From: Daucus carota subsp. sativus
Taxonomy: Eukaryota; Streptophyta; Magnoliopsida; Apiales; Apiaceae
Length of the DNA stretch: 64,000 nucleotides
Reading direction: 5' to 3'
Assembly (NCBI RefSeq): GCF_001625215.2
Contig: NC_030387.2
Coordinates: 38,029,606-38,093,605, forward strand
Positions 1 to 64,000 of the stretch are shown piece after piece (within the stretch, counting starts at the first letter, position 1; the number at the start of each line of letters is the position of its first letter). Position numbers and translations under genes: made by a program. The notes beneath the pieces were generated by a model. It was not told the DNA's origin. It saw nothing but the letters and a program-made list of their open reading frames with translations, and made no database searches.

Positions 1-2710
1 CCTTTAGTGGGAGATGTTATTGACAACCAGAAGGACTTCTTTCGGAGGAACTGGTTTGAGGAGTTGTCGACAGCTGACGTGGATTCGGCTCATACTAGGG
101 GCGGGGTGAGGTACACATGGTTGTTTGAGACGTACGGAGCTGATCCCGGTCCTGATCCAGAGCGGATTCTCATCCACACGCAGGCCTATTTGTTCGTTGT
201 TGTAGGTGCTGTTCTTTTTCCTACTACTAGTAGGAATGTGGTGCATCCCCGGTATCTCCGCCATCTTCGCAGACTGAGGGAGATTCCTACATGGTCTTGG
301 GGTTCGGCAGTTCTGTCTTACTTGTACAGGGGGTTGTATCACGCCACACAGAAGGATGCCAAGAAGATATCAGGTTGTGTGTGGTTGTTGATGCTATGGT
401 CTTATGAGAGGTTCGAGATTGGTAGACCTATTCCCGATGAGAGCAGGGGCAGCTATCCGGTAGCTGAGTTTTGGGCTATGCCTGACGAGGATGAGGAGGA
501 CGAGGGTAAGGGGAAGAAGGGGAAGGTGGAGGGTAAGGGGAAGGGGAAGGGGAAGGAAGAGGCGAAGGGGAAGGGGAAGGGGAAGGAAGAGGTGAAGGGC
601 AAGGGGAAGGGGAAGGAAGAGGGGAAGGGGAAGGGGAAGAGGGGTAAGGGGAAGGGGAAGGAGCCTGATATTCCCGAGGAGATTGAGGAGGAGGAGGAGA
701 TTGAGGAGCAGGGCTGGATTGTGGGTGGGAAGAGGAAACGGGTTAGGCGTGACAGTAGAGCGGCGCCTCATCATAGCTTGCCACATTACAGGGGTGAGTT
801 TGATGGAGTAGCATCAGACGTAGTGAGTTGGACACCCTATTCCGAATTTCATGAGATGGAAGGGGATTCGGATGGGGATCATGACATATCTGCAGAGGAT
901 TGGGAGGCTCGTTATGCTGGCCTTGCTCGGGTCCCATTAGTTCATTATGACATAGTGGAGTATCAGCATTCAGATAGGGTGTTGAGACAGTTTGGTTTGA
1001 GGCAGCCTATTCCCCCCCCTCCGGTATCCATGACTCGGTACAGGCAGGAGAAAGAAGCCTTTCACTACACTGATTGGCGTGCTGTATGGTTTGCTGAGAT
1101 CGGAGAGTGGGAGCGTTTTGTGGATCACCCCGAGGTTGTGGTGGCTCAGCATTCACTAGACACCGATGACACAGGTTACTTGGACTGGTACGAGCACATT
1201 TCCAGGCGCCGCGTTGGGAAGCCACAGCCTGTGCCACAGCCGCAGTATTCCACCAGGGAGTTGTTTGACAACCTTCAGGCATTTCAACTTGTAAGTTTGT
1301 TTACCCTTTCATAGTACTAAAGTTAAGCTTCCTTTATTCGTACTTTGTATGTATCTAATTTCATGACATCAAACTATCTGCAGATTCAAAAGGGTTTGGA
1401 ATGCCTTAAGGCGATTGATTCAACCATCCCTGAAGGCTATCGCGAGGAATTTAGAGAGATTGCCCCGATATTTGTCGAGCCGTACTGCCGTTTCATGCAA
1501 CAGCTCAAGGGCCCAGCATACACCCCTCCTGTTTTCGACCATGTCCATCTATCGGCTGTGGCAAAGAGGCCAACTGTTGCAGACGTCTCCCCCCATGACA
1601 TCATTGATATGACACAGCCGTCTCAGCAGACTACACAGGTCCCTACTCAGCCTATTGTTCCCGCATCACAGGCCACTTCCTCGAGGCCCGAGAAGATGGA
1701 TGTTCGTAGGCCTGGTGAACAGAAGTGGCTGATAAGTAAGAAGCTTTCAGAGGAGAAGATGGCCGCCATTAGGAGAGACTGGGGATGGGTACGAGGTCAG
1801 CCTGTGGGGCTTCGGGGTGGAATTAAACATGATCTCATGTTCAATTTGGCGGAGAATTCAATGCAGAGCTTGGCACCCGGTGCTTGGATAGATGACCGCA
1901 TCATATACGGATACATGGTACTATTTCATTTGTGGTGCCGGTCTACATTTAAATTGTGTTGCCTTTATTTATTTTGTAAATAACCTATGTTAATTCCTTG
2001 CAGTGGTTGTTACGTGAGCGGGAAGAAGCTATTGCCGCTGCAGGAGTGTATCCGAGAAAGCCGTCTTACTACTTTATGGATCCATTTTTCATTACATTGG
2101 CTATGGAGCTGGATTACAAGGTTCTCACGGAGCGGGTTAAGCGTTTCTTCGTTACGTGGGGTAGTTGTGGGATTGGTCCACCAATCAACGAAGTGGACTA
2201 CATATTTGTCCCGGCCAATGTTAATGGGAATCACTGGATTTTGATGGTATTGTCAGTGAAGGAATGGGGCGTCATGGTGTTTGATCCTATGACCAACAAA
2301 GCTGAACATGCGAAGGAAGAACAATGCGTGGTATGTGATCCGTTCCTTCTTTTTTCTTATATCAATTTGAAGTCTCGTTCATTTCATCTATATTTTGTTG
2401 ATTGTGTTTTTAGGTTGGACTGTTGGCGAGGATGCTTCGTTATCTTGGCCCCCGACTTACTGTGCCGAAGGAGGACCCTCTAGTCCAGGTCTGGGATGCA
2501 ATGCCGAAGCAAAATAACTACACTGATTGCGGGGTTTATATTTGCAAGTATATGGATTATCTCTTGCAAGGATATGACCTCTCTACCTTGGTGTGGGACG
2601 CTTCAGACCTCGAGGTCTTCCGTTACAGGATTGCCAAGGAGCTTCAGAAGGGGAAAGCAAGATCCATCCCAAACCACCGGATGAGCCAGAGGGTCTCGCA
2701 GCAAGATTAG
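1..2710 (+). CDS. Plant mobile domain / C48 Ulp1-like protease fusion (5' end outside window)
   Basis: Four exons with clean GT-AG junctions and matching phase: up to 1290, 1384-1917, 2004-2330, 2414-2710 (stop TAG). The frame is open to the left edge, so the start codon is not visible. The N-terminal part (about 7-460) resembles the plant mobile domain (PMD, aminotransferase-like) found in transposons and a few domesticated plant genes. A lysine/glycine-rich linker follows (about 505-665). Exons 3-4 carry a Ulp1/SENP-type C48 cysteine protease core: His in NGNHW (2232-2234), Asp in VFDPM (2283-2285), Gln in PKQNN and Cys in DCGVYIC (2528-2530), in the family order H-D-Q-C. C48 enzymes cleave SUMO or related modifiers; plant transposons often carry PMD-C48 genes of unknown use. 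No stop or frameshift is seen in the visible part, so it may be translated. I treat it as transposon-encoded because of its context, not as a housekeeping SUMO protease. Confidence 0.82.
505..665 (+). repeat. GK-rich coding minisatellite in the PMD-C48 gene
   Basis: Purine-rich tandem repeat built from AAGGGGAAGGGG-type units with recurring GGAAGAGG spacers. It encodes a very basic Lys-Gly linker with Glu-Glu interruptions, then an acidic run (668-710). The opposite strand is a shadow frame rich in Leu/Pro codons. Such a slippage-prone stretch probably varies in length between copies. Confidence 0.85.
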
Positions 2711-3160
2711 GACTTTTATTTATTTTCTTATTCTACGAGGATTTGTAGGGAATTAATTGAACAATGATATCATGTAGTTAAGATTGGTTTAATATTTATG
2801 AATGAAACATTTGTTTGCGTTTATATCGGTCGTTCATCGACCGTGTCACTTCCCCGATTCCCTTTTATTTATTTTAGAATTTGTGGTTGTTATGTGCTTT
2901 TCCCCACCCCTTTTACTGTGTTGCATTTGGAATTTCATTATATATGTTGTCATTTAATTTGGTATTTTTTGGAGATACTTCATTTTTTGGAGTTTTGAAA
3001 ATTTTGGCGATTTGGGTCACATATTTGGCCTTTTTTAAATTTTGTGAAATATTTTTTTTGGATTTTTTACACTGCAATGTTGTTGAAAGTGTTGGGATTG
3101 TTATACAGGGGTTCAAAACAGGTGGGAATGTGCAGGAACAGACTGCATATTTCAAAATTT
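2711..3160. other. 3' flank of the PMD-C48 gene
   Basis: AT-rich, non-coding. Presumably holds the 3' UTR and polyadenylation region of the upstream gene. Short reading frames here have no recognisable domains and are not called. Confidence 0.5.
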
Positions 3161-3248
3161 CTTTCTGATAGTTCCGCGGAAAATAACCGCGGAACGTGTG
3201 TTTTCTTCTAGACGTTCCGCGGTTATTTTCTGCGGAACTATCAGAAAG
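3161..3248. repeat. Near-perfect 37-bp-arm palindrome carrying CCGCGG motifs
   Basis: Arms 3161-3197 and 3212-3248 are reverse complements with one mismatch (CCGCGG against CTGCGG), separated by a 14-nt loop (3198-3211). Each arm holds TCTGATAGTTCCGCGG and CCGCGGAACGT. The same words recur at 7013-7131, beyond the transposase pseudogene, so these look like transposon termini rather than a host hairpin. The palindrome lies between convergent genes. Confidence 0.85.
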
Positions 3249-3660
3249 AATTTTTTTTTTTTTACCTTCCTTTTAACTGCCAAGACTGTTTTAAGACAGC
3301 ATATGGGGGTCCTTAAGTGTGTTATGACTTATAAAGTATGATACAACTATATTTGGATACTCAAAACCAATCTATTTGAAAATGACCATTACCGCCATTT
3401 TTCCGAACTTTGCATTCAAGTTGCCGCTACTAGCCACATTCAACTATTTTAAAAAAATTAGAGTAGACTAGAATCATCATAATTGAGGTAGTCCGAACAC
3501 CCACTGTAATTTTAACATAACTACCAATGAGAAAATAATTAGTGCATAATATTGTCATTTTAATGTTAATAATACATCGAATGGTGTGTAGTAAAGTACG
3601 TTTACACCAAAATACATATAAAACCTAAATTCAACATGATTCAGGTACGTCGGAAGCTAA

Positions 3661-4425
3661 CTAACTAAAAATCGCTAAAATGTTGGAGAAGCCACCCGAT
3701 AATCGGTGCGTGGAAGTTCCGGGCGGTGCATCAGCTCTAACGAAGCATGCCACCCAATACAGCACGACAACACAACCTTCACGGAGCACACCATCAGTCA
3801 CATTGGCATGAGTATTGTGGTCATTCCATATTGTGACACGAATGCTACTAGACCCATCATAGAGACGAAATGTTGCAAATGGTGCTTTGCCGGTAATCCA
3901 TTTCCCCGTATCATCACCATCTAGATGGGACACCCAACCCTTCACATATTCAATACGCATTTGGTCACGCATGCAACCCGCGCGAGGCCTCAATTTGTGA
4001 ATGTCGGCTATCCTATCACACTCAACAATCCAACCACCATCCCACGGGGAGACTTTGTTTGGGCCACCGGGGTGCTCCTGACCCAAGTTCAAAATTGGGA
4101 GAAAATATGGGGTCAAGTTGTACGCCACCCTTTCGAACATGTTATCGCTTGCACACCACTGACATGCTTCAGTCCAACATCTTGACCGGTAGGCCTCTTC
4201 GTCAGCTGGGTACAACGCATTGTCTTCTTCTTCCACTAGGGGAGGTGGTTCGTACATTTCTGCTAATTCGTCAAGATGACGCCATGCTTCCTCCAACTCA
4301 CTAAAGGTAGGTGAATCTACCATTTCATCCGAGTCCGAGAATGAATTGCTTACGTGTGACACTGAGTCATTATCCGAAGCGTCGGTCATTTTACCTACAA
4401 ATTCAACAATGAACAAGTTAGTCAC
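3661..4425 (-). CDS. Transposon accessory ORF with apparent OB fold
   Basis: 254 codons from the first ATG (4425). A second ATG at about 4389 (MTDASD) follows a TTTGTAG/GTAAAATG context that could be a splice acceptor, so the start is uncertain. The N-terminus is acidic and Ser/Asp-rich. The C-terminal third (about residues 158-230) has an OB-like pattern: VKGWVSHLDG, then FATFRLYDGSSSIRVTIWN, then LREGCVVVLYWVACFV. This resembles the strand order and 'LxDxxxxIxVxxW' signature of RPA-type nucleic-acid-binding folds. That assignment is inference from pattern, not a known family hit. The ORF begins 58 bp downstream of the transposase stop, on the same strand, so it may be an accessory gene of the same MULE, comparable in position to second genes of autonomous Mutator elements. 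It is uninterrupted while the transposase is broken. Confidence 0.6.
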   Translation of the reverse strand: MTNLFIVEFVGKMTDASDNDSVSHVSNSFSDSDEMVDSPTFSELEEAWRHLDELAEMYEPPPLVEEEDNALYPADEEAYRSRCWTEACQWCASDNMFERVAYNLTPYFLPILNLGQEHPGGPNKVSPWDGGWIVECDRIADIHKLRPRAGCMRDQMRIEYVKGWVSHLDGDDTGKWITGKAPFATFRLYDGSSSIRVTIWNDHNTHANVTDGVLREGCVVVLYWVACFVRADAPPGTSTHRLSGGFSNILAIFS

Positions 4426-4483
4426 TAAAGTTAGTTACTACGAAGAACATATAAAGCACAAATAAAACATAAGGGATTTGTAA

Positions 4484-6826
4484 TTACAATTGGGCAGTTG
4501 AAGCTTTTGTTAAAGTATCTTGTTTTTTTTTCGGACACGTTCTAACATCATGTCCTAACATAGTGCAATAGCGGCATTTTCTTTTTGCTTTTGTAAGTTC
4601 CTCAAGTGGACTTTTATGACGGTGCTCTTTTTTCCGCCCCTTCGTTTTCGACACCAAGGGGTCAAGGATATTCTCATGCAACTTTTCACCGCTTCCTTGT
4701 GTTGTTTGTGTATTGAATTCACCTCCTTCACGTTCTACCCCGTCAACGGGCATTTTCTCAATAATCTCCGTTTCTCGATTAATAACCCCAACGGCATATT
4801 CATACCGCTCTTTCGACGCGGAGCAACTATGACTAAAAGCCATGGTAAGTAAGGTCATGTGGTTAAATCTTTCCGTGGGAGTCAACTCATGAGATGGTGA
4901 TTCAACTTCGGATGTTTGATATGGCAACACGCCATCAACTCTATTGGCATCCTTTGTCCAACGCCGTTTCACAAAATGTTCCGGTAGTTCCGCCACACAC
5001 CTCTTCGTCAACACGACAATAATGTGACGGCATGGCATGCCAACATGGTCATACATTCTACAAATGCATGAACCCCGTAATGACACCTTGTTGAATGATA
5101 CAAGATACATGGTTCTCTGAGATGCACCCGTCAACGGTCTATAACATTTGTAGAATGTGTCTTCAACATCTTCCAAAGACCGATCTCTATCTTTCTCCAC
5201 GAAGTACTTATTTGCTTCAACCAATTGTTCTTGAAATCTTCGAAACATTTCTTTGGTATAAATGGAAGCCGCGTGGTGCTCCAAGGCGGATTTCATTTGC
5301 ATGCAACGACTTCTATGATACGTATTGTAATCCTCATCTTTCTCACGCATAAATTGCCTCTCAAAAGCTTTTTGTGCACCCTCAACAAAATCCTTCAAAC
5401 CGGTGCAAGAACCAACATAGGCATCAAAATAGGCATTCATTCCTTCACTTCTTGATGTGGTTTTCTGACCCGCAGAAAAAGTGTTTCTTGTGTAAGCCTC
5501 CACCCACTTATGCTTCAAAGCATATAACCCTTGAAGCCATGTATTGCCTTCCAAATTGTATTTCAAAATCAAAGCCTTCCACCGATCCTCAAACACAACT
5601 TCAGTCAAAGAGTGATAGATGCAATTGTTGAAATCAAATTTAAACCCTTCCTTTGAGTAATATGTTGCAAGTTTCTCGGGGAATTTGTTGCTAATGTGTC
5701 ATGAGCATAACAAATGTGAGGTATTCGGTAGTTGTGATTCAATAGCCGCGGCCATGGCTTGATCTTGATCGGTTATGATAGCTAGGGGTTCGTTGCCTTC
5801 CATCGCCTCTAGCCAAGTACTCAAAACCCACTCAAAAGTTGTCTTCAATTCATCCCGCACGAGTGCAAAACCAAAAACTATTGATTGATAGTGATGATTG
5901 ACTCCGGTGAAAGGCACAAACGGCATAGCATATCTATTAGTTCGATATGTTATGTCAAACGCAACCACATCACCAAAATTTCGATAGGCCATCATAGAGC
6001 GTGGATCGACCCATACAAGACACTTCAATCTTTGTTCGTCATCAAGGAGAGTCTTGATAAAAAACTTACCGCCACTCTCTTCTTTCAAACGATACAACAA
6101 ATCCAAACCGGCTTGAGCATCGTTTACTCCCATGTTGTCCTTTCTAAAATCGCGCACGACATTTCTTAAATGTTGGCTATTAAAACCTACTTGTTCCACT
6201 CCCCCGTGCATTTGACCAAAAATATTCATTTGTTGTCTTGGTGGGACACCCGAAGCATGTAAGGTCTTGATTAAATTTCTTTGAGCCGCGGTCACATGTC
6301 TCTCCCGTCTTATCAAACTCATCTTGGAAGGAGTAACGACTTCGTGATTGTGTTCTAATTCCAAAGAGGTTATCTCCCAATGAGTTGATTTTTTCTTATT
6401 AACCACGTACATTCTAACTTTGCAACCACTTCTAGGCAGCACATCTCTACGCCGTTTGCCCTTAACACTCCCAACACTACCAATCAATATTTCTTCTTCC
6501 TCAACGGGGTTTTTCCCGCGATTTTCCCCCGCTAAATTACAGACGTACATTCGACCATATATGGATTTATCCTTGACTCGCCTCTGCGTGTTTTGTATCT
6601 TAATTGCAAAACCATGGTTTATAGCATACGCCCTAAATAAATTTTCCGCCCTTTGTAAATTAGCAAATTTTTAATTCAAGCAAGGGATATTATCATCACT
6701 ATCAACATTAACATAATCAATATTATCTCTATCATTACCACATTTACCATCATCATCATATACATTAACATAATCACTTTTTTTTAAACTTTTTCTACCT
6801 TCAAATCTTGCAAACATCTTATCCAT
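4484..6826 (-). pseudogene. FAR1/FHY3-like MULE transposase with two in-frame stops
   Basis: One continuous frame of 781 codons from ATG 6826 to stop 4484, broken only by TAA at 6671-6673 (codon 52) and TGA at 5699-5701 (codon 376). Visible domains in order: FAR1 DNA-binding region (about 53-165, with the C-x-M...EHNHE zinc-binding pattern); MULE transposase core with Asp in AFDITYR (about 291) and Asp in IITDQDQA (about 353), and a candidate acidic residue in TSRSEGMN (about 461); SWIM zinc finger CIC...MPCRH (about 587-600); and a C-terminal CCHC knuckle CRYC...GHDVRTC (about 751-764). The TGA sits where the family has a conserved Trp (LxCxWHI). FAR1-like host factors descend from such transposases; the stops and terminal repeats here favour a decayed transposon copy. 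An alternative is sequencing error or stop readthrough. Confidence 0.88.
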
Positions 6827-7012
6827 TACAACACAACAAAATAACAACAACACACCACTACAAATGGAGCTTACCCAAGGGAAGGATGGGTCTTGGAAGA
6901 GAGAAATGAAGATACTCTGCTGCTCAAAATGCTCAAAATGCTGAAATGGGGATTTTTTGGAATTGAAGTGTTGAATGATCACATCTAGGTTATTGATCAT
7001 ACACTGCACCCG

Positions 7013-7131
7013 TCTGATAGTTCCGCGGTTATTTACCGCGGATCGCTTAAAAAAGTCCCGACGATCCGCGGAAAAAATACGCGGAACGCATGTTCAAAAC
7101 ACCCCATCCGCGGAAAAAAACCGCGGAACGT
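7013..7131. repeat. Right terminal repeat block of the MULE-like element
   Basis: Begins TCTGATAGTTCCGCGG, like the palindrome arm at 3165-3180, and ends CCGCGGAACGTT, like the other arm. Between them are further CCGCGG copies, including an inverted pair built on CCGCGGATCG (7036-7045) and CGATCCGCGG (7062-7071). Read inward, the far edge resembles the 3212-3248 arm, as expected for an element end. Repeated CCGCGG words may be transposase-binding sites. Confidence 0.7.
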
Positions 7132-7150
7132 TAAAAATATTTTCTTTTAC

Positions 7151-7232
7151 CCCAGCCGTTGGATCAACGATCCAACGGCTGGGAAGCCATGTGTTGGATA
7201 ACTGTTCCCTGACACACAGTTATCAGGGAACA
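7151..7232. promoter_or_regulatory. Two short perfect inverted repeats upstream of the J-protein gene
   Basis: CCCAGCCGTTGGATC (7151-7165) pairs with 7169-7183 over a 3-nt loop. TGTTCCCTGA (7203-7212) pairs with 7223-7232. They lie directly between the transposon end and the TATA box, and could be transposon remnants or promoter elements. Confidence 0.6.
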
Positions 7233-7251
7233 GGACCCATCCATAAAATAC

Positions 7252-7260
7252 TATATATAG
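7252..7260 (+). promoter_or_regulatory. TATA box of the J-protein gene
   Basis: TATATATAG lies 71 bp upstream of the ATG at 7331 and is followed by an A/C-rich leader typical of plant genes. It is the only strong TATA motif between the transposon end and the start codon. Confidence 0.75.
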
Positions 7261-7330
7261 ACACAAACTCCACACAGAGCTTCCAAACCTTCTTAACTAA
7301 CTCTACAAACAAACAAACAATACACACATC

Positions 7331-7834
7331 ATGACCTCTGCTTCTATTTTAACCTCTCATCCTCTCATCTCCCCTCTCTCGCCGTCGTTCACACATTCCG
7401 GCGACCACAGACAACTTCCGGCGACGAATCTCCGGTTCTCAAAGCCACGTGTCACCTCCTCCGCTACTTCATCTGCCGAGAAAACGAGATCGTACAGTAC
7501 CAACACATTTCAGGCGGCGAACACGGCGGTGTCTCTGTATCAGATTCTAGGTATTCCGATGGGAGCTACCGGAGTTGAGATCAAGTCGGCGTACCGGAAA
7601 TTGGCGCGGACTTGCCATCCTGATGTTGCGCAGGTGAAGAGTGCGTCAACGGAGGAGTTTATAAAGATTAAAGCGGCGTATTCGACGCTGTCTGATCCGG
7701 AGAAACGCGCGGATTATGATCGAACGATTTTCCGGCGGCATCGGTCGGTGTTGTCGTCGCAAGAGCCGGCGTATTCCAGATTTCGAGGTAGCGGATATAC
7801 GAGCCGGAATTGGGAGTCAGATCAGTGCTGGTAG
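7331..7834 (+). CDS. Small chloroplast J-domain protein (DnaJ11-like)
   Basis: Intronless, 167 codons, stop TAG at 7832-7834. Residues 1 to about 60 are Ser/Thr-rich with few acidic residues, like a plastid transit peptide. The J domain spans about 68-131, with SLYQILGIP opening helix I and the essential HPD at 96-98 (TCHPDV), then KIKAAYSTLSDPEKRADYDR. There is no Gly/Phe region or zinc finger, so it is a minimal type-III (DJC) J-protein; the size and intronless form fit the DnaJ11 chloroplast group. J-proteins stimulate Hsp70 ATPase activity; the client in stroma is not known from sequence. The gene starts only about 200 bp from the transposon end at 7131, so its promoter is short or partly transposon-derived. 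Confidence 0.92.
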   Translation: MTSASILTSHPLISPLSPSFTHSGDHRQLPATNLRFSKPRVTSSATSSAEKTRSYSTNTFQAANTAVSLYQILGIPMGATGVEIKSAYRKLARTCHPDVAQVKSASTEEFIKIKAAYSTLSDPEKRADYDRTIFRRHRSVLSSQEPAYSRFRGSGYTSRNWESDQCW

Positions 7835-10076
7835 CTCGACTCGACTCGACTCGTTTCATTTAAAATAGATTTTTGAAAATTAGTAAGATCGGATCCTTCT
7901 CAGAAGTACATTATAACATATATTTTACGGTAAAATAGTATATGAGAAAATACGTTTCGATAGTAATCCGATGAGAAACCGGTATTAATCATATGTAATA
8001 GGGGTATTTGTATTTAGATTAGCGGTGAATTTGTTATGCTCATGTACATATTGAAAAATTAGCCAGCTCCGAGCTATTTGACTTTGGATCTGAGCTGGTG
8101 TGTAAAAAGCGACTGCGGAACGGTGATTATTAATACTAATACGTAGTAAATCGTTGGGTCCTTTGCAGTGTTCTTCATATGTTTTAGTATTATTATTGAT
8201 GATTTTCTTGTTAATTAAGTTTGAAACAATGAGTATTCTAAAAATCTCATTTGAGCTTAATGTGCTGACACTACGGAGAAAAGGTACTGATTATTGTAAA
8301 TTCAAATTTTCAAGTATCATAAATATCATATTCTGAAAATATCCTGAATATCACTTTAACACGTTACATCACATAGCGTATGATATATTATTTCAAGAAC
8401 GATTTTATATGGGTTTGAGTTTCAAACGATAGATAAAATAACGTTATAATCTAACATTTTTAGGATTTGCATGTGTTTTTCTTTTGAGCCTCGACTGAAA
8501 TAAGGGATAAACGCCACATCATATAGTGTTTAAAAAAAATTATAAACAATACACGATGTAACTTTATAAAATGAGATTTAAGATCATATTTTCTAGATAT
8601 GATATTTGAGATATTATTGTTTGAAATTATGATACTCAAAATCAATACCCGACACTACGCCTGTGGAATGCATAAAGAAGATTAGAAGTAAGAAAATAAC
8701 ATATAGCCCGTTTTTTTAAGTTTAGGATTGTGACTTATGATTTAACGTAATTTAATAATATATTATGTTGAAAAATTTGACTTATGAATTATAAAAAATA
8801 TAATAATAATGGGTAACTTATGACTTATGTGTAAATTTCATAAGTCATTCAAAAAAGTAACTCAAATTAATTTCTAGTTTTAAATAGTTTCCGCTTTTTT
8901 ATAACTTTAAGGTGATTTTTAATTTTTTACACTAATAGACTTTTTCTGGTTTAAAGTCAAATATGATTTAAAATCCAGATTTTAAGTGCAGACAAACATA
9001 CTCATGAACTGGGTGTGAAATATCAATATATCTATACGTACGAAACAAATAAAGTGAAAAACATAACACAAGAGAAATTTCAATCAATTCTAAATACAAA
9101 AATTTAGTGCTCCCTCGGTCCCACACGTAGTAAAAAATTATTATTTTAACTATATAACAATTTTCTTTTTATAAATCATTATGTTTATTGTATACTTCTA
9201 TTAAAAAAAATTAACTTCTTTATATTAAATAATCAAAACTATCAGTATATATGTCGAAAAATCAACCTTCTTATAAAACAAAACTCCGGGAGTATTACTC
9301 CTCTGGATATATTCCAAAAATACCTTGATAATTACTCAATGATTAAGCATTCAAGTCCTCCTAATTGCAGCTCTTACCATCACCAAATACTACTTCCTCC
9401 TGTCTCATGATTCTTGACTTGTTTGACTTTTTAGGGTTAATTTGACGGAACTTTGACTACAAATTACATGTAATTTTTTTGTAATTTTAAAAATATAAAA
9501 TATGCATAATAAAGTACGTAAAGTATATTTTTAATGATATAATTTTTATGATTGTTCTTAATCATAAATTTGGTTCACGAGATCCGATTTCTGGTGCTGC
9601 ATTAGATTAAAAGAGTGTATCATAATCCATTCATAATTTGGTGCTTAGATGCAAAGTACTGTAAAGGCTAAACATGAACCCAATAAGTTTCAGCTTGGAG
9701 TTCAGTCATCAGTGTATTGAATAGTCATGGTCCCATCTTACATGAGGATTCACATGTGCCTATCCATCCATTATCGAATATTATCCATATATAATCGAGC
9801 GGAAAAATATTTGTTTATCTTGAAAGGGACGATTAATAATATAAATATATTCTTGAATTATTATCTTGCCATTTCCAGTAATCCATGCTGCTGGTCGTCG
9901 GATATGATGCAAGTGAATTGTCAATTCCCTAATCAACGCCGTAATAAGTATGCCAAGCACCACAACAGGAAGCATTATTGGACACTTCTTTATTTCCGAT
10001 CTATAATACACTAGAGTATTCTGTTATCTATTTTGTCGGCTAAACAAATAACTATTTTAAGTTATAATAATAACTA
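7835..10076. other. AT-rich intergenic spacer
   Basis: No gene recognised. It contains a decayed Stowaway-like unit at about 9110-9294 (left end CTCCCTCGGTCCCAC, right end CTCCGGGAGTA) and short low-complexity stretches. Reading frames of 60-95 codons here lack homology-like features. Confidence 0.5.
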
Positions 10077-11511
10077 GGCCAACATTTTAGGAATTACTTA
10101 CCTAATGGCTAATACGCCATTATAAATCATTAATTTTAATATAAATTTTATTATAAATTTTATTATTGAATACATGTAAAATGTGATTCTAAAATATATA
10201 ATACTAGCTATAACATATATCTATACTCCCTCCGTCCCCCTCAATTGTTTACATTGGAGGGGGACACGGAGACCAAGACAATGTATGAAAAATGAGTAAA
10301 GTTAGATGAAAAGTGGGTAAAGTGGTGGGACCTACAATATTTAATAATAGATTTGAGATAGTGGAAGAAAGTAGTGGGTGTAATAGTAGTTTTTATTGTT
10401 AAATATGAGATAGTAGGGGAAGATAGTGGGTGTAATGATGGGAAAAACTTACTATTTATAGTAACGTAAAGAAATGAGAGGGACATCCCAAAATAGTAAC
10501 TGTAAAGAAATGAGAGGGACAGAGGGAGTATTAAGTAATTTAACACATAAAATTTGCAGAAAAAAGATAATTTTCGAAACTGATTCTACAACAGAATAAT
10601 TCTGGATGTTTATTATTATGTTATAAAATAATGCTGAGATATTGCATAATTTTAGATTATTTTGGAATAAAAAATTGTATAACTTACTGGCAAAAAAAAT
10701 TTGTATAACTTTGTTTTCGATTTAATAATCAAAATTTGTAATTATATTCCATAAAAGAATAATAAATATACACATATATTATGTATATTTTTATAATGGT
10801 CCATGTAATAGATATGTTATGGAGTGCTATCCATAATAACTGTCGAGAATATATAACTTTTAATTTAAAGGATTAATGTGAAGCAAAGTAATTACTCTCC
10901 GTCGTTGTTTATCTTGGAGATGATTTATTAGGCCAACTTCAACCATGTATCCAAATTTGGATTACCAAATGAAAATTTAGGGTGGGATCCAAATCCTATT
11001 CCAACCATGTGATCCAAATATAGATCCAAATTCATTCATCCTTATAATATTCATATAGGATAGCACTCCACAGCATACCCTCTTATATGTATGAAGTTAC
11101 GTAGCACACCATTATAAATATATACATATATACATAATATATATTCTATTATATTTTTTATGAAATATAATTACAAATTTTGATTATTAAACCGAAAACG
11201 AAGTTCCTACAATTTTTTTATTCCAAAGATCATCTAAAATTATGCAATATCTCAACATGATTCTACAACAGAATAATCATCATCCAGAATTATTCTGTTG
11301 TAGAATCAGTTTCGAAAATATACTTTGTTCATCAAATGTTAAGTGTTAAATTACTTAAAATAGATATATTTTATAGTATTCTATATTAGAATCACGTTTT
11401 ATATGTATTCTATAACAGAATTTATAATAAAATTGATGATTTATAGTAGCGCACTATGTAACTCCATATAAGGAGTCCTCTCTAGAATGTTGGCCTATTC
11501 ATATACTTTGA
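10077..11511. repeat. Inverted pair of related MITE-like elements
   Basis: Left copy 10077-10832 starts TAGGCCAACATT and ends GGAGTGCTATCC. Right copy 11058-11511 starts GGATAGCACTCC and ends AATGTTGGCCTA, so they are inverted. Shared internal words include ACAACAGAATAATTCTGGA and the flanks of CAAAATTTGTAATTATA. The left copy is longer because a Stowaway MITE (10226-10528) sits inside it. The pair could form a large hairpin RNA. Confidence 0.6.
10226..10528. mobile_element. Stowaway-type MITE
   Basis: 303 bp, with terminal inverted repeats CTCCCTCCGTCC...GGACAGAGGGAG flanked by TA on both sides (10224-10225 and 10529-10530), the hallmark of Stowaway/Tc1-mariner MITEs. A related copy in the opposite orientation lies at about 43612-43893. 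Confidence 0.88.
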
Positions 11512-12479
11512 TTTCAAATATTTTAAAAAATGATTAACTAATTTATCATTAATTATAATAATAAAATTAACGACTACATAAAAATAAAATATTACAAAAT
11601 AATTCGAAAAGGTTAAAATTGTACATAAAAATAAATTAAAAGTATTAAAATATTACATTAAAATACTGATTCTCAGAATTAGTATATTTCTCCCACAAAT
11701 GCTCAATTAGTGCATTTCAAAGTTCAAGATGGATAATATTTATTTTTGATTTTTCTGTAGCGATTGATAAATTGTTGATATTTTATGTATTTTGAAATTA
11801 TATATATTTTGAAAATTTAATTTATAATTAATTATTTTTTAATTATATTCTAATCTTAATTAATCTATTTTTAATAACATTAACAAAATCATCAAATAAT
11901 AAAATGAGTAATATTTTAATGTTAAAAAGATTTGGATCAGAGTGAATAGTAGTGATCCAAATTTGGACCAGTACTATTGACTGATCTAAATTTGAATCAC
12001 TGAGTTCAGAGTGGTTTGGGACAAAAACTGGGTGAAATATTTTTGCAGAGTCGACATCTTTTTCCCTGAAGACGAAAGTAGTGTATTTTTAAATTCTACG
12101 TAATTATCTGGCATTGGCTTATTGCTCATAAGAAATTGAGCGAGTGAATGACTTAATAATATCTGCGACTTTGTATAGAGTATTATTTTTAAGGCTGCTG
12201 CTAGATAAAGACAAAGAGGAGCAGTACTTATATTAGTGTCGTATCCTCCCTGTAACCTGTTTGTACAGCAGCTTCAAGTCTCTTTGTAGTCGGCAAAAAG
12301 ACTGCTGACAGCTCAATGCTGGCAGCCTGGCATTTAATTATAAGGGGCTTTTTGTAAGTTAGTTAGAAGTGGTTATATCTATATGAAAAATAAATGTAAT
12401 TTATTATATAAATAAATGTAATTTATTATATAATTAAATGTAATATAATAATTTGATAATATAAAATGAAATATATAAC
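11512..12479. other. Intergenic spacer with MITE remnants
   Basis: No gene seen. ATCCAAATTTGG words at 10945-10960 and about 11970 may be the two ends of an older element that surrounds the right MITE copy. A short tandem array of AAATGTAATTTATTATATAA-like units lies at about 12391-12450. Confidence 0.4.
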
Positions 12480-12729
12480 ATCCTCCGTCCCCCTGAGTTG
12501 TATACATTGGGGGACGGGGACGCGGCACGGACTTTAATGCTCCTGTAAAGTGTAGTTGTGTAATTTATTTTTAAAATTTTCTTTTTCTGAATTAAAGTTT
12601 GGATGTTATATTTTTATTCAAAAAAGAAAAATCTCAAAAATAAGTTACGGAACTATATTTTATAAGAGCATCGAAATGCGTGTCGAGCAGTTGAAAAGAA
12701 ACGTATACAATTAAATGGGACAGAGGGAG
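12480..12729. mobile_element. Degenerate Stowaway MITE
   Basis: Left end TCCTCCGTCCCCCTGAG, right end GGGACAGAGGGAG followed by TA (12730-12731). The left terminal bases and TA are eroded, so it is older than the 10226 copy. Confidence 0.7.
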
Positions 12730-14064
12730 TAGTAAAAGTCTTCTCACATTATTATCTGTGATTCTTGGAGTTCTCTACCTAATTAAGTAATTATACAGGT
12801 CCTCTGACTCTGAGGCCTCAAGCAAGGCGTCCGCGATTGTGAACGGAGTACCATATTCAAATTTTTTATTTTTATTTTCTTGGTGTCTAAGCAGGAACGG
12901 ATTTATATTATAAAAAAATCTTAAATATTGATAGTTTTTTATGTTAATTACAAGATTATACATGCTAAACATATAAAACACTACCAAAATTTTTTAGAGT
13001 GGTTCTGTGCAAATGGCAGTGAGATTTTTCATGATGTCCATGGAAGTATAAATGCTATATATGATCACAAAACAAATTGAATAATGATCCGTTTGGGAAT
13101 CTGATTTCATTTAAAATTATCAATTTGATAAAGTAACTTATTTGGAAATTTAGATTTGGATTCCATTTGAAATCCACCCATTCAAATATTAGTATAAATC
13201 TGAGATTTTGAAATGTCAACTCAAATTGTCATTTGAAATTCATCATTTAAAATAAAATATATGTTTTCAAATGACCTCTAAAAGTTTTTGGCAAGCGGAA
13301 GGGGCAATGAGCAGAGTGTAACAAGAGCAGTGTTGAAGAATATAAGATCATGCTCAAAATCATAAACAAAAGAGGGTTAGCAAGGTGATCGCTGATAAAA
13401 AAAAGGTCAGTTTTTGTATGGATTTGCTGCATGAATCTAAAGAAAAACTAAATCTGATGGAGTGTTAGAGTTGGACTTGGACACTAGACTAAACACTCTG
13501 ACAGCAATTCTTAATTCAGTTGGTCCAGATGTTCAATAAAACTGGGCTGCCCAAACTGTTTAAATCATTAATTGTTTGATCCAGATCAAAATTTGCTAAA
13601 CTAGCTAATCACCAATTTATGAAAAAATCAGCTATATCACTTAAAGTTTGGACATGAAAAGACTTGGTTAAATTATACTGGTACAGGTGTTGCATGCATG
13701 TTTGTTTTCTTATCTTCTTATCCTCCGCCCAATAAATTTTGAGATATTTGACACGATTTACTGATTATAGATAAGAAATTATTTGTAAGTGAAGAATTTT
13801 TTTTAATTTATGTATTTGAACAATTTATTTATATTTATAACCTATCAGGTATAAAAAATTTTAATTATGATAATAAACTATCTTTTTAAAATAATTTTTT
13901 TTTTTTTATAAAATCAAATTTCTAAAATAAAATAACATACTAAAAAGAATTAGAATTTTCAATTTTAATTAGGATTCTACATATCTCTACATATGTTCTG
14001 GACCCTTCACCACTATTTTTCCTTCTGCTGAATCACTTTCTGTACGATCTTCCAAATTGTAACC
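12730..14064. other. Intergenic spacer and promoter region of the FNR gene
   Basis: AT-rich, no gene. 13090-13270 holds repeated 'ATTTGAAAT' words like those in the 351-bp repeat at 16556, suggesting a shared MITE family. No strong TATA box was identified close to the FNR start. Confidence 0.4.
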
Positions 14065-16480
<2,416 letters not shown>

Positions 16481-16555
16481 TTCCAGAAGCACAAGTTTTT
16501 TCAATACTGTAGTTTTCAGGATATAATCTTTAATAATATGTATGATCAATAATCT

Positions 16556-16906
16556 TTTAAGAAAATCCTAACTATAATCACATGTTATTAGTTTTCTTAT
16601 GAATTAAAGATTTTTATTTGAGTTATGGCCTGTTTGTGAATTTGGATTTCATTTGAAATTCTGCATTGGATCAAATGAAATGTTTCGATACATAGAAAAA
16701 AAATTGAATTTGAATTTCATTTGGAATTCATGATAAATAAAATATCCTGTGATACAAGTTTTCATGTTTGACTATCATATTTATATACATAAATCAATTT
16801 AATTGGGTTCATTTATTAGGGATAGATAATTTTTCTTAAGATGCGTAAATTTTTTGAAAAAATATGTAAAAGAGGACGGAGGGGGTATATTATGTTATTT
16901 TCTTGA
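16556..16906. repeat. 351-bp direct repeat, copy 1
   Basis: Appears identical by eye to 18597-18947 across its length. Begins TTTAAGAAAATCC and ends TTATTTTCTTGA. Inside it is a Stowaway-like end (GGACGGAGGGGGTATA). It lies in the 3' flank of the FNR gene. Confidence 0.85.
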
Positions 16907-18596
16907 AATAACCAATAATATTCACCACTACAGAATAGAGCAGACTAACCAATTCATTGGACATTAACTCAGCCTTTGTTACGAATTTGATGAACTTCTC
17001 GACAATAATCCCCGAGGTTTCCATAAACCTAAATCGATTCAAACATTAAACTAAGAATTAGTTGCATGCATTGAGTGTAATGGAAAATAAACATAAAAAA
17101 CGAAATGAAACCAAACCAGCAAGTGAAAACTGCAAACAACGGAGACTTGAAATGGAGTCTTCAGCTGTTCTTGAAGAAGAGTACTACGGGTCTGACCTTT
17201 GAAAAAAGAGAAAACACTGTAATGACAGTGTATTATTGCTTTAATGTAGCTGTTACCAGAATCATAAAGTTTAAGACAATTTAATTTACTTTATTTTGGA
17301 ATACTTTAAGTTAGGTAGGGAGTTACGTAAAATTAATGGCCATAACTTCAAATACTATCATTTTAACCAAACATGATCATCACTTTTGCTTATTCGTTTT
17401 AAAAATCATCTGTATTACTATTTTGTACGTTATAAAAACAAACATGATAATCTTGAAGAATTCTTTTTTCAGGATCATTTAAAAACAAACCAATAATTTT
17501 TTTTTTACAATTTTATAATTTTAAATGTGTTGTGATTATCGTTTAAATAATATTGAAATACATAACTTTTTCCCAAAAAGTTTATTTATAGAATTCTTAT
17601 ATAATATAATGTCTTAACAAAATTAAAACTTTGGTCTTCCGTATTATATTCTCTTTTTCTTAACACAATATACAGTGGGCTGTTTAGAATTACAAAATAC
17701 CTATCTCACTTAGGAGCCCATTACAAAATAATAACATCCGTTTGAGTTAGATGGGCCTAATCATCATGAAATTGGGCCGGAGTAGAGTTTAAAAATTTTT
17801 TGGGTACTAAGAAATTAGAATTTATAATATTTTGGTGGTTATTCATTTTATGAATTTTATAAAATAAATTAACATTCACACCTATATTTTGAAATAACAA
17901 TTTCAAAATTTGTAATATTGCAAAAGAATTTCATAAAAGTTACATTTATAATTATGTTTAAATAGAACATTCACATTAAAAAAGGTTGGGGTAAGAATAG
18001 TGCATACCACCGTAGAGTCACATGTATATGGAGTTCAGAATCATACAACTTCTTACATTAATTTTGTCTTTTTCTTCTTCTTTTTACAACATTTTTTTAA
18101 TCAATACAAACATAAATGCAGGACTTATAACGTTTATACTAACTATCAATTATGTTTGGACGATCTCAGACAATGAACATATTTTCTTTGTATCAGAATA
18201 TAATACAGTATCACTACAAATTATTGACTTATTTTGAAAATCTAAATTTCATCTGTTCCAAAGGAAAACACTAAAGTAAAAATTAAATACTTGATGGAGC
18301 TCAAAATCAATGAATATGATGACAATTTCACATATGTTCATTGTCTTCATTTTCAAACTTAATCGACATATCAATAAAAGCATATTATTGATATGTCGAA
18401 GAGATCAATAACAAATTTAATTTCTTAACAAAAAACAAAAGCCGAGAATTTTGCTTCGAAAATACATTAAATTCCTTTATAAATACAAACACCTTAATAT
18501 AACAAAAAATTTAATATTAAAATTTTAATATACTTCAATAATATTAATAAACAAAAAAATAATAGATTTCCCATGCGTAGCGGGCCTAAATACTAG
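16907..18596 (+). mobile_element. Possible Helitron fragment between the 351-bp repeats
   Basis: 1690 bp, AT-rich, no recognisable gene. Its right end, CCCATGCGTAGCGGG then CCTAAATA and CTAG (18593-18596), followed by T, matches the Helitron 3' pattern of a GC-rich hairpin about 10 bp before CTRR; the stem is imperfect. No convincing 5' TC terminus was found. A second, better Helitron end occurs at 51772. Confidence 0.45.
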
Positions 18597-18947
18597 TTTA
18601 AGAAAATCCTAACTATAATCACATGTTATTAGTTTTCTTATGAATTAAAGATTTTTATTTGAGTTATGGCCTGTTTGTGAATTTGGATTTCATTTGAAAT
18701 TCTGCATTGGATCAAATGAAATGTTTCGATACATAGAAAAAAAATTGAATTTGAATTTCATTTGGAATTCATGATAAATAAAATATCCTGTGATACAAGT
18801 TTTCATGTTTGACTATCATATTTATATACATAAATCAATTTAATTGGGTTCATTTATTAGGGATAGATAATTTTTCTTAAGATGCGTAAATTTTTTGAAA
18901 AAATATGTAAAAGAGGACGGAGGGGGTATATTATGTTATTTTCTTGA
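18597..18947. repeat. 351-bp direct repeat, copy 2
   Basis: Second copy, 2041 bp downstream of the first. It starts exactly at the base after the CTAG terminus at 18596. See the finding on this structure. Confidence 0.85.
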
Positions 18948-21900
18948 GAAGTAGAATTGAGTAAGAAAAATCGCTTGCTTGTATTTCAAAAAAAAATAAA
19001 AATCGCTTGCTTGTTCGTGATATGGGCCAGAAATATTTCCAAACTGAAGATTGGGCTGTCCAGGGTTTCTTTCAAATTTTTAATGGGCTCTAAGATGATG
19101 ATTCACTGTGATGCCATGCTTTCTAACTCAGCTAACCATAGTCCATACTCTTCCACGATTAAATTGTTTTGCTCTAGTCACTTGAAATTTGAAAAATCAT
19201 GAAATTCTTGGAAAAATATATTTGAACTTATTCTGACAATGATTGTCTTCTAATCATTGTTAAATATTGGGAGTATTTTACTACGTAATTATTTCTTAAT
19301 TTCGATTAGAAAGAAAAAAGATCACATATGAAAAATAAATAATAATATAGTATTTAAAAAATTATATAAAATTTTGTTTAGATTGTAAATATTTTTTTAT
19401 AATAAAATTTTTTTAGGAAACAGATTCTTGATAAAAAAAATATATAAATTTAACAGTAAGTTAATAATTCATACATTAAATAATAAAATATAAATTTTAA
19501 TGTTTTAAATATTTAGATAAGATTCTCAGCTCGATTTTATACTAGAGTAAGTACATTGGTGTTGGTCAAAATGGATGGCTAAATTATATAATTATATAAC
19601 AAAAATTTTGTCGAACCTGTAAAATGTTGTACTCTCGTTAGATTGACTATGCTAATGGATTATAATTTAAAATAATATGCATATTATATCAAATATCATA
19701 TTTTTTTGACATTTTGTTATGATAGAGTACATAGCCCTACAAATGTACTATATTTTCCATCGGTATATGTCTCATAAATTAATAAAAAAATATGTATCCT
19801 AATATAATCGAGTAATTTTAATAAATTATTAATAAATATATGAATATTATTTATTTATTTTTTGAAATCAGAATATATGAATATTATTAAAATTTAGTTA
19901 CATCTCTCACGAGTCACGAGTCTCACCAAATAAAAGCGAACAAGAATATAAGCTAATGATAGCGAAACACTTTACGCTAAATATATGCAGACTACACAAC
20001 AGCTATAGGAGTCGTAAAGAATCTTGAAAACTATATAATTGCACTAATGCAAAAATGGGAACAACTAATTAAAGTGATTATGCATGTGTGATGCAATAGT
20101 TAGGCAAAAACAGAATTATATCATGACGTCTTGACGTCTACCGAAAAAGATATAGAAAATAAAGTGTCTACAAATCTTGTCCATGTAATTTTCACTTTAA
20201 GTGAATTGAGGATGTTGATGGAAGTCATATTAGCACTAACAAACAATTAATTTTATTAATTTTTTGAATGAATGGTCAGGAAAATTGTCGATGACATTTG
20301 CCGAGGTTTCTACTTTAATCCGTTTTTAGGCGAGTTTCCTTAAAATGATAGCTTGAATTTGGTGTATGATTTATCTTTATCAAGACAATATTATGTATTG
20401 AGAGGTAAGTTATGAATGTATTGATTCCTATTTTAAATGTTTAAAATATAGTAAAGTAATAGTTAATTAAATTATAAATAATTAGAAAATTAATTTATTC
20501 TAAAAGAGACATATAACGGAGGGAATAGTAAATAAAAAGATTAAATATAGTGGAACGGGGGGCATTTTTGTTCCCTACATATAGATATTTCAATTTCTCT
20601 ACTTGAAAATTATATTTTCTAAATAAGAATGAAATAATTGGAGTTAGGTTTTTGGAGCAAAATCTTTAAATCTTGCCCCCTAAGACACTCTAATATGTTA
20701 TAATCTAGATTTCTAAAATTATTTTTCTCAGAAAATATTATAACAAGAGGGCAAGAAGTTAAAAAAGGATTAGAACTCACTTTCATGGCAACGGAGAAAG
20801 AAGATGCATAGAAAGAGATAGAAGACATAAAGTTGCGATGTATATATTTAGCAAAAAAACAAAGTTGCAATAGGAGGAAAATATTATGCGCTTGATCAGG
20901 GATCTGCTTTTAAGTTTCCCACTTTAATAATGAAGCAAACAAGAAGCTGGAATCCGATAGAAATATAATACGTTTTTCTTGCATGGAATGGAACGATGAA
21001 AGATTAGAATAAAAAATTATATAGAAGTTTTAAGTAGAATGAAGAAAGTACGAGAGAATAGTGACAAAATATAGATGTATTTAGTTTCTTTTAAGAAAGA
21101 TCGTAAAGAATTATGATGTAGAAATTGAATAAGAATTCATTCCAAAACAGGTGGGTTAAAATTATATTTAAAATAGTAAGAATAATATTATTACAAGAAT
21201 GAAAATTATATACATTTTTTTTAATCAACACCATTTTAAAGTATAAAATTCATTTCATTCACTCCAAGTGAATTTCACGGAGATTGTTTAACAAATTGAA
21301 TTTCAACCCAACATTTTTATTGTCTATAACATTAACCAAGTATATGTGTTGTATATATATGATCCACTTCTGTAATTAGCTGAATAATAATTCTGAAATT
21401 ATTTCATAAGGTCTTGAATAATTGATAACATATTTTAATATAAAATATTACTATATATACTCCTGGAAAAAGTAACTCAGAAAATAACATCTCAAAGTTT
21501 ATGCTGGAGAATAAGGTCGGTAATGACAAATTGAATTCGATCTAGATATACAAAAAGTTTCCTGAACTCTCTCATAAAATATCTATAAAACTAACACAAA
21601 ATAAACATTAGTATCTATTGATATTGATTTTGACCCCCAAATTACTAGTAGCCGTTTGACATTATACGACATCGAAGGTCGTATAGCGAGGGTGAAAGCA
21701 TGACACTATGACAGTGAGATCCTTCTTGTTTTGGCATAATAATTCATGGAAAATATTCTTTTCCACGACCAAAAAAGCAAAAGACCAGTGATAATCCGAG
21801 TGACTGACACGTGTCCCACCCATTTGGAATATGAATGATCAATGATTATGCAGAGAAAATATAAGTGTGCATGCGAAATGATTTTTCAATTGACCATACA

Positions 21901-22600
21901 TACAAATATACAATATGTTTGCTCTATGATGTTTGTTTAAACTATAAAAAAATGTTTAACTAGCTGATTTATAAACTTCAATACTTATCTTCTAGTTTAC
22001 AAATTTTTTTAAAAAAAGTTAAATATTAACACTAAAATCATTATCATAATAGATAAACCAAAATAATAAGCTAAATAATAGTATTGTGAAGTTGGGAACC
22101 GAAACTAAAGGATTCGAGATTTATCAAAATTGAATCAAATTAACGTAAACTAATAAATTGATAATATATTAGTCAAAAAAGATAATTAAAAGTCTTAAAT
22201 AAATAAAAAAAATTAAAATACCCGAACCTTAAACATCCATGTGTGATGATATGTAGCGGTGCTTTCTTTATAACCGAATTCTAAACAAATATACAAAACA
22301 TGTGTATGTCACATTGTGAGTTGTGACTGCAGTCATATTCAGTCGGTCATGGGGCACAATGTTCAAAAAAGCTTATGTAAAACCAATGAAATTGCAAAGC
22401 ATTTTGTGCCACGTGTTTTTTTATGCTCATCACAACAATTCAAAGAGAAGATGTTTTGGAATTGACGCGCATTCGTTATACAAACAAACAAGAATAGCAC
22501 TAGAGATTTTTCTAGCATTTTTTATGCAACACTTATCTATTTCTTATTTTCTTCTCTTTACACTCTTCACCTCTTCGTGTTTCTCATTGCTGAATTTTGT
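18948..22600. other. Long AT-rich intergenic region
   Basis: No gene is supported; the longest reading frames (under 100 codons) have no domain features. A palindromic G-box, GACACGTGTC, is at 21806-21815 and another CACGTG at 22410-22415, both possibly part of the distal promoter of the thaumatin-like gene. Confidence 0.5.
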
Positions 22601-22601
22601 T

Positions 22602-22609
22602 TATAAATA
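22602..22609 (+). promoter_or_regulatory. TATA box of the thaumatin-like gene
   Basis: TATAAATA, 129 bp upstream of the ATG, followed by a C/T-rich leader. Position and sequence are typical for a plant promoter. Confidence 0.8.
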
Positions 22610-22737
22610 GCAGCCTCTGCCCATTACTACAACTCCCTTTCACCACTCAATTCTCTGAAAACTCCTCTTTAGTTCTGTTCTCATACTTAAAATACCTATT
22701 CGGTCCTTACAATTGTTTATAACAAATTCGTTGCCTA

Positions 22738-23881
22738 ATGGCACAAATTCCGAAGCTGATTGTGTGTCTTTCCATGCTAATTATTCTAAAAGGTATGTCA
22801 AAAAGATTTTTCATTCGGTTTAGATTTTAGAATAGTTTTTCGAGATTTTTTTAATATGACATGTTTTTAATATTCGATACTGATGCAGGTGTTTGGTGTA
22901 CCACGTTTACGTTTGTTAACAAGTGTGACTATACAGTGTGGCCAGGAATTCTAGGCAGTCCGAGCTTGGGTACCACAGGGTTTGAGCTAGCCAAGGGAAC
23001 ATCACAGTCCTTCCAGGCTCCAGCCGGTTGGTCAGGCCGGTTCTGGGGCAGAACCGGCTGCAATTTTGACGGATCAGGTCAGGGCTCGTGCAAAACTGCA
23101 GATTGCGGCTCAGGCCAAGTTGAGTGCAATGGCGCAGGAGCCACACCCCCAGCTACCCTAGCCGAGTTCACACTCGGCTCAGGTAGCCAGGACTTCTATG
23201 ATGTGAGCCTGGTTGATGGCTACAACATACAGATGATGGTTGAGGTGACTGGAGGGTCGGGTCCTTGTGCATCGACAGGTTGCATTGAGGACTTGAACCT
23301 CAGGTGTCCTGCTGAGCTCAAGGTGGAGGGTGGCAGCGCTTGCAATAGCGCCTGCACGGCCTTTGCCACCCCTGAGTACTGCTGTAAAGGCGAATTCAAT
23401 TCGCCTACAGCTTGTGCTCCTTCAATTTACTCACAAATATTCAAGACCGCGTGTCCAAGATCCTATAGCTATGCTTATGATGATAAAACAAGTACATTTA
23501 CTTGCACAGACGCGGATTATATCATGACATTCTGTCCAAATCACCCAAGGTATAACAAATTTATCATTAGAACTCGATTCCTCAGTACCAATTTGTAATG
23601 TATCATCAATTAGCATGTGAATTATGACTAACTTTCAGCTTTTATTAATGTGGCACAGTTCAAAAGCTACAAGAGATTCACCGGATACAAGTGAAGGATC
23701 AGGGTCAGGGTCAGGGTCTGATTCAGGATCCGGGACAGAGTCTACGACGTTGTCAGATGGATGGTTAGCAAACTTGGCAACCGGAGAGTCCAGTAGAGCA
23801 TACAGTTTTGGTGCTGCACAAATTGTTGGATTTGTCATTGCTGCTATATCTGTTACATTCAGTTTTACGCGATCTTCGTAG
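22738..23881 (+). CDS. Thaumatin-like (PR-5 family) protein with probable GPI anchor
   Basis: Three exons: 22738-22792, 22889-23549, 23659-23881; 312 aa. Residues 1 to about 23 are a secretion signal (hydrophobic LIVCLSMLIIL). The thaumatin domain follows (FTFVNKCDYTVWPG ... MTFCPN) with the family signature GRTGCNFDGSGQGSCKTADC and many cysteines expected to form disulfides. Acidic-cleft residues (Arg in GRTGC, Glu in LAEFTL, Asp in SLVDGYNIQ) are in place, as in glucan-binding, antifungal PR-5 proteins. Exon 3 adds a tail unlike plain PR-5: a Ser/Gly/Asp linker (about 248-265) and a hydrophobic C-terminus (AAQIVGFVIAAISVTFSF), which suggests GPI attachment to the plasma membrane. A single C-terminal membrane helix is the alternative. 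No kinase domain is present. Confidence 0.9.
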
Positions 23882-25768
23882 ACTCTGTAGTGTTTGAATC
23901 ACAGAGAATTGCAGAGAATTGGTAGAGTAGAAACCAGACATATGTAGGCAAGTTTTCTTAAACTTTAATGTAAGATACATGTTGTGTGAATATTGATTAT
24001 ATTAATTGAACCATCTTTCTTCTTAGGTTTGAATGATTAAAGGGCTAAAAGTGCAGTATTAATTAAGATTATCCTGGTAGTGGAATTTTTTTTATGTGAT
24101 CCAGTTAGTTGATTAGTACATAAATTTTGATAATTAAGGCAAAAGTGTTTCATGAGTTGAAGTGAAGTGTAAAGGCCACATGGTAAATGCAAAAGATGAT
24201 TTTGATGCAGAGATGCTTGACTTTTTATTGCCACATTTTGTTATTTGAAATTGACATCTTACAAAAAGCATAGTACTTAGACATATTTCATTAATTAATG
24301 GTACGGCATTTCCTCCAGTGTAGTCTGATAATATAGGCAATAACCGAGTGATAATATAGGCAATAACCGAGTGTGAGAGCTGTCCAGTGAAAACGGGACC
24401 TTGCGTTGATCCAAAGGGTCACGGGTCGAACTTCACAACTCCCGGGTGTTCACCAAGTTGAAGAAACGGTGGGAAAATTTCACTTAAGGGGATCGGTACC
24501 CAATACATGCCTGACCCTTTTTTTAATGGTACCTCCCTCCCTCCCAAGTAATGCCAAGATTTCGAAGCTAGTCAAAATCGAGATATGTCTCTCAGGTGTT
24601 AGCGGTTAGCCTAACAATTCTTATGGTTGAGAAGCTACCAAGTCATGTGAGGAAGTTGTTTAATTTCAGACGGGCCCTGCTCTTTTGGTAACTTATAAGA
24701 GCATGGCAACAAGCCAACAACAAAACATAATTGCTAGCTCTTGTTGAGCCATTCGCAAGCAATGAAACACAAGACTTTCAAGTCTGAACTAACAGTTTAG
24801 CTAGACAATCGAGGAGATTCGTATCCAAATGAGGGTCGGAAAACGATATAAAACTGAGCCAACAGGTTACAGGTCCGTTAGATTCTCACCCAACTTGTTT
24901 GTGGGGTGAGCCAATGGAACAAAATAAAGAAAGAAACAAGCCTGCTTTTCTTGAAGATAAGACCACTACCTTCATTTTGGATGGACCTATCAAGTCTTTT
25001 GTATATGTAACAAAGGCTAAGTGGACCAGTACCTTTAGGCTGTTAAGCATCCTGAGGAAAAGCAGGAGAAAGATTGAACTAAGCATCAGCTTTTGAAAGA
25101 TCTGTCAACCAACAGCTTCCAAGAGTGCACTGACAAATTTTCATTCTAACATTGAAAAGAATTGTGATTGAGAGCGTTGCGATTGTGAACATGCTGCATT
25201 ATGAACTCGTGCTAATACAGTTCACAACAATTACTATTCCTTTTTCTTTTTCCCCGGAAATATCTTACAAATATCCGGGCATGAAAAGAAAAAGGGAATG
25301 GCTACTTGAAGAGGTCTACAGACTATTAAAAAAAACACACATTCAAACTTGCTTTCTAAAGGAACTCGTGCTGCTAATACAGTTCACAACAATTACTATT
25401 CCTTTTTCTTTTTCCCCGAAAATATCTTACAAATTTCCGGGCATGAAAAGAAAAAGGGAATGGCTACTTGAAGAGGTCTACAGACTATGAAAAAAAACAC
25501 ACATTCAAACTTGCTTTTTAAAGGAAAAATAGGTTGATGGCAAAAAGATTACAAACACAACATCTGCAATTCTAGGGTACAAAACAAAATGTGCAAATTT
25601 TGGGCAGCAACCATCACGTTTAATGTTAATTTTTTATTTTTTTTAAACTTTGTAAGATCTAAAGTAACAGGAAATTTAAAGAAAATACATTCATATAATT
25701 CTCGATAGCAGCACAACAGATCTAAGCTCAGTTTCCAGTCAAGTTCCATGATTAAGCACCTTTGTTCT
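23882..25768. other. Intergenic spacer with tandem duplications
   Basis: No gene recognised. It holds a 23-bp exact tandem duplication (24327-24349, 24350-24372), a block at about 24375-24610 with a tRNA B-box-like GGGTCGAACTTC that may be a decayed SINE, and a 160-bp tandem duplication at 25203-25525 described separately. The BCCP 3' UTR falls at its right end. Confidence 0.5.
25203..25525. repeat. Tandem duplication of an about 160-bp unit
   Basis: Copy 1 from GAACTCGTGCT at 25203, copy 2 from the same word at 25362; offset 159-162 bp because copy 2 has an extra GCT. The units differ at only a few bases. Each contains an internal inverted repeat (ATTCCTTTTTCTTTT against AAAAGAAAAAGGGAAT) that could form a hairpin. 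Confidence 0.85.
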
Positions 25769-28700
25769 TCAGGGTTCAATGACAAATAGCGGCTGCAAGA
25801 GGGAACAACATTTCGGTCAACTTTGCTTTTAATCAAAGAACACAACACACAGTGCGACTAAAACAGGGCCCCTGTGTGGGCGGATGTGTATATATACATA
25901 GAGAGATGAGAGGGGGGAGGGAGTTTGGTGAAGATACTGACCAGGTCGACGCTAACTGGTTTCCCATCTTCTACTAGTATATCAACTATGGTCCCAGTTT
26001 GTTCAGCCTGTACATGAATCCGCACATCAGCAATTAATTGTAATACGGAAGGTCAAGAAACAAAAAACTGCAAATTAATATTTGTAAGTTGTGCACAAAT
26101 GCATTATAGCGAGAAAATTTGTACAGTGCTAATTTTGCTTGAAAGGAAAAGATTACACAGAACTTGCACCCAAGTTTGAAGTAGCCCACAAACCACATTT
26201 AACATGACAGCAAACAAGAACAGAAGAGTGGGAGTATGTATGTTCTTCTTTCATATACTTGGTAAAAGATAATAATTATCAATGAGGGAGCCATAGAGCA
26301 CTAGGACGGTGATATGTCCTTACAGAACCGACCATATCTACTTGATCAGACAAATTTCTCTATCCAAAATTGAGCTCACTGATTCGATCTGTGAGATCAA
26401 TCAAAACCCCGTTCACGAACATACGTAATTCTCTTTGTTCGAACATAAGCTCGTTTTTCTGTAAACTAAGATTTATCATGCTATCCTTCTACTCGGAACT
26501 AAAGCTTGTATAATTTGATGTTCACCATCCGTGTAAGACATCCTTTGATTTGTGAAACTAATATATAGGATTTCATGCAAGCATGCTCAAATAGTCAGCA
26601 ACCAACAGATTTTAAAGTCAATCATCCACATATCAGAACAACTTCGAGTTACTGAACTTGTGCCAATTCTCATGTGTATATATATACAAGGTAAAAAACT
26701 AAGACCTTTCATTTGCACTACATAACCTCACTTCACTTTGATTTATTAAGTTTAAAATACACATCAACCATGTGACAGACAGAGAATAACACTTTGACAT
26801 GAACAAAAGTATCCAGAAAAAAAGAGCAACGATGCTCACCTCGATTTCATTCATCAGCTTCATGGCCTCAATGATGCATATTACCTGACCTTTCTGGACC
26901 TTGTCTCCTACCTAATATAGCAAAACTGAAAAGTTAGACATAGGAAAATACTTTTGGTTGTATCATTTAAAAAGAAGTGTCAACTGTCAAGGGATTATCT
27001 GTGTGAATTTCTGTTGGAGGCTTATTCCGAAATTGATTAGAGACAAAACTCGACTCCTTTGTGTGCAAACAGAATTCAAATACGGTAAAACTGATCAGCA
27101 CAGTGGGGAAGAATGATAATTTGGCGTTCAACTATAAGAATAGACTGAGGAAGATAATTTATCTTTGACTCTTGATCTTAGGTAAGTATATCTGTACATT
27201 TGACTAAATTTCAAAAGTTTCTAGTTAATATTACATCGGATAAGCAACTTAAATGTCTCTCCAATTCTTCTTCAAGCCAAGTTTTGCAACATGTTCAGTA
27301 AATCTATATAAAATAAAGGAAAATTTACCTGTACAAATGGTGGGGATCCAGGTGAAGGACAGCGATAAAAGGTTCCAGCCATGGGGCACTTCATTGGAGG
27401 ATGGGATGACTTCGGAGCTGCAGCAGGTGGTGCAGATGCAGCTGGTGGAGATGCACTTTGCTTAGCAGATGACTGAGGTGCTTGAGCGGGAGGTGACTGA
27501 GGAGGAGCAACAATTTGGTGAGAGGGAGACTGCATCATAACATAAGGAGCCGCAGGAGGCTGTGGTAAAGCTTCTTTTTTCCTTATAAGGACTTCACAGT
27601 TCTCTTGCTTTAGCTGCAGCTCCATAATGTCCCTTGAATCCACAAGCCTGCCACAGAATAAATAGTTACTCTAAGGTAATAACAAAACATATAGGCAATA
27701 ATATGAGCTAATAAACACATTCTTTATACAGATGAAAGAAAGAATACACACTCTATAAGATCTGCTACTTGATCCATAAAAGCTGTAATGGCTGATGCAT
27801 CAGGAATGGCGTCCTGAAAAGAAGATTTCTTGGTTGATTTTTCGGGTTCAGTTTCTGGAACTACTACAGACTTTGATGGTTTCTCAATTGAAACCTTTAA
27901 CATAAAAAGTGAAATCAGAAAAAGGCCAAAAACAAACTAAAAGCAATATATATCAAGGAAAGAGAGCTAGGAGACTTGACAACAATGATTAACATACCGC
28001 ATTCAGTTGATCAGATACCCTAAGAACATCATGCTTGTTCCTGTTAGATGCCTGCAGCAGAAAGATACATCATTTTCCAAAATGAAAAAAATAAGCCATA
28101 AACACGATACATAATATGTCAAACAGCACGATTTGTCTTTTGGTATCGGGGCAGAAGCACCTCCCACAACAGGTCTTATGTAACTCATCAAATTGATAAT
28201 TTCTTGTAAAATCAGTACTGTACAGTGATACCATAAGTAGCAACATAAGAGTGAAATTAATGCAGTGATGTGCAAGTAAAGGTCATCATAATTCGAAGAT
28301 GCTACTTTTATTGTTAACAGAATTTTTCCAGAGTCAAATTGCTATATTGATGGGAAATGGATTACAGAGTACTAACCTTGAGGGTAAAAAATTTAACATC
28401 GCAAAGTTAACAGTAGTTGAAAACAAAATACTTGGTATGTTGGTAACTAGATACTAGCTGAGTAGCTGGTATAAGGCTGTTCATTGTTTACACAACGTAT
28501 TTCAAGTATCAACTCATAACAATACAGTCCTCGTATATATTATCTAAAACATTCTACGGAAGCTAAATAAACAATATAATCGGAAATAAGAAAAATTTTA
28601 CTCTCTTTCAAACCATTAAATTCAGCACAGAATCCGTATGTACAATATAATTTATATCTACACGATTCAGTAATTAATAATACAAACAATTTCCTGGTTT

Positions 28701-29007
28701 GTAATTCGTGAGATCACTTTTTACATACTCAAAAAATACCCATATATACAATGAAGTGATGTAGACAGCAGTACTCGAAAGGCGATAAATAATAATCTCG
28801 GTAAACTAATAAGGTTTGAAACAATAATTATACCTGAAGGGAGAGAATGGAAGAGGAGCTGTGGAGTGAAGATCCGGACAGGAATGTCCGATTGGAAACT
28901 GAATCGGGTCGGAACGCAACGGAGGAATGGTTGGGCTTCGACTGGCCCAGCTGCAAATTAGCTGCGAGAGCACAAATCTTAGGGCAGGGAACAGAGAACG
29001 AAGCCAT
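25769..29007 (-). CDS. BCCP: Biotin carboxyl carrier protein of plastid acetyl-CoA carboxylase
   Basis: Seven exons on the minus strand: 29007-28834, 28051-27998, 27894-27752, 27647-27329, 26911-26840, 26007-25942, 25792-25769; 283 aa, all phases consistent. It carries the biotin that shuttles CO2 from biotin carboxylase to carboxyltransferase in the multi-subunit plastid ACCase, the first committed step of fatty acid synthesis. Residues 1 to about 60 resemble a transit peptide. A Pro/Ala/Ser-rich flexible region (about 155-200) precedes the biotinyl domain (GTFYRCP ... PLFVIEP). The biotin acceptor is Lys248 in EAMKLMNEIE, encoded by exon 5. Upstream, a CACGTG G-box at 29142-29147 adjoins GGGCCT. 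The last exon is only 24 bp. Exon 6/7 joining (VDL/PLFVIEP) rests on family similarity. Exon 1 and the promoter are duplicated at 32 kb. Confidence 0.93.
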
Positions 29008-29141
29008 TGATCCGACTCACCAATTGAATTTACGGAGGAATGGAATGGAGATTAGAAATGGGGGATTCGTAAGGCAGAAAGGGCGTGAAATCAATGCTGA
29101 GGATAAGAAAGAGGGGCGATAGTTACAATGTGTTTGAAGTC

Positions 29142-29147
29142 CACGTG
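29142..29147. promoter_or_regulatory. G-box upstream of BCCP
   Basis: CACGTG about 135 bp upstream of the BCCP start codon, next to a GGGCCT site-II-like word. The duplicated promoter at 32.7 kb has lost this G-box (GGAGGTGGGCC instead). Confidence 0.55.
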
Positions 29148-29571
29148 GGCCTAGGACATACAAAGTGGGTGGGGCCCGTTTGTAGATATCTGTCGTTCTG
29201 CATGCAGGCGGTGGTTTAACCAACTGCCTGCCTGTGACAACTGGCACGGTTCTCACTTAAGTGTGATTTGTAATTGTAATTCAAACTGAGCGAGTCGAGT
29301 TTTTTAACAAACGAGTTTAAGTTTGCTTCTTCTTCTTTTTTTTTTTTCATGAGCCGACCGGCTCATTAAGGATAATTAATCATAAGATACTGATCGAACT
29401 CGGCTCGTTTTATTCATGAGCTGAGTCGTCAAACAGCCTCCTTTGGCTAAACGAGCACGATTTAGACAAGCTGATCAAACAGCTCGTTCAAAAATTACAC
29501 TTATATAAATATAAGTTATGATCTAATTTTGCTTGTTAAGGATTCAATTTCAAGTCAAGCCAGCTCGTTAA

Positions 29572-30010
29572 GGGGTCGTTTGGTTCATGGGTATTTGGAA
29601 TCAGGTATGAGGTTTGTCCATTCCAAACCCATACCTGGTGTTTGGTTGGAAAAAACATAATCTCAAACCCATACCCTAAACCCCCAAGGTATGGGTTTTT
29701 TATACCCAAGTGGGGAGGTGGGTATGATATGGAGGTATGAGACACATTCATTTTGTTTTTTTGTCTTATTTAAGTAATGAAATATTAATGCTTGATACAA
29801 AATTAAATCAATAATGAAAAAATATATAACGATAATAATTTTATTCATATTTTTAATTAATATAAATTAATAACTTAATTTTACAAAAATTGTATATATT
29901 GCTTTCAGCACACAACCAAACGCATGATATCAGAGATGATACCTCAAACTCATACCAACTTAACCTGATTCCTCATTTCAACCCCATACCTCCTCGAACC
30001 AAATGACCCC
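29572..30010. mobile_element. PIF/Harbinger-type MITE
   Basis: 439 bp, with terminal inverted repeats GGGGTCGTTTGGTTCATGGG and its counterpart ending CCAAATGACCCC, flanked by TAA on both sides (29569-29571, 30011-30013). The 3-bp TAA target duplication and the terminal G-run are typical of Harbinger-derived MITEs. Confidence 0.88.
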
Positions 30011-30013
30011 TAA

Positions 30014-31042
30014 AGAGATTGTGTTTGAACTTTAGATTGTTAACGAGTCTGGTCGGGCAGTGATAAACGAGTTCGCATGAAACATCTCGAAAGGCTCAAA
30101 TTATAACCCAGTATAATTATTCGAGATTAACTGTCGATTAATCAATGTCACAAAGGGTTATGATATAATTTAGCTAAAATTTAGTTAAAAAATTATTTTC
30201 TTTAAAATAAGTCAGATATATCAGTTGGTTGAATGTATAATTCGTATGTCTATTGTTGATACAAAAATCTATGTATTGTGTTTCTAAAAGTTACACTTAT
30301 ATATTTTTTTCCCGAATTGAAGGCTATTCTCATATAACAAAGGGAAGGGAAAATAAATGAGCTCATTCCCTTTGTTGGTGTTTATTTTATAAAAATTACC
30401 ATTCTCTTTAAGTCTCTAACCCTTTTAAGTTGTGAATTTACCCAATATCGCTCATCATCCCCCAAACAAACCCCCCCCCCCTATTTCCTTCCCTTTCTTT
30501 TTAGTTTTCCATTTCACTTATAATGTATATCCTAAACCGTTTAAAAAATAGATTAACATGTTAATTATTTATAAATTTTAATTTGGTTTTTACAACAAAT
30601 TATTAATTTTAAATTATTTTATATGTCAATTTATTTTAAAAAATTAATAACATTATTAAATAATAAACTATATTAATTTATTAGAATGTAAATAAATTAT
30701 ATTGTTATAATATAAATATATTTGGCTCTTTTGAAAATACATAATCTTTGAAGAATCCTATAAAGGTAATCATATAAATATAATTTTTAATATTGTTTCT
30801 GGATCAAAACCAAGCTTGTAAGACAATTTAGATCATTCTTTTCTTTTCTCCTCCATTCCTATTCTGAATTCCATTCCATTTCCCACAGCGAAGCCCCAAA
30901 TATTGTTCTTCATATATATAACATTTTACCCCTTTTCTTCTCAAGATTAATAACCAAATATCCAAATATAAATCTAAACGTAAAGTTTTGTCCCCGACAA
31001 AAATCGCTTCAATATCAATATATGTGAGTCAAAAAAATGTTT
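30014..31042. other. AT-rich spacer
   Basis: No gene seen. It contains a C-homopolymer (about 30473-30482) and general low-complexity AT sequence. Confidence 0.5.
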
Positions 31043-31050
31043 CTATAATA

Positions 31051-31920
31051 TAGGGCTGTCAAAATAATTCGAAAAATCGGAGTATTTAGGATACGGATAC
31101 GGATATAGGCACATCCGAATCCGAAAATATCCGAATCCGAAAAATAAATAAATAAATATTATATTATATATAATATAATATTTTATTTGATTTAATATAT
31201 TTATAATAATATCTATATTATAAAATAAACTAAGCATATGCATATTCTGTTAAATTTAATTCTAAATTCAACTTTAAAAAGTGAAACACTTTACTTACTA
31301 TTCAAAATTATAAAATAAAGTCATTAAAATGAAAACTCAGGGTATCCAAAAGGACCAAAACCCTACTCCCTCGATTAGTTTTCAACAACCCCACGAAAAA
31401 GCCTCACAAGTCGCCGCCTTAAACACAGTTGCTTATCGCCACCATAAACCCTCTCCGAATCAGTACCTCATCCTATCTCAAAAGCCACGTGTTACTCTCA
31501 ATTCTTATTAATGAAAAAGGTTAGTTTGCCAATCTGAATTTCAGTTTTTTTGGGTAGCTGGAGGCTGGAACATTGGCGATGTAGTTTGATTTGCTTTTTT
31601 TGTTTTGTAATTTATTTGCTTGTTTAAAAGACCGAGTGAATTGTATTTTGATTGTATGGGTGTTGTTTGCTGGGAGCCTAGGACTGCTGATAACCTAATT
31701 GGTTAATGACTATTGTTTTCAATGGGTTCTGAAAAATAGGTTCGGATTCGGATATTATCCGTATTATCTGTATCCGGATAATATCCACCGGACTCGGATA
31801 CGGATTTTTTTTCCCGGATAGTTCCGGATTCGGATGCGAATTCGGATACGGTTTTAAGTTCCTGGATTCGGATTCGGATATAGTTGTATCCGTATCCTAA
31901 ATATCCGTTTGACAGCCCTA
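31051..31920. mobile_element. hAT-type non-autonomous element
   Basis: 870 bp. Termini TAGGGCTGTCAAA and TTTGACAGCCCTA are perfect inverted repeats, followed by subterminal CGGATACGGAT-type repeats at both ends. An exact 8-bp target duplication, CTATAATA, flanks it (31043-31050, 31921-31928), as expected for hAT transposition. The interior has no transposase; a 60-codon frame at 31329-31511 is not recognisable. It sits at the edge of the duplicated BCCP segment. Confidence 0.92.
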
Positions 31921-31928
31921 CTATAATA

Positions 31929-32863
31929 GCAATTGCTAAATTGATGGAAAATGGATTAAAAGCACTAACATTTTGGGGAACAAATTCAAGATCGCAAAGT
32001 TAACAATATTTCAAAACAAATACTCAGTATGCTGGTAACTATATACTATCTAATATAATGCTGTGCATTGTCTACACAATGCATTTCAAGTATCTCCTCA
32101 TACCAATACAGAATACAGTCCCTGTATATAAACCCTAAAACATTCTCCAAAAGCTAAATAAACAACATAATCATAAAAATACCAAAACTGCTAATCTATT
32201 TCAAATTAGTAAATTCGACACAGAATCCGTGCCTAAATATAATGCATATCCACATAATTCAGCAATTAATAACACAACAAGAATCACACCCACATAAGTG
32301 ATGTAGACATCAGTACTCGATACGCGATAAATTAATAATCTCGATAAATTAATAAACTTGATGAACTAATAAGATTGAGAGTGTAGTTATTAATTATACC
32401 TGAAGGGAGAGAATGGGAGAGGAGTTGTGGAGTGGAGATCCGGATAGGAATGCCCGATTGGAAAGCGAATCGGGTCGGAAAGCAACGGAGGAGTGGTTGG
32501 GCTTGGACTGCAAATTAGCTGCGGGAGCACAAATCTTAGGGCAGGGAACGGAGAACGAAGCCATTGATTCCACTCGGCAATCGAGATTCCGGAGGAATGG
32601 AATGGAATTGAATTGGGCGGAATGGAATGGAGTGGAGATGAGTAGGAGAGGGAATGGGGGATTTGTAAGGGAGAAAGGGCGGTGAAATCAATGCGAACAA
32701 GTATGGGAATGGAAAGAGGGGCGATAGTTACAAAGTGGTGGGAGTGGAGGTGGGCCAGGGACATACAAAAAGGGTGGGGCCGGTTTGGACTAATCTGTCG
32801 TTGTGCATGCAGCTGGTGGTTTAACCAACTGCCTGCCTGTAACAACTTCCACGGTTCTCACTT
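31929..32863. repeat. Duplicate of the BCCP exon 1/promoter region
   Basis: Clear similarity with about 28335-29258, covering part of BCCP intron 1, exon 1 and roughly 250 bp upstream. Similarity stops abruptly after GGTTCTCACTT on the promoter side. On the other side the homology is interrupted by the hAT element at 31051-31920. Confidence 0.85.
32400..32564 (-). pseudogene. Orphan BCCP exon 1 (transit-peptide exon) copy
   Basis: 165 bp, open from ATG 32564 to an intact CAG/GTATAAT donor at 32400. It encodes 55 residues that match BCCP exon 1 except for a three-residue deletion (the LGQ position) and a few substitutions. None of BCCP exons 2-7 follows on the minus strand in the window (the next minus-strand exon downstream is that of BCCP itself). 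It is best read as a truncated duplicate, though with its promoter-like flank and intact splice donor it could still be transcribed and splice onward, conceivably into the resident BCCP exons about 4.3 kb away. Confidence 0.75.
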
Positions 32864-33310
32864 GAATTCGGGGTTGCATGATGCGTGATTTTATTTGCCT
32901 CGAGTTTCTCTATAAACGTTTGGCTCGAGGAGAATAATGTAACTCAACAAATAAGAGCCCGTTAAATAAAAAAAGATTATTAAGAAAATTATTTAGCAGA
33001 TTTATAGAAATACAGTGAATTTATTCATTTAGATTTACAATAAAAGATCGTTTCTAAAACGGAATTAAATATCAAATATTAAAAAACACCTATAAATAAA
33101 ATTACTGTAGCCGTGTTTTGGCAAAAAAAATAATCAAATTTAAGGACTTATTATTTAAATATATTTATATTTATAAATTTTCTAGATATAAATGCTAGTG
33201 AAGTTTTTTATATTCATTAAAAATATAAGGAATTTTTTGGGAAAAATATAATTTATATATTTTTTCACAAAAATAAGTCCCGTAAAAAAATCAGACAAAT
33301 CGCCCATTTA
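32864..33310. other. AT-rich spacer between BCCP duplicate and UGT array
   Basis: No gene or clear repeat recognised. Confidence 0.5.
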
Positions 33311-33774
33311 GAGGGGTGTATTGGATTGGGATTTTAAAGCATTTTTTTGCATTCATGAAATCCGAGGGTATTCGATTGGGATTGTTTGAAATCCATTAAA
33401 ATCTTGAGGTATTCGATTGGGATTTTAAATTATGCTACAAAATCTGGTGGTATTCAATTGGGATTTTAAATTATGCTTTAAAATCCGATGGTATTCAGTT
33501 GAGATTGTTTAAAATCCATTAAAATCTGATGGTATTCAAATGCTGATGGATTTTTTTGCATTTCATAAAATGATGGATTTTGTGGCATTCTTCAGTGTAT
33601 TTTAAGTTTTTTGAAATCCCACCAAAATCAATAGGATTTTGAAGCATTGTGCTTAAATCCTATCAACTCTGCGACATTTTATTAAGAATCCGCACAAATT
33701 CAAAATCACATACAATCCATTAAAATCTATAGACTAAAAACAATCCATTAAAATCTCAATCGAATACAACTCCG
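33311..33774. mobile_element. MITE with GGGTGTATT-type termini
   Basis: 464 bp. Left end GAGGGGTGTATTGGATTGGG, right end (inverted) CGGAGTTGTATTCGATTGAG; TTA on both sides (33308-33310, 33775-33777). The interior has repeated 'GGTATTCGATTGGGATTTTAAA' variants in both orientations. Related units recur through the UGT array (37605, 40431, 43341). Confidence 0.7.
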
Positions 33775-33859
33775 TTAATCGACAATCTCCGTTTATTACC
33801 CGGAATAACCGAATCAAAGATATAAACTTAGGACTTAAGAGGAGCAGGGAGTAAAAACA

Positions 33860-35210
33860 TATTTGATGAATTGAGGCTCTTTGGTACTGATCAAAGCTTT
33901 TGAAATTCTCATGCAAGAACCACCTTCATTTATGATCAGCTTCACAACAGTTAACTTAGTTCCATCATCAATCAGAAGATTATCAAATCTTAGTCATATC
34001 TCATGCCTAGATAAGATCTCACCAGCGTCATACTAACTGATAACCCAACTATCCACATTCTTATAATAAAATCTGACCCCAATAAGGCCTGGCTCAGTCC
34101 CTCCGTTGTTGAGTTCCATCCACAATGAGAAATGAAACAATAGATTGATGTGTGAGCAAGAAACTTCTTTAATTTGAGGTGCCTGTTCGATAATCTTTCC
34201 ATGATTCGCTGTTCTTTCTAGGAATTCATTCGGGTATTTAGGAAATGATCCATTGAGACTGTTTGATTATACAAATCATAAAAAGGGGTGGCCTGATAGT
34301 TCATCAGGACCAAGTGCTTATTCATTAAACTGCTCCTATCTTTTCAGAAGAAATATAAATGACTGAGTTAATTGGTAATCTGCCTAGCAACCTTAAACAA
34401 GTCAGATCTTGAGAAGAAAAGGTTCTACAACAAGGATTTATAATTTTCATTCCAGGTAACGGACTAATTGGAAGGATTGGAAGGACGAGTCAAGTTCATA
34501 CTATGTGTTGTATAGCACAATGATTGAATTTTCGACAGCTTAATTGACCACTGGAGAAAATTTGAATAAAATCTTTTGTAATGTTGAATTACCAGGACTG
34601 CACCAAGTGAGGTCCTTGCTATTCTTTTAATAAACAGATCTGCTCAGTTTTTTTGTTGCTGAGCCTGCAGAAATTTTTATAACATAAAAAGTTAACCAAA
34701 TCAAATAATCAAGAATGACAAACAACTTTGTTTAAAATACAACATAAGATATGTACACACTACACATTCCATTTTTCATCTATAACTCTGTTTTTTATAA
34801 GTATATGAAGTGCCAAGGCCATGGAAGCTGGTTCTACCGACCAAACTGCAACCTAATTAAGACCCGGTTTACTTGCAATTTCTATTGTCCATACCTGTTA
34901 GATCAGCTACAAAACAAGATCAGCTCCTTCTTATCCGAGTGATTGATCTGCTTAATTAGTTTTCCAGATTATTTGACATGACCAATTTAAGGATATCCAT
35001 TTCCTGGGTCCAATTCTTTCTTCAAGGCGCGACTCCATTCAGTCCCAGTAGAAGACTAGTCTTATTGGACAATTCCTTCTCTGACATTGCAGCAAGAATT
35101 TTTGCTTCATCAAATTCAAAATCAGCAAATGTAACCTTGATCCGTGATAAGTCAAATTGTATGCAGTTTGATGAGCGGCTTGACATGTATGAAATTACCA
35201 ACATTAACTT
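33860..35210 (-). pseudogene. Decayed UGT83A1-like glycosyltransferase
   Basis: Two-exon layout still visible: exon 1 remnant about 35210-34780 and exon 2 remnant about 34660-33860, separated by a short intron ending near CTGCAGGCTCAGC. The plant PSPG signature survives partly (CFISHCGWNST at about 34090-34150), as does 'VTFADFEFDEAKILAAMSE' in exon 1, but the frame is broken repeatedly by stops and indels, the N-terminal catalytic-His segment is lost and the C-terminal region is scrambled. It is the most diverged copy at the left edge of the array. Confidence 0.82.
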
Positions 35211-35400
35211 TTACTTCAATTAGAACTAATAAATAGAGACAATTAATAGATAAAACGACACGCAACATTATTTGAAATAAGTAAAAAGACTAACAAATAA
35301 GTAGACAATGCTTGTCCACACCAATTTGTTATCACATGAAACCAAATCCAAAACAAAACAATATAGCAATAGAAAAGGGAGGAAAAGATCTTGAATGAAT

Positions 35401-37211
35401 TTAGGCTTTCAGGTACTTGACCAAGCTCTTGAAATTCTCATGAGAAGAACCACCTAGGCTTACACTCTTTTTAGCATCCTCCATCAGCTTGATGGCATTT
35501 ATCTTCATTTCATAATTGGTTAATAGATTATGAATCTTTGTCTTGATCTCATGTCTCGATATGATCCCATCTTCATCATATTTAACTGCTAACCCAACTT
35601 TCCACACGTCACAGATATATTTCTTATTATCAAATTGATCCCATACATAAGGCCAGCACAAAAACGGTACACCATGGCTTATTCCCTCTATTGTTGAGTT
35701 CCAACCACAATGAGAAAAGAAACAAGAAACTGAAGAGTGAGCAAGAACCTTTTCTTGAGGTGCCCATTCAACAATCTTTCCTCGACCAGCTATTCTTTCC
35801 AGAAAATTGTTAGGGTAGTACTCGGGAGATGATCCACTGACAATGTTTGGTCGTACAGCCCACAAAAATGAGTAACCAGATAGTTCAAGACCAAATGCTA
35901 TTTCATTAAACTGCTTCTGGCTAAACATTGTGGTGCTGCCAAAAGCAATGTAAATAACTGAGTTTGAAGGTTGTTTGTCTAGCCAGCTTAAACAAGTTGA
36001 ATCCTGAGACGAAAAAGATCCACTACAAGGATTTAAGTTACTTATCGCAGGTAGAGGACCGATTGGGAGGATGTTAGGAATCATGGCACAAGAGGATGAG
36101 TCAAGTTCATAATATGTGTTGCACAGCACAATGGTTGGATTTTCGACAACTTGATTGATAGCTAGAGAAAAGTCAAAGAAAAATTTCTGTAAGGCTGGTT
36201 TACCAGGAGTGCTCCAAGTGAGCTCCCAGCTATTCCACACTGGAATTCCTTCTGATAAACAAATCAGCTCATTTTTTATTGTTGAACCTGAAGAAATTTT
36301 TAAAAACATAAAAAACTAGCAAATTAACTAATAAGGAATAAAAGCCCCATATACCACAATTTTCATAAGCAATGCCCAAATACCAAAATCGTGAAAAGTG
36401 ACCCAAAATATCACTTATTAACGCATGATAATCTACTGTTTTGATTTTTGGAGAAACACGCTATATCATGTTCGTTTAGATCTGAAAATCACTAGAAAAT
36501 ACTAGGCGATCTGGCATTTTTAGGTTTGAAACGTGACATGAAAAAGCATTTAGGGTTACAAAATGCTAGCGTTTTGAATTGAAAGCGGTTGGGCCATCTT
36601 CTCCTCCAACAATGATATTTGGGACATTTTTCCGGAAAAAATGGTAGCAAGGGTCAACACCCCTAATCAACAATGTCAATTATCTTTGTTTAAGAAATTA
36701 CATAGAATTTGTAGACGCTACACATACCATTTTCATCGATAACTCTTGCTTCTATAAGTGTCGGGATACGAAGTGCCAATGCCAAAGAAGCTGGTCCTGC
36801 TAGCCAAACTGCAACCTGTTTCAACCCCATGTTTCTCGCAACTTCTAATGTCCATCCAACTGTTAAATCCACCATGACACAAGTAATCGGCTCCTTATCC
36901 GACTGATTAATCTGCTCAATTAATTTTTCGAGATTTTTTGTCATCACCTTTTTAAGGCTATCCATTTCCACCGGTCCAAATCTTTCTTCAGGGTGCGACT
37001 CCATTCCGTCCCAATAAGAGACTAGCCTTATGGGACATTGTTCCTTGTCTGCTTCGGACATTGCAGCAAGAATTTTGGCTTCAACAAATTGTGAATTGGC
37101 AAATGTGGCCTTGATCCCATGATAAGCCAAGTTGTAGGCTAGTTTCATGAGCGGCTTGACATGGCCCTGTGCTGGTAATGGCACGACCAATACATGTTGC
37201 TGCAAGTTCAT
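35401..37211 (-). CDS. UDP-glycosyltransferase, UGT83A1-like (array copy 1)
   Basis: Exon 1 37211-36728, 440-bp intron, exon 2 36287-35401; 456 aa. Family-1 plant glycosyltransferases transfer a sugar from UDP-glucose to small acceptors (phenolics, flavonoids, hormones) in the cytosol; the acceptor cannot be told from sequence. Visible: catalytic His17 (AQGHVKP), partner Asp115 (VMVDLTVGW), and the complete 44-residue PSPG box from WAPQEKV to VWDQ, with Trp22, His19 and the final Asp-Gln typical of UDP-glucose users. The start was chosen to match MDLPQHV in the sister genes, 24 bp inside the longest frame. Copy 1 is the most divergent intact member (for example VWLAGPAS instead of VWPAGPAS). 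A hAT MITE lies at 37266-37566, next to the promoter. Confidence 0.92.
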
Positions 37212-37243
37212 GACTAATGACGCTAGGATTCTCAACTCAAACC

Positions 37244-37253
37244 TTTATATATA
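37244..37253 (-). promoter_or_regulatory. Candidate TATA box of UGT copy 1
   Basis: TATATATAAA on the minus strand, about 33 bp upstream of the ATG, which would leave almost no leader. UGT copy 5 has the same arrangement, so either very short leaders or another start is used. Confidence 0.45.
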
Positions 37254-37265
37254 AATTGATATACT

Positions 37266-37566
37266 CAGGGACGTATCCAGAAATTCAAACTTTTGGGGGC
37301 AAAGATTAAAGTAGGGGAATTTGTTTTGTTTGTGAAAAGAGATTAAAGTGGGGAGGGCAGGAGCAATGTTTGCTGCTTTTGATCTGTTTTGCCGTCTGTT
37401 ATTATTTTGGGTGTATCTTATTGTGAAAGAGTTGGGTTAGTATGCAACAATGGAACCCTAGCTACCTCCAAAATACACTGATGCTCCAACCAAGGGGCAA
37501 GGCTGTAACTCTGGAAAATCTAGTGAGAGCAAGTACCCTCACTGCCCCAGTTTAAATCCGTCGCTG
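37266..37566. mobile_element. hAT-type MITE in UGT copy 1 promoter
   Basis: 301 bp. Ends CAGGGACGTATCCAG and (inverted) CAGCGACGGATTTAA, flanked by an exact 8-bp duplication GATATACT (37258-37265 and 37567-37574). The insertion point is 55 bp upstream of the UGT copy 1 ATG and a few bases from its candidate TATA box. Confidence 0.88.
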
Positions 37567-37604
37567 GATATACTACAATTCTAATACAACGAAGGCATGA
37601 ATAT

Positions 37605-38220
37605 CGGAGTGTATTCAATTGATATTTTAAGGGATGTTTCTTCATTTATGAAATTTGCGTATATTCAACTCGATTTAGAAATATATATTTGTAACATTCA
37701 ATTGAGATTTTAAATTATAATGTAAAATATAGTGATATTCGGTTACGATTTTAACTTGTGCTTAAAGATGAAGTGGTATTTAATTATTATAATCCAGGGG
37801 AGTGTAATCAAATGGGATTTTAAGGGATTGTTACGAGTCTATAAAATTTAATGTATTGTATCTTATTTTGATTTTGTGCAAATTCATAATAAAATGTCCA
37901 AGAGTTGATAAGAGTTTTCGGAATTTAAGCACAATGCTTCACAATCTCAGAATTTTGATGGGATTTAAAAAAACTTAAAATACACTGAACAATCCCACAA
38001 AATTCATCATTTTATTAAGTCAAAAAAAATAATCAGAATTTAAATACCATCATATTTTAATGGATTTTAAATAATCACAATCGAATACTATCAGATTTTA
38101 AAGTATAATTTAAAATCATGATTGAATATCACCAGATTTTATAGCATAATTTGAAATACCAATTGAATTAATACCTCAAAATTCTATTACATTTTTTTAA
38201 ATCCGAGTTGAATGTACTCG
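37605..38220. mobile_element. MITE-like repeat, GGAGTGTATTC family
   Basis: Ends CGGAGTGTATTCAATTG and (inverted) CGAGTACATTCAACTCG, with the same ATTTTAAA-rich interior as 33311-33774. Its right end lies only 12 bp from the stop codon of UGT copy 2, so it probably supplies that gene's 3' UTR. Confidence 0.6.
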
Positions 38221-38232
38221 GATTTCATGAAT

Positions 38233-40038
38233 TTAGGCTCCTAGGTACTTGACCAAGCTCTTAAAATTCTCATAAGAACCACCACCGTGGCTTACACTCT
38301 TCTTAGCATCCTCCATAAGCTTCCTGGCATTCATCTTCATTCCATCATTTGTTACCAGATTATGAATCTTTGTCTTGATCTCATGTCTGGATATGATCCC
38401 ATCTTCATCATAATCAAGTCCTAACCCAACTTTCCACATTTCACAAATATATTTCTTATTATCAAATTGATCCCATACATAAGGCCAGCACAAAAAGGGT
38501 ACACCATTGCTCACTCCCTCCATTGTTGAGTTCCAACCACAATGAGAAAAGAAACAAGAAATTGAAGAATGAGCAAGAACCTTTTCTTGAGGCGCCCATT
38601 CGACAATCTTTCCTCGACTAGCTATTTTTTCCAGAAAATTGTCAGGGTAGTGCTCATGAGATGATCCGGTGACAATGTTTGGTCGCACAACCCATAAAAA
38701 CGAGTGGCCTGATAGTTCAAGACCAAGTGCTAATTCATCAAACTGTTTCTGGCTAAACATTGCTGTGCTGCCAAAAGCAATATAAATGACGGAGTTTGGA
38801 GGTTGTTTGTCTAGCCAGCTTAAACAAGTCGAATCCTGAGACAAAAAAGATCCACTACAGGGATTTAAGTTACTTATCGCAGGTAGAGGACCGATTGGGA
38901 GGATGCCAGGAATCATGGCACAGGAGGACGAGTCAAGTTCATAATACGTGTTGCAGAGCACAATGATTGGATTTTTGACAACTTGATTGATAGCTAGAGA
39001 AAAGTCAAATAAAATTTTCTGTAATGCTGGTTTACCAGGACTGATCCAAGTGAGCTCCCAGCTATTCCACACTGGAATTTCTTCTGATAAACAAATCAGC
39101 TCGTTTTTCATTGTTGAACCTGCAGAAATTTTTAAAAATATAAAAAGCTACCAAATTAACTAATCAAGGAGAAAAGGCCTCATATAACACAATTTCCAAT
39201 TGTGAAAAGTGACCCAAAATACCATTTATTAACACAAGATAATCCAGCGTTTTGATTTTTGGAGAAAAACGCTATACTTAGATCCAAAAAACATTACAAA
39301 ATCAAAATGCTAGACGATCTAACGTTTTATTGTTAAAACGGGACATGAAATAGCGTTTTGAAGTGAAAAAGTTGGGACATATTCTCCAACAGTGATATTT
39401 GGGGCATTTTCTACGGAAAAGTGGTAGTGAATGCCAACACTCCTCATCAAGAAGAAAATAAAGTGGAAGGTAGGGCCAACAGGCCCAACACTAGTGTCAA
39501 TGATTTTTGTTCAAGATATTACATAAAATTTGTAGACGCTACACATACCGTTTTCATCGATAACTCCTGTTTCTATAAGTTGTGGGATACGAAGTGCCAA
39601 TGCCAAGGAAGCCGGTCCTGCAGGCCAAACTGCAACCTGTTTCAGCCCCATTTTACGCGCAACTTCTAATGTCCATCCCACTGTTAAATCCCCAATGACA
39701 CAAGTAATCGGCTCCTTGTTATCCGACTGATTAATCTGCTCAATTAATTTTTCGAGATTTTTTGGCATCACCTCTTTAAGGCTAGCTATCAGCCGCGCAC
39801 CATTTCTTTCTTCAGCTGGACACGCCTCCAATCCGTCAGAGTAAGACACTAGCCTTATGGGACATTGTTCCTTGTCTGCTTCGGACATTGCACCAAGAAT
39901 TTTGGCTTCGACAAATTCTGAATTGGCAAATGTGACCTTGATCCCATGATAAGCCAAGTTGTATGCTAGTTTCATGAACGGCTTGACATGGCCTTGTGCT
40001 GGAGATGGCACAACCAGAACATGTTGCGGCAAGTCCAT
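38233..40038 (-). CDS. UDP-glycosyltransferase, UGT83A1-like (array copy 2)
   Basis: Exon 1 40038-39549, 429-bp intron, exon 2 39119-38233; 458 aa. His17 and Asp117 form the expected catalytic pair; the PSPG box (WAPQEKV to VWDQ) is complete. The first part of exon 2 is almost identical to copy 3, while the last part differs (for example GLDYDEDG against ALDCDEDG). Exon 1 has a small local change, EACPAEERNGARLIASL, relative to the EACPEERNGPGLITSL of copies 3 and 4. The intron shares an insertion-like segment (CGTTTT-rich inverted repeats) with copies 1 and 3. TATA candidate at 40115-40126. Confidence 0.93.
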
Positions 40039-40114
40039 GACTAATCACACTGCTTCTTTTTTCTCAGATGTATAGAATGATGTATGAACGGGTGATTGTT
40101 TTTGTTGTGTATAC

Positions 40115-40126
40115 GATTTATTTATA
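40115..40126 (-). promoter_or_regulatory. TATA box of UGT copy 2
   Basis: TATAAATAAATC on the minus strand, 77 bp upstream of the ATG. The same motif in the same position occurs in copies 3 and 4. Confidence 0.65.
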
Positions 40127-40430
40127 ATTCATGGGTATTAAAAGATTTGAAATCCAATAAAATCTTGTAGATTTTGCTGAATGTTTTTATTAAGATATGA
40201 TATTTTTGTAACTGTCCAACAAAATTTCCTGCTTCACATTATAATTTAATGTCAGATACTCAAATCCCAGATATTAAGATTTTATTATAATTTGCCTTCA
40301 AAAGAAAAGATTTTATTATAATTCTAAAAGTAATATGTATCTAATATTCAAGGTTATATTTAAGATTTTAAATATATGCTAAAATTATAAGGAAGAAAAC
40401 ATGATGGGAGTATTAACATATGAAACGTAA

Positions 40431-40800
40431 GAAGTGTATTCAAATGAGATTTTAATGGATTTTGTATAGTTCACGTATTTTAATAGATTGTATTTGATTT
40501 TGATTTTATACGGATTTTAGATAAAATGTGGCATAGTTGGTATAAAGTCTTTAAGATGTATGCAAAATGTTTCAACAAAAATTAAATATTTTAAAATACA
40601 TCTAAAATTTCATAAAATTCATCATCTTATGAAGTCTAAAAAATCCATCATCATTGAATACCATCAGATTTTTAAGAATATTAAATAATCTTAATTGAAT
40701 ATCATCAAAATTTTAAGTATAATTTAAAATCGTGATTGAATACTACCAAATTTTATAGTATAGTTTAAAATACTAATTAAATATTCCAGAATTTTACGGT
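40431..40800. repeat. GGTGTATTC-family repeat between UGT copies 2 and 3
   Basis: Starts GAAGTGTATTCAAATGAGAT with the ATTTTAAA/ATCATCAGA interior typical of the family; right end unclear. The matching spacer between copies 3 and 4 (from 43341) carries the same sequence, so it was copied with the gene. Confidence 0.55.
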
Positions 40801-40876
40801 AGACAATTTTTGTCCAATAACCAAATCCAAAACAAAACAACATGGAAGAAAATGGAAAATAAAGTCTTCAATGAAT

Positions 40877-42977
40877 TTAGGCTCCTAGGTACTTGACCAA
40901 GCTCTTAAAATTCTCATAAGAACCACCACCTTGGCTCACACTCTTTTTAGCATCCTCCATAAGCTTCTTGGCATTCATCTTCATTCCATCATTGGTTACC
41001 AGATTATGAATCTTTGTCTTGATCTCATGTCTCGATATGATCCCATCTTCATCACAATCAAGTGCTAACCCAACTTTCCACATTTCACAAATATATTTCT
41101 TATTATCGAATTGATCCCATAGATAAGGCCAGCACAAAAACGGCACACCATTGCTCACTCCCTCCATTGTTGAGTTCCAACCACAATGAGAAAAGAAACA
41201 AGAAATTGAAGGATGAGCAAGAACCTTTTCTTGAGGCGCCCATTTGACAATCATTCCACGACTAGCTATTCTTTCCAGAAAATTGTCAGGGTAGTACTCA
41301 TGAGATGACCCACTGACAATGTTTGGTCGCACAACCCATAAAAACGAGTGGCCTGATAGTTCAAGACCGAGTGCTAATTCATCAAACTGTTTCTGGCTAA
41401 ACACTGCAGTGCTGCCAAAAGCAATATAAATGACCGAGTTTGGAGGTCGTTTGTCTAGCCAACTTAAACAAGTTGAGTCTTGAGACAAAAAGGATCCACT
41501 ACACGGATTTAAGTTACTTATCGCAGGTAGAGGACCAATTGGGAGGATGCCAGGAATCATGGCACAGGAGGACGAGTCAAGTTCATAATACGTGTTGCAG
41601 AGCACAATGATTGGATTTTTGACAACTTGATTAATAGCTAGAGAAAAGTCAAATAAAATTTTCTGTAATGCTGGTTTACCAGGACTGATCCAAGTGAGCT
41701 CCCAGCTATTCCACACTGGAATTTCTTCTGATAAACAAATCAGCTCATTTTTCATTGTTGAACCTGCAGAAATTTTTAACATAAAAAGCTACCAAATTAA
41801 CTAATCAAGGAGAAAAGGCCCCATATAACACAATTTCCAATTGTGAAAAGTGACCCAAAATACTACTCCCTCTGTCCCACCCATTTCTTATCAAATGGGT
41901 TGGGCACGGAGGTTAAGAAATATGTATAAAATAGTGTTAAAGAGGAAGAAAAGTGGGTAAAGTGATGGGACCCATTGATTTTTAATGTATAAAAAGAAGA
42001 TAGTGGAGTAAAAGTAGTGTGAAAAGTGGAGAAGTGGTGGGACCCATTAATTATTTTTGGTAAGTTTTGAAATGTAAAGAATTGGGTGGGACACCCCAAA
42101 AAGGAAAGTGTAAAGAAATTGGTGGGACGGAGGGAGTATTTATTAATGTTAGATAATCCAGCGTTTTAATTTTTGGAGAAAAACGCTATACTTAGATCCA
42201 TAAAACATTACAAAATCAAAATACTTGACGATCTAACGTTTTATTGTTAAAACGTACGAGACATGAAATACCGTTTTGAAGTGAAAAAGTTGGGTCATCT
42301 TCTCCTACAGTGATATCTGGGGCATTTTCTCCGGAAAAAGTGGTAGTGGAGGCCAACACTCATCATCAATGAGAAAATAAAGTGGAAGGTAGGGCCAACA
42401 CTAATGTCAATGATTTTTGTTTAAGACATTACATAGATTTTGTAGAGCACATACCGTTTTCATCGATAACTCCTGCTTCTATGAGTTGTGGGATACGAAG
42501 CGCCAATGCCAAGGAAGCCGGTCCTGCAGGCCAAACTGCAACCTGTTTCAGCCCCATTTTACGCGCAACTTCTAATGTCCATCCAGCTGTTAAATCCCCA
42601 ATGACACAAGTAATCGGCTCCTTGTTATCCGGCTGATTAATCTGCTCAATTAATTTTTCGACATTTTTTGGCATCACCTCTTTAAGGCTAGTTATCAGTC
42701 CCGGACCATTTCTTTCTTCAAGGCTAGTTATCAGTCCCGGACCATTTCTTTCTTCAGGACACGCCTCCAATCCGTCAGAGTAAGACACTAGCCTTATGGG
42801 ACATTGTTCCTTGTCTGCTTCGGACATTGCAGCAAGAATATTGGCTTCGACAAATTGTGAATTGGCAAATGTGACCTTGATCCCATGATAAGCCAAGTTG
42901 TATGCTAGTTTCATGAGCGGCTTGACATGGCCTTGTGCTGGAGATGGCACAACCAGAACATGTTGCGGCAAATCCAT
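40877..42977 (-). CDS. UDP-glycosyltransferase, UGT83A1-like (array copy 3)
   Basis: Exon 1 42977-42455, 691-bp intron, exon 2 41763-40877; 469 aa, the longest of the array. His17 and the VIGDLTAGW Asp are present and the PSPG box is complete. Two peculiarities: an exact 36-bp tandem duplication in exon 1 (42685-42720 and 42721-42756) that inserts 12 residues (EERNGPGLITSL twice) without breaking the frame, and a Stowaway MITE in the intron (41866-42136). Exon 2 is a mosaic: its first part matches copy 2, while from about the SQDSTCLSW segment to the end it matches copy 4 nearly residue for residue. Upstream sequence matches copy 2. Confidence 0.92.
41866..42136. mobile_element. Stowaway MITE in the intron of UGT copy 3
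   Basis: 271 bp, termini CTCCCTCTGTCCCACC and GGTGGGACGGAGGGAG, flanked by TA (41864-41865, 42137-42138). Absent from the introns of the other copies, so it inserted after the duplications. Confidence 0.92.
42685..42756. repeat. 36-bp exact in-frame tandem duplication in UGT copy 3
   Basis: Two identical 36-bp units, 42685-42720 and 42721-42756, beginning AGGCTAGTTATCAGTCCCGG. It lies in the region coding for the loop between the N-terminal strand/helix units, before the MPKN segment. Confidence 0.95.
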
Positions 42978-43053
42978 GACTAATCACACTGCTTCTTTTT
43001 TCTCAGATGTATAGAATAATGTATGAACGGGTGATTGTTTTTGTTGTGTATAC

Positions 43054-43065
43054 GATTTATTTATA
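43054..43065 (-). promoter_or_regulatory. TATA box of UGT copy 3
   Basis: TATAAATAAATC on the minus strand, 77 bp upstream of the ATG, in a promoter nearly identical to that of copy 2. Confidence 0.65.
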
Positions 43066-43340
43066 ATTCATGGGTGTTAAAAGATTTGAAATCCAATGAA
43101 ATCTTGTAGATTTTGCTGAATGTATTTATTAAGATATGATTTTTTTGTAACGTTCACCAAAATATCCTGCTTCACATTATCATTTAATGTCAGATACTCA
43201 AATCCCAGATATTAAGATTTTATCATAATTTTGAAAGTAATATGTATCTAATATTCAAGATTATTTTTAAGATTTTAAATATATGTTAAAATTATAAGGA
43301 AGAAAACATGATGGGAGTATCTGACATATGAAACGTAAGG

Positions 43341-43960
43341 AGTGTATTCAAAAGAGATTTTAATGGATTTTATATGATTTACGTATATTAATATATTGTA
43401 TGTGATTTTGATTTTATACGGATTTTAGATAAAATGTGGCATAGTTGGTATAAAGTCTTTAAGATTTAAGCAAAATGTTTCAAAAAAATTTAAATATTTT
43501 AAAATACATCTAAAAATTTCATAAAATTCATTATCTTATGAAATCTAAAAAAATCCATCTAACATTTGAATATCATCAGATTTTTAAGGATTTTAAATAA
43601 ATTTAATTGAATACTCACTCTGTCCCTCTCATTTATTTACAGTACTATTTTGGGATGTCCCTCTCATTTCTTTACGTTACTATAAATAGTAAGTTTTTCT
43701 CATCATTACACCCACTATCTTCCCTTACTATCTCATATTTAACAATAAAAACTACTATTACATCCACTACTTTCCTCCACTATCTCAAATCTATTATTAA
43801 ATATTGATAGGTCCCACCACTTTACCCAATTTTCATCCAATTTTACTCATTTTTCATACATTGTCTTGGTCTACGTGTCCCCCTCCAATGTAAAATCATG
43901 ATTGAATGCTACCAAATTTTATAGTATCGTTTAAAATACTAATTAAATATTCCAGAATTT
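43341..43960. repeat. GGTGTATTC-family repeat with an inserted Stowaway MITE
   Basis: Same spacer repeat as 40431-40800, interrupted at about 43612-43893 by a Stowaway copy in the opposite orientation to 10226-10528 (CTCTGTCCCTCTCATTT ... GTGTCCCCCTCCAATGT). The MITE's outermost bases are missing on its right side. Confidence 0.65.
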
Positions 43961-44036
43961 TACGGTAGACAAGTCCAATAACCAAATCCAAAACAAAACA
44001 ACATTGAAGAAAATGGAAAATAAAGTTTCAATGAAT

Positions 44037-45609
44037 TTAGGCTCCTAGGTACTTGACCAAGCTCTTAAAATTCTCATAAGAACCACCACCTTGGCTCACA
44101 CTCTTTTTAGCATCCTCCATAAGCTTCTTGGCATTCATCTTCATACCATCATTGGTTACCAGATTATTAATCTTTGTCTTGATCTCATGTCTCGATATGA
44201 TCCCATCTTCATCACAATCAAGTGCTAACCCAACTTTCCACATTTCACAAATATATTTCTTATTATCGAATTGATCCCATAGATAAGGCCAGCACAAAAA
44301 CGGGACACCATTGCTCACTCCCTCCATTGTTGAGTTCCAACCACAATGAGAAAAGAAACAAGAAATCGAAGGATGAGCAAGAACCTTTTCTTGAGGCGCC
44401 CATTTGACAATCATTCCACGACTAGCTATTCTTTCCAGAAAATTGTCAGGGTAGTACTCATGAGATGATCCACTGACAATGTTTGGTCGCACAACCCATA
44501 AAAACGAGTGGCCTGATAGTTCAAGACCGAGTGCTAATTCATCAAACTGTTTCTGACTAAACACTGCTGTGCTGCCAAAAGCAATATAAATGACGGAGTT
44601 TGAAGGTTGTTTGTCTAGCCAGCTTAAACAAGTTGAGTCTTGAGACAAAAAGGTTCCACCAGAAGGGCGTAAGGTTCTTATCGCGGCTAGAGGACCGATT
44701 GGAAGGATGTTAGGAATCATGGAACAAGAGGAGGAGTCGAGTTCGTACCATGTGTTGCAGAGAACAATGGTTCCATTTTCAGCAGCAAATTTGACAGCTT
44801 GATTAATAGCTACAGAAAACTCGAACAGAGATTTTTGTAATGCTGGATTACCAGGTGTACTCCAAGTGAGCTCCCAGCTATTCCACGCAGGAATTCCTTC
44901 TGATAAACAAATCAGCTCATTTTTCATTGTTGAAACTTGAACCTGTAGAAATATTTAAAAACAGAAAAAGTTACTACTAAATTAACTAAGGGAAAAATAC
45001 TCATAAGAAGTACGTAGTACATATTGAGTACGTACTTAGGAGCATTAATCCCGTTAAATAATCAAGAATGTCAATAATTTTGTTTAAGACAAAATATAGA
45101 ATTTTGTACACACTAGACATACCATGTTCATCTATAACTCCTGTTTCAATAAGTTTCGGGATACGAAGTGCCGATACCAGAGAAGCTGGTCCTGCAGGCC
45201 AAACTGCAACCTGTTTCAGCCCCATTTTACTAGCAACTTGTAATGTCCATCCAGCTGTTAAATCCGCCATGACACAAGTAATCGGCTCCTTGTTATCCGA
45301 CTGATTAATCTGCTCAATTAATTTTTCTATATTTTTTGGCATCACCTTTTTGAGGCTAGTTATCAGCCCCGGACCATTTCTTTCTTCAGGACACGCCTCC
45401 AATCCGTCAGAGTAAGACACTAGCCGTATGGGACATTGTTCCTTGTCTGCTTCGGACATTGCAGCAAGAATCTTTGCTTCAACAAATGTGATATTGGCAA
45501 ATGTGACCTTGACTCCTTGATAAGCCAAGTTGTATGCTAGCTTCATAAGCGGCATTACATGGCCTTGTGCTGGAAATGGCACAACCAGAACATGTTGCGG
45601 AAACTCCAT
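44037..45609 (-). CDS. UDP-glycosyltransferase, UGT83A1-like (array copy 4)
   Basis: Exon 1 45609-45123, 187-bp intron, exon 2 44935-44037; 461 aa with that junction. His17, the VMADLTAGW Asp and the full PSPG box are present. The first half of exon 2 is distinctive (LAAIRTLRPSGG, and VKFAAENGTIV with four more residues than copies 2-3), but the second half is almost identical to copy 3. The acceptor is unusual: relative to its sisters the exon start carries 7 extra bases, so the conserved CTACAG/GTTCAA site would shift the frame; using the next AG (TTCAAG/TTTCAAC) restores it. If that weak site is not used the gene is non-functional. TATA candidate at 45689-45700. Confidence 0.85.
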
Positions 45610-45688
45610 GACTAATCACACTGCTTCTTTTTTCTCTCAAATCTATAGAATGATGTATGAACGGTTGATTCTTTTGGTGGTTTACACT

Positions 45689-45700
45689 GATTTATTTATA
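45689..45700 (-). promoter_or_regulatory. TATA box of UGT copy 4
   Basis: TATAAATAAATC on the minus strand, 80 bp upstream of the ATG, conserved with copies 2 and 3. Confidence 0.65.
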
Positions 45701-45719
45701 ATTCATGGGTATTAAAGAT

Positions 45720-46146
45720 TTGAAATCTAATAAAATCTTGTAGATTTTGCTGAATGTATTTATTAAGATATGATTTTTTTTGTAACGTCCAACAAAATAT
45801 CCTGCTTCACACTATCATTTGATGTCAGATGCTCAAATCCCAAATATTAAGATTTTATTATAATTTTAAAAGTAATATGTATTTAATATTCAAGATTATA
45901 TTTAAACGTATCGAGAGCCCATCTAGAAATTTTTTTAGTTTAACACTCATTAAGAAAATAACACCAGGAGAACAAACCACAACAAGCTTCTATCAACTAG
46001 AGGTAAAAAGATAGGCAACTTTAGATAATAACAAGCAGATTACTAGTAGACAGTTGATCATCACGCTAATGCATTTGTCCCATTTGTCGCTGAAAGTAAT
46101 CAAACCAGAACAAAAACATAGCAGCATTAACGCCCCTTTGATGAGT
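45720..46146. other. Spacer between UGT copies 4 and 5
   Basis: Left part (to about 45900) matches the upstream regions of copies 2 and 3, then diverges. No gene seen; it includes the 3' flank of copy 5. Confidence 0.5.
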
Positions 46147-47610
46147 TTAGGCTTCTAGGTACTTGATAAAGCTTTTGAAATTCTCATATGATGAACCACC
46201 TTCATTTACACTCTTTTTAGCGTTCTCCATCAGCTTCAATGCATTTGTCTTGACTCCGTCATCAGTTAATAGATCATAAATCTTGGTCTTAATCTCATGC
46301 CTAGATATCATCCCATCTTCGTCGTGCTCAAGTGATAACCCAACTTTCCACATTTCACAAATATAATTCTTATTGAAAAATTGATCCCACATGTAAGGCC
46401 AGCACAAAAATGGTACACCGTGGCTGAGTCCCTCCATCGTTGAGTTCCATCCACAATGAGAAAAGAAACAAGAAACCGAAGTATGAGCAAGAATTTCTTC
46501 TTGAGGTGCCCATTCAACAATCTTGCCACGAGCAGCTGTTCTTTCCAGAAAATTATTTGGGTATTCAGGAAATGATCCGTTGACAATGTTTGGTCGTACA
46601 ACCCATAGAAAAGAGTGGCCTGATAGTTCAATTCCGAGTGCTAATTCATTGAACTGCTTCTGGCTAAACACAGTCGTGCTGCCAAAGGCAATATAAATGA
46701 CCGAGTTTGCAGGCTGTTTATCTAGCCAGCTTATACAAGTCGAATCTTGAGAGGATAAAGTTCCACTAGAAGGGTTTAGTTTTTTTATTGCAGGCAGTGG
46801 ACCGATTGGCAGGACATTGGGAATCATGGCACAAGAGGACGAGTCAAGATTATAATAGGTGTTGCATAGAACAATGCTAGCATTTTCAGCAGCCTGTTTG
46901 ACATCTAGAGAATAGTCTAATAGCATTTTTTGTACTGTTGGATTACCTGGACAGCTCCAAGTGAGTTCGCTGCTTTTCAGCGCAGGAACTTCTTCTGATA
47001 AACGGATCAGCTCATTTCCAATTGGTGAACCTGCACAATTTTTTTGATAACAGAAGTAGGTTAATAATATTTGTTAGTAAATCAAGAAACTAAAGGATCT
47101 TGTTCAAGAAATTTTTGTGCACGTACCATTTTCGTCTATAATTCCTGTTTCTATGAGTTTTGGGACATGAAGTGACAAGGCCAAGCTACCTGGTCCTGCA
47201 GGCCAAACTGCAACCTGTTTAAGACCCAATTTTCTGGCAACTTCTAGTATATATCCAACTGATAGATCAGCTATGACACAAGTGATTGGCTCATTATCTG
47301 AGTCATTGATCTGCTTGATTAATTTTTCCAGATTGTCAGGCATGACTTTCTTAAGGTCATCCATCATCCCCGGTCCATCTCTTTTTTCAGGGCTCGACTC
47401 CAATCCATCTGAATACGTGACTAGCCTTATTGGACACTGTTCCTTGTCTGACTCAGACATTGCAGCTAGAATTTTTCCTCCAACGTGTTCAGTATTGGCA
47501 AATGTGACCTTGATCCCGTGATAAGCCAAGTTGTACGCCATCTTGATGAGCGGCTTGACATGGCCTTGTGCTGGACATGGCACAACCAATACGTGTTGCT
47601 GCAAGTCCAT
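46147..47610 (-). CDS. UDP-glycosyltransferase, UGT83A1-like (array copy 5)
   Basis: Exon 1 47610-47127, 96-bp intron, exon 2 47030-46147; 455 aa. The start is set at MDLQQHV by comparison; an upstream in-frame ATG would add four residues. Catalytic His17 (AQGHVKP), Asp in VIADLSVGY, and the PSPG box (WAPQEEI to MWDQ) are intact. This member is the most distinct of the intact copies (for example GNELIRLSEEVPALKSSELTWSCP in exon 2) and has the shortest intron, without the insertion shared by copies 1-3, so it may keep the ancestral structure. TATATAAA on the minus strand at 47647-47654 is 37 bp upstream of the ATG. Confidence 0.92.
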
Positions 47611-47646
47611 GATCAATGACACTGCTAACTCACAACTAAAAACCTC

Positions 47647-47654
47647 TTTATATA
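47647..47654 (-). promoter_or_regulatory. Candidate TATA box of UGT copy 5
   Basis: TATATAAA, 37 bp upstream of the chosen ATG; implies a very short leader, as for copy 1. Confidence 0.5.
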
Positions 47655-48498
47655 GCAGTATTGCAAATTTGCAGTCAAGGCATGAAGCTGCATTGGTTGT
47701 TTATTACATTCAGATTTTAAAAAATAATAAATTCATAGGCTTAAAATATTTCGACTTGGAATCTAATAGCAGCTAACAAATTTCTCTGGATCTCTGAAAC
47801 AACTTTTGTTCTTCTGTAAAATCCAAGGAAAAATCGCGGCCTCACCAAGCCACTCCAAACTACCAGATTCCAACAGAATTTGTTATTATAATCATGATTG
47901 AATGAGACTAGTAGTATTTTTTGTTGAGGTTTGTTTTATAACTTTTGTTGTATTGAATCTATGTCTGTAATTGATAAACAAGGACTTGAGCATTATTCCA
48001 CTGTGATGGCTGCAATGAAGTTGAAGCCAAAGAAGGGACATTTGTCGCAACCTATCAGCAGGGTGCAGATGTTGGCAATCTGGATTTGTAACTTTGGACG
48101 GCCAGTCGGCCACCATTAGAATTTAGAACTACCCAAATTGCGCATAATATTTGAAATAATGAAAGATTTGCCAAGATAAGTGTGTGTACAAGTTGAAGCT
48201 GATAAATGTTGCAGCATGATGACAGAGGGAGGTTGATGGAAAGAGAAAAATATAACCAAATTACGGGCACTCTAAGACTCGAATTGCACCTTAATGCCTT
48301 CGGTTTGGAAGGTTTGGATCGGCTGGTTGATAATTATGATCAAGCCTAATTCTACGTTTCATGCTTAGAATCAGGTCATGTGATTTGTTTTGATGTGCCA
48401 CTTTCTAAACTCCATGTGATATGAGATAAAACATCATAAAAAAAAAAAAAACATAAATACATGTATATGGTTCCATCGGGCTAAAGTAATACAAATTT
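47655..48498. other. Spacer between the UGT array and the Helitron
   Basis: No gene is recognised. A 62-codon frame at 47931-48119 has no domain signature and is not called. Confidence 0.45.
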
Positions 48499-48540
48499 TC
48501 AAATCATCAATAATAATATATATAAAGGAGGATGCGGGCG

Positions 48541-51100
48541 TCTCTCGAATTGTTCGATTCAGTCTTCTGATTTTTCTTAAATTTCGGAGAGAAAATATAG
48601 TAATAATTCAAAATATCGGGTTTAAGAATTCTAAAGGTAATACAATTCTTTTCCCATTAAATTCTAAATATGATACAATTCTTTTCTTATTTAGTATTTC
48701 TTATTGAATTCTAAAGATGATATAATAGTATTTATTATTGAATTCTAAAGAAAATACAATTCCTTTTCTATTTAGTAATGCTAAAGGAAATAGGATTATA
48801 TTTATTCAAACTAATAATAATAGATAAAATACAATTTATATTTAATATTTGTTAAGTAATATATACAATTCTTATTTTCGATAAGATATATTGAAGATGT
48901 AGTTGAATTTTATATTATAAAATTTTATTTTCGATAAGATATATAAAAGAATAAACTAAATATGTTCGAATCATAAAGTTGGCGTCTCTAGAATTGTTCG
49001 ATTCAGTTTATAATTTTCTTAAATTTTGAATAGAAAGTAAAATTATAATCTAAAAACCAGATTCAAATATTTTATAGATAAAAGGATTGCTAACATAGTA
49101 CAATTTTTTGACTTATTTAGAAATCATAAAAAAGTAGGATTTTATTTATTCAAAATAACAATTATAGAACAAATATAATTAAAAAATACAATTCTTATTT
49201 TCAAAAGTTATAAAAAATTTCTTTCAAAAAAAAATTGTAAAATTTATAATCTTATTTTATTAATTTTTTTCAAATTATATATTTAAAAAAATAAAAACCA
49301 GCATCTTCCAGAATCTACATTGTCTAAACAGGTTTGTAGCGCTAACTCACGTCGTTCCATAATAATCAACAAGAAAATAACATAAAAAATCTTTGACATC
49401 TTCGCAACCTCATTCAAATAGTATGCATGGACTTACGACCAATCTCGACAATAGTTCGATTCAATCTTATAATTTTCTTGAATTTCGAATAATAAATAAA
49501 ATTATAATTCAAAAAATAATTATAATTATTTAAATAAAATTATAATTATAATAATTCAAAAAATCTGGTTCAAAAATTCTAAAGATAATACAATTCTCTT
49601 CTTATTGGATTCTCATGATAGTACTCTAGAATTTAGAAAAAGATTCTAAAAATCAGGTACGAGTATTATAAAGACAAAAGGACTGTGAAAATAGTATAAT
49701 TTTTTTTTAAAAATAACTATTTAAGAGACGCATAATCTTAAATATTTCGTTATATTCACTATTTATATTTATTCAAGTGCCAACTGCAAGCACGAGGAAT
49801 TTCCTTACTACCTTGTGGTTATTTCGCACATTGGCATGCACCGAGGAAGTAAAAATATTCAAAGTGCTGCCTTGAGTTTCATCCCAATTGATGATCGCAT
49901 AAAATTCTCATGATAAGCTCCGGTTTCAACTGCAACATCATGTGGGTGTTTGGTCCCCCTGCCGGACTTCTCGACTTATAAGTTAGAAGTACTTATTTCG
50001 TACCGTTTGTGTAAGAAGTCAAGAAGCACTTAAAAAAGTTAAGAATACTATCTTTTGTTTCAGGGCTTCTACTTATTTCTCAAACACTTTAATCACTTAT
50101 AAGTCTTATCTTGCTTCTAACTTCTACTCCACTTATTTATTTTAAGCAATAAGCATTATTTTAAACTCACCCAAACGGTCCCCATAATTAATTATATTCG
50201 TGTTTGCATTCTTCTTCTGTCCAGCAGCATCATTCGAATAGAATGGTTGGATTCAATCTTACAATTTTCTTAAATTTTGAATAGAAAATAAAATTATAAT
50301 CTAAAATCAGGTTCAAGTACTTTTATAGATAAAAGTATTGCAAAGATAGTACAATTCTCTTACTTATTTAGGAATCATAAACAAATAGAATTCTTCAAAA
50401 TAATGTTTATCCAATTATAATCATTAATTTTATTATAATTAGAATAATTTTTATATTTATTTAAACTAACAATCATAGATAAAATACAGTTTATATTTAA
50501 AATGTGTAAGGTAATAGGTATAATTTTTATTTTCGATTTAGTCTTATAATTTTCTTAAATTTCGAGTAGAAAATAAAGGATTGTAAAGATAATAATCACT
50601 AAAAAAATACTAATAGCAAAAAAATTGGAACCATAAAATAATAATAATTTTTAACTAATAAATAGGAATCATAAAATGAAAATAATTAATAAAATAAAAC
50701 AGAATATATAAAATAGGAATCATTTATTGATTTTATGATAAAATAAATTTTCTTGATTAGTATTGTGTTTCACGGGCACGGGAGGCGGCCCAAACTAATT
50801 TTTATCTAAATAACAATAAATTTTTTATCAGTATTATGTTTCACAGGAAAGTAGCTAAAATAATTTTTTTCTATGTTATAATATATTGTTTGTTAAAACG
50901 GGACCACGGTTCAAAATAATTTTTATCCAATCATAATCTATAATTTTATCATAATTAGAATAATTTTTATATTTATTTAAACTAACAATCATAGATAAAA
51001 TACAATTTATATTTAAGATGTGTAAGGTAATACGTATAATTTTTATTTTCGATTTAGTCTTATAATTTTCTTAAATTTCGAATAGAAAATAAAGGATTAT
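48541..51100. repeat. Six dispersed copies of a 45-60-bp repeat inside the Helitron
   Basis: Copies of a TTCGATTCAGTCTTATAATTTTCTTAAATTTCGAATAGAAAATAAA-like unit start near 48548, 48994, 49454, 50247, 50533 and 51051, all in the same orientation, giving a modular interior. Confidence 0.75.
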
Positions 51101-51560
51101 AAAGATAATAATCACTAAAAAAACTAATAGCAAAAAAATTAGAACCATAAAAGAATAATAATTTTTAACTAATAAATAGGAATCATAAAATATAGATAAT
51201 TAATAAAATAAAATAGGATATATTGATTTTATGATAATGTAAATTTTCTTGATTAGTATTGTGTTCAACGGGTACGGGAGGCGGCCCAAACTAATTTTTA
51301 TCTAAATAATAATAAATTTTCTATTAGTATTATGTTGGACGTGAAAGTGGCTAAAATAATTTTTTATCTATGTTATAATATATTGTTTGTTAAAACGGGA
51401 ATTTTTATCCAATTATAATCTTTAATTTTATCATAATTAGAATAATTTTTATTAGTATTGTATTTGACAAGAGAGCGGCTCAAACTGATTTTGATCTAAA
51501 TTATACTGTAATATTTAATTTTATCATAAAAATAAAAATTATGGATTAATATTGTCTTTG
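50396..51560. repeat. Tandem repeats of about 490-520 bp near the Helitron 3' end
   Basis: Unit 1 about 50396-50914, unit 2 about 50915-51400, and a truncated third from about 51401. Each contains two copies of a shorter motif, ATTAGTATTGTGTTTGACGG-like followed by a GGCGGCCCAAACTAAT-like stretch, which continues as a decaying array to about 51690. Confidence 0.75.
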
Positions 51561-51772
51561 ACGGGAGGGCGGTTCGAACTAATTTTATTATTAGTATTGT
51601 GTTTGACAGGATGACCATTTAAAAAGAATGTATACTAATTATAATATTTTTTTATTAGTGTGTTTGACCAGAAGATGACTCAAAATAATTTTTATGCTAT
51701 TATAATATTAATTCGCATCAAAATTTATACAAAATTTATAACGCCGCCGCGAAACGCGGCTTTATTCACTAG

Positions 51773-53754
<1,982 letters not shown>

Positions 53755-54462
53755 GGGATGTTTCAAAAGCTCCTCTAAACTACATTTAGATAGTTAATGA
53801 TGTTTTGGTATTTGAATCAAAATAGATATGATGCTCTCTAAACAATTTTTTGGTCAGCGGCCAGATGTTCGTAATATGAATGATGTTTGTTCGTGTATGT
53901 TGGCACTTGTTATGATATTTCATCGACTTTTGAGTATTCACAGGAGAGTAATGATTTCTTTCGCTTTGGATATATTATTTTCTGCTTTACAAAGTACGTA
54001 GCATGATGTTACAGAGCGTTTGCCTCAATAAGCTAGAAACTGTTTTATGGTTGGAGCTAAATTTTTTAATTAGCTTATTTTACTTGTACAATTGTTTTGA
54101 TAAAAAACATTTTCAGGCACTAATATAAATAAAATTATCAATTTTCTTAGTTTTAAGCAATTTTTTACTTTTAGATTAAAAAAATGTTTGTTTATGTAAT
54201 AAGTTAGAAATTAGTTTGAAATTAGGAATAGGAATAAGTTAGGAATAATTTAAAGCTTAGTAGTATGTACCTTTTCAGTCAATTAATTTTATTTTTATGA
54301 TTTTTTTAGTGAAAATCAATTTCAATATTGAAATAAATAATCAATCAAATATACATATTTTTTATTTTTTAGTGACTTATAACTTATTTATAATATAAAT
54401 TAGAGGAAAGTTTTGTGGAGTTCATCATTTTATCGGATTATTCAAAGTCGATTTATCTTGCG
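53755..54462. other. 3' flank of eS19 and spacer
   Basis: The eS19 3' UTR lies at the left; the rest is AT-rich with no gene recognised. Confidence 0.5.
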
Positions 54463-55645
54463 TAGGGGTGATAAAAAAACCGCTCAAACCGCATAAATCG
54501 CTCGCACCGCAAAACAGGGTTTTTAATTTTTGTGATGCGGTTGCGGTTTGGATTTTTCACAAACCGCGCGGTGCGGGTTGTGGGTTGCGGTTTGACACTT
54601 TACTAGTGCGGTTTAAACCGTACCGCACCGCAATATAATAACATATATAAATAAATATATTAATATTAGTAATTGTTAAATAAAATTATATTATATACAT
54701 ATATATTATTTATAATGTATTTGTTATAGTGTTTCAAGAGTCAAGTTCTATGGAGTCCCTTTTTTATTGGAGTTATTGGATTCCATTTATATTTTTATAA
54801 ATAGAATATCTTGCAAAACATGTTATCTTGCAAAACATGTTTCACAAATATCATTATTTTAATAAAATCTGACAAATATCATAAATTTAAAAGTATAATA
54901 TGTATGTTTTGCAACATGAACATGTATATTCTACAAACTAAGCATGTTTTATAAAATAATATATTTTACAATGGTCAACTTTTTTTTTTTGTGACAAATA
55001 TAGATTATAGCCTTACAAATGAGTATTTGTTCTAAGATATTTTCGGAGTGAGCCAGGGTCGAACCCAGGACCTGGGACGACAGAGGATACGCTCTTAACC
55101 ACTTGAGCTATCCAACCGTGCTCACAATGGTCTACTTCTAAAATGTATAGGATCCGCAAAAATTTTAATACGACAGTAATATTTGTAGAATATCATTCAA
55201 AAACATAATATCTTTTGTAATATTTTAAATCATATTTTACTTGTAGAACATATATGGACTTCAACATTCCAATGAGATTGGGACTTCATAGAACTTGACT
55301 CTATTATTATATATCTATTTACTACTCATTGTTATTTTATTTACATTTTTGTTTATATTTTTTAATAATTGTTGTAACTCTGAAATGATAAATATCATAT
55401 AAAATTTATTGTAATTTTTTTTTCATTCTCATATTTTTTTTAATAATTTCAACTGAAAATATTTATTCTTAAATGTGCAAACCGCATAACCCGCACCACA
55501 CCGCACCGCATTTTTGTGATGTTGTTTATGCGGTTTTTATCCTAGCGCGGTGCGGTTGCGGTTTGAATTTTCAACCAAACCGCATATGCGGTTTGGTTTG
55601 CGGTTTTAGAGAAAAACCGCACCGCCCACACCGCGATCATCCCTA
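54463..55645. mobile_element. hAT-type non-autonomous element
   Basis: 1183 bp. Termini TAGGGGTGAT and ATCATCCCTA are exact inverted repeats, flanked by an exact 8-bp target duplication ATCTTGCG (54455-54462, 55646-55653). Subterminal regions at both ends are packed with GCGGTTTG/CAAACCGC words (54478-54630, 55482-55630), likely transposase-binding sites. No transposase frame; a SINE is nested inside. Confidence 0.95.
54980..55123 (-). mobile_element. tRNA-derived SINE nested in the hAT element
   Basis: On the minus strand it has an A box, TAGCTCAAGTGG (55099-55110), a B box, GGGTTCGACCC (55056-55066), a short tRNA-unrelated body, and a terminal poly(A) (T-run at 54980-54990 on the + strand). 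A 12-bp imperfect target duplication, ACAATGGTC[A/T]AC, flanks it (54968-54979, 55124-55135). It is too diverged and carries a poly(A) tail, so it is not a tRNA gene. Confidence 0.85.
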
Positions 55646-55653
55646 ATCTTGCG

Positions 55654-56600
55654 AAACATTTCTCATAAAATATCATTATTTGAATAAATCTTAGAAGTTT
55701 CATACATTTACAAGTATAATAATTATGTTCCGCAAGATCAACATATATATTCAGAAAATTAATTATGTTTTACAAAATAATATATTTTATGATATTCAAC
55801 TTGTAAAATATATGCGCTCTGCATAAAATAGTGATTTTTGTAAAACTTTATTCGAAAAATATACGTTCTTCATTATTTTAAGTATATTTTACGTGTAGAA
55901 CATATATGAACTTCATAAAATTTAATCCTATAAATCATTCAAAAAGATAATTTAAAATTTATGACGTGTCCCGAAATTAGTTAACAGTGTTTTTTTAAGC
56001 GAAGATATGCTCTCTTCCGAACCAAAATTCCAAAAATATTTTTACCCACTTTTGAGCCATGTTATTATGTGGGTGTCTTCCCATTTTTTTTTATTAAAAG
56101 TTGAGTTCGGCTTATTTGGCAGAAGCCGGAAGTGACTTTTCATCCTTTTTGGAGCCAGAAGTTGGAAGTTAGAATTATTAGTTTTTTTTGAGCTTTTTTT
56201 CGTGATTTGTATTTTTATAAATTTTTTAATATGTAATAAATTTTATTTATTGATAATGTTTCTTGTATTTTTACATTTCGAATTTTTTTCCTAATTTATA
56301 AATTTAAATTACCAAACACTCAATTGATTTATAAGTGAAGTTATCCAAACACTTTTGAGAACTTATACACTTATCACTTATAATCTAATTTTTTAGATTA
56401 AATAATAAGTCAATTCTTTTAAATTAAGCCAAAAGACACATGATATACAAAAGCGATACTAAACGGACCTTGCTGTCTTCCCCTGAGATAAAACCTAAAT
56501 GCCCAAATGACCGTCGGCAAATTCACGATCCCTCCCATCAAAAACTCACAAAACACAATTACTCTTTAACATATCGATTAGATTATATATACAAGTGATC
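55654..56600. other. Spacer upstream of the diacylglycerol kinase gene
   Basis: AT-rich. About 56083-56470 resembles an old MITE (AAGCCGGAAGTGACTTTT and TTATAAGTGAAGTTATCCAA words, like the unit at 49948-50184). No gene. Confidence 0.4.
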
Positions 56601-56654
56601 ATATATGCAAATATAGTTTCGTTTCCCCTTTGTCGCCTTTTGCTTTCGAGCTCT

Positions 56655-56783
56655 CTCTCTTGTTTTCTCTTACCGATCCCTATTATCGTGTAAGCTCTCC
56701 CTCTCTCTCTCGCGCTCTCTCTCTCTCTCTCTCTCCCTCCCTCCCTCCCTCCCTCCCCCCCCCCTCTCTCTCTCTCTCTCTCT
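56655..56783. repeat. CT/CCCT microsatellite in the kinase leader region
   Basis: Nearly uninterrupted pyrimidine tract: CT dinucleotides, then CCCT repeats (about 56734-56754), a C-run of about 13 and CT again. It probably lies at the start of the leader intron or in the 5' UTR. Confidence 0.85.
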
Positions 56784-58523
56784 GTTGATTATAAAATGTG
56801 GATCATAAACAATAAAATTGAGTACGCAGGGTTGTCACTTGCTGTTACTTTGAAATTTTTCAATACATAGTTCATCAATTATATAATATCGCTCCTTCTC
56901 AACAACTTGTTATTGTACCTCAGTATGTATGTGTGTGTGATGATTACATAATTGATGTTGAATCAACGGAGTTTAGTATTGTGTGTCTGTGTTTGTGTTT
57001 ACTCCACTTACAAACCACCTAAGATCTCTTGTTCTGCTTTAATATTATCTCGTAGATATAACGGTTTAGCTTTTAGAATTTTTATACTTTTCTGAAATGT
57101 CGTAATTAACTGAAGCTTATGCTTATTTGATTCCAATATACATACAGCTAGCAACCTAAGATTTGTGTGTGGATTATCACAATACATGTAAACATCTATT
57201 TCTTTAATGTGCCAACGGTTAAAAGGGTGCCACAAATATTGGACAACATGTTCTTTCCTGTATTGGACGATACTTATTCCTTGATGCTATTAAATTATGT
57301 ATTGAATCTTGACTTCTCGTTTTTAGTACTTGTGGTATGGCGAGAATAAATTATAGGGAAATTCTCAATGGTACCCTTATGTTTCATGGCTTATATGTGA
57401 TCATTGAGTATGTTAGTGCTAGCTAAGAGGAGTCAAAAGTAGGGTCTGGTTTTCTTGTTTGTTATTAGATGATATGCAAGTTAGAATACTATTTTTGATA
57501 ATTAGATTAAATCTTAAATGTGAACAGCAGAACTGATGAAATGAATCTTTCGATATTCAAACCAACCTTCTTAACTTTGCTTCGGGGGTGGGGGGATAAA
57601 ATTGAATAATCACTAAATACAATTGTTCTAATCACTGGTTTCTGGAGGCTGGGGTGGGTTGGGGGTTATAATTACGAAATATAACTGTTCTGATCACTGG
57701 TTTTTAGTTTAAGTGAGTTTGTAGAATAGAAATAGAAACATTATTGATTAACATAGTTATATTTAATGTTTATCTTCCCCAACCACCAGACTTAGCTGCC
57801 ATTACCCAAACGTTAAGGGAAGTTAGAAAAAAACGGCATTTGTTGGAGGCATTAATAGGGCAAGGGTATTATGAAGGATATTCTTTCAAATAGTCTCTTA
57901 AATTTTAAATAATATTCTGTTTAGATATTTTTAAATGTGATAGTTTGTTATGGATGTTGAAAGTGGGAAAAGTTGAAGCGTAAATGGCTAATTAAGTCAT
58001 TTACAATAATTTTAATGCTTATTTAACATTTAATTAAGTGAAGGGATATACGTGAAATGTAAAATACAAGGTTATTATTTGCAAGTCAGAAGTAAAAAAG
58101 ACACTATTTGGAATAGTCAAAGTAGAAGGGTGTCATTGAGAATATACCTAAATTATATTCAATTAGAAGATAAAAGAACTTGTATTAGTGATCTTGAGCT
58201 TGTCAATTACATTTGCGGTCAGTTTTGTGCAACCCGATAATGCCTACTTTCTAATTTGGTAAATGAGATTTGTGGTTTATTTAATTGTTTTTATCTTGAA
58301 CATTGAATAGGGAGATATTGAGAAAGTTTTATGGATGATCCGCATAACAAGTCAGTAACATGATTTTGGTTTGGAAATCAGAATTTTGGCATCAATGACT
58401 ATGATATGTTGCATAATAATGGCACTTGGTTCGTACTTCTGTGCATATAAAGCTTTGAACATATAGGTTGGTTTTGTATCAAGTACATCCTATTGTGTTA
58501 GAGGTGGGTGATATTTTCGAAAA
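56784..58523 (+). other. Probable leader intron/5' UTR of the diacylglycerol kinase gene
   Basis: No coding potential seen. A pyrimidine-rich leader at about 56620-56695 followed by GTAAGC (about 56690) suggests a non-coding first exon, with the long gap to the ATG at 58524 being an intron; this is inference. Short GGGGTGGG runs at 57586 and 57651. Confidence 0.45.
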
Positions 58524-61500
58524 ATGGATGATGATCGAGAACCTGGGTTTCCGTCTCACATGGTTGAATCACGTCTTTTTACTGTCTCTTGCTTTATTGC
58601 TGGACTTATAGGAGTCCTCACTATAGCCTACACTGCCTTCCAATGGAGGAGAAATATCAATCTAGGTTGGATGAAAGCTATAGCCAGGTCAAAGAAGAAC
58701 CCGAAGACCAGGAGCAAAGCTCCTGTAGCTCCTCATACTTGGGTTTTGGAATCTCTCTCCCGTGGGAAAAGCTTAAAATGCTGTGTATGCTTGAAGTCCA
58801 TGTCGGCCTCCCAAAATCATGGGCCAATGGCTTCAGACAATCATATTCACTATTGTAGCATATGCGGTGCAGCATCTCACCTTAGCTGTTCATCTAAAAC
58901 CCTTAAAGATTGCAAACGCGTGTCTATGAGTGGGTATGAGCATGTGATGCACCAGTGGGCTGTCCGCTGGACGGAGGTTGCAGATCAAACTGAAGAAACT
59001 TCCTATTGTAGTCACTGTGAAGAGCCCTGCAATGGTTCTTTTCTCGGAGGATCTCCCATATGGTGTTGCTTATGGTGTCAGCGCCTGGTACATGTTGACT
59101 GCCATGGTAGCATGTCAAATGAAACTGGTGATATATGTGATTTGGGACCATATAAACGATTGATACTATCCCCACTATATGTCAGAGAAGTGAACAGGGC
59201 TTTACAGGGGCGGTTATTAAGTTCAATTACACAGGGGGCCAATGAGATTGCATCTTCTGTCCGAGCTAGTATTAGTAGGAGTCAAAGTAAAAAGAGCAAG
59301 CAGGAAAATGTAGCCTCAGCTGACACAGTTAACAATTGTAGTGTTGGCAACTCGTCCACGGAAAGTACAGACAACAATGAGAACAGAAATGCTTCTCTCG
59401 GAGTTGAAGAAAATTGTAACAGCACAGTAAGCATAGAGGGCACGGATCAAAATCAAAACGGTGGTATTGTGAAGATATTAGATTCGAAGCCAAGTTTTAA
59501 GAGGAATTCATCTATCAACGAGAAGAATGAGTTCCACTTGACTGGGACAGAACAACGATACGAGTTAACTGATTTACCTTCAGATGCGAGACCCTTGTTA
59601 GTCTTCATCAACAAGAAGAGTGGGGCTCAGCGAGGAGAGTCACTCAAGCTCCGGTTAAATCTACTTTTGAATCCCATTCAGGTCAGTAGCTGATATGAAG
59701 TGGATATTTTATATCTGAATTTAATGCATCTCGTTTACAGTTATCTCTGACTTGTTTCGTGAGATGAGACCTATCTTTAAGTAGATTATTAAGCTTACAA
59801 ATTCAATTTAGTAACCTTTGTACGTGGACATAGGATTAATTCTCTACCATTTGTTAGTATTTTAATATGATTGACACAGTTCTAGATATAGGACGATACT
59901 TGCATTAATAAGGAAATTAGAATATATTAGTTTGTGTGTCTGAAGATCACACAGTTTTCATCTCAACTCTGTAATCTTGTTTAAGATAGATACGTGAAAC
60001 CTAATCTGTCACGGGCATTGATTTTAGGTATAAAAAAGCAGTGCACAGATCGTAGTTAGCGGTGGCTAAATTAGACCCCACCCGACGAGACCTGTGAAGT
60101 ACAAATCTGAGCCCGTGTTTCTCGGGGCGGGTCTGCTTGAAAAATCGGGTCATTTTCGGTTTGATTTCGGGTTACACGAAACTAACTCGAAATTACCCGA
60201 AGTTATATATGCATATAATATAAAATGATATATATTTATTAAAAGATATCATTTATGTATTATGTATTGTTTATATATTATTATTTAAAAATTATGTAAA
60301 TTAATTTGCAATATTAATATAATATATATTTAATTATTTATTATTTATTATTTGTAATATATATATTATTTATAGAATTGTTATTATTTCGGGTCGGGTA
60401 TTCTGACCCAATAAAGTTTCGGGTTAGGTCAAATTTCTAATAGTGGCCTGAAGTGCTTGAAACTCTAACTTGATTCTTAGCTGAGAAATGAATATATTCA
60501 ATAAAACTGATTCCCTTGTGCGTAAGTTCACTTAGATTTAAAGTTAAGTTGCTTGAAATTTGTACGTGCAGGTTTTCGAGTTGAGCTCCTCGCAGGGACC
60601 TGAAGTTGGACTATTCTTATTTAGGAAAATTCCTCATTTCAGAATTCTTGTATGCGGCGGAGACGGCACTGTGGGATGGGTTTTGGATGCTATAGACAAG
60701 CAGAACTATGTGTCTCCTCCTCCAGTAGCTATTCTTCCTACTGGAACAGGAAATGACTTGGCACGAGTTTTGTCTTGGGGAGGTGGTTTAGGTTCAGTAG
60801 AGAGACAAGGTGGGCTATGTACACTGTTGCACCATATAGAACACGCCGCTGTAACCATTCTTGATCGATGGAAAGTTTCGTTTAACCAAAAAGAAAAACA
60901 GCTCCGGCCTCCAAAATTTTTGAACAATTATCTTGGTAAGCTGAAGCTGATCAGTATTATTTTGAGTAATCTATTACAGGTGTTTATGTATCCGTCTTGG
61001 TTGATTAGATCTTGGATTTGAGTCTCGACATATGTTAGAGTAAATTTTAATGTATATATAGGGGAGGGTTCCGGTACAAAGTTTAAGTTACAGGTCTGGG
61101 TCCTTCACAAACGATTGTGGCATCATACTACCAACTGATTTTTTTCTGCTGGGGCATTAAGCCTAAATTTTTGTTGGGAATGCAGGGGTTACAGTGTCTA
61201 CCAATGAAAAAAATGACTCATTCTAGGGTTTTTATCGTTGAGCTGAAAAAAAAACTGTTTGTAGTATGTTATCAACAATCGTTGTGTCTGGACCAATTGC
61301 CTAATATACAAACTTACAAACTTTTTGAACTTTAGTTTTTCAATTGGTAATATATAAATAACTGAAAAAGATTACCAAATAAAAAACATGTTCTTTATTT
61401 TTTTGTGATAAATTGGATTCATTTTTGTAACAGTGTTCAAAAACATTTATAACTTGAATTCAACATTTTTTGTTGAACTATAAATAAACTTACTTTGAGT

Positions 61501-64000
61501 GAAATATATAACTACTTTTAAAAAGATATAATTTAGCAACATATATTATATAATTAATATAATAAATATTTGATAAGTCTGAACTCTAGTTTTGTATTGG
61601 TGAACCCCAGAAGGATAATATAAAGATAAATAAAATGTTTTCAACACAATAGTAACTAAAGCAATAGTAACTAGGAATTGCAGTTTAACATATGACGTTG
61701 AACTTGAGTTATAAGCACGTTGAACACATGTTATACAAAAAATTTATTTATCTATTTTTAGTTGAAGGTTGATGTTTTTCGTCAATTTTTTATATTTGAT
61801 CAGACTAAATATATCTTTTGCCATACAATATGGAATTGTCGTCTGAAGCATCTGCCTTTTAAGTCATGTTCCTTTGACAAATTATCTTAAGCCAGGTTCT
61901 CTTCTTGGTGAGCTATATAATTTTTTTTATATGCTTCAATAATAAGTTATGTTCTTTCACTACACACATCGTTGTCACTAGAGTACAAACTATTGCAGGG
62001 GTTGGATGTGATGCAAAGGTTGCTTTGGAAATTCACAATCTGAGAGAAGAGAACCCTGAGAAATTTTATAATCAGGTCAATGACTAACTTACACTGAAGT
62101 TCTATTTTAAAGTATATACAGGTGACACGTGGAAATCGAAATATCAATGTGAACGCTTTGCATCCTGTAAATCTAAGTTTTCTGCTGTCATCATTTTCTA
62201 CATTATGATGCCAAACAGAGTCCTTTCAGTTAAATTGTTAAAGCATGGATCCTGGAAAATCATCTGCATGTGCAAGCCTTTTATCTTGTAGGCCTAAATC
62301 ATTTTTTATGTAGCATGGAATGCATAGAATTGGCAGTTTAAGTTATTTCTATACTTCTAGTCTACAGGATAGAAATGATTACTTGTTAGCATTTCATTTG
62401 CTTCCTTTCCCAGCTTCCTGCTGAACTATATCTGATGACCATGGCGAACTATGGGAGGCTTTGGATTGAATATGCTTTACAAACATAATGTGGTTCATAG
62501 TTGGTTTTGCCATGTATAGTGATTGAATACATCACCATAAATTATGGTGATGTATTCATTTTGCTGGCTCCCTATTCCCTCCCTCCGTGCTTTGAATTTT
62601 TATACCTAATAGAATGATAATTAATGGTGTATTTTAATTACTTTCTACAAATTATTAATGGCGGAATTTGATATTAGTTGTTAGGTCATACTGATACTCT
62701 ATTGGAAAATCATTTCAAATAGTGATTTGAAGGTATTGTGTGTATTTATGATTTTTAATAAGCCAAGGTAATATATTAAGATATAGAGTTTATCAAGAAT
62801 CTAGTTCTTGAAGGTCTATGACACTATTGCAGTTTATGAATAAAGTTCTCTATGCAAGAGAAGGCGCGAAGACTCTTATGGATAGGTCATTTGCAGACTA
62901 CCCTTGGCAAGTTCGAGTAGAAGTGGATGGTGCGGAGGTAGAGGTTCCTGAGGTAAGTGCAATTGATCTCTAATATCCCTGTTATCTGCATACTTCAAAT
63001 AAGCATTTGATCTGCCCTTTTATTTTCTTATAGTATCTACTTGGCATGTAATGCTTTTCAAGATTCAGCTTAATTACTTCTGTATATCTGACTAAGAATA
63101 TTTTTTTTAATAATTTGTTACAGTGTTGGCTTGGTACATTACTCTTGCAGACAATGTCTTCTAGAGCAAGATTTTATACTCACCAAAACTATAGATACAA
63201 AATTTTTAGTCTAGTTAAGAGAATTTAAAATAATAATCAAGTCTTGATTCATCTAGATTTTGAAACTGATATTAGTAGAGGTGAACATTGATATTTTGTT
63301 TGTACTATAATTTGTTAATTTTGATCCGAACTTGGACATGCAAAGTTATATAAAGTTAATTTTGCTATAGGCTTGCACCATTTCATTTCTTCTGGCTACT
63401 CAACCGTATCACTATTTTTAATTTATTTTCTGTTCGCCTCCTCTAGAGCTGTGCCTGTGTTAGGAACTATAGTGTGAAGGGTGTTAGTAAGGGCATAATA
63501 GTCCATTTACCTATAGCTCAATAATACTACTATATGAAGAACTCAGCCAGCTGTAATTGATACATTGCGTATTATTTTTTGAAATGAAAACTAGTTTCCA
63601 CCTCCCTCCCCTCCTCCCTCCCCCTTCAAAAAAGTAGTTTCCACGCGTCCCCTTCCTGTATAACTACTATTATAAAGAACTCAACCAGATGTAATTGACA
63701 CATTGAAACCCCCTCCCCCTCCAGTATAACTACTTACATGTCAAATTATATCTAACCGCAAGCACCTGTTGTCTGTTGTTGGTGTAGATAGTGGCAAATG
63801 TTGCTCGTATCCTTAAGGAGACGGGTTAATTTTTGTTTAATTACTATCAATTGTTTTAAGAGGAAGACGATTATAGGAGAGTTTAAACTAACTAATAGTT
63901 ATAACTAAATTAACACTAACTACATAGACACTGAATTAATATATTAAGAATCGAGGGGAATCACATCCACCATGCTTACACATTAACAGGCTTCTAAGCT
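58524..64000 (+). CDS. DGK1: Diacylglycerol kinase, membrane-anchored two-C1 type (3' end outside window)
   Basis: Exons visible: 58524-59681, 60572-60935, 61999-62075, 62833-62952, all in phase; the accessory domain end is missing and must lie beyond 64000. It phosphorylates diacylglycerol with ATP to phosphatidic acid, a lipid signal. Residues about 20-40 are a membrane helix ([16 protein letters not shown]), then two cysteine-rich C1 domains (about 71-130 starting HTWVLES; about 143-208 starting HQWAVRW), a Ser/Asn-rich linker, and the DAGK catalytic domain from [12 protein letters not shown] with the ATP-site GGDGT (CGGDGTVGW) and [11 protein letters not shown]. The accessory domain begins with [20 protein letters not shown]. 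Domain order fits cluster I plant kinases (DGK1/DGK2). The last visible exon ends EVEVPE/GTAAGT. Confidence 0.93.
59682..60571 (+). other. Intron of the kinase gene with a repeat remnant
   Basis: 890-bp intron. About 60058-60460 is rich in CGGGTC/GACCC words (CCCACCCGACGAG ... CGGGTCGGGTATTCTGACCC) and resembles a hAT-like MITE; no clear target duplication was seen. Confidence 0.45.
60936..61998 (+). other. Intron of the kinase gene
   Basis: 1063-bp intron from GTAAGC to TTGCAG. AT-rich, no nested gene or clear transposon. Confidence 0.6.
62076..62832 (+). other. Intron of the kinase gene
   Basis: 757-bp intron from GTCAAT to TTGCAG; it holds a short palindromic segment (CATCACCATAAATTATGGTGATG, 62530-62552). 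Nothing else recognised. Confidence 0.6.
62953..64000 (+). other. Intron or unresolved 3' part of the kinase gene
   Basis: No further kinase exon was recognised before the edge. A diverged duplication is seen: about 63525-63567 (ACTACTATATGAAGAACTCA) and 63662-63705 (ACTACTATTATAAAGAACTC) with pyrimidine-rich tracts between them. Confidence 0.45.

Follow-up and report, generated by a model that had tools for sequence, protein, structure and literature searches.

The left edge of the window, as the 64,000-nucleotide stretch of carrot (Daucus carota subsp. sativus) DNA analysed here is called, carries a gene on the forward strand that joins a plant mobile domain (PMD) to a Peptidase_C48 protease, followed by a small OB-like ORF and a FAR1/MULE/SWIM transposase gene, both on the reverse strand (Table 1). 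Pfam bears out these calls, which had been made in a preliminary description of the sequence, for PMD and Peptidase_C48 (+) and for the transposase (-), with the FAR1, MULE and SWIM domains all above gathering and the OB match below threshold.

Table 1. Features of the carrot element within the window
Feature	Position	Strand	Details
PMD-C48 exon 1, 3' part	1..1290	+	plant mobile domain, charged linker; Pfam PMD 3e-40
PMD-C48 exon 2	1384..1917	+	open frame, GT/AG borders judged by eye; copies of A, B, C match
PMD-C48 exon 3, Peptidase_C48 N part	2004..2330	+	Pfam 1.6e-9; NGNHW, FDPM
PMD-C48 exon 4, Peptidase_C48 C part	2414..2710	+	Pfam 1.8e-6; DCG, then stop
Internal palindrome between convergent genes	3154..3255	.	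two 21-bp dyads: 3173-3193, 3216-3236
OB-like ORF, intact	3661..4389	-	242 aa; Pfam tRNA_anti-codon 2e-4, below gathering score
FAR1/MULE/SWIM transposase gene, broken	4484..6826	-	Pfam FAR1 2e-15, MULE 2.6e-25, SWIM 2e-4
Right TIR	7008..7238	-	231 bp; dyads start 7022, 7065, 7107; outer end GGGTCCTGTTCCCTGA
Target-site duplication ATCCATAAA	7239..7247	.	9 bp; twin directly left of element, outside window

Genome sequence beyond the window extends this gene set into an 8,571-bp element that begins 1,332 bp left of the window and ends at 7238, window positions 1-7238 being its right-hand 84%. The right TIR is matched by a left TIR at -1332..-1102 (231 bp each, 99.1% identity), and a single perfect 9-bp target-site duplication brackets the whole. 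The MULE domain, the long TIRs and the 9-bp duplication together identify a MULE of the TIR type, and its domain content suggests a place in the Jittery-like / FAR1 branch. Whole-length copies are present at other loci, and perfect 9-bp duplications were found in 10 of the 11 copies checked in families A, B and C (the window copy among them), a count that places the right end of c1_197 one base beyond the script's position and includes c5_13, sited within an AT repeat; the duplication of the imperfect copy, c8_15, matches at 6 of 9 positions. The protease, small OB-like and transposase genes are parts of one 8.6-kb plant transposon that is mobile as a unit. A single composite element had been proposed beforehand, and it is upheld by the terminus found left of the PMD gene and by copies elsewhere that hold the gene set between TIRs; positions 3212 and 7131 were rejected as termini, the true right end being 7238 and not 7131 as first proposed. 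The near-identity of the TIRs suggests that insertion of the window copy, which adjoins the upstream side of a DnaJ-type gene, was recent. Rfam returned no match in the window at the gathering threshold.

The open frame of the PMD-C48 gene continues to the left of the window to an ATG start codon at -350. Its second exon has no Pfam match, and the Peptidase_C48 domain is split over the last two exons, whose translation contains NGNHW, VFDPM and DCGVY; by their likeness to C48 motifs we take these to be the His-Asp-Cys catalytic residues of a putatively active protease. The description "intact-looking" holds for the PMD-C48 gene and the OB-like ORF of the window copy and fails for the transposase, whose frame is interrupted by stops at 5699-5701 and 6671-6673 and is missing, near 6693, about 130 bp found in sister copies. 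Because its own transposase is broken, the window copy could move only with help; in five sister copies fetched, the transposase reads through as a single frame of 812-842 aa. Comparison of family A with family B gives dN/dS values of 0.17-0.18 for PMD, 0.08-0.11 for C48 (exon 3, 0.08-0.10; exon 4, 0.08-0.11), 0.31-0.35 for the OB-like ORF and 0.19-0.21 for the transposase.

The OB-like ORF has 77 matches across the genome, and the OB-like proteins of families A, B, C and D2 are 33-80% identical to that of the window. Its OB fold is putative, resting on sub-threshold Pfam and PDB matches, and the single-strand-binding role once proposed for it is unproven on the same matches: HROB matches at 0.02 in D2 and 0.08 in C are both below gathering, the best match of a PDB profile search was a non-OB protein (E 0.93), with a chain of replication factor A at E 1, and none of the PDB sequence searches yielded a usable OB match. 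A host OB gene as parent was considered and rejected, as the three stand-alone OB matches (counted after all rows were considered) are D2-type fragments, and no host parent was found in the genome search at the sensitivity used.

The three-gene layout is found again in relatives with as little as 33-46% protein identity. By script, 45 of the 53 OB loci retained have a same-strand transposase upstream within 9 kb, 34 a convergent PMD, 29 a convergent C48, and 23 all three partners, counts that are slightly low and that dropped rows would raise; 12 of these loci (11 with the dropped rows added) have a transposase and neither convergent PMD nor C48. In family D', C48 and OB were not detectable, and it follows from this and from the OB loci lacking PMD-C48 that survival does not require the full gene set. 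Furthermore, the synonymous difference between the window copy and B is 0.613 in the left half and 0.245 in the right half, whereas between the window copy and c1_197 the two sides differ little from each other (0.124 and 0.116), for which reason an unequal mutation rate was dropped as the explanation. The PMD-C48 half and the OB-transposase half, as judged from these comparisons, have different, separable histories. Because of these histories, and because some elements lack PMD-C48, the term "composite" is justified for the element's evolution, though not in the sense of two elements lying side by side. Noncoding identities do not locate the break between the halves and, being similar on both sides of the palindrome (0.67/0.70, or 0.745/0.716 by another alignment), give no grounds for claiming the palindrome as the break.

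The palindrome between the convergent genes is 84% palindromic over 102 bp, with 44-bp arms at 95%. As the preliminary description had noticed, it shares words with the right edge (TCTGATAGTTCCGCGG at 3164 and 7013, CCGCGGAACGT at 3187 and 7121), where 7013-7131 is the inner portion of the right TIR. The cores GTTCCGCGG and CCGCGGAAC are confined, within the 64 kb, to the palindrome and the right-TIR clusters, into which 8 of the 11 window occurrences of CCGCGG also fall. The same description took 3161-3248 as a boundary at which two elements might meet; the palindrome is instead internal to the element, lacks the GGGTCC terminus, and is spanned by one alignment in 11 of 11 A/B copies fetched. 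One of these, c6_186, retains part of the palindrome.

In one element from each of five families (A, B, C, D' and D2), the repeated unit is a dyad consisting of a family-specific 7-bp half-site, a 7-bp spacer and the reversed half-site. Dyads lie close to at least one end and in the gap separating the convergent genes, with none in the coding zones; the outer ends of the D' and D2 elements were not resolved, the D' stretch taken as TIR (mostly AT repeat) gave no match, and no D2 dyads were seen left of PMD within the stretch fetched. When spacings of 0-20 were scanned, 45 of 47 pairs had a spacing of 7, the half-sites having been picked from the same elements and the spacing left free, and scrambled half-site controls gave means of 0-0.05 pairs. 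Genome scans with dyad patterns found 75 and 160 places, the reversed control 0. In the older copy c1_197, the spacing is 7 in 3 pairs and different in 6. The half-site is common to A and B and differs between A/B, C, D' and D2, and in all five families the internal dyads share it with the end dyads of their own family. Such dyads of fixed geometry, as sequence patterns, hint at a self-recognition system. Dyads also occur in elements that carry no genes: an 838-bp copy flanked by a perfect 9-bp duplication has six of them and lacks the internal array, and palindromic MITEs (316 bp in two with resolved ends) share the element's termini and dyads.

We consider it probable that the dyads of this TIR-type MULE, with its FAR1-type transposase, OB-like gene and opposite-strand PMD-C48 fusion, are bound by an element-encoded protein and that its internal array has a role of its own. 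The transposase would bind, as a dimer, the family-specific dyads grouped in the TIRs; a dyad with a GC core would suit it, since dimer formation and FAR1-domain binding to CACGCGC have both been reported for FHY3 and FAR1 (PMC6000157). The TIR arrays would suffice in cis for movement, because gene-less derivatives keeping the TIR dyads alone have moved. The array in the interior, where the convergent genes face each other with their 3' ends, would be dispensable for movement and most likely serve gene expression, an element-encoded protein bound to the middle of the element holding both transcription units open or apart from each other. On the model of VANC/KIU proteins, the PMD-C48 product most likely acts against host silencing or sumoylation, and the most likely role of the OB protein is that of a DNA-binding accessory factor. 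A bolder reading, which we offer tentatively, is that of a MULE lineage with a private, fast-switching 21-bp (7-7-7) dyad code, placed close to the ends and in the gap separating the convergent genes, a lineage in which an element-encoded reader would both mobilise the element and shield its middle from silencing, and in which PMD-C48 and OB-transposase halves would have been swapped in evolution.

It is possible, though unlikely, that the internal palindrome is a roleless fossil of an ancestral two-element fusion or of a nested palindromic MITE. Palindromic MITEs with the same termini and dyads occur, and MULEs with TIR-like sequence inside the element, solo internal TIRs included, have been described (PMC3310237); in those, however, the TIR copies share at least 100 bp of similarity and are mostly in tandem, whereas in the carrot element the inner dyad part stands alone, is palindromic, lies between convergent genes and recurs in several families. 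A fossil would be expected to retain an old motif, but the internal half-site tracks that at the ends of its family, although the same half-site pattern could arise without function if TIR and palindrome exchanged sequence by gene conversion. Arm changes, read by eye in seven of eight aligned copies (all but the wrongly oriented c5_13 row; the alignment did not include c6_186, whose palindrome is partial), are paired in c7_35 and c3_374, yet one-sided in c3_81, c6_188 and c7_144.

We think it rather improbable that the PMD-C48 (or OB) protein, acting as a sequence-specific anti-silencing factor, takes the place of the transposase as reader of the dyads. The model for such a role is VANC, which recognises arrays of YAGTATTAY in VANDAL elements and whose motifs, like the carrot dyads, are noncoding and differ between families (PMC5735166), to which the tandem 116-bp array between the genes of D2 may be compared. 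However, dyads are kept in gene-less MITEs and short derivatives, as fits a need in transposition, and A and B share a half-site though divergence between them is far greater in the PMD-C48 genes than in the transposases. It is very doubtful that the OB and PMD-C48 genes are functionless host fragments carried as Pack-MULE cargo: host-gene capture by MULEs is frequent (PMC2528002), but A-B dN/dS is well below 1, the genes are present in A, B, C and D2, and the OB matches that stand alone are D2-type fragments, with no host parent found at the sensitivity used. That a PMD-C48 element and an OB-transposase MULE of one terminus type merely abut at 3197/3212 is scarcely tenable and was rejected, for while 3154-3255 resembles a right-type arm facing a left-type arm, the halves have diverged unequally and elements lacking PMD-C48 exist, the outer terminus GGGTCCTGTTCCC is not in the palindrome, one 9-bp duplication encloses the whole, both halves are in copies elsewhere and family C shows the same layout with a different motif.

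KAONASHI / VANDAL (VANC) elements are characterised by an encoded protein that causes sequence-specific methylation loss. These non-TIR MULEs of Arabidopsis, with VANC or KIU genes (PMC5735166, PMC13317346, PMC2528002, PMC10398659), resemble the carrot element in carrying further genes beside the transposase, an Ulp1-domain gene on the reverse strand and short family-specific motifs in noncoding DNA. The carrot element has the opposite-strand Ulp1/C48 gene of that group, but differs in its 231-bp TIRs, where the group lacks TIRs and has a mudrA-type transposase, and in its PMD, of which the accessible text of those reports makes no mention. Jittery-like MULEs with ULP genes, described from grapevine and, as cited there, melon (PMC2528002), share with it the Jittery-type (FAR1-type) transposase, an Ulp1/C48 sequence downstream of the transposase within the element, and 9-bp duplications wherever these were found; the PMD-C48 fusion, OB-like ORF and dyad rule go unmentioned in the accessible part of that source. 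In the PMD-encoding MULEs described in grasses and Amborella, PMD is fused to the transposase, whereas here it is fused to C48 on the opposite strand (PMC5418596). Ulp1-bearing and PMD-bearing MULEs are thus already known, and our literature searches found no published report of this gene combination or of the dyad rule.

The light regulators FAR1 and FHY3 derive from MULE transposases, and a motif that changes between families while its geometry stays constant offers a direct route to how a FAR1-type DNA-binding protein shifts its specificity. Furthermore, PMD members of Arabidopsis act in silencing, and here a PMD is joined with a protease domain inside a mobile element. The dyad system may be the counterpart, in TIR-type MULEs, of VANC anti-silencing.

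The left end of the MULE was sought in the 10 kb flanking the window on its left (stretch L009), with genome-wide comparisons made against the 441-Mb plant assembly that contains the window. A 231-bp left TIR was found there, 99.1% identical to its inverted twin on the right, giving a whole element of 8,571 bp from TIR to TIR with the target-site duplication ATCCATAAA on either side. Among 11 copies with both ends examined, the 9-bp duplication is perfect in 10, namely the window copy, c3_40, c3_81, c6_186, c7_35, c7_144, c5_13 (located within an AT repeat), c1_197 (counting its right end one base further outward than the scripted position), c4_105 (family B) and c6_558 (family C); the other family B copy, c8_15, matches at 6/9 positions. 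Because the duplications bracket the whole element, PMD-C48, the OB-like ORF and the transposase belong to one mobile unit, which is a TIR-type MULE encoding a transposase of the FAR1 type. The preliminary description had placed the three genes at 1-7140 and left the choice between a composite transposon and two related ones; TIRs and duplications enclosing all three genes decide for a single unit, and the palindrome between the convergent genes proves to be internal. The repeated palindromic words were recovered, their cores confined to two clusters in the 64-kb window, and the PMD, C48, FAR1, MULE and SWIM assignments held, but the OB match falls under the curated cut-off. A DnaJ-domain gene (Pfam 3.5e-22) has its ATG 92 bp beyond the element, and since the element lies directly upstream of a TATA-like stretch before it, the right TIR may influence the promoter of that gene.

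Features of the window copy, its surroundings and related elements (window positions unless stated; negative positions lie left of the window)
Position	Strand	Feature
-1332..-1102		left TIR
-1101..-360		5' noncoding region
-350	+	PMD start codon
497-661	+	low-complexity repeat encoding a Lys/Gly/Glu linker, within the PMD exon
3154-3255		internal palindrome
3161-3248; 7013-7131		repeated palindromic words
5699-5701; 6671-6673	-	in-frame stops in transposase
near 6693	-	about 130 bp missing from transposase
7008..7238		right TIR
7239-7831		immediately downstream of right end; TATA-like stretch at about 7248-7258
35401-47700	-	tandem UDP-glycosyltransferase-like gene cluster, five pairs of long ORFs (label by eye)
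L031, 4347-4823	reverse complement	D' element: 159-aa acidic ORF at the expected OB place
C8:28896500-28909500 (L032+L033)		D2: 116-bp tandem repeats holding dyads, flanking a segment that contains a hAT-like ORF (label by eye) between PMD-C48 and OB genes

The PMD-C48 and OB frames of the window copy are open. Its transposase is interrupted; in the five sister copies examined this gene is one uninterrupted frame of 812-842 aa, so open transposase copies exist. Comparison of family A (that of the window copy) with family B gives dN/dS ratios of 0.17-0.18 in PMD, 0.08-0.11 in the two C48 exons, 0.31-0.35 in OB and 0.19-0.21 in the transposase; inside family A, where changes are very few, values scatter (PMD of the window copy versus c5_13, 1.06; transposase, 0.04-0.43). 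The PMD exon differs in length among copies.

Elements of five families in this genome were opened, with C, D' and D2 represented by one each. The layout PMD-C48 (+), OB (-), transposase (-) is common to A, B and C, the C element sharing with A 50% identity in PMD, 50% in C48, 45% in OB and 61-66% in the transposase. The D2 element, its genes separated by a foreign insertion, retains PMD (40-45%), C48 pieces, OB (33%) and transposase (40-46%), and the single D' element has PMD and transposase, with C48 and OB not detected. The gene set is old. Neighbor counts, computed from listed coordinates for 53 retained OB loci, place a transposase (upstream, same strand, within 9 kb) beside 45, or 46 once a dropped row next to C5:20198214 is added. 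A convergent PMD match accompanies 34 (36 have PMD alongside if dropped rows adjoining or overlapping C2:19618932 and C6:33992533 are included), a convergent C48 match 29, and all three partners 23. Transposase with neither PMD nor C48 occurs at 12 loci (11 after the dropped rows are added), and four OB loci, or three with the dropped transposase row, have no partner; three stand-alone matches are fragments with 81-97% identity to the D2 OB protein.

Each family carries dyads built from its own half-site, a 7-bp spacer and the reversed half-site. The half-sites are TCCGCGG (A and B), CCAGCGC (C), TACGCTA (D') and TCAGTGG (D2). With up to one mismatch per half-site and spacings of 0 to 20, one element per family yielded 8 (A), 8 (B), 9 (C), 8 (D') and 12 (D2) pairs at spacing 7, and at all other spacings combined two in B and none in the rest. 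Two more A copies have 8 pairs each, every one at spacing 7, and the older copy c1_197 has three at spacing 7 and six at others. Left of, between and right of the genes, dyads number 3/2/3 in A and B, 3/3/3 in C and 1/4/3 in D'; D2 has seven between and five right, with none on the left within the stretch examined. The coding zones of these five elements hold no dyads, though lone CCGCGG words do appear in coding sequence (two in the window copy). Genome-wide, the A pattern TTCCGCGG-N5..9-CCGCGGAA occurs at 75 places (reversed control, 0), with a 7-bp spacer in all 50 of the 75 matches listed; the C pattern occurs at 160 (control, 0), where the 50 listed have spacers of 7 in 48 cases and 9 in two. 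When internal palindromes were aligned to TIRs, those of B and C scored best within their own family (57 and 93); A/B palindromes paired with the C TIR, and the C palindrome with A/B TIRs, score 21-27, inside the chance maximum of 28, A-B cross-matches reach 38-45, near A's own 45-56, and the D' palindrome gave no match to the stretch used as its TIR.

Gene-less derivatives include an 838-bp copy on C2, which has six dyads, lacks an internal array and is flanked by the perfect duplication ATGCATGAT, and an 885-bp copy on C7 with five dyads, whose duplication falls in an AT repeat. From such derivatives, dyads in the TIRs appear to accompany movement, for which the internal array would be unnecessary. 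At 13 of the 50 A-pattern places listed the spacer reads ATAATAT or ATATTAT; the four places opened (L037-L040, three with this spacer and one other) are all palindromic short elements, ends being resolved at 316 bp for L038 (perfect duplication) and L039 (6/9). These MITEs have termini of the GGGTCCTG type and a dyad at their centre, are apparently two TIRs joined head to head, and may be mobilised in trans by family A or B.

At synonymous sites, families A and B differ by 0.626 (bootstrap 0.580-0.675) in the PMD-C48 half and by 0.252 (0.219-0.287) in the OB-transposase half. In the control pair, window copy and c1_197, the halves are about equal (0.124 and 0.116); with c7_144, whose alignment likewise shows no 130-bp insert at 6693, they are again unequal (0.078 and 0.020). 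Across the 5' noncoding region the window copy is just 56-62% identical to c5_13, c7_144 and c1_197, and 93-95% to c3_81 and c7_35 (from longer alignments). We read this unevenness as exchange of parts between copies.

Ulp1 genes of Jittery-like MULEs are already known from grapevine and melon (PMC2528002), and a MULE-captured PMD is described as fused to the transposase (PMC5418596). A search mostly of titles and abstract openings, with few subscription papers and without Repbase, found neither the gene combination nor the dyad rule, nor any paper with both 'plant mobile domain' and 'Ulp1', so the newness of combination and rule is weakly supported. Reported properties of FHY3 and FAR1 include binding to CACGCGC and dimer formation (PMC6000157). 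VANC, of the Arabidopsis VANDAL MULEs, is reported to bind a family-specific motif in noncoding DNA (PMC5735166), and the dyads are likewise family-specific and noncoding; PMD proteins have a reported role in silencing (PMC5418596). The element would resemble other TIR-type MULEs with FAR1 transposases in its working, with the OB protein as a putative accessory and PMD-C48 probably counteracting silencing as VANC and KIU proteins do.
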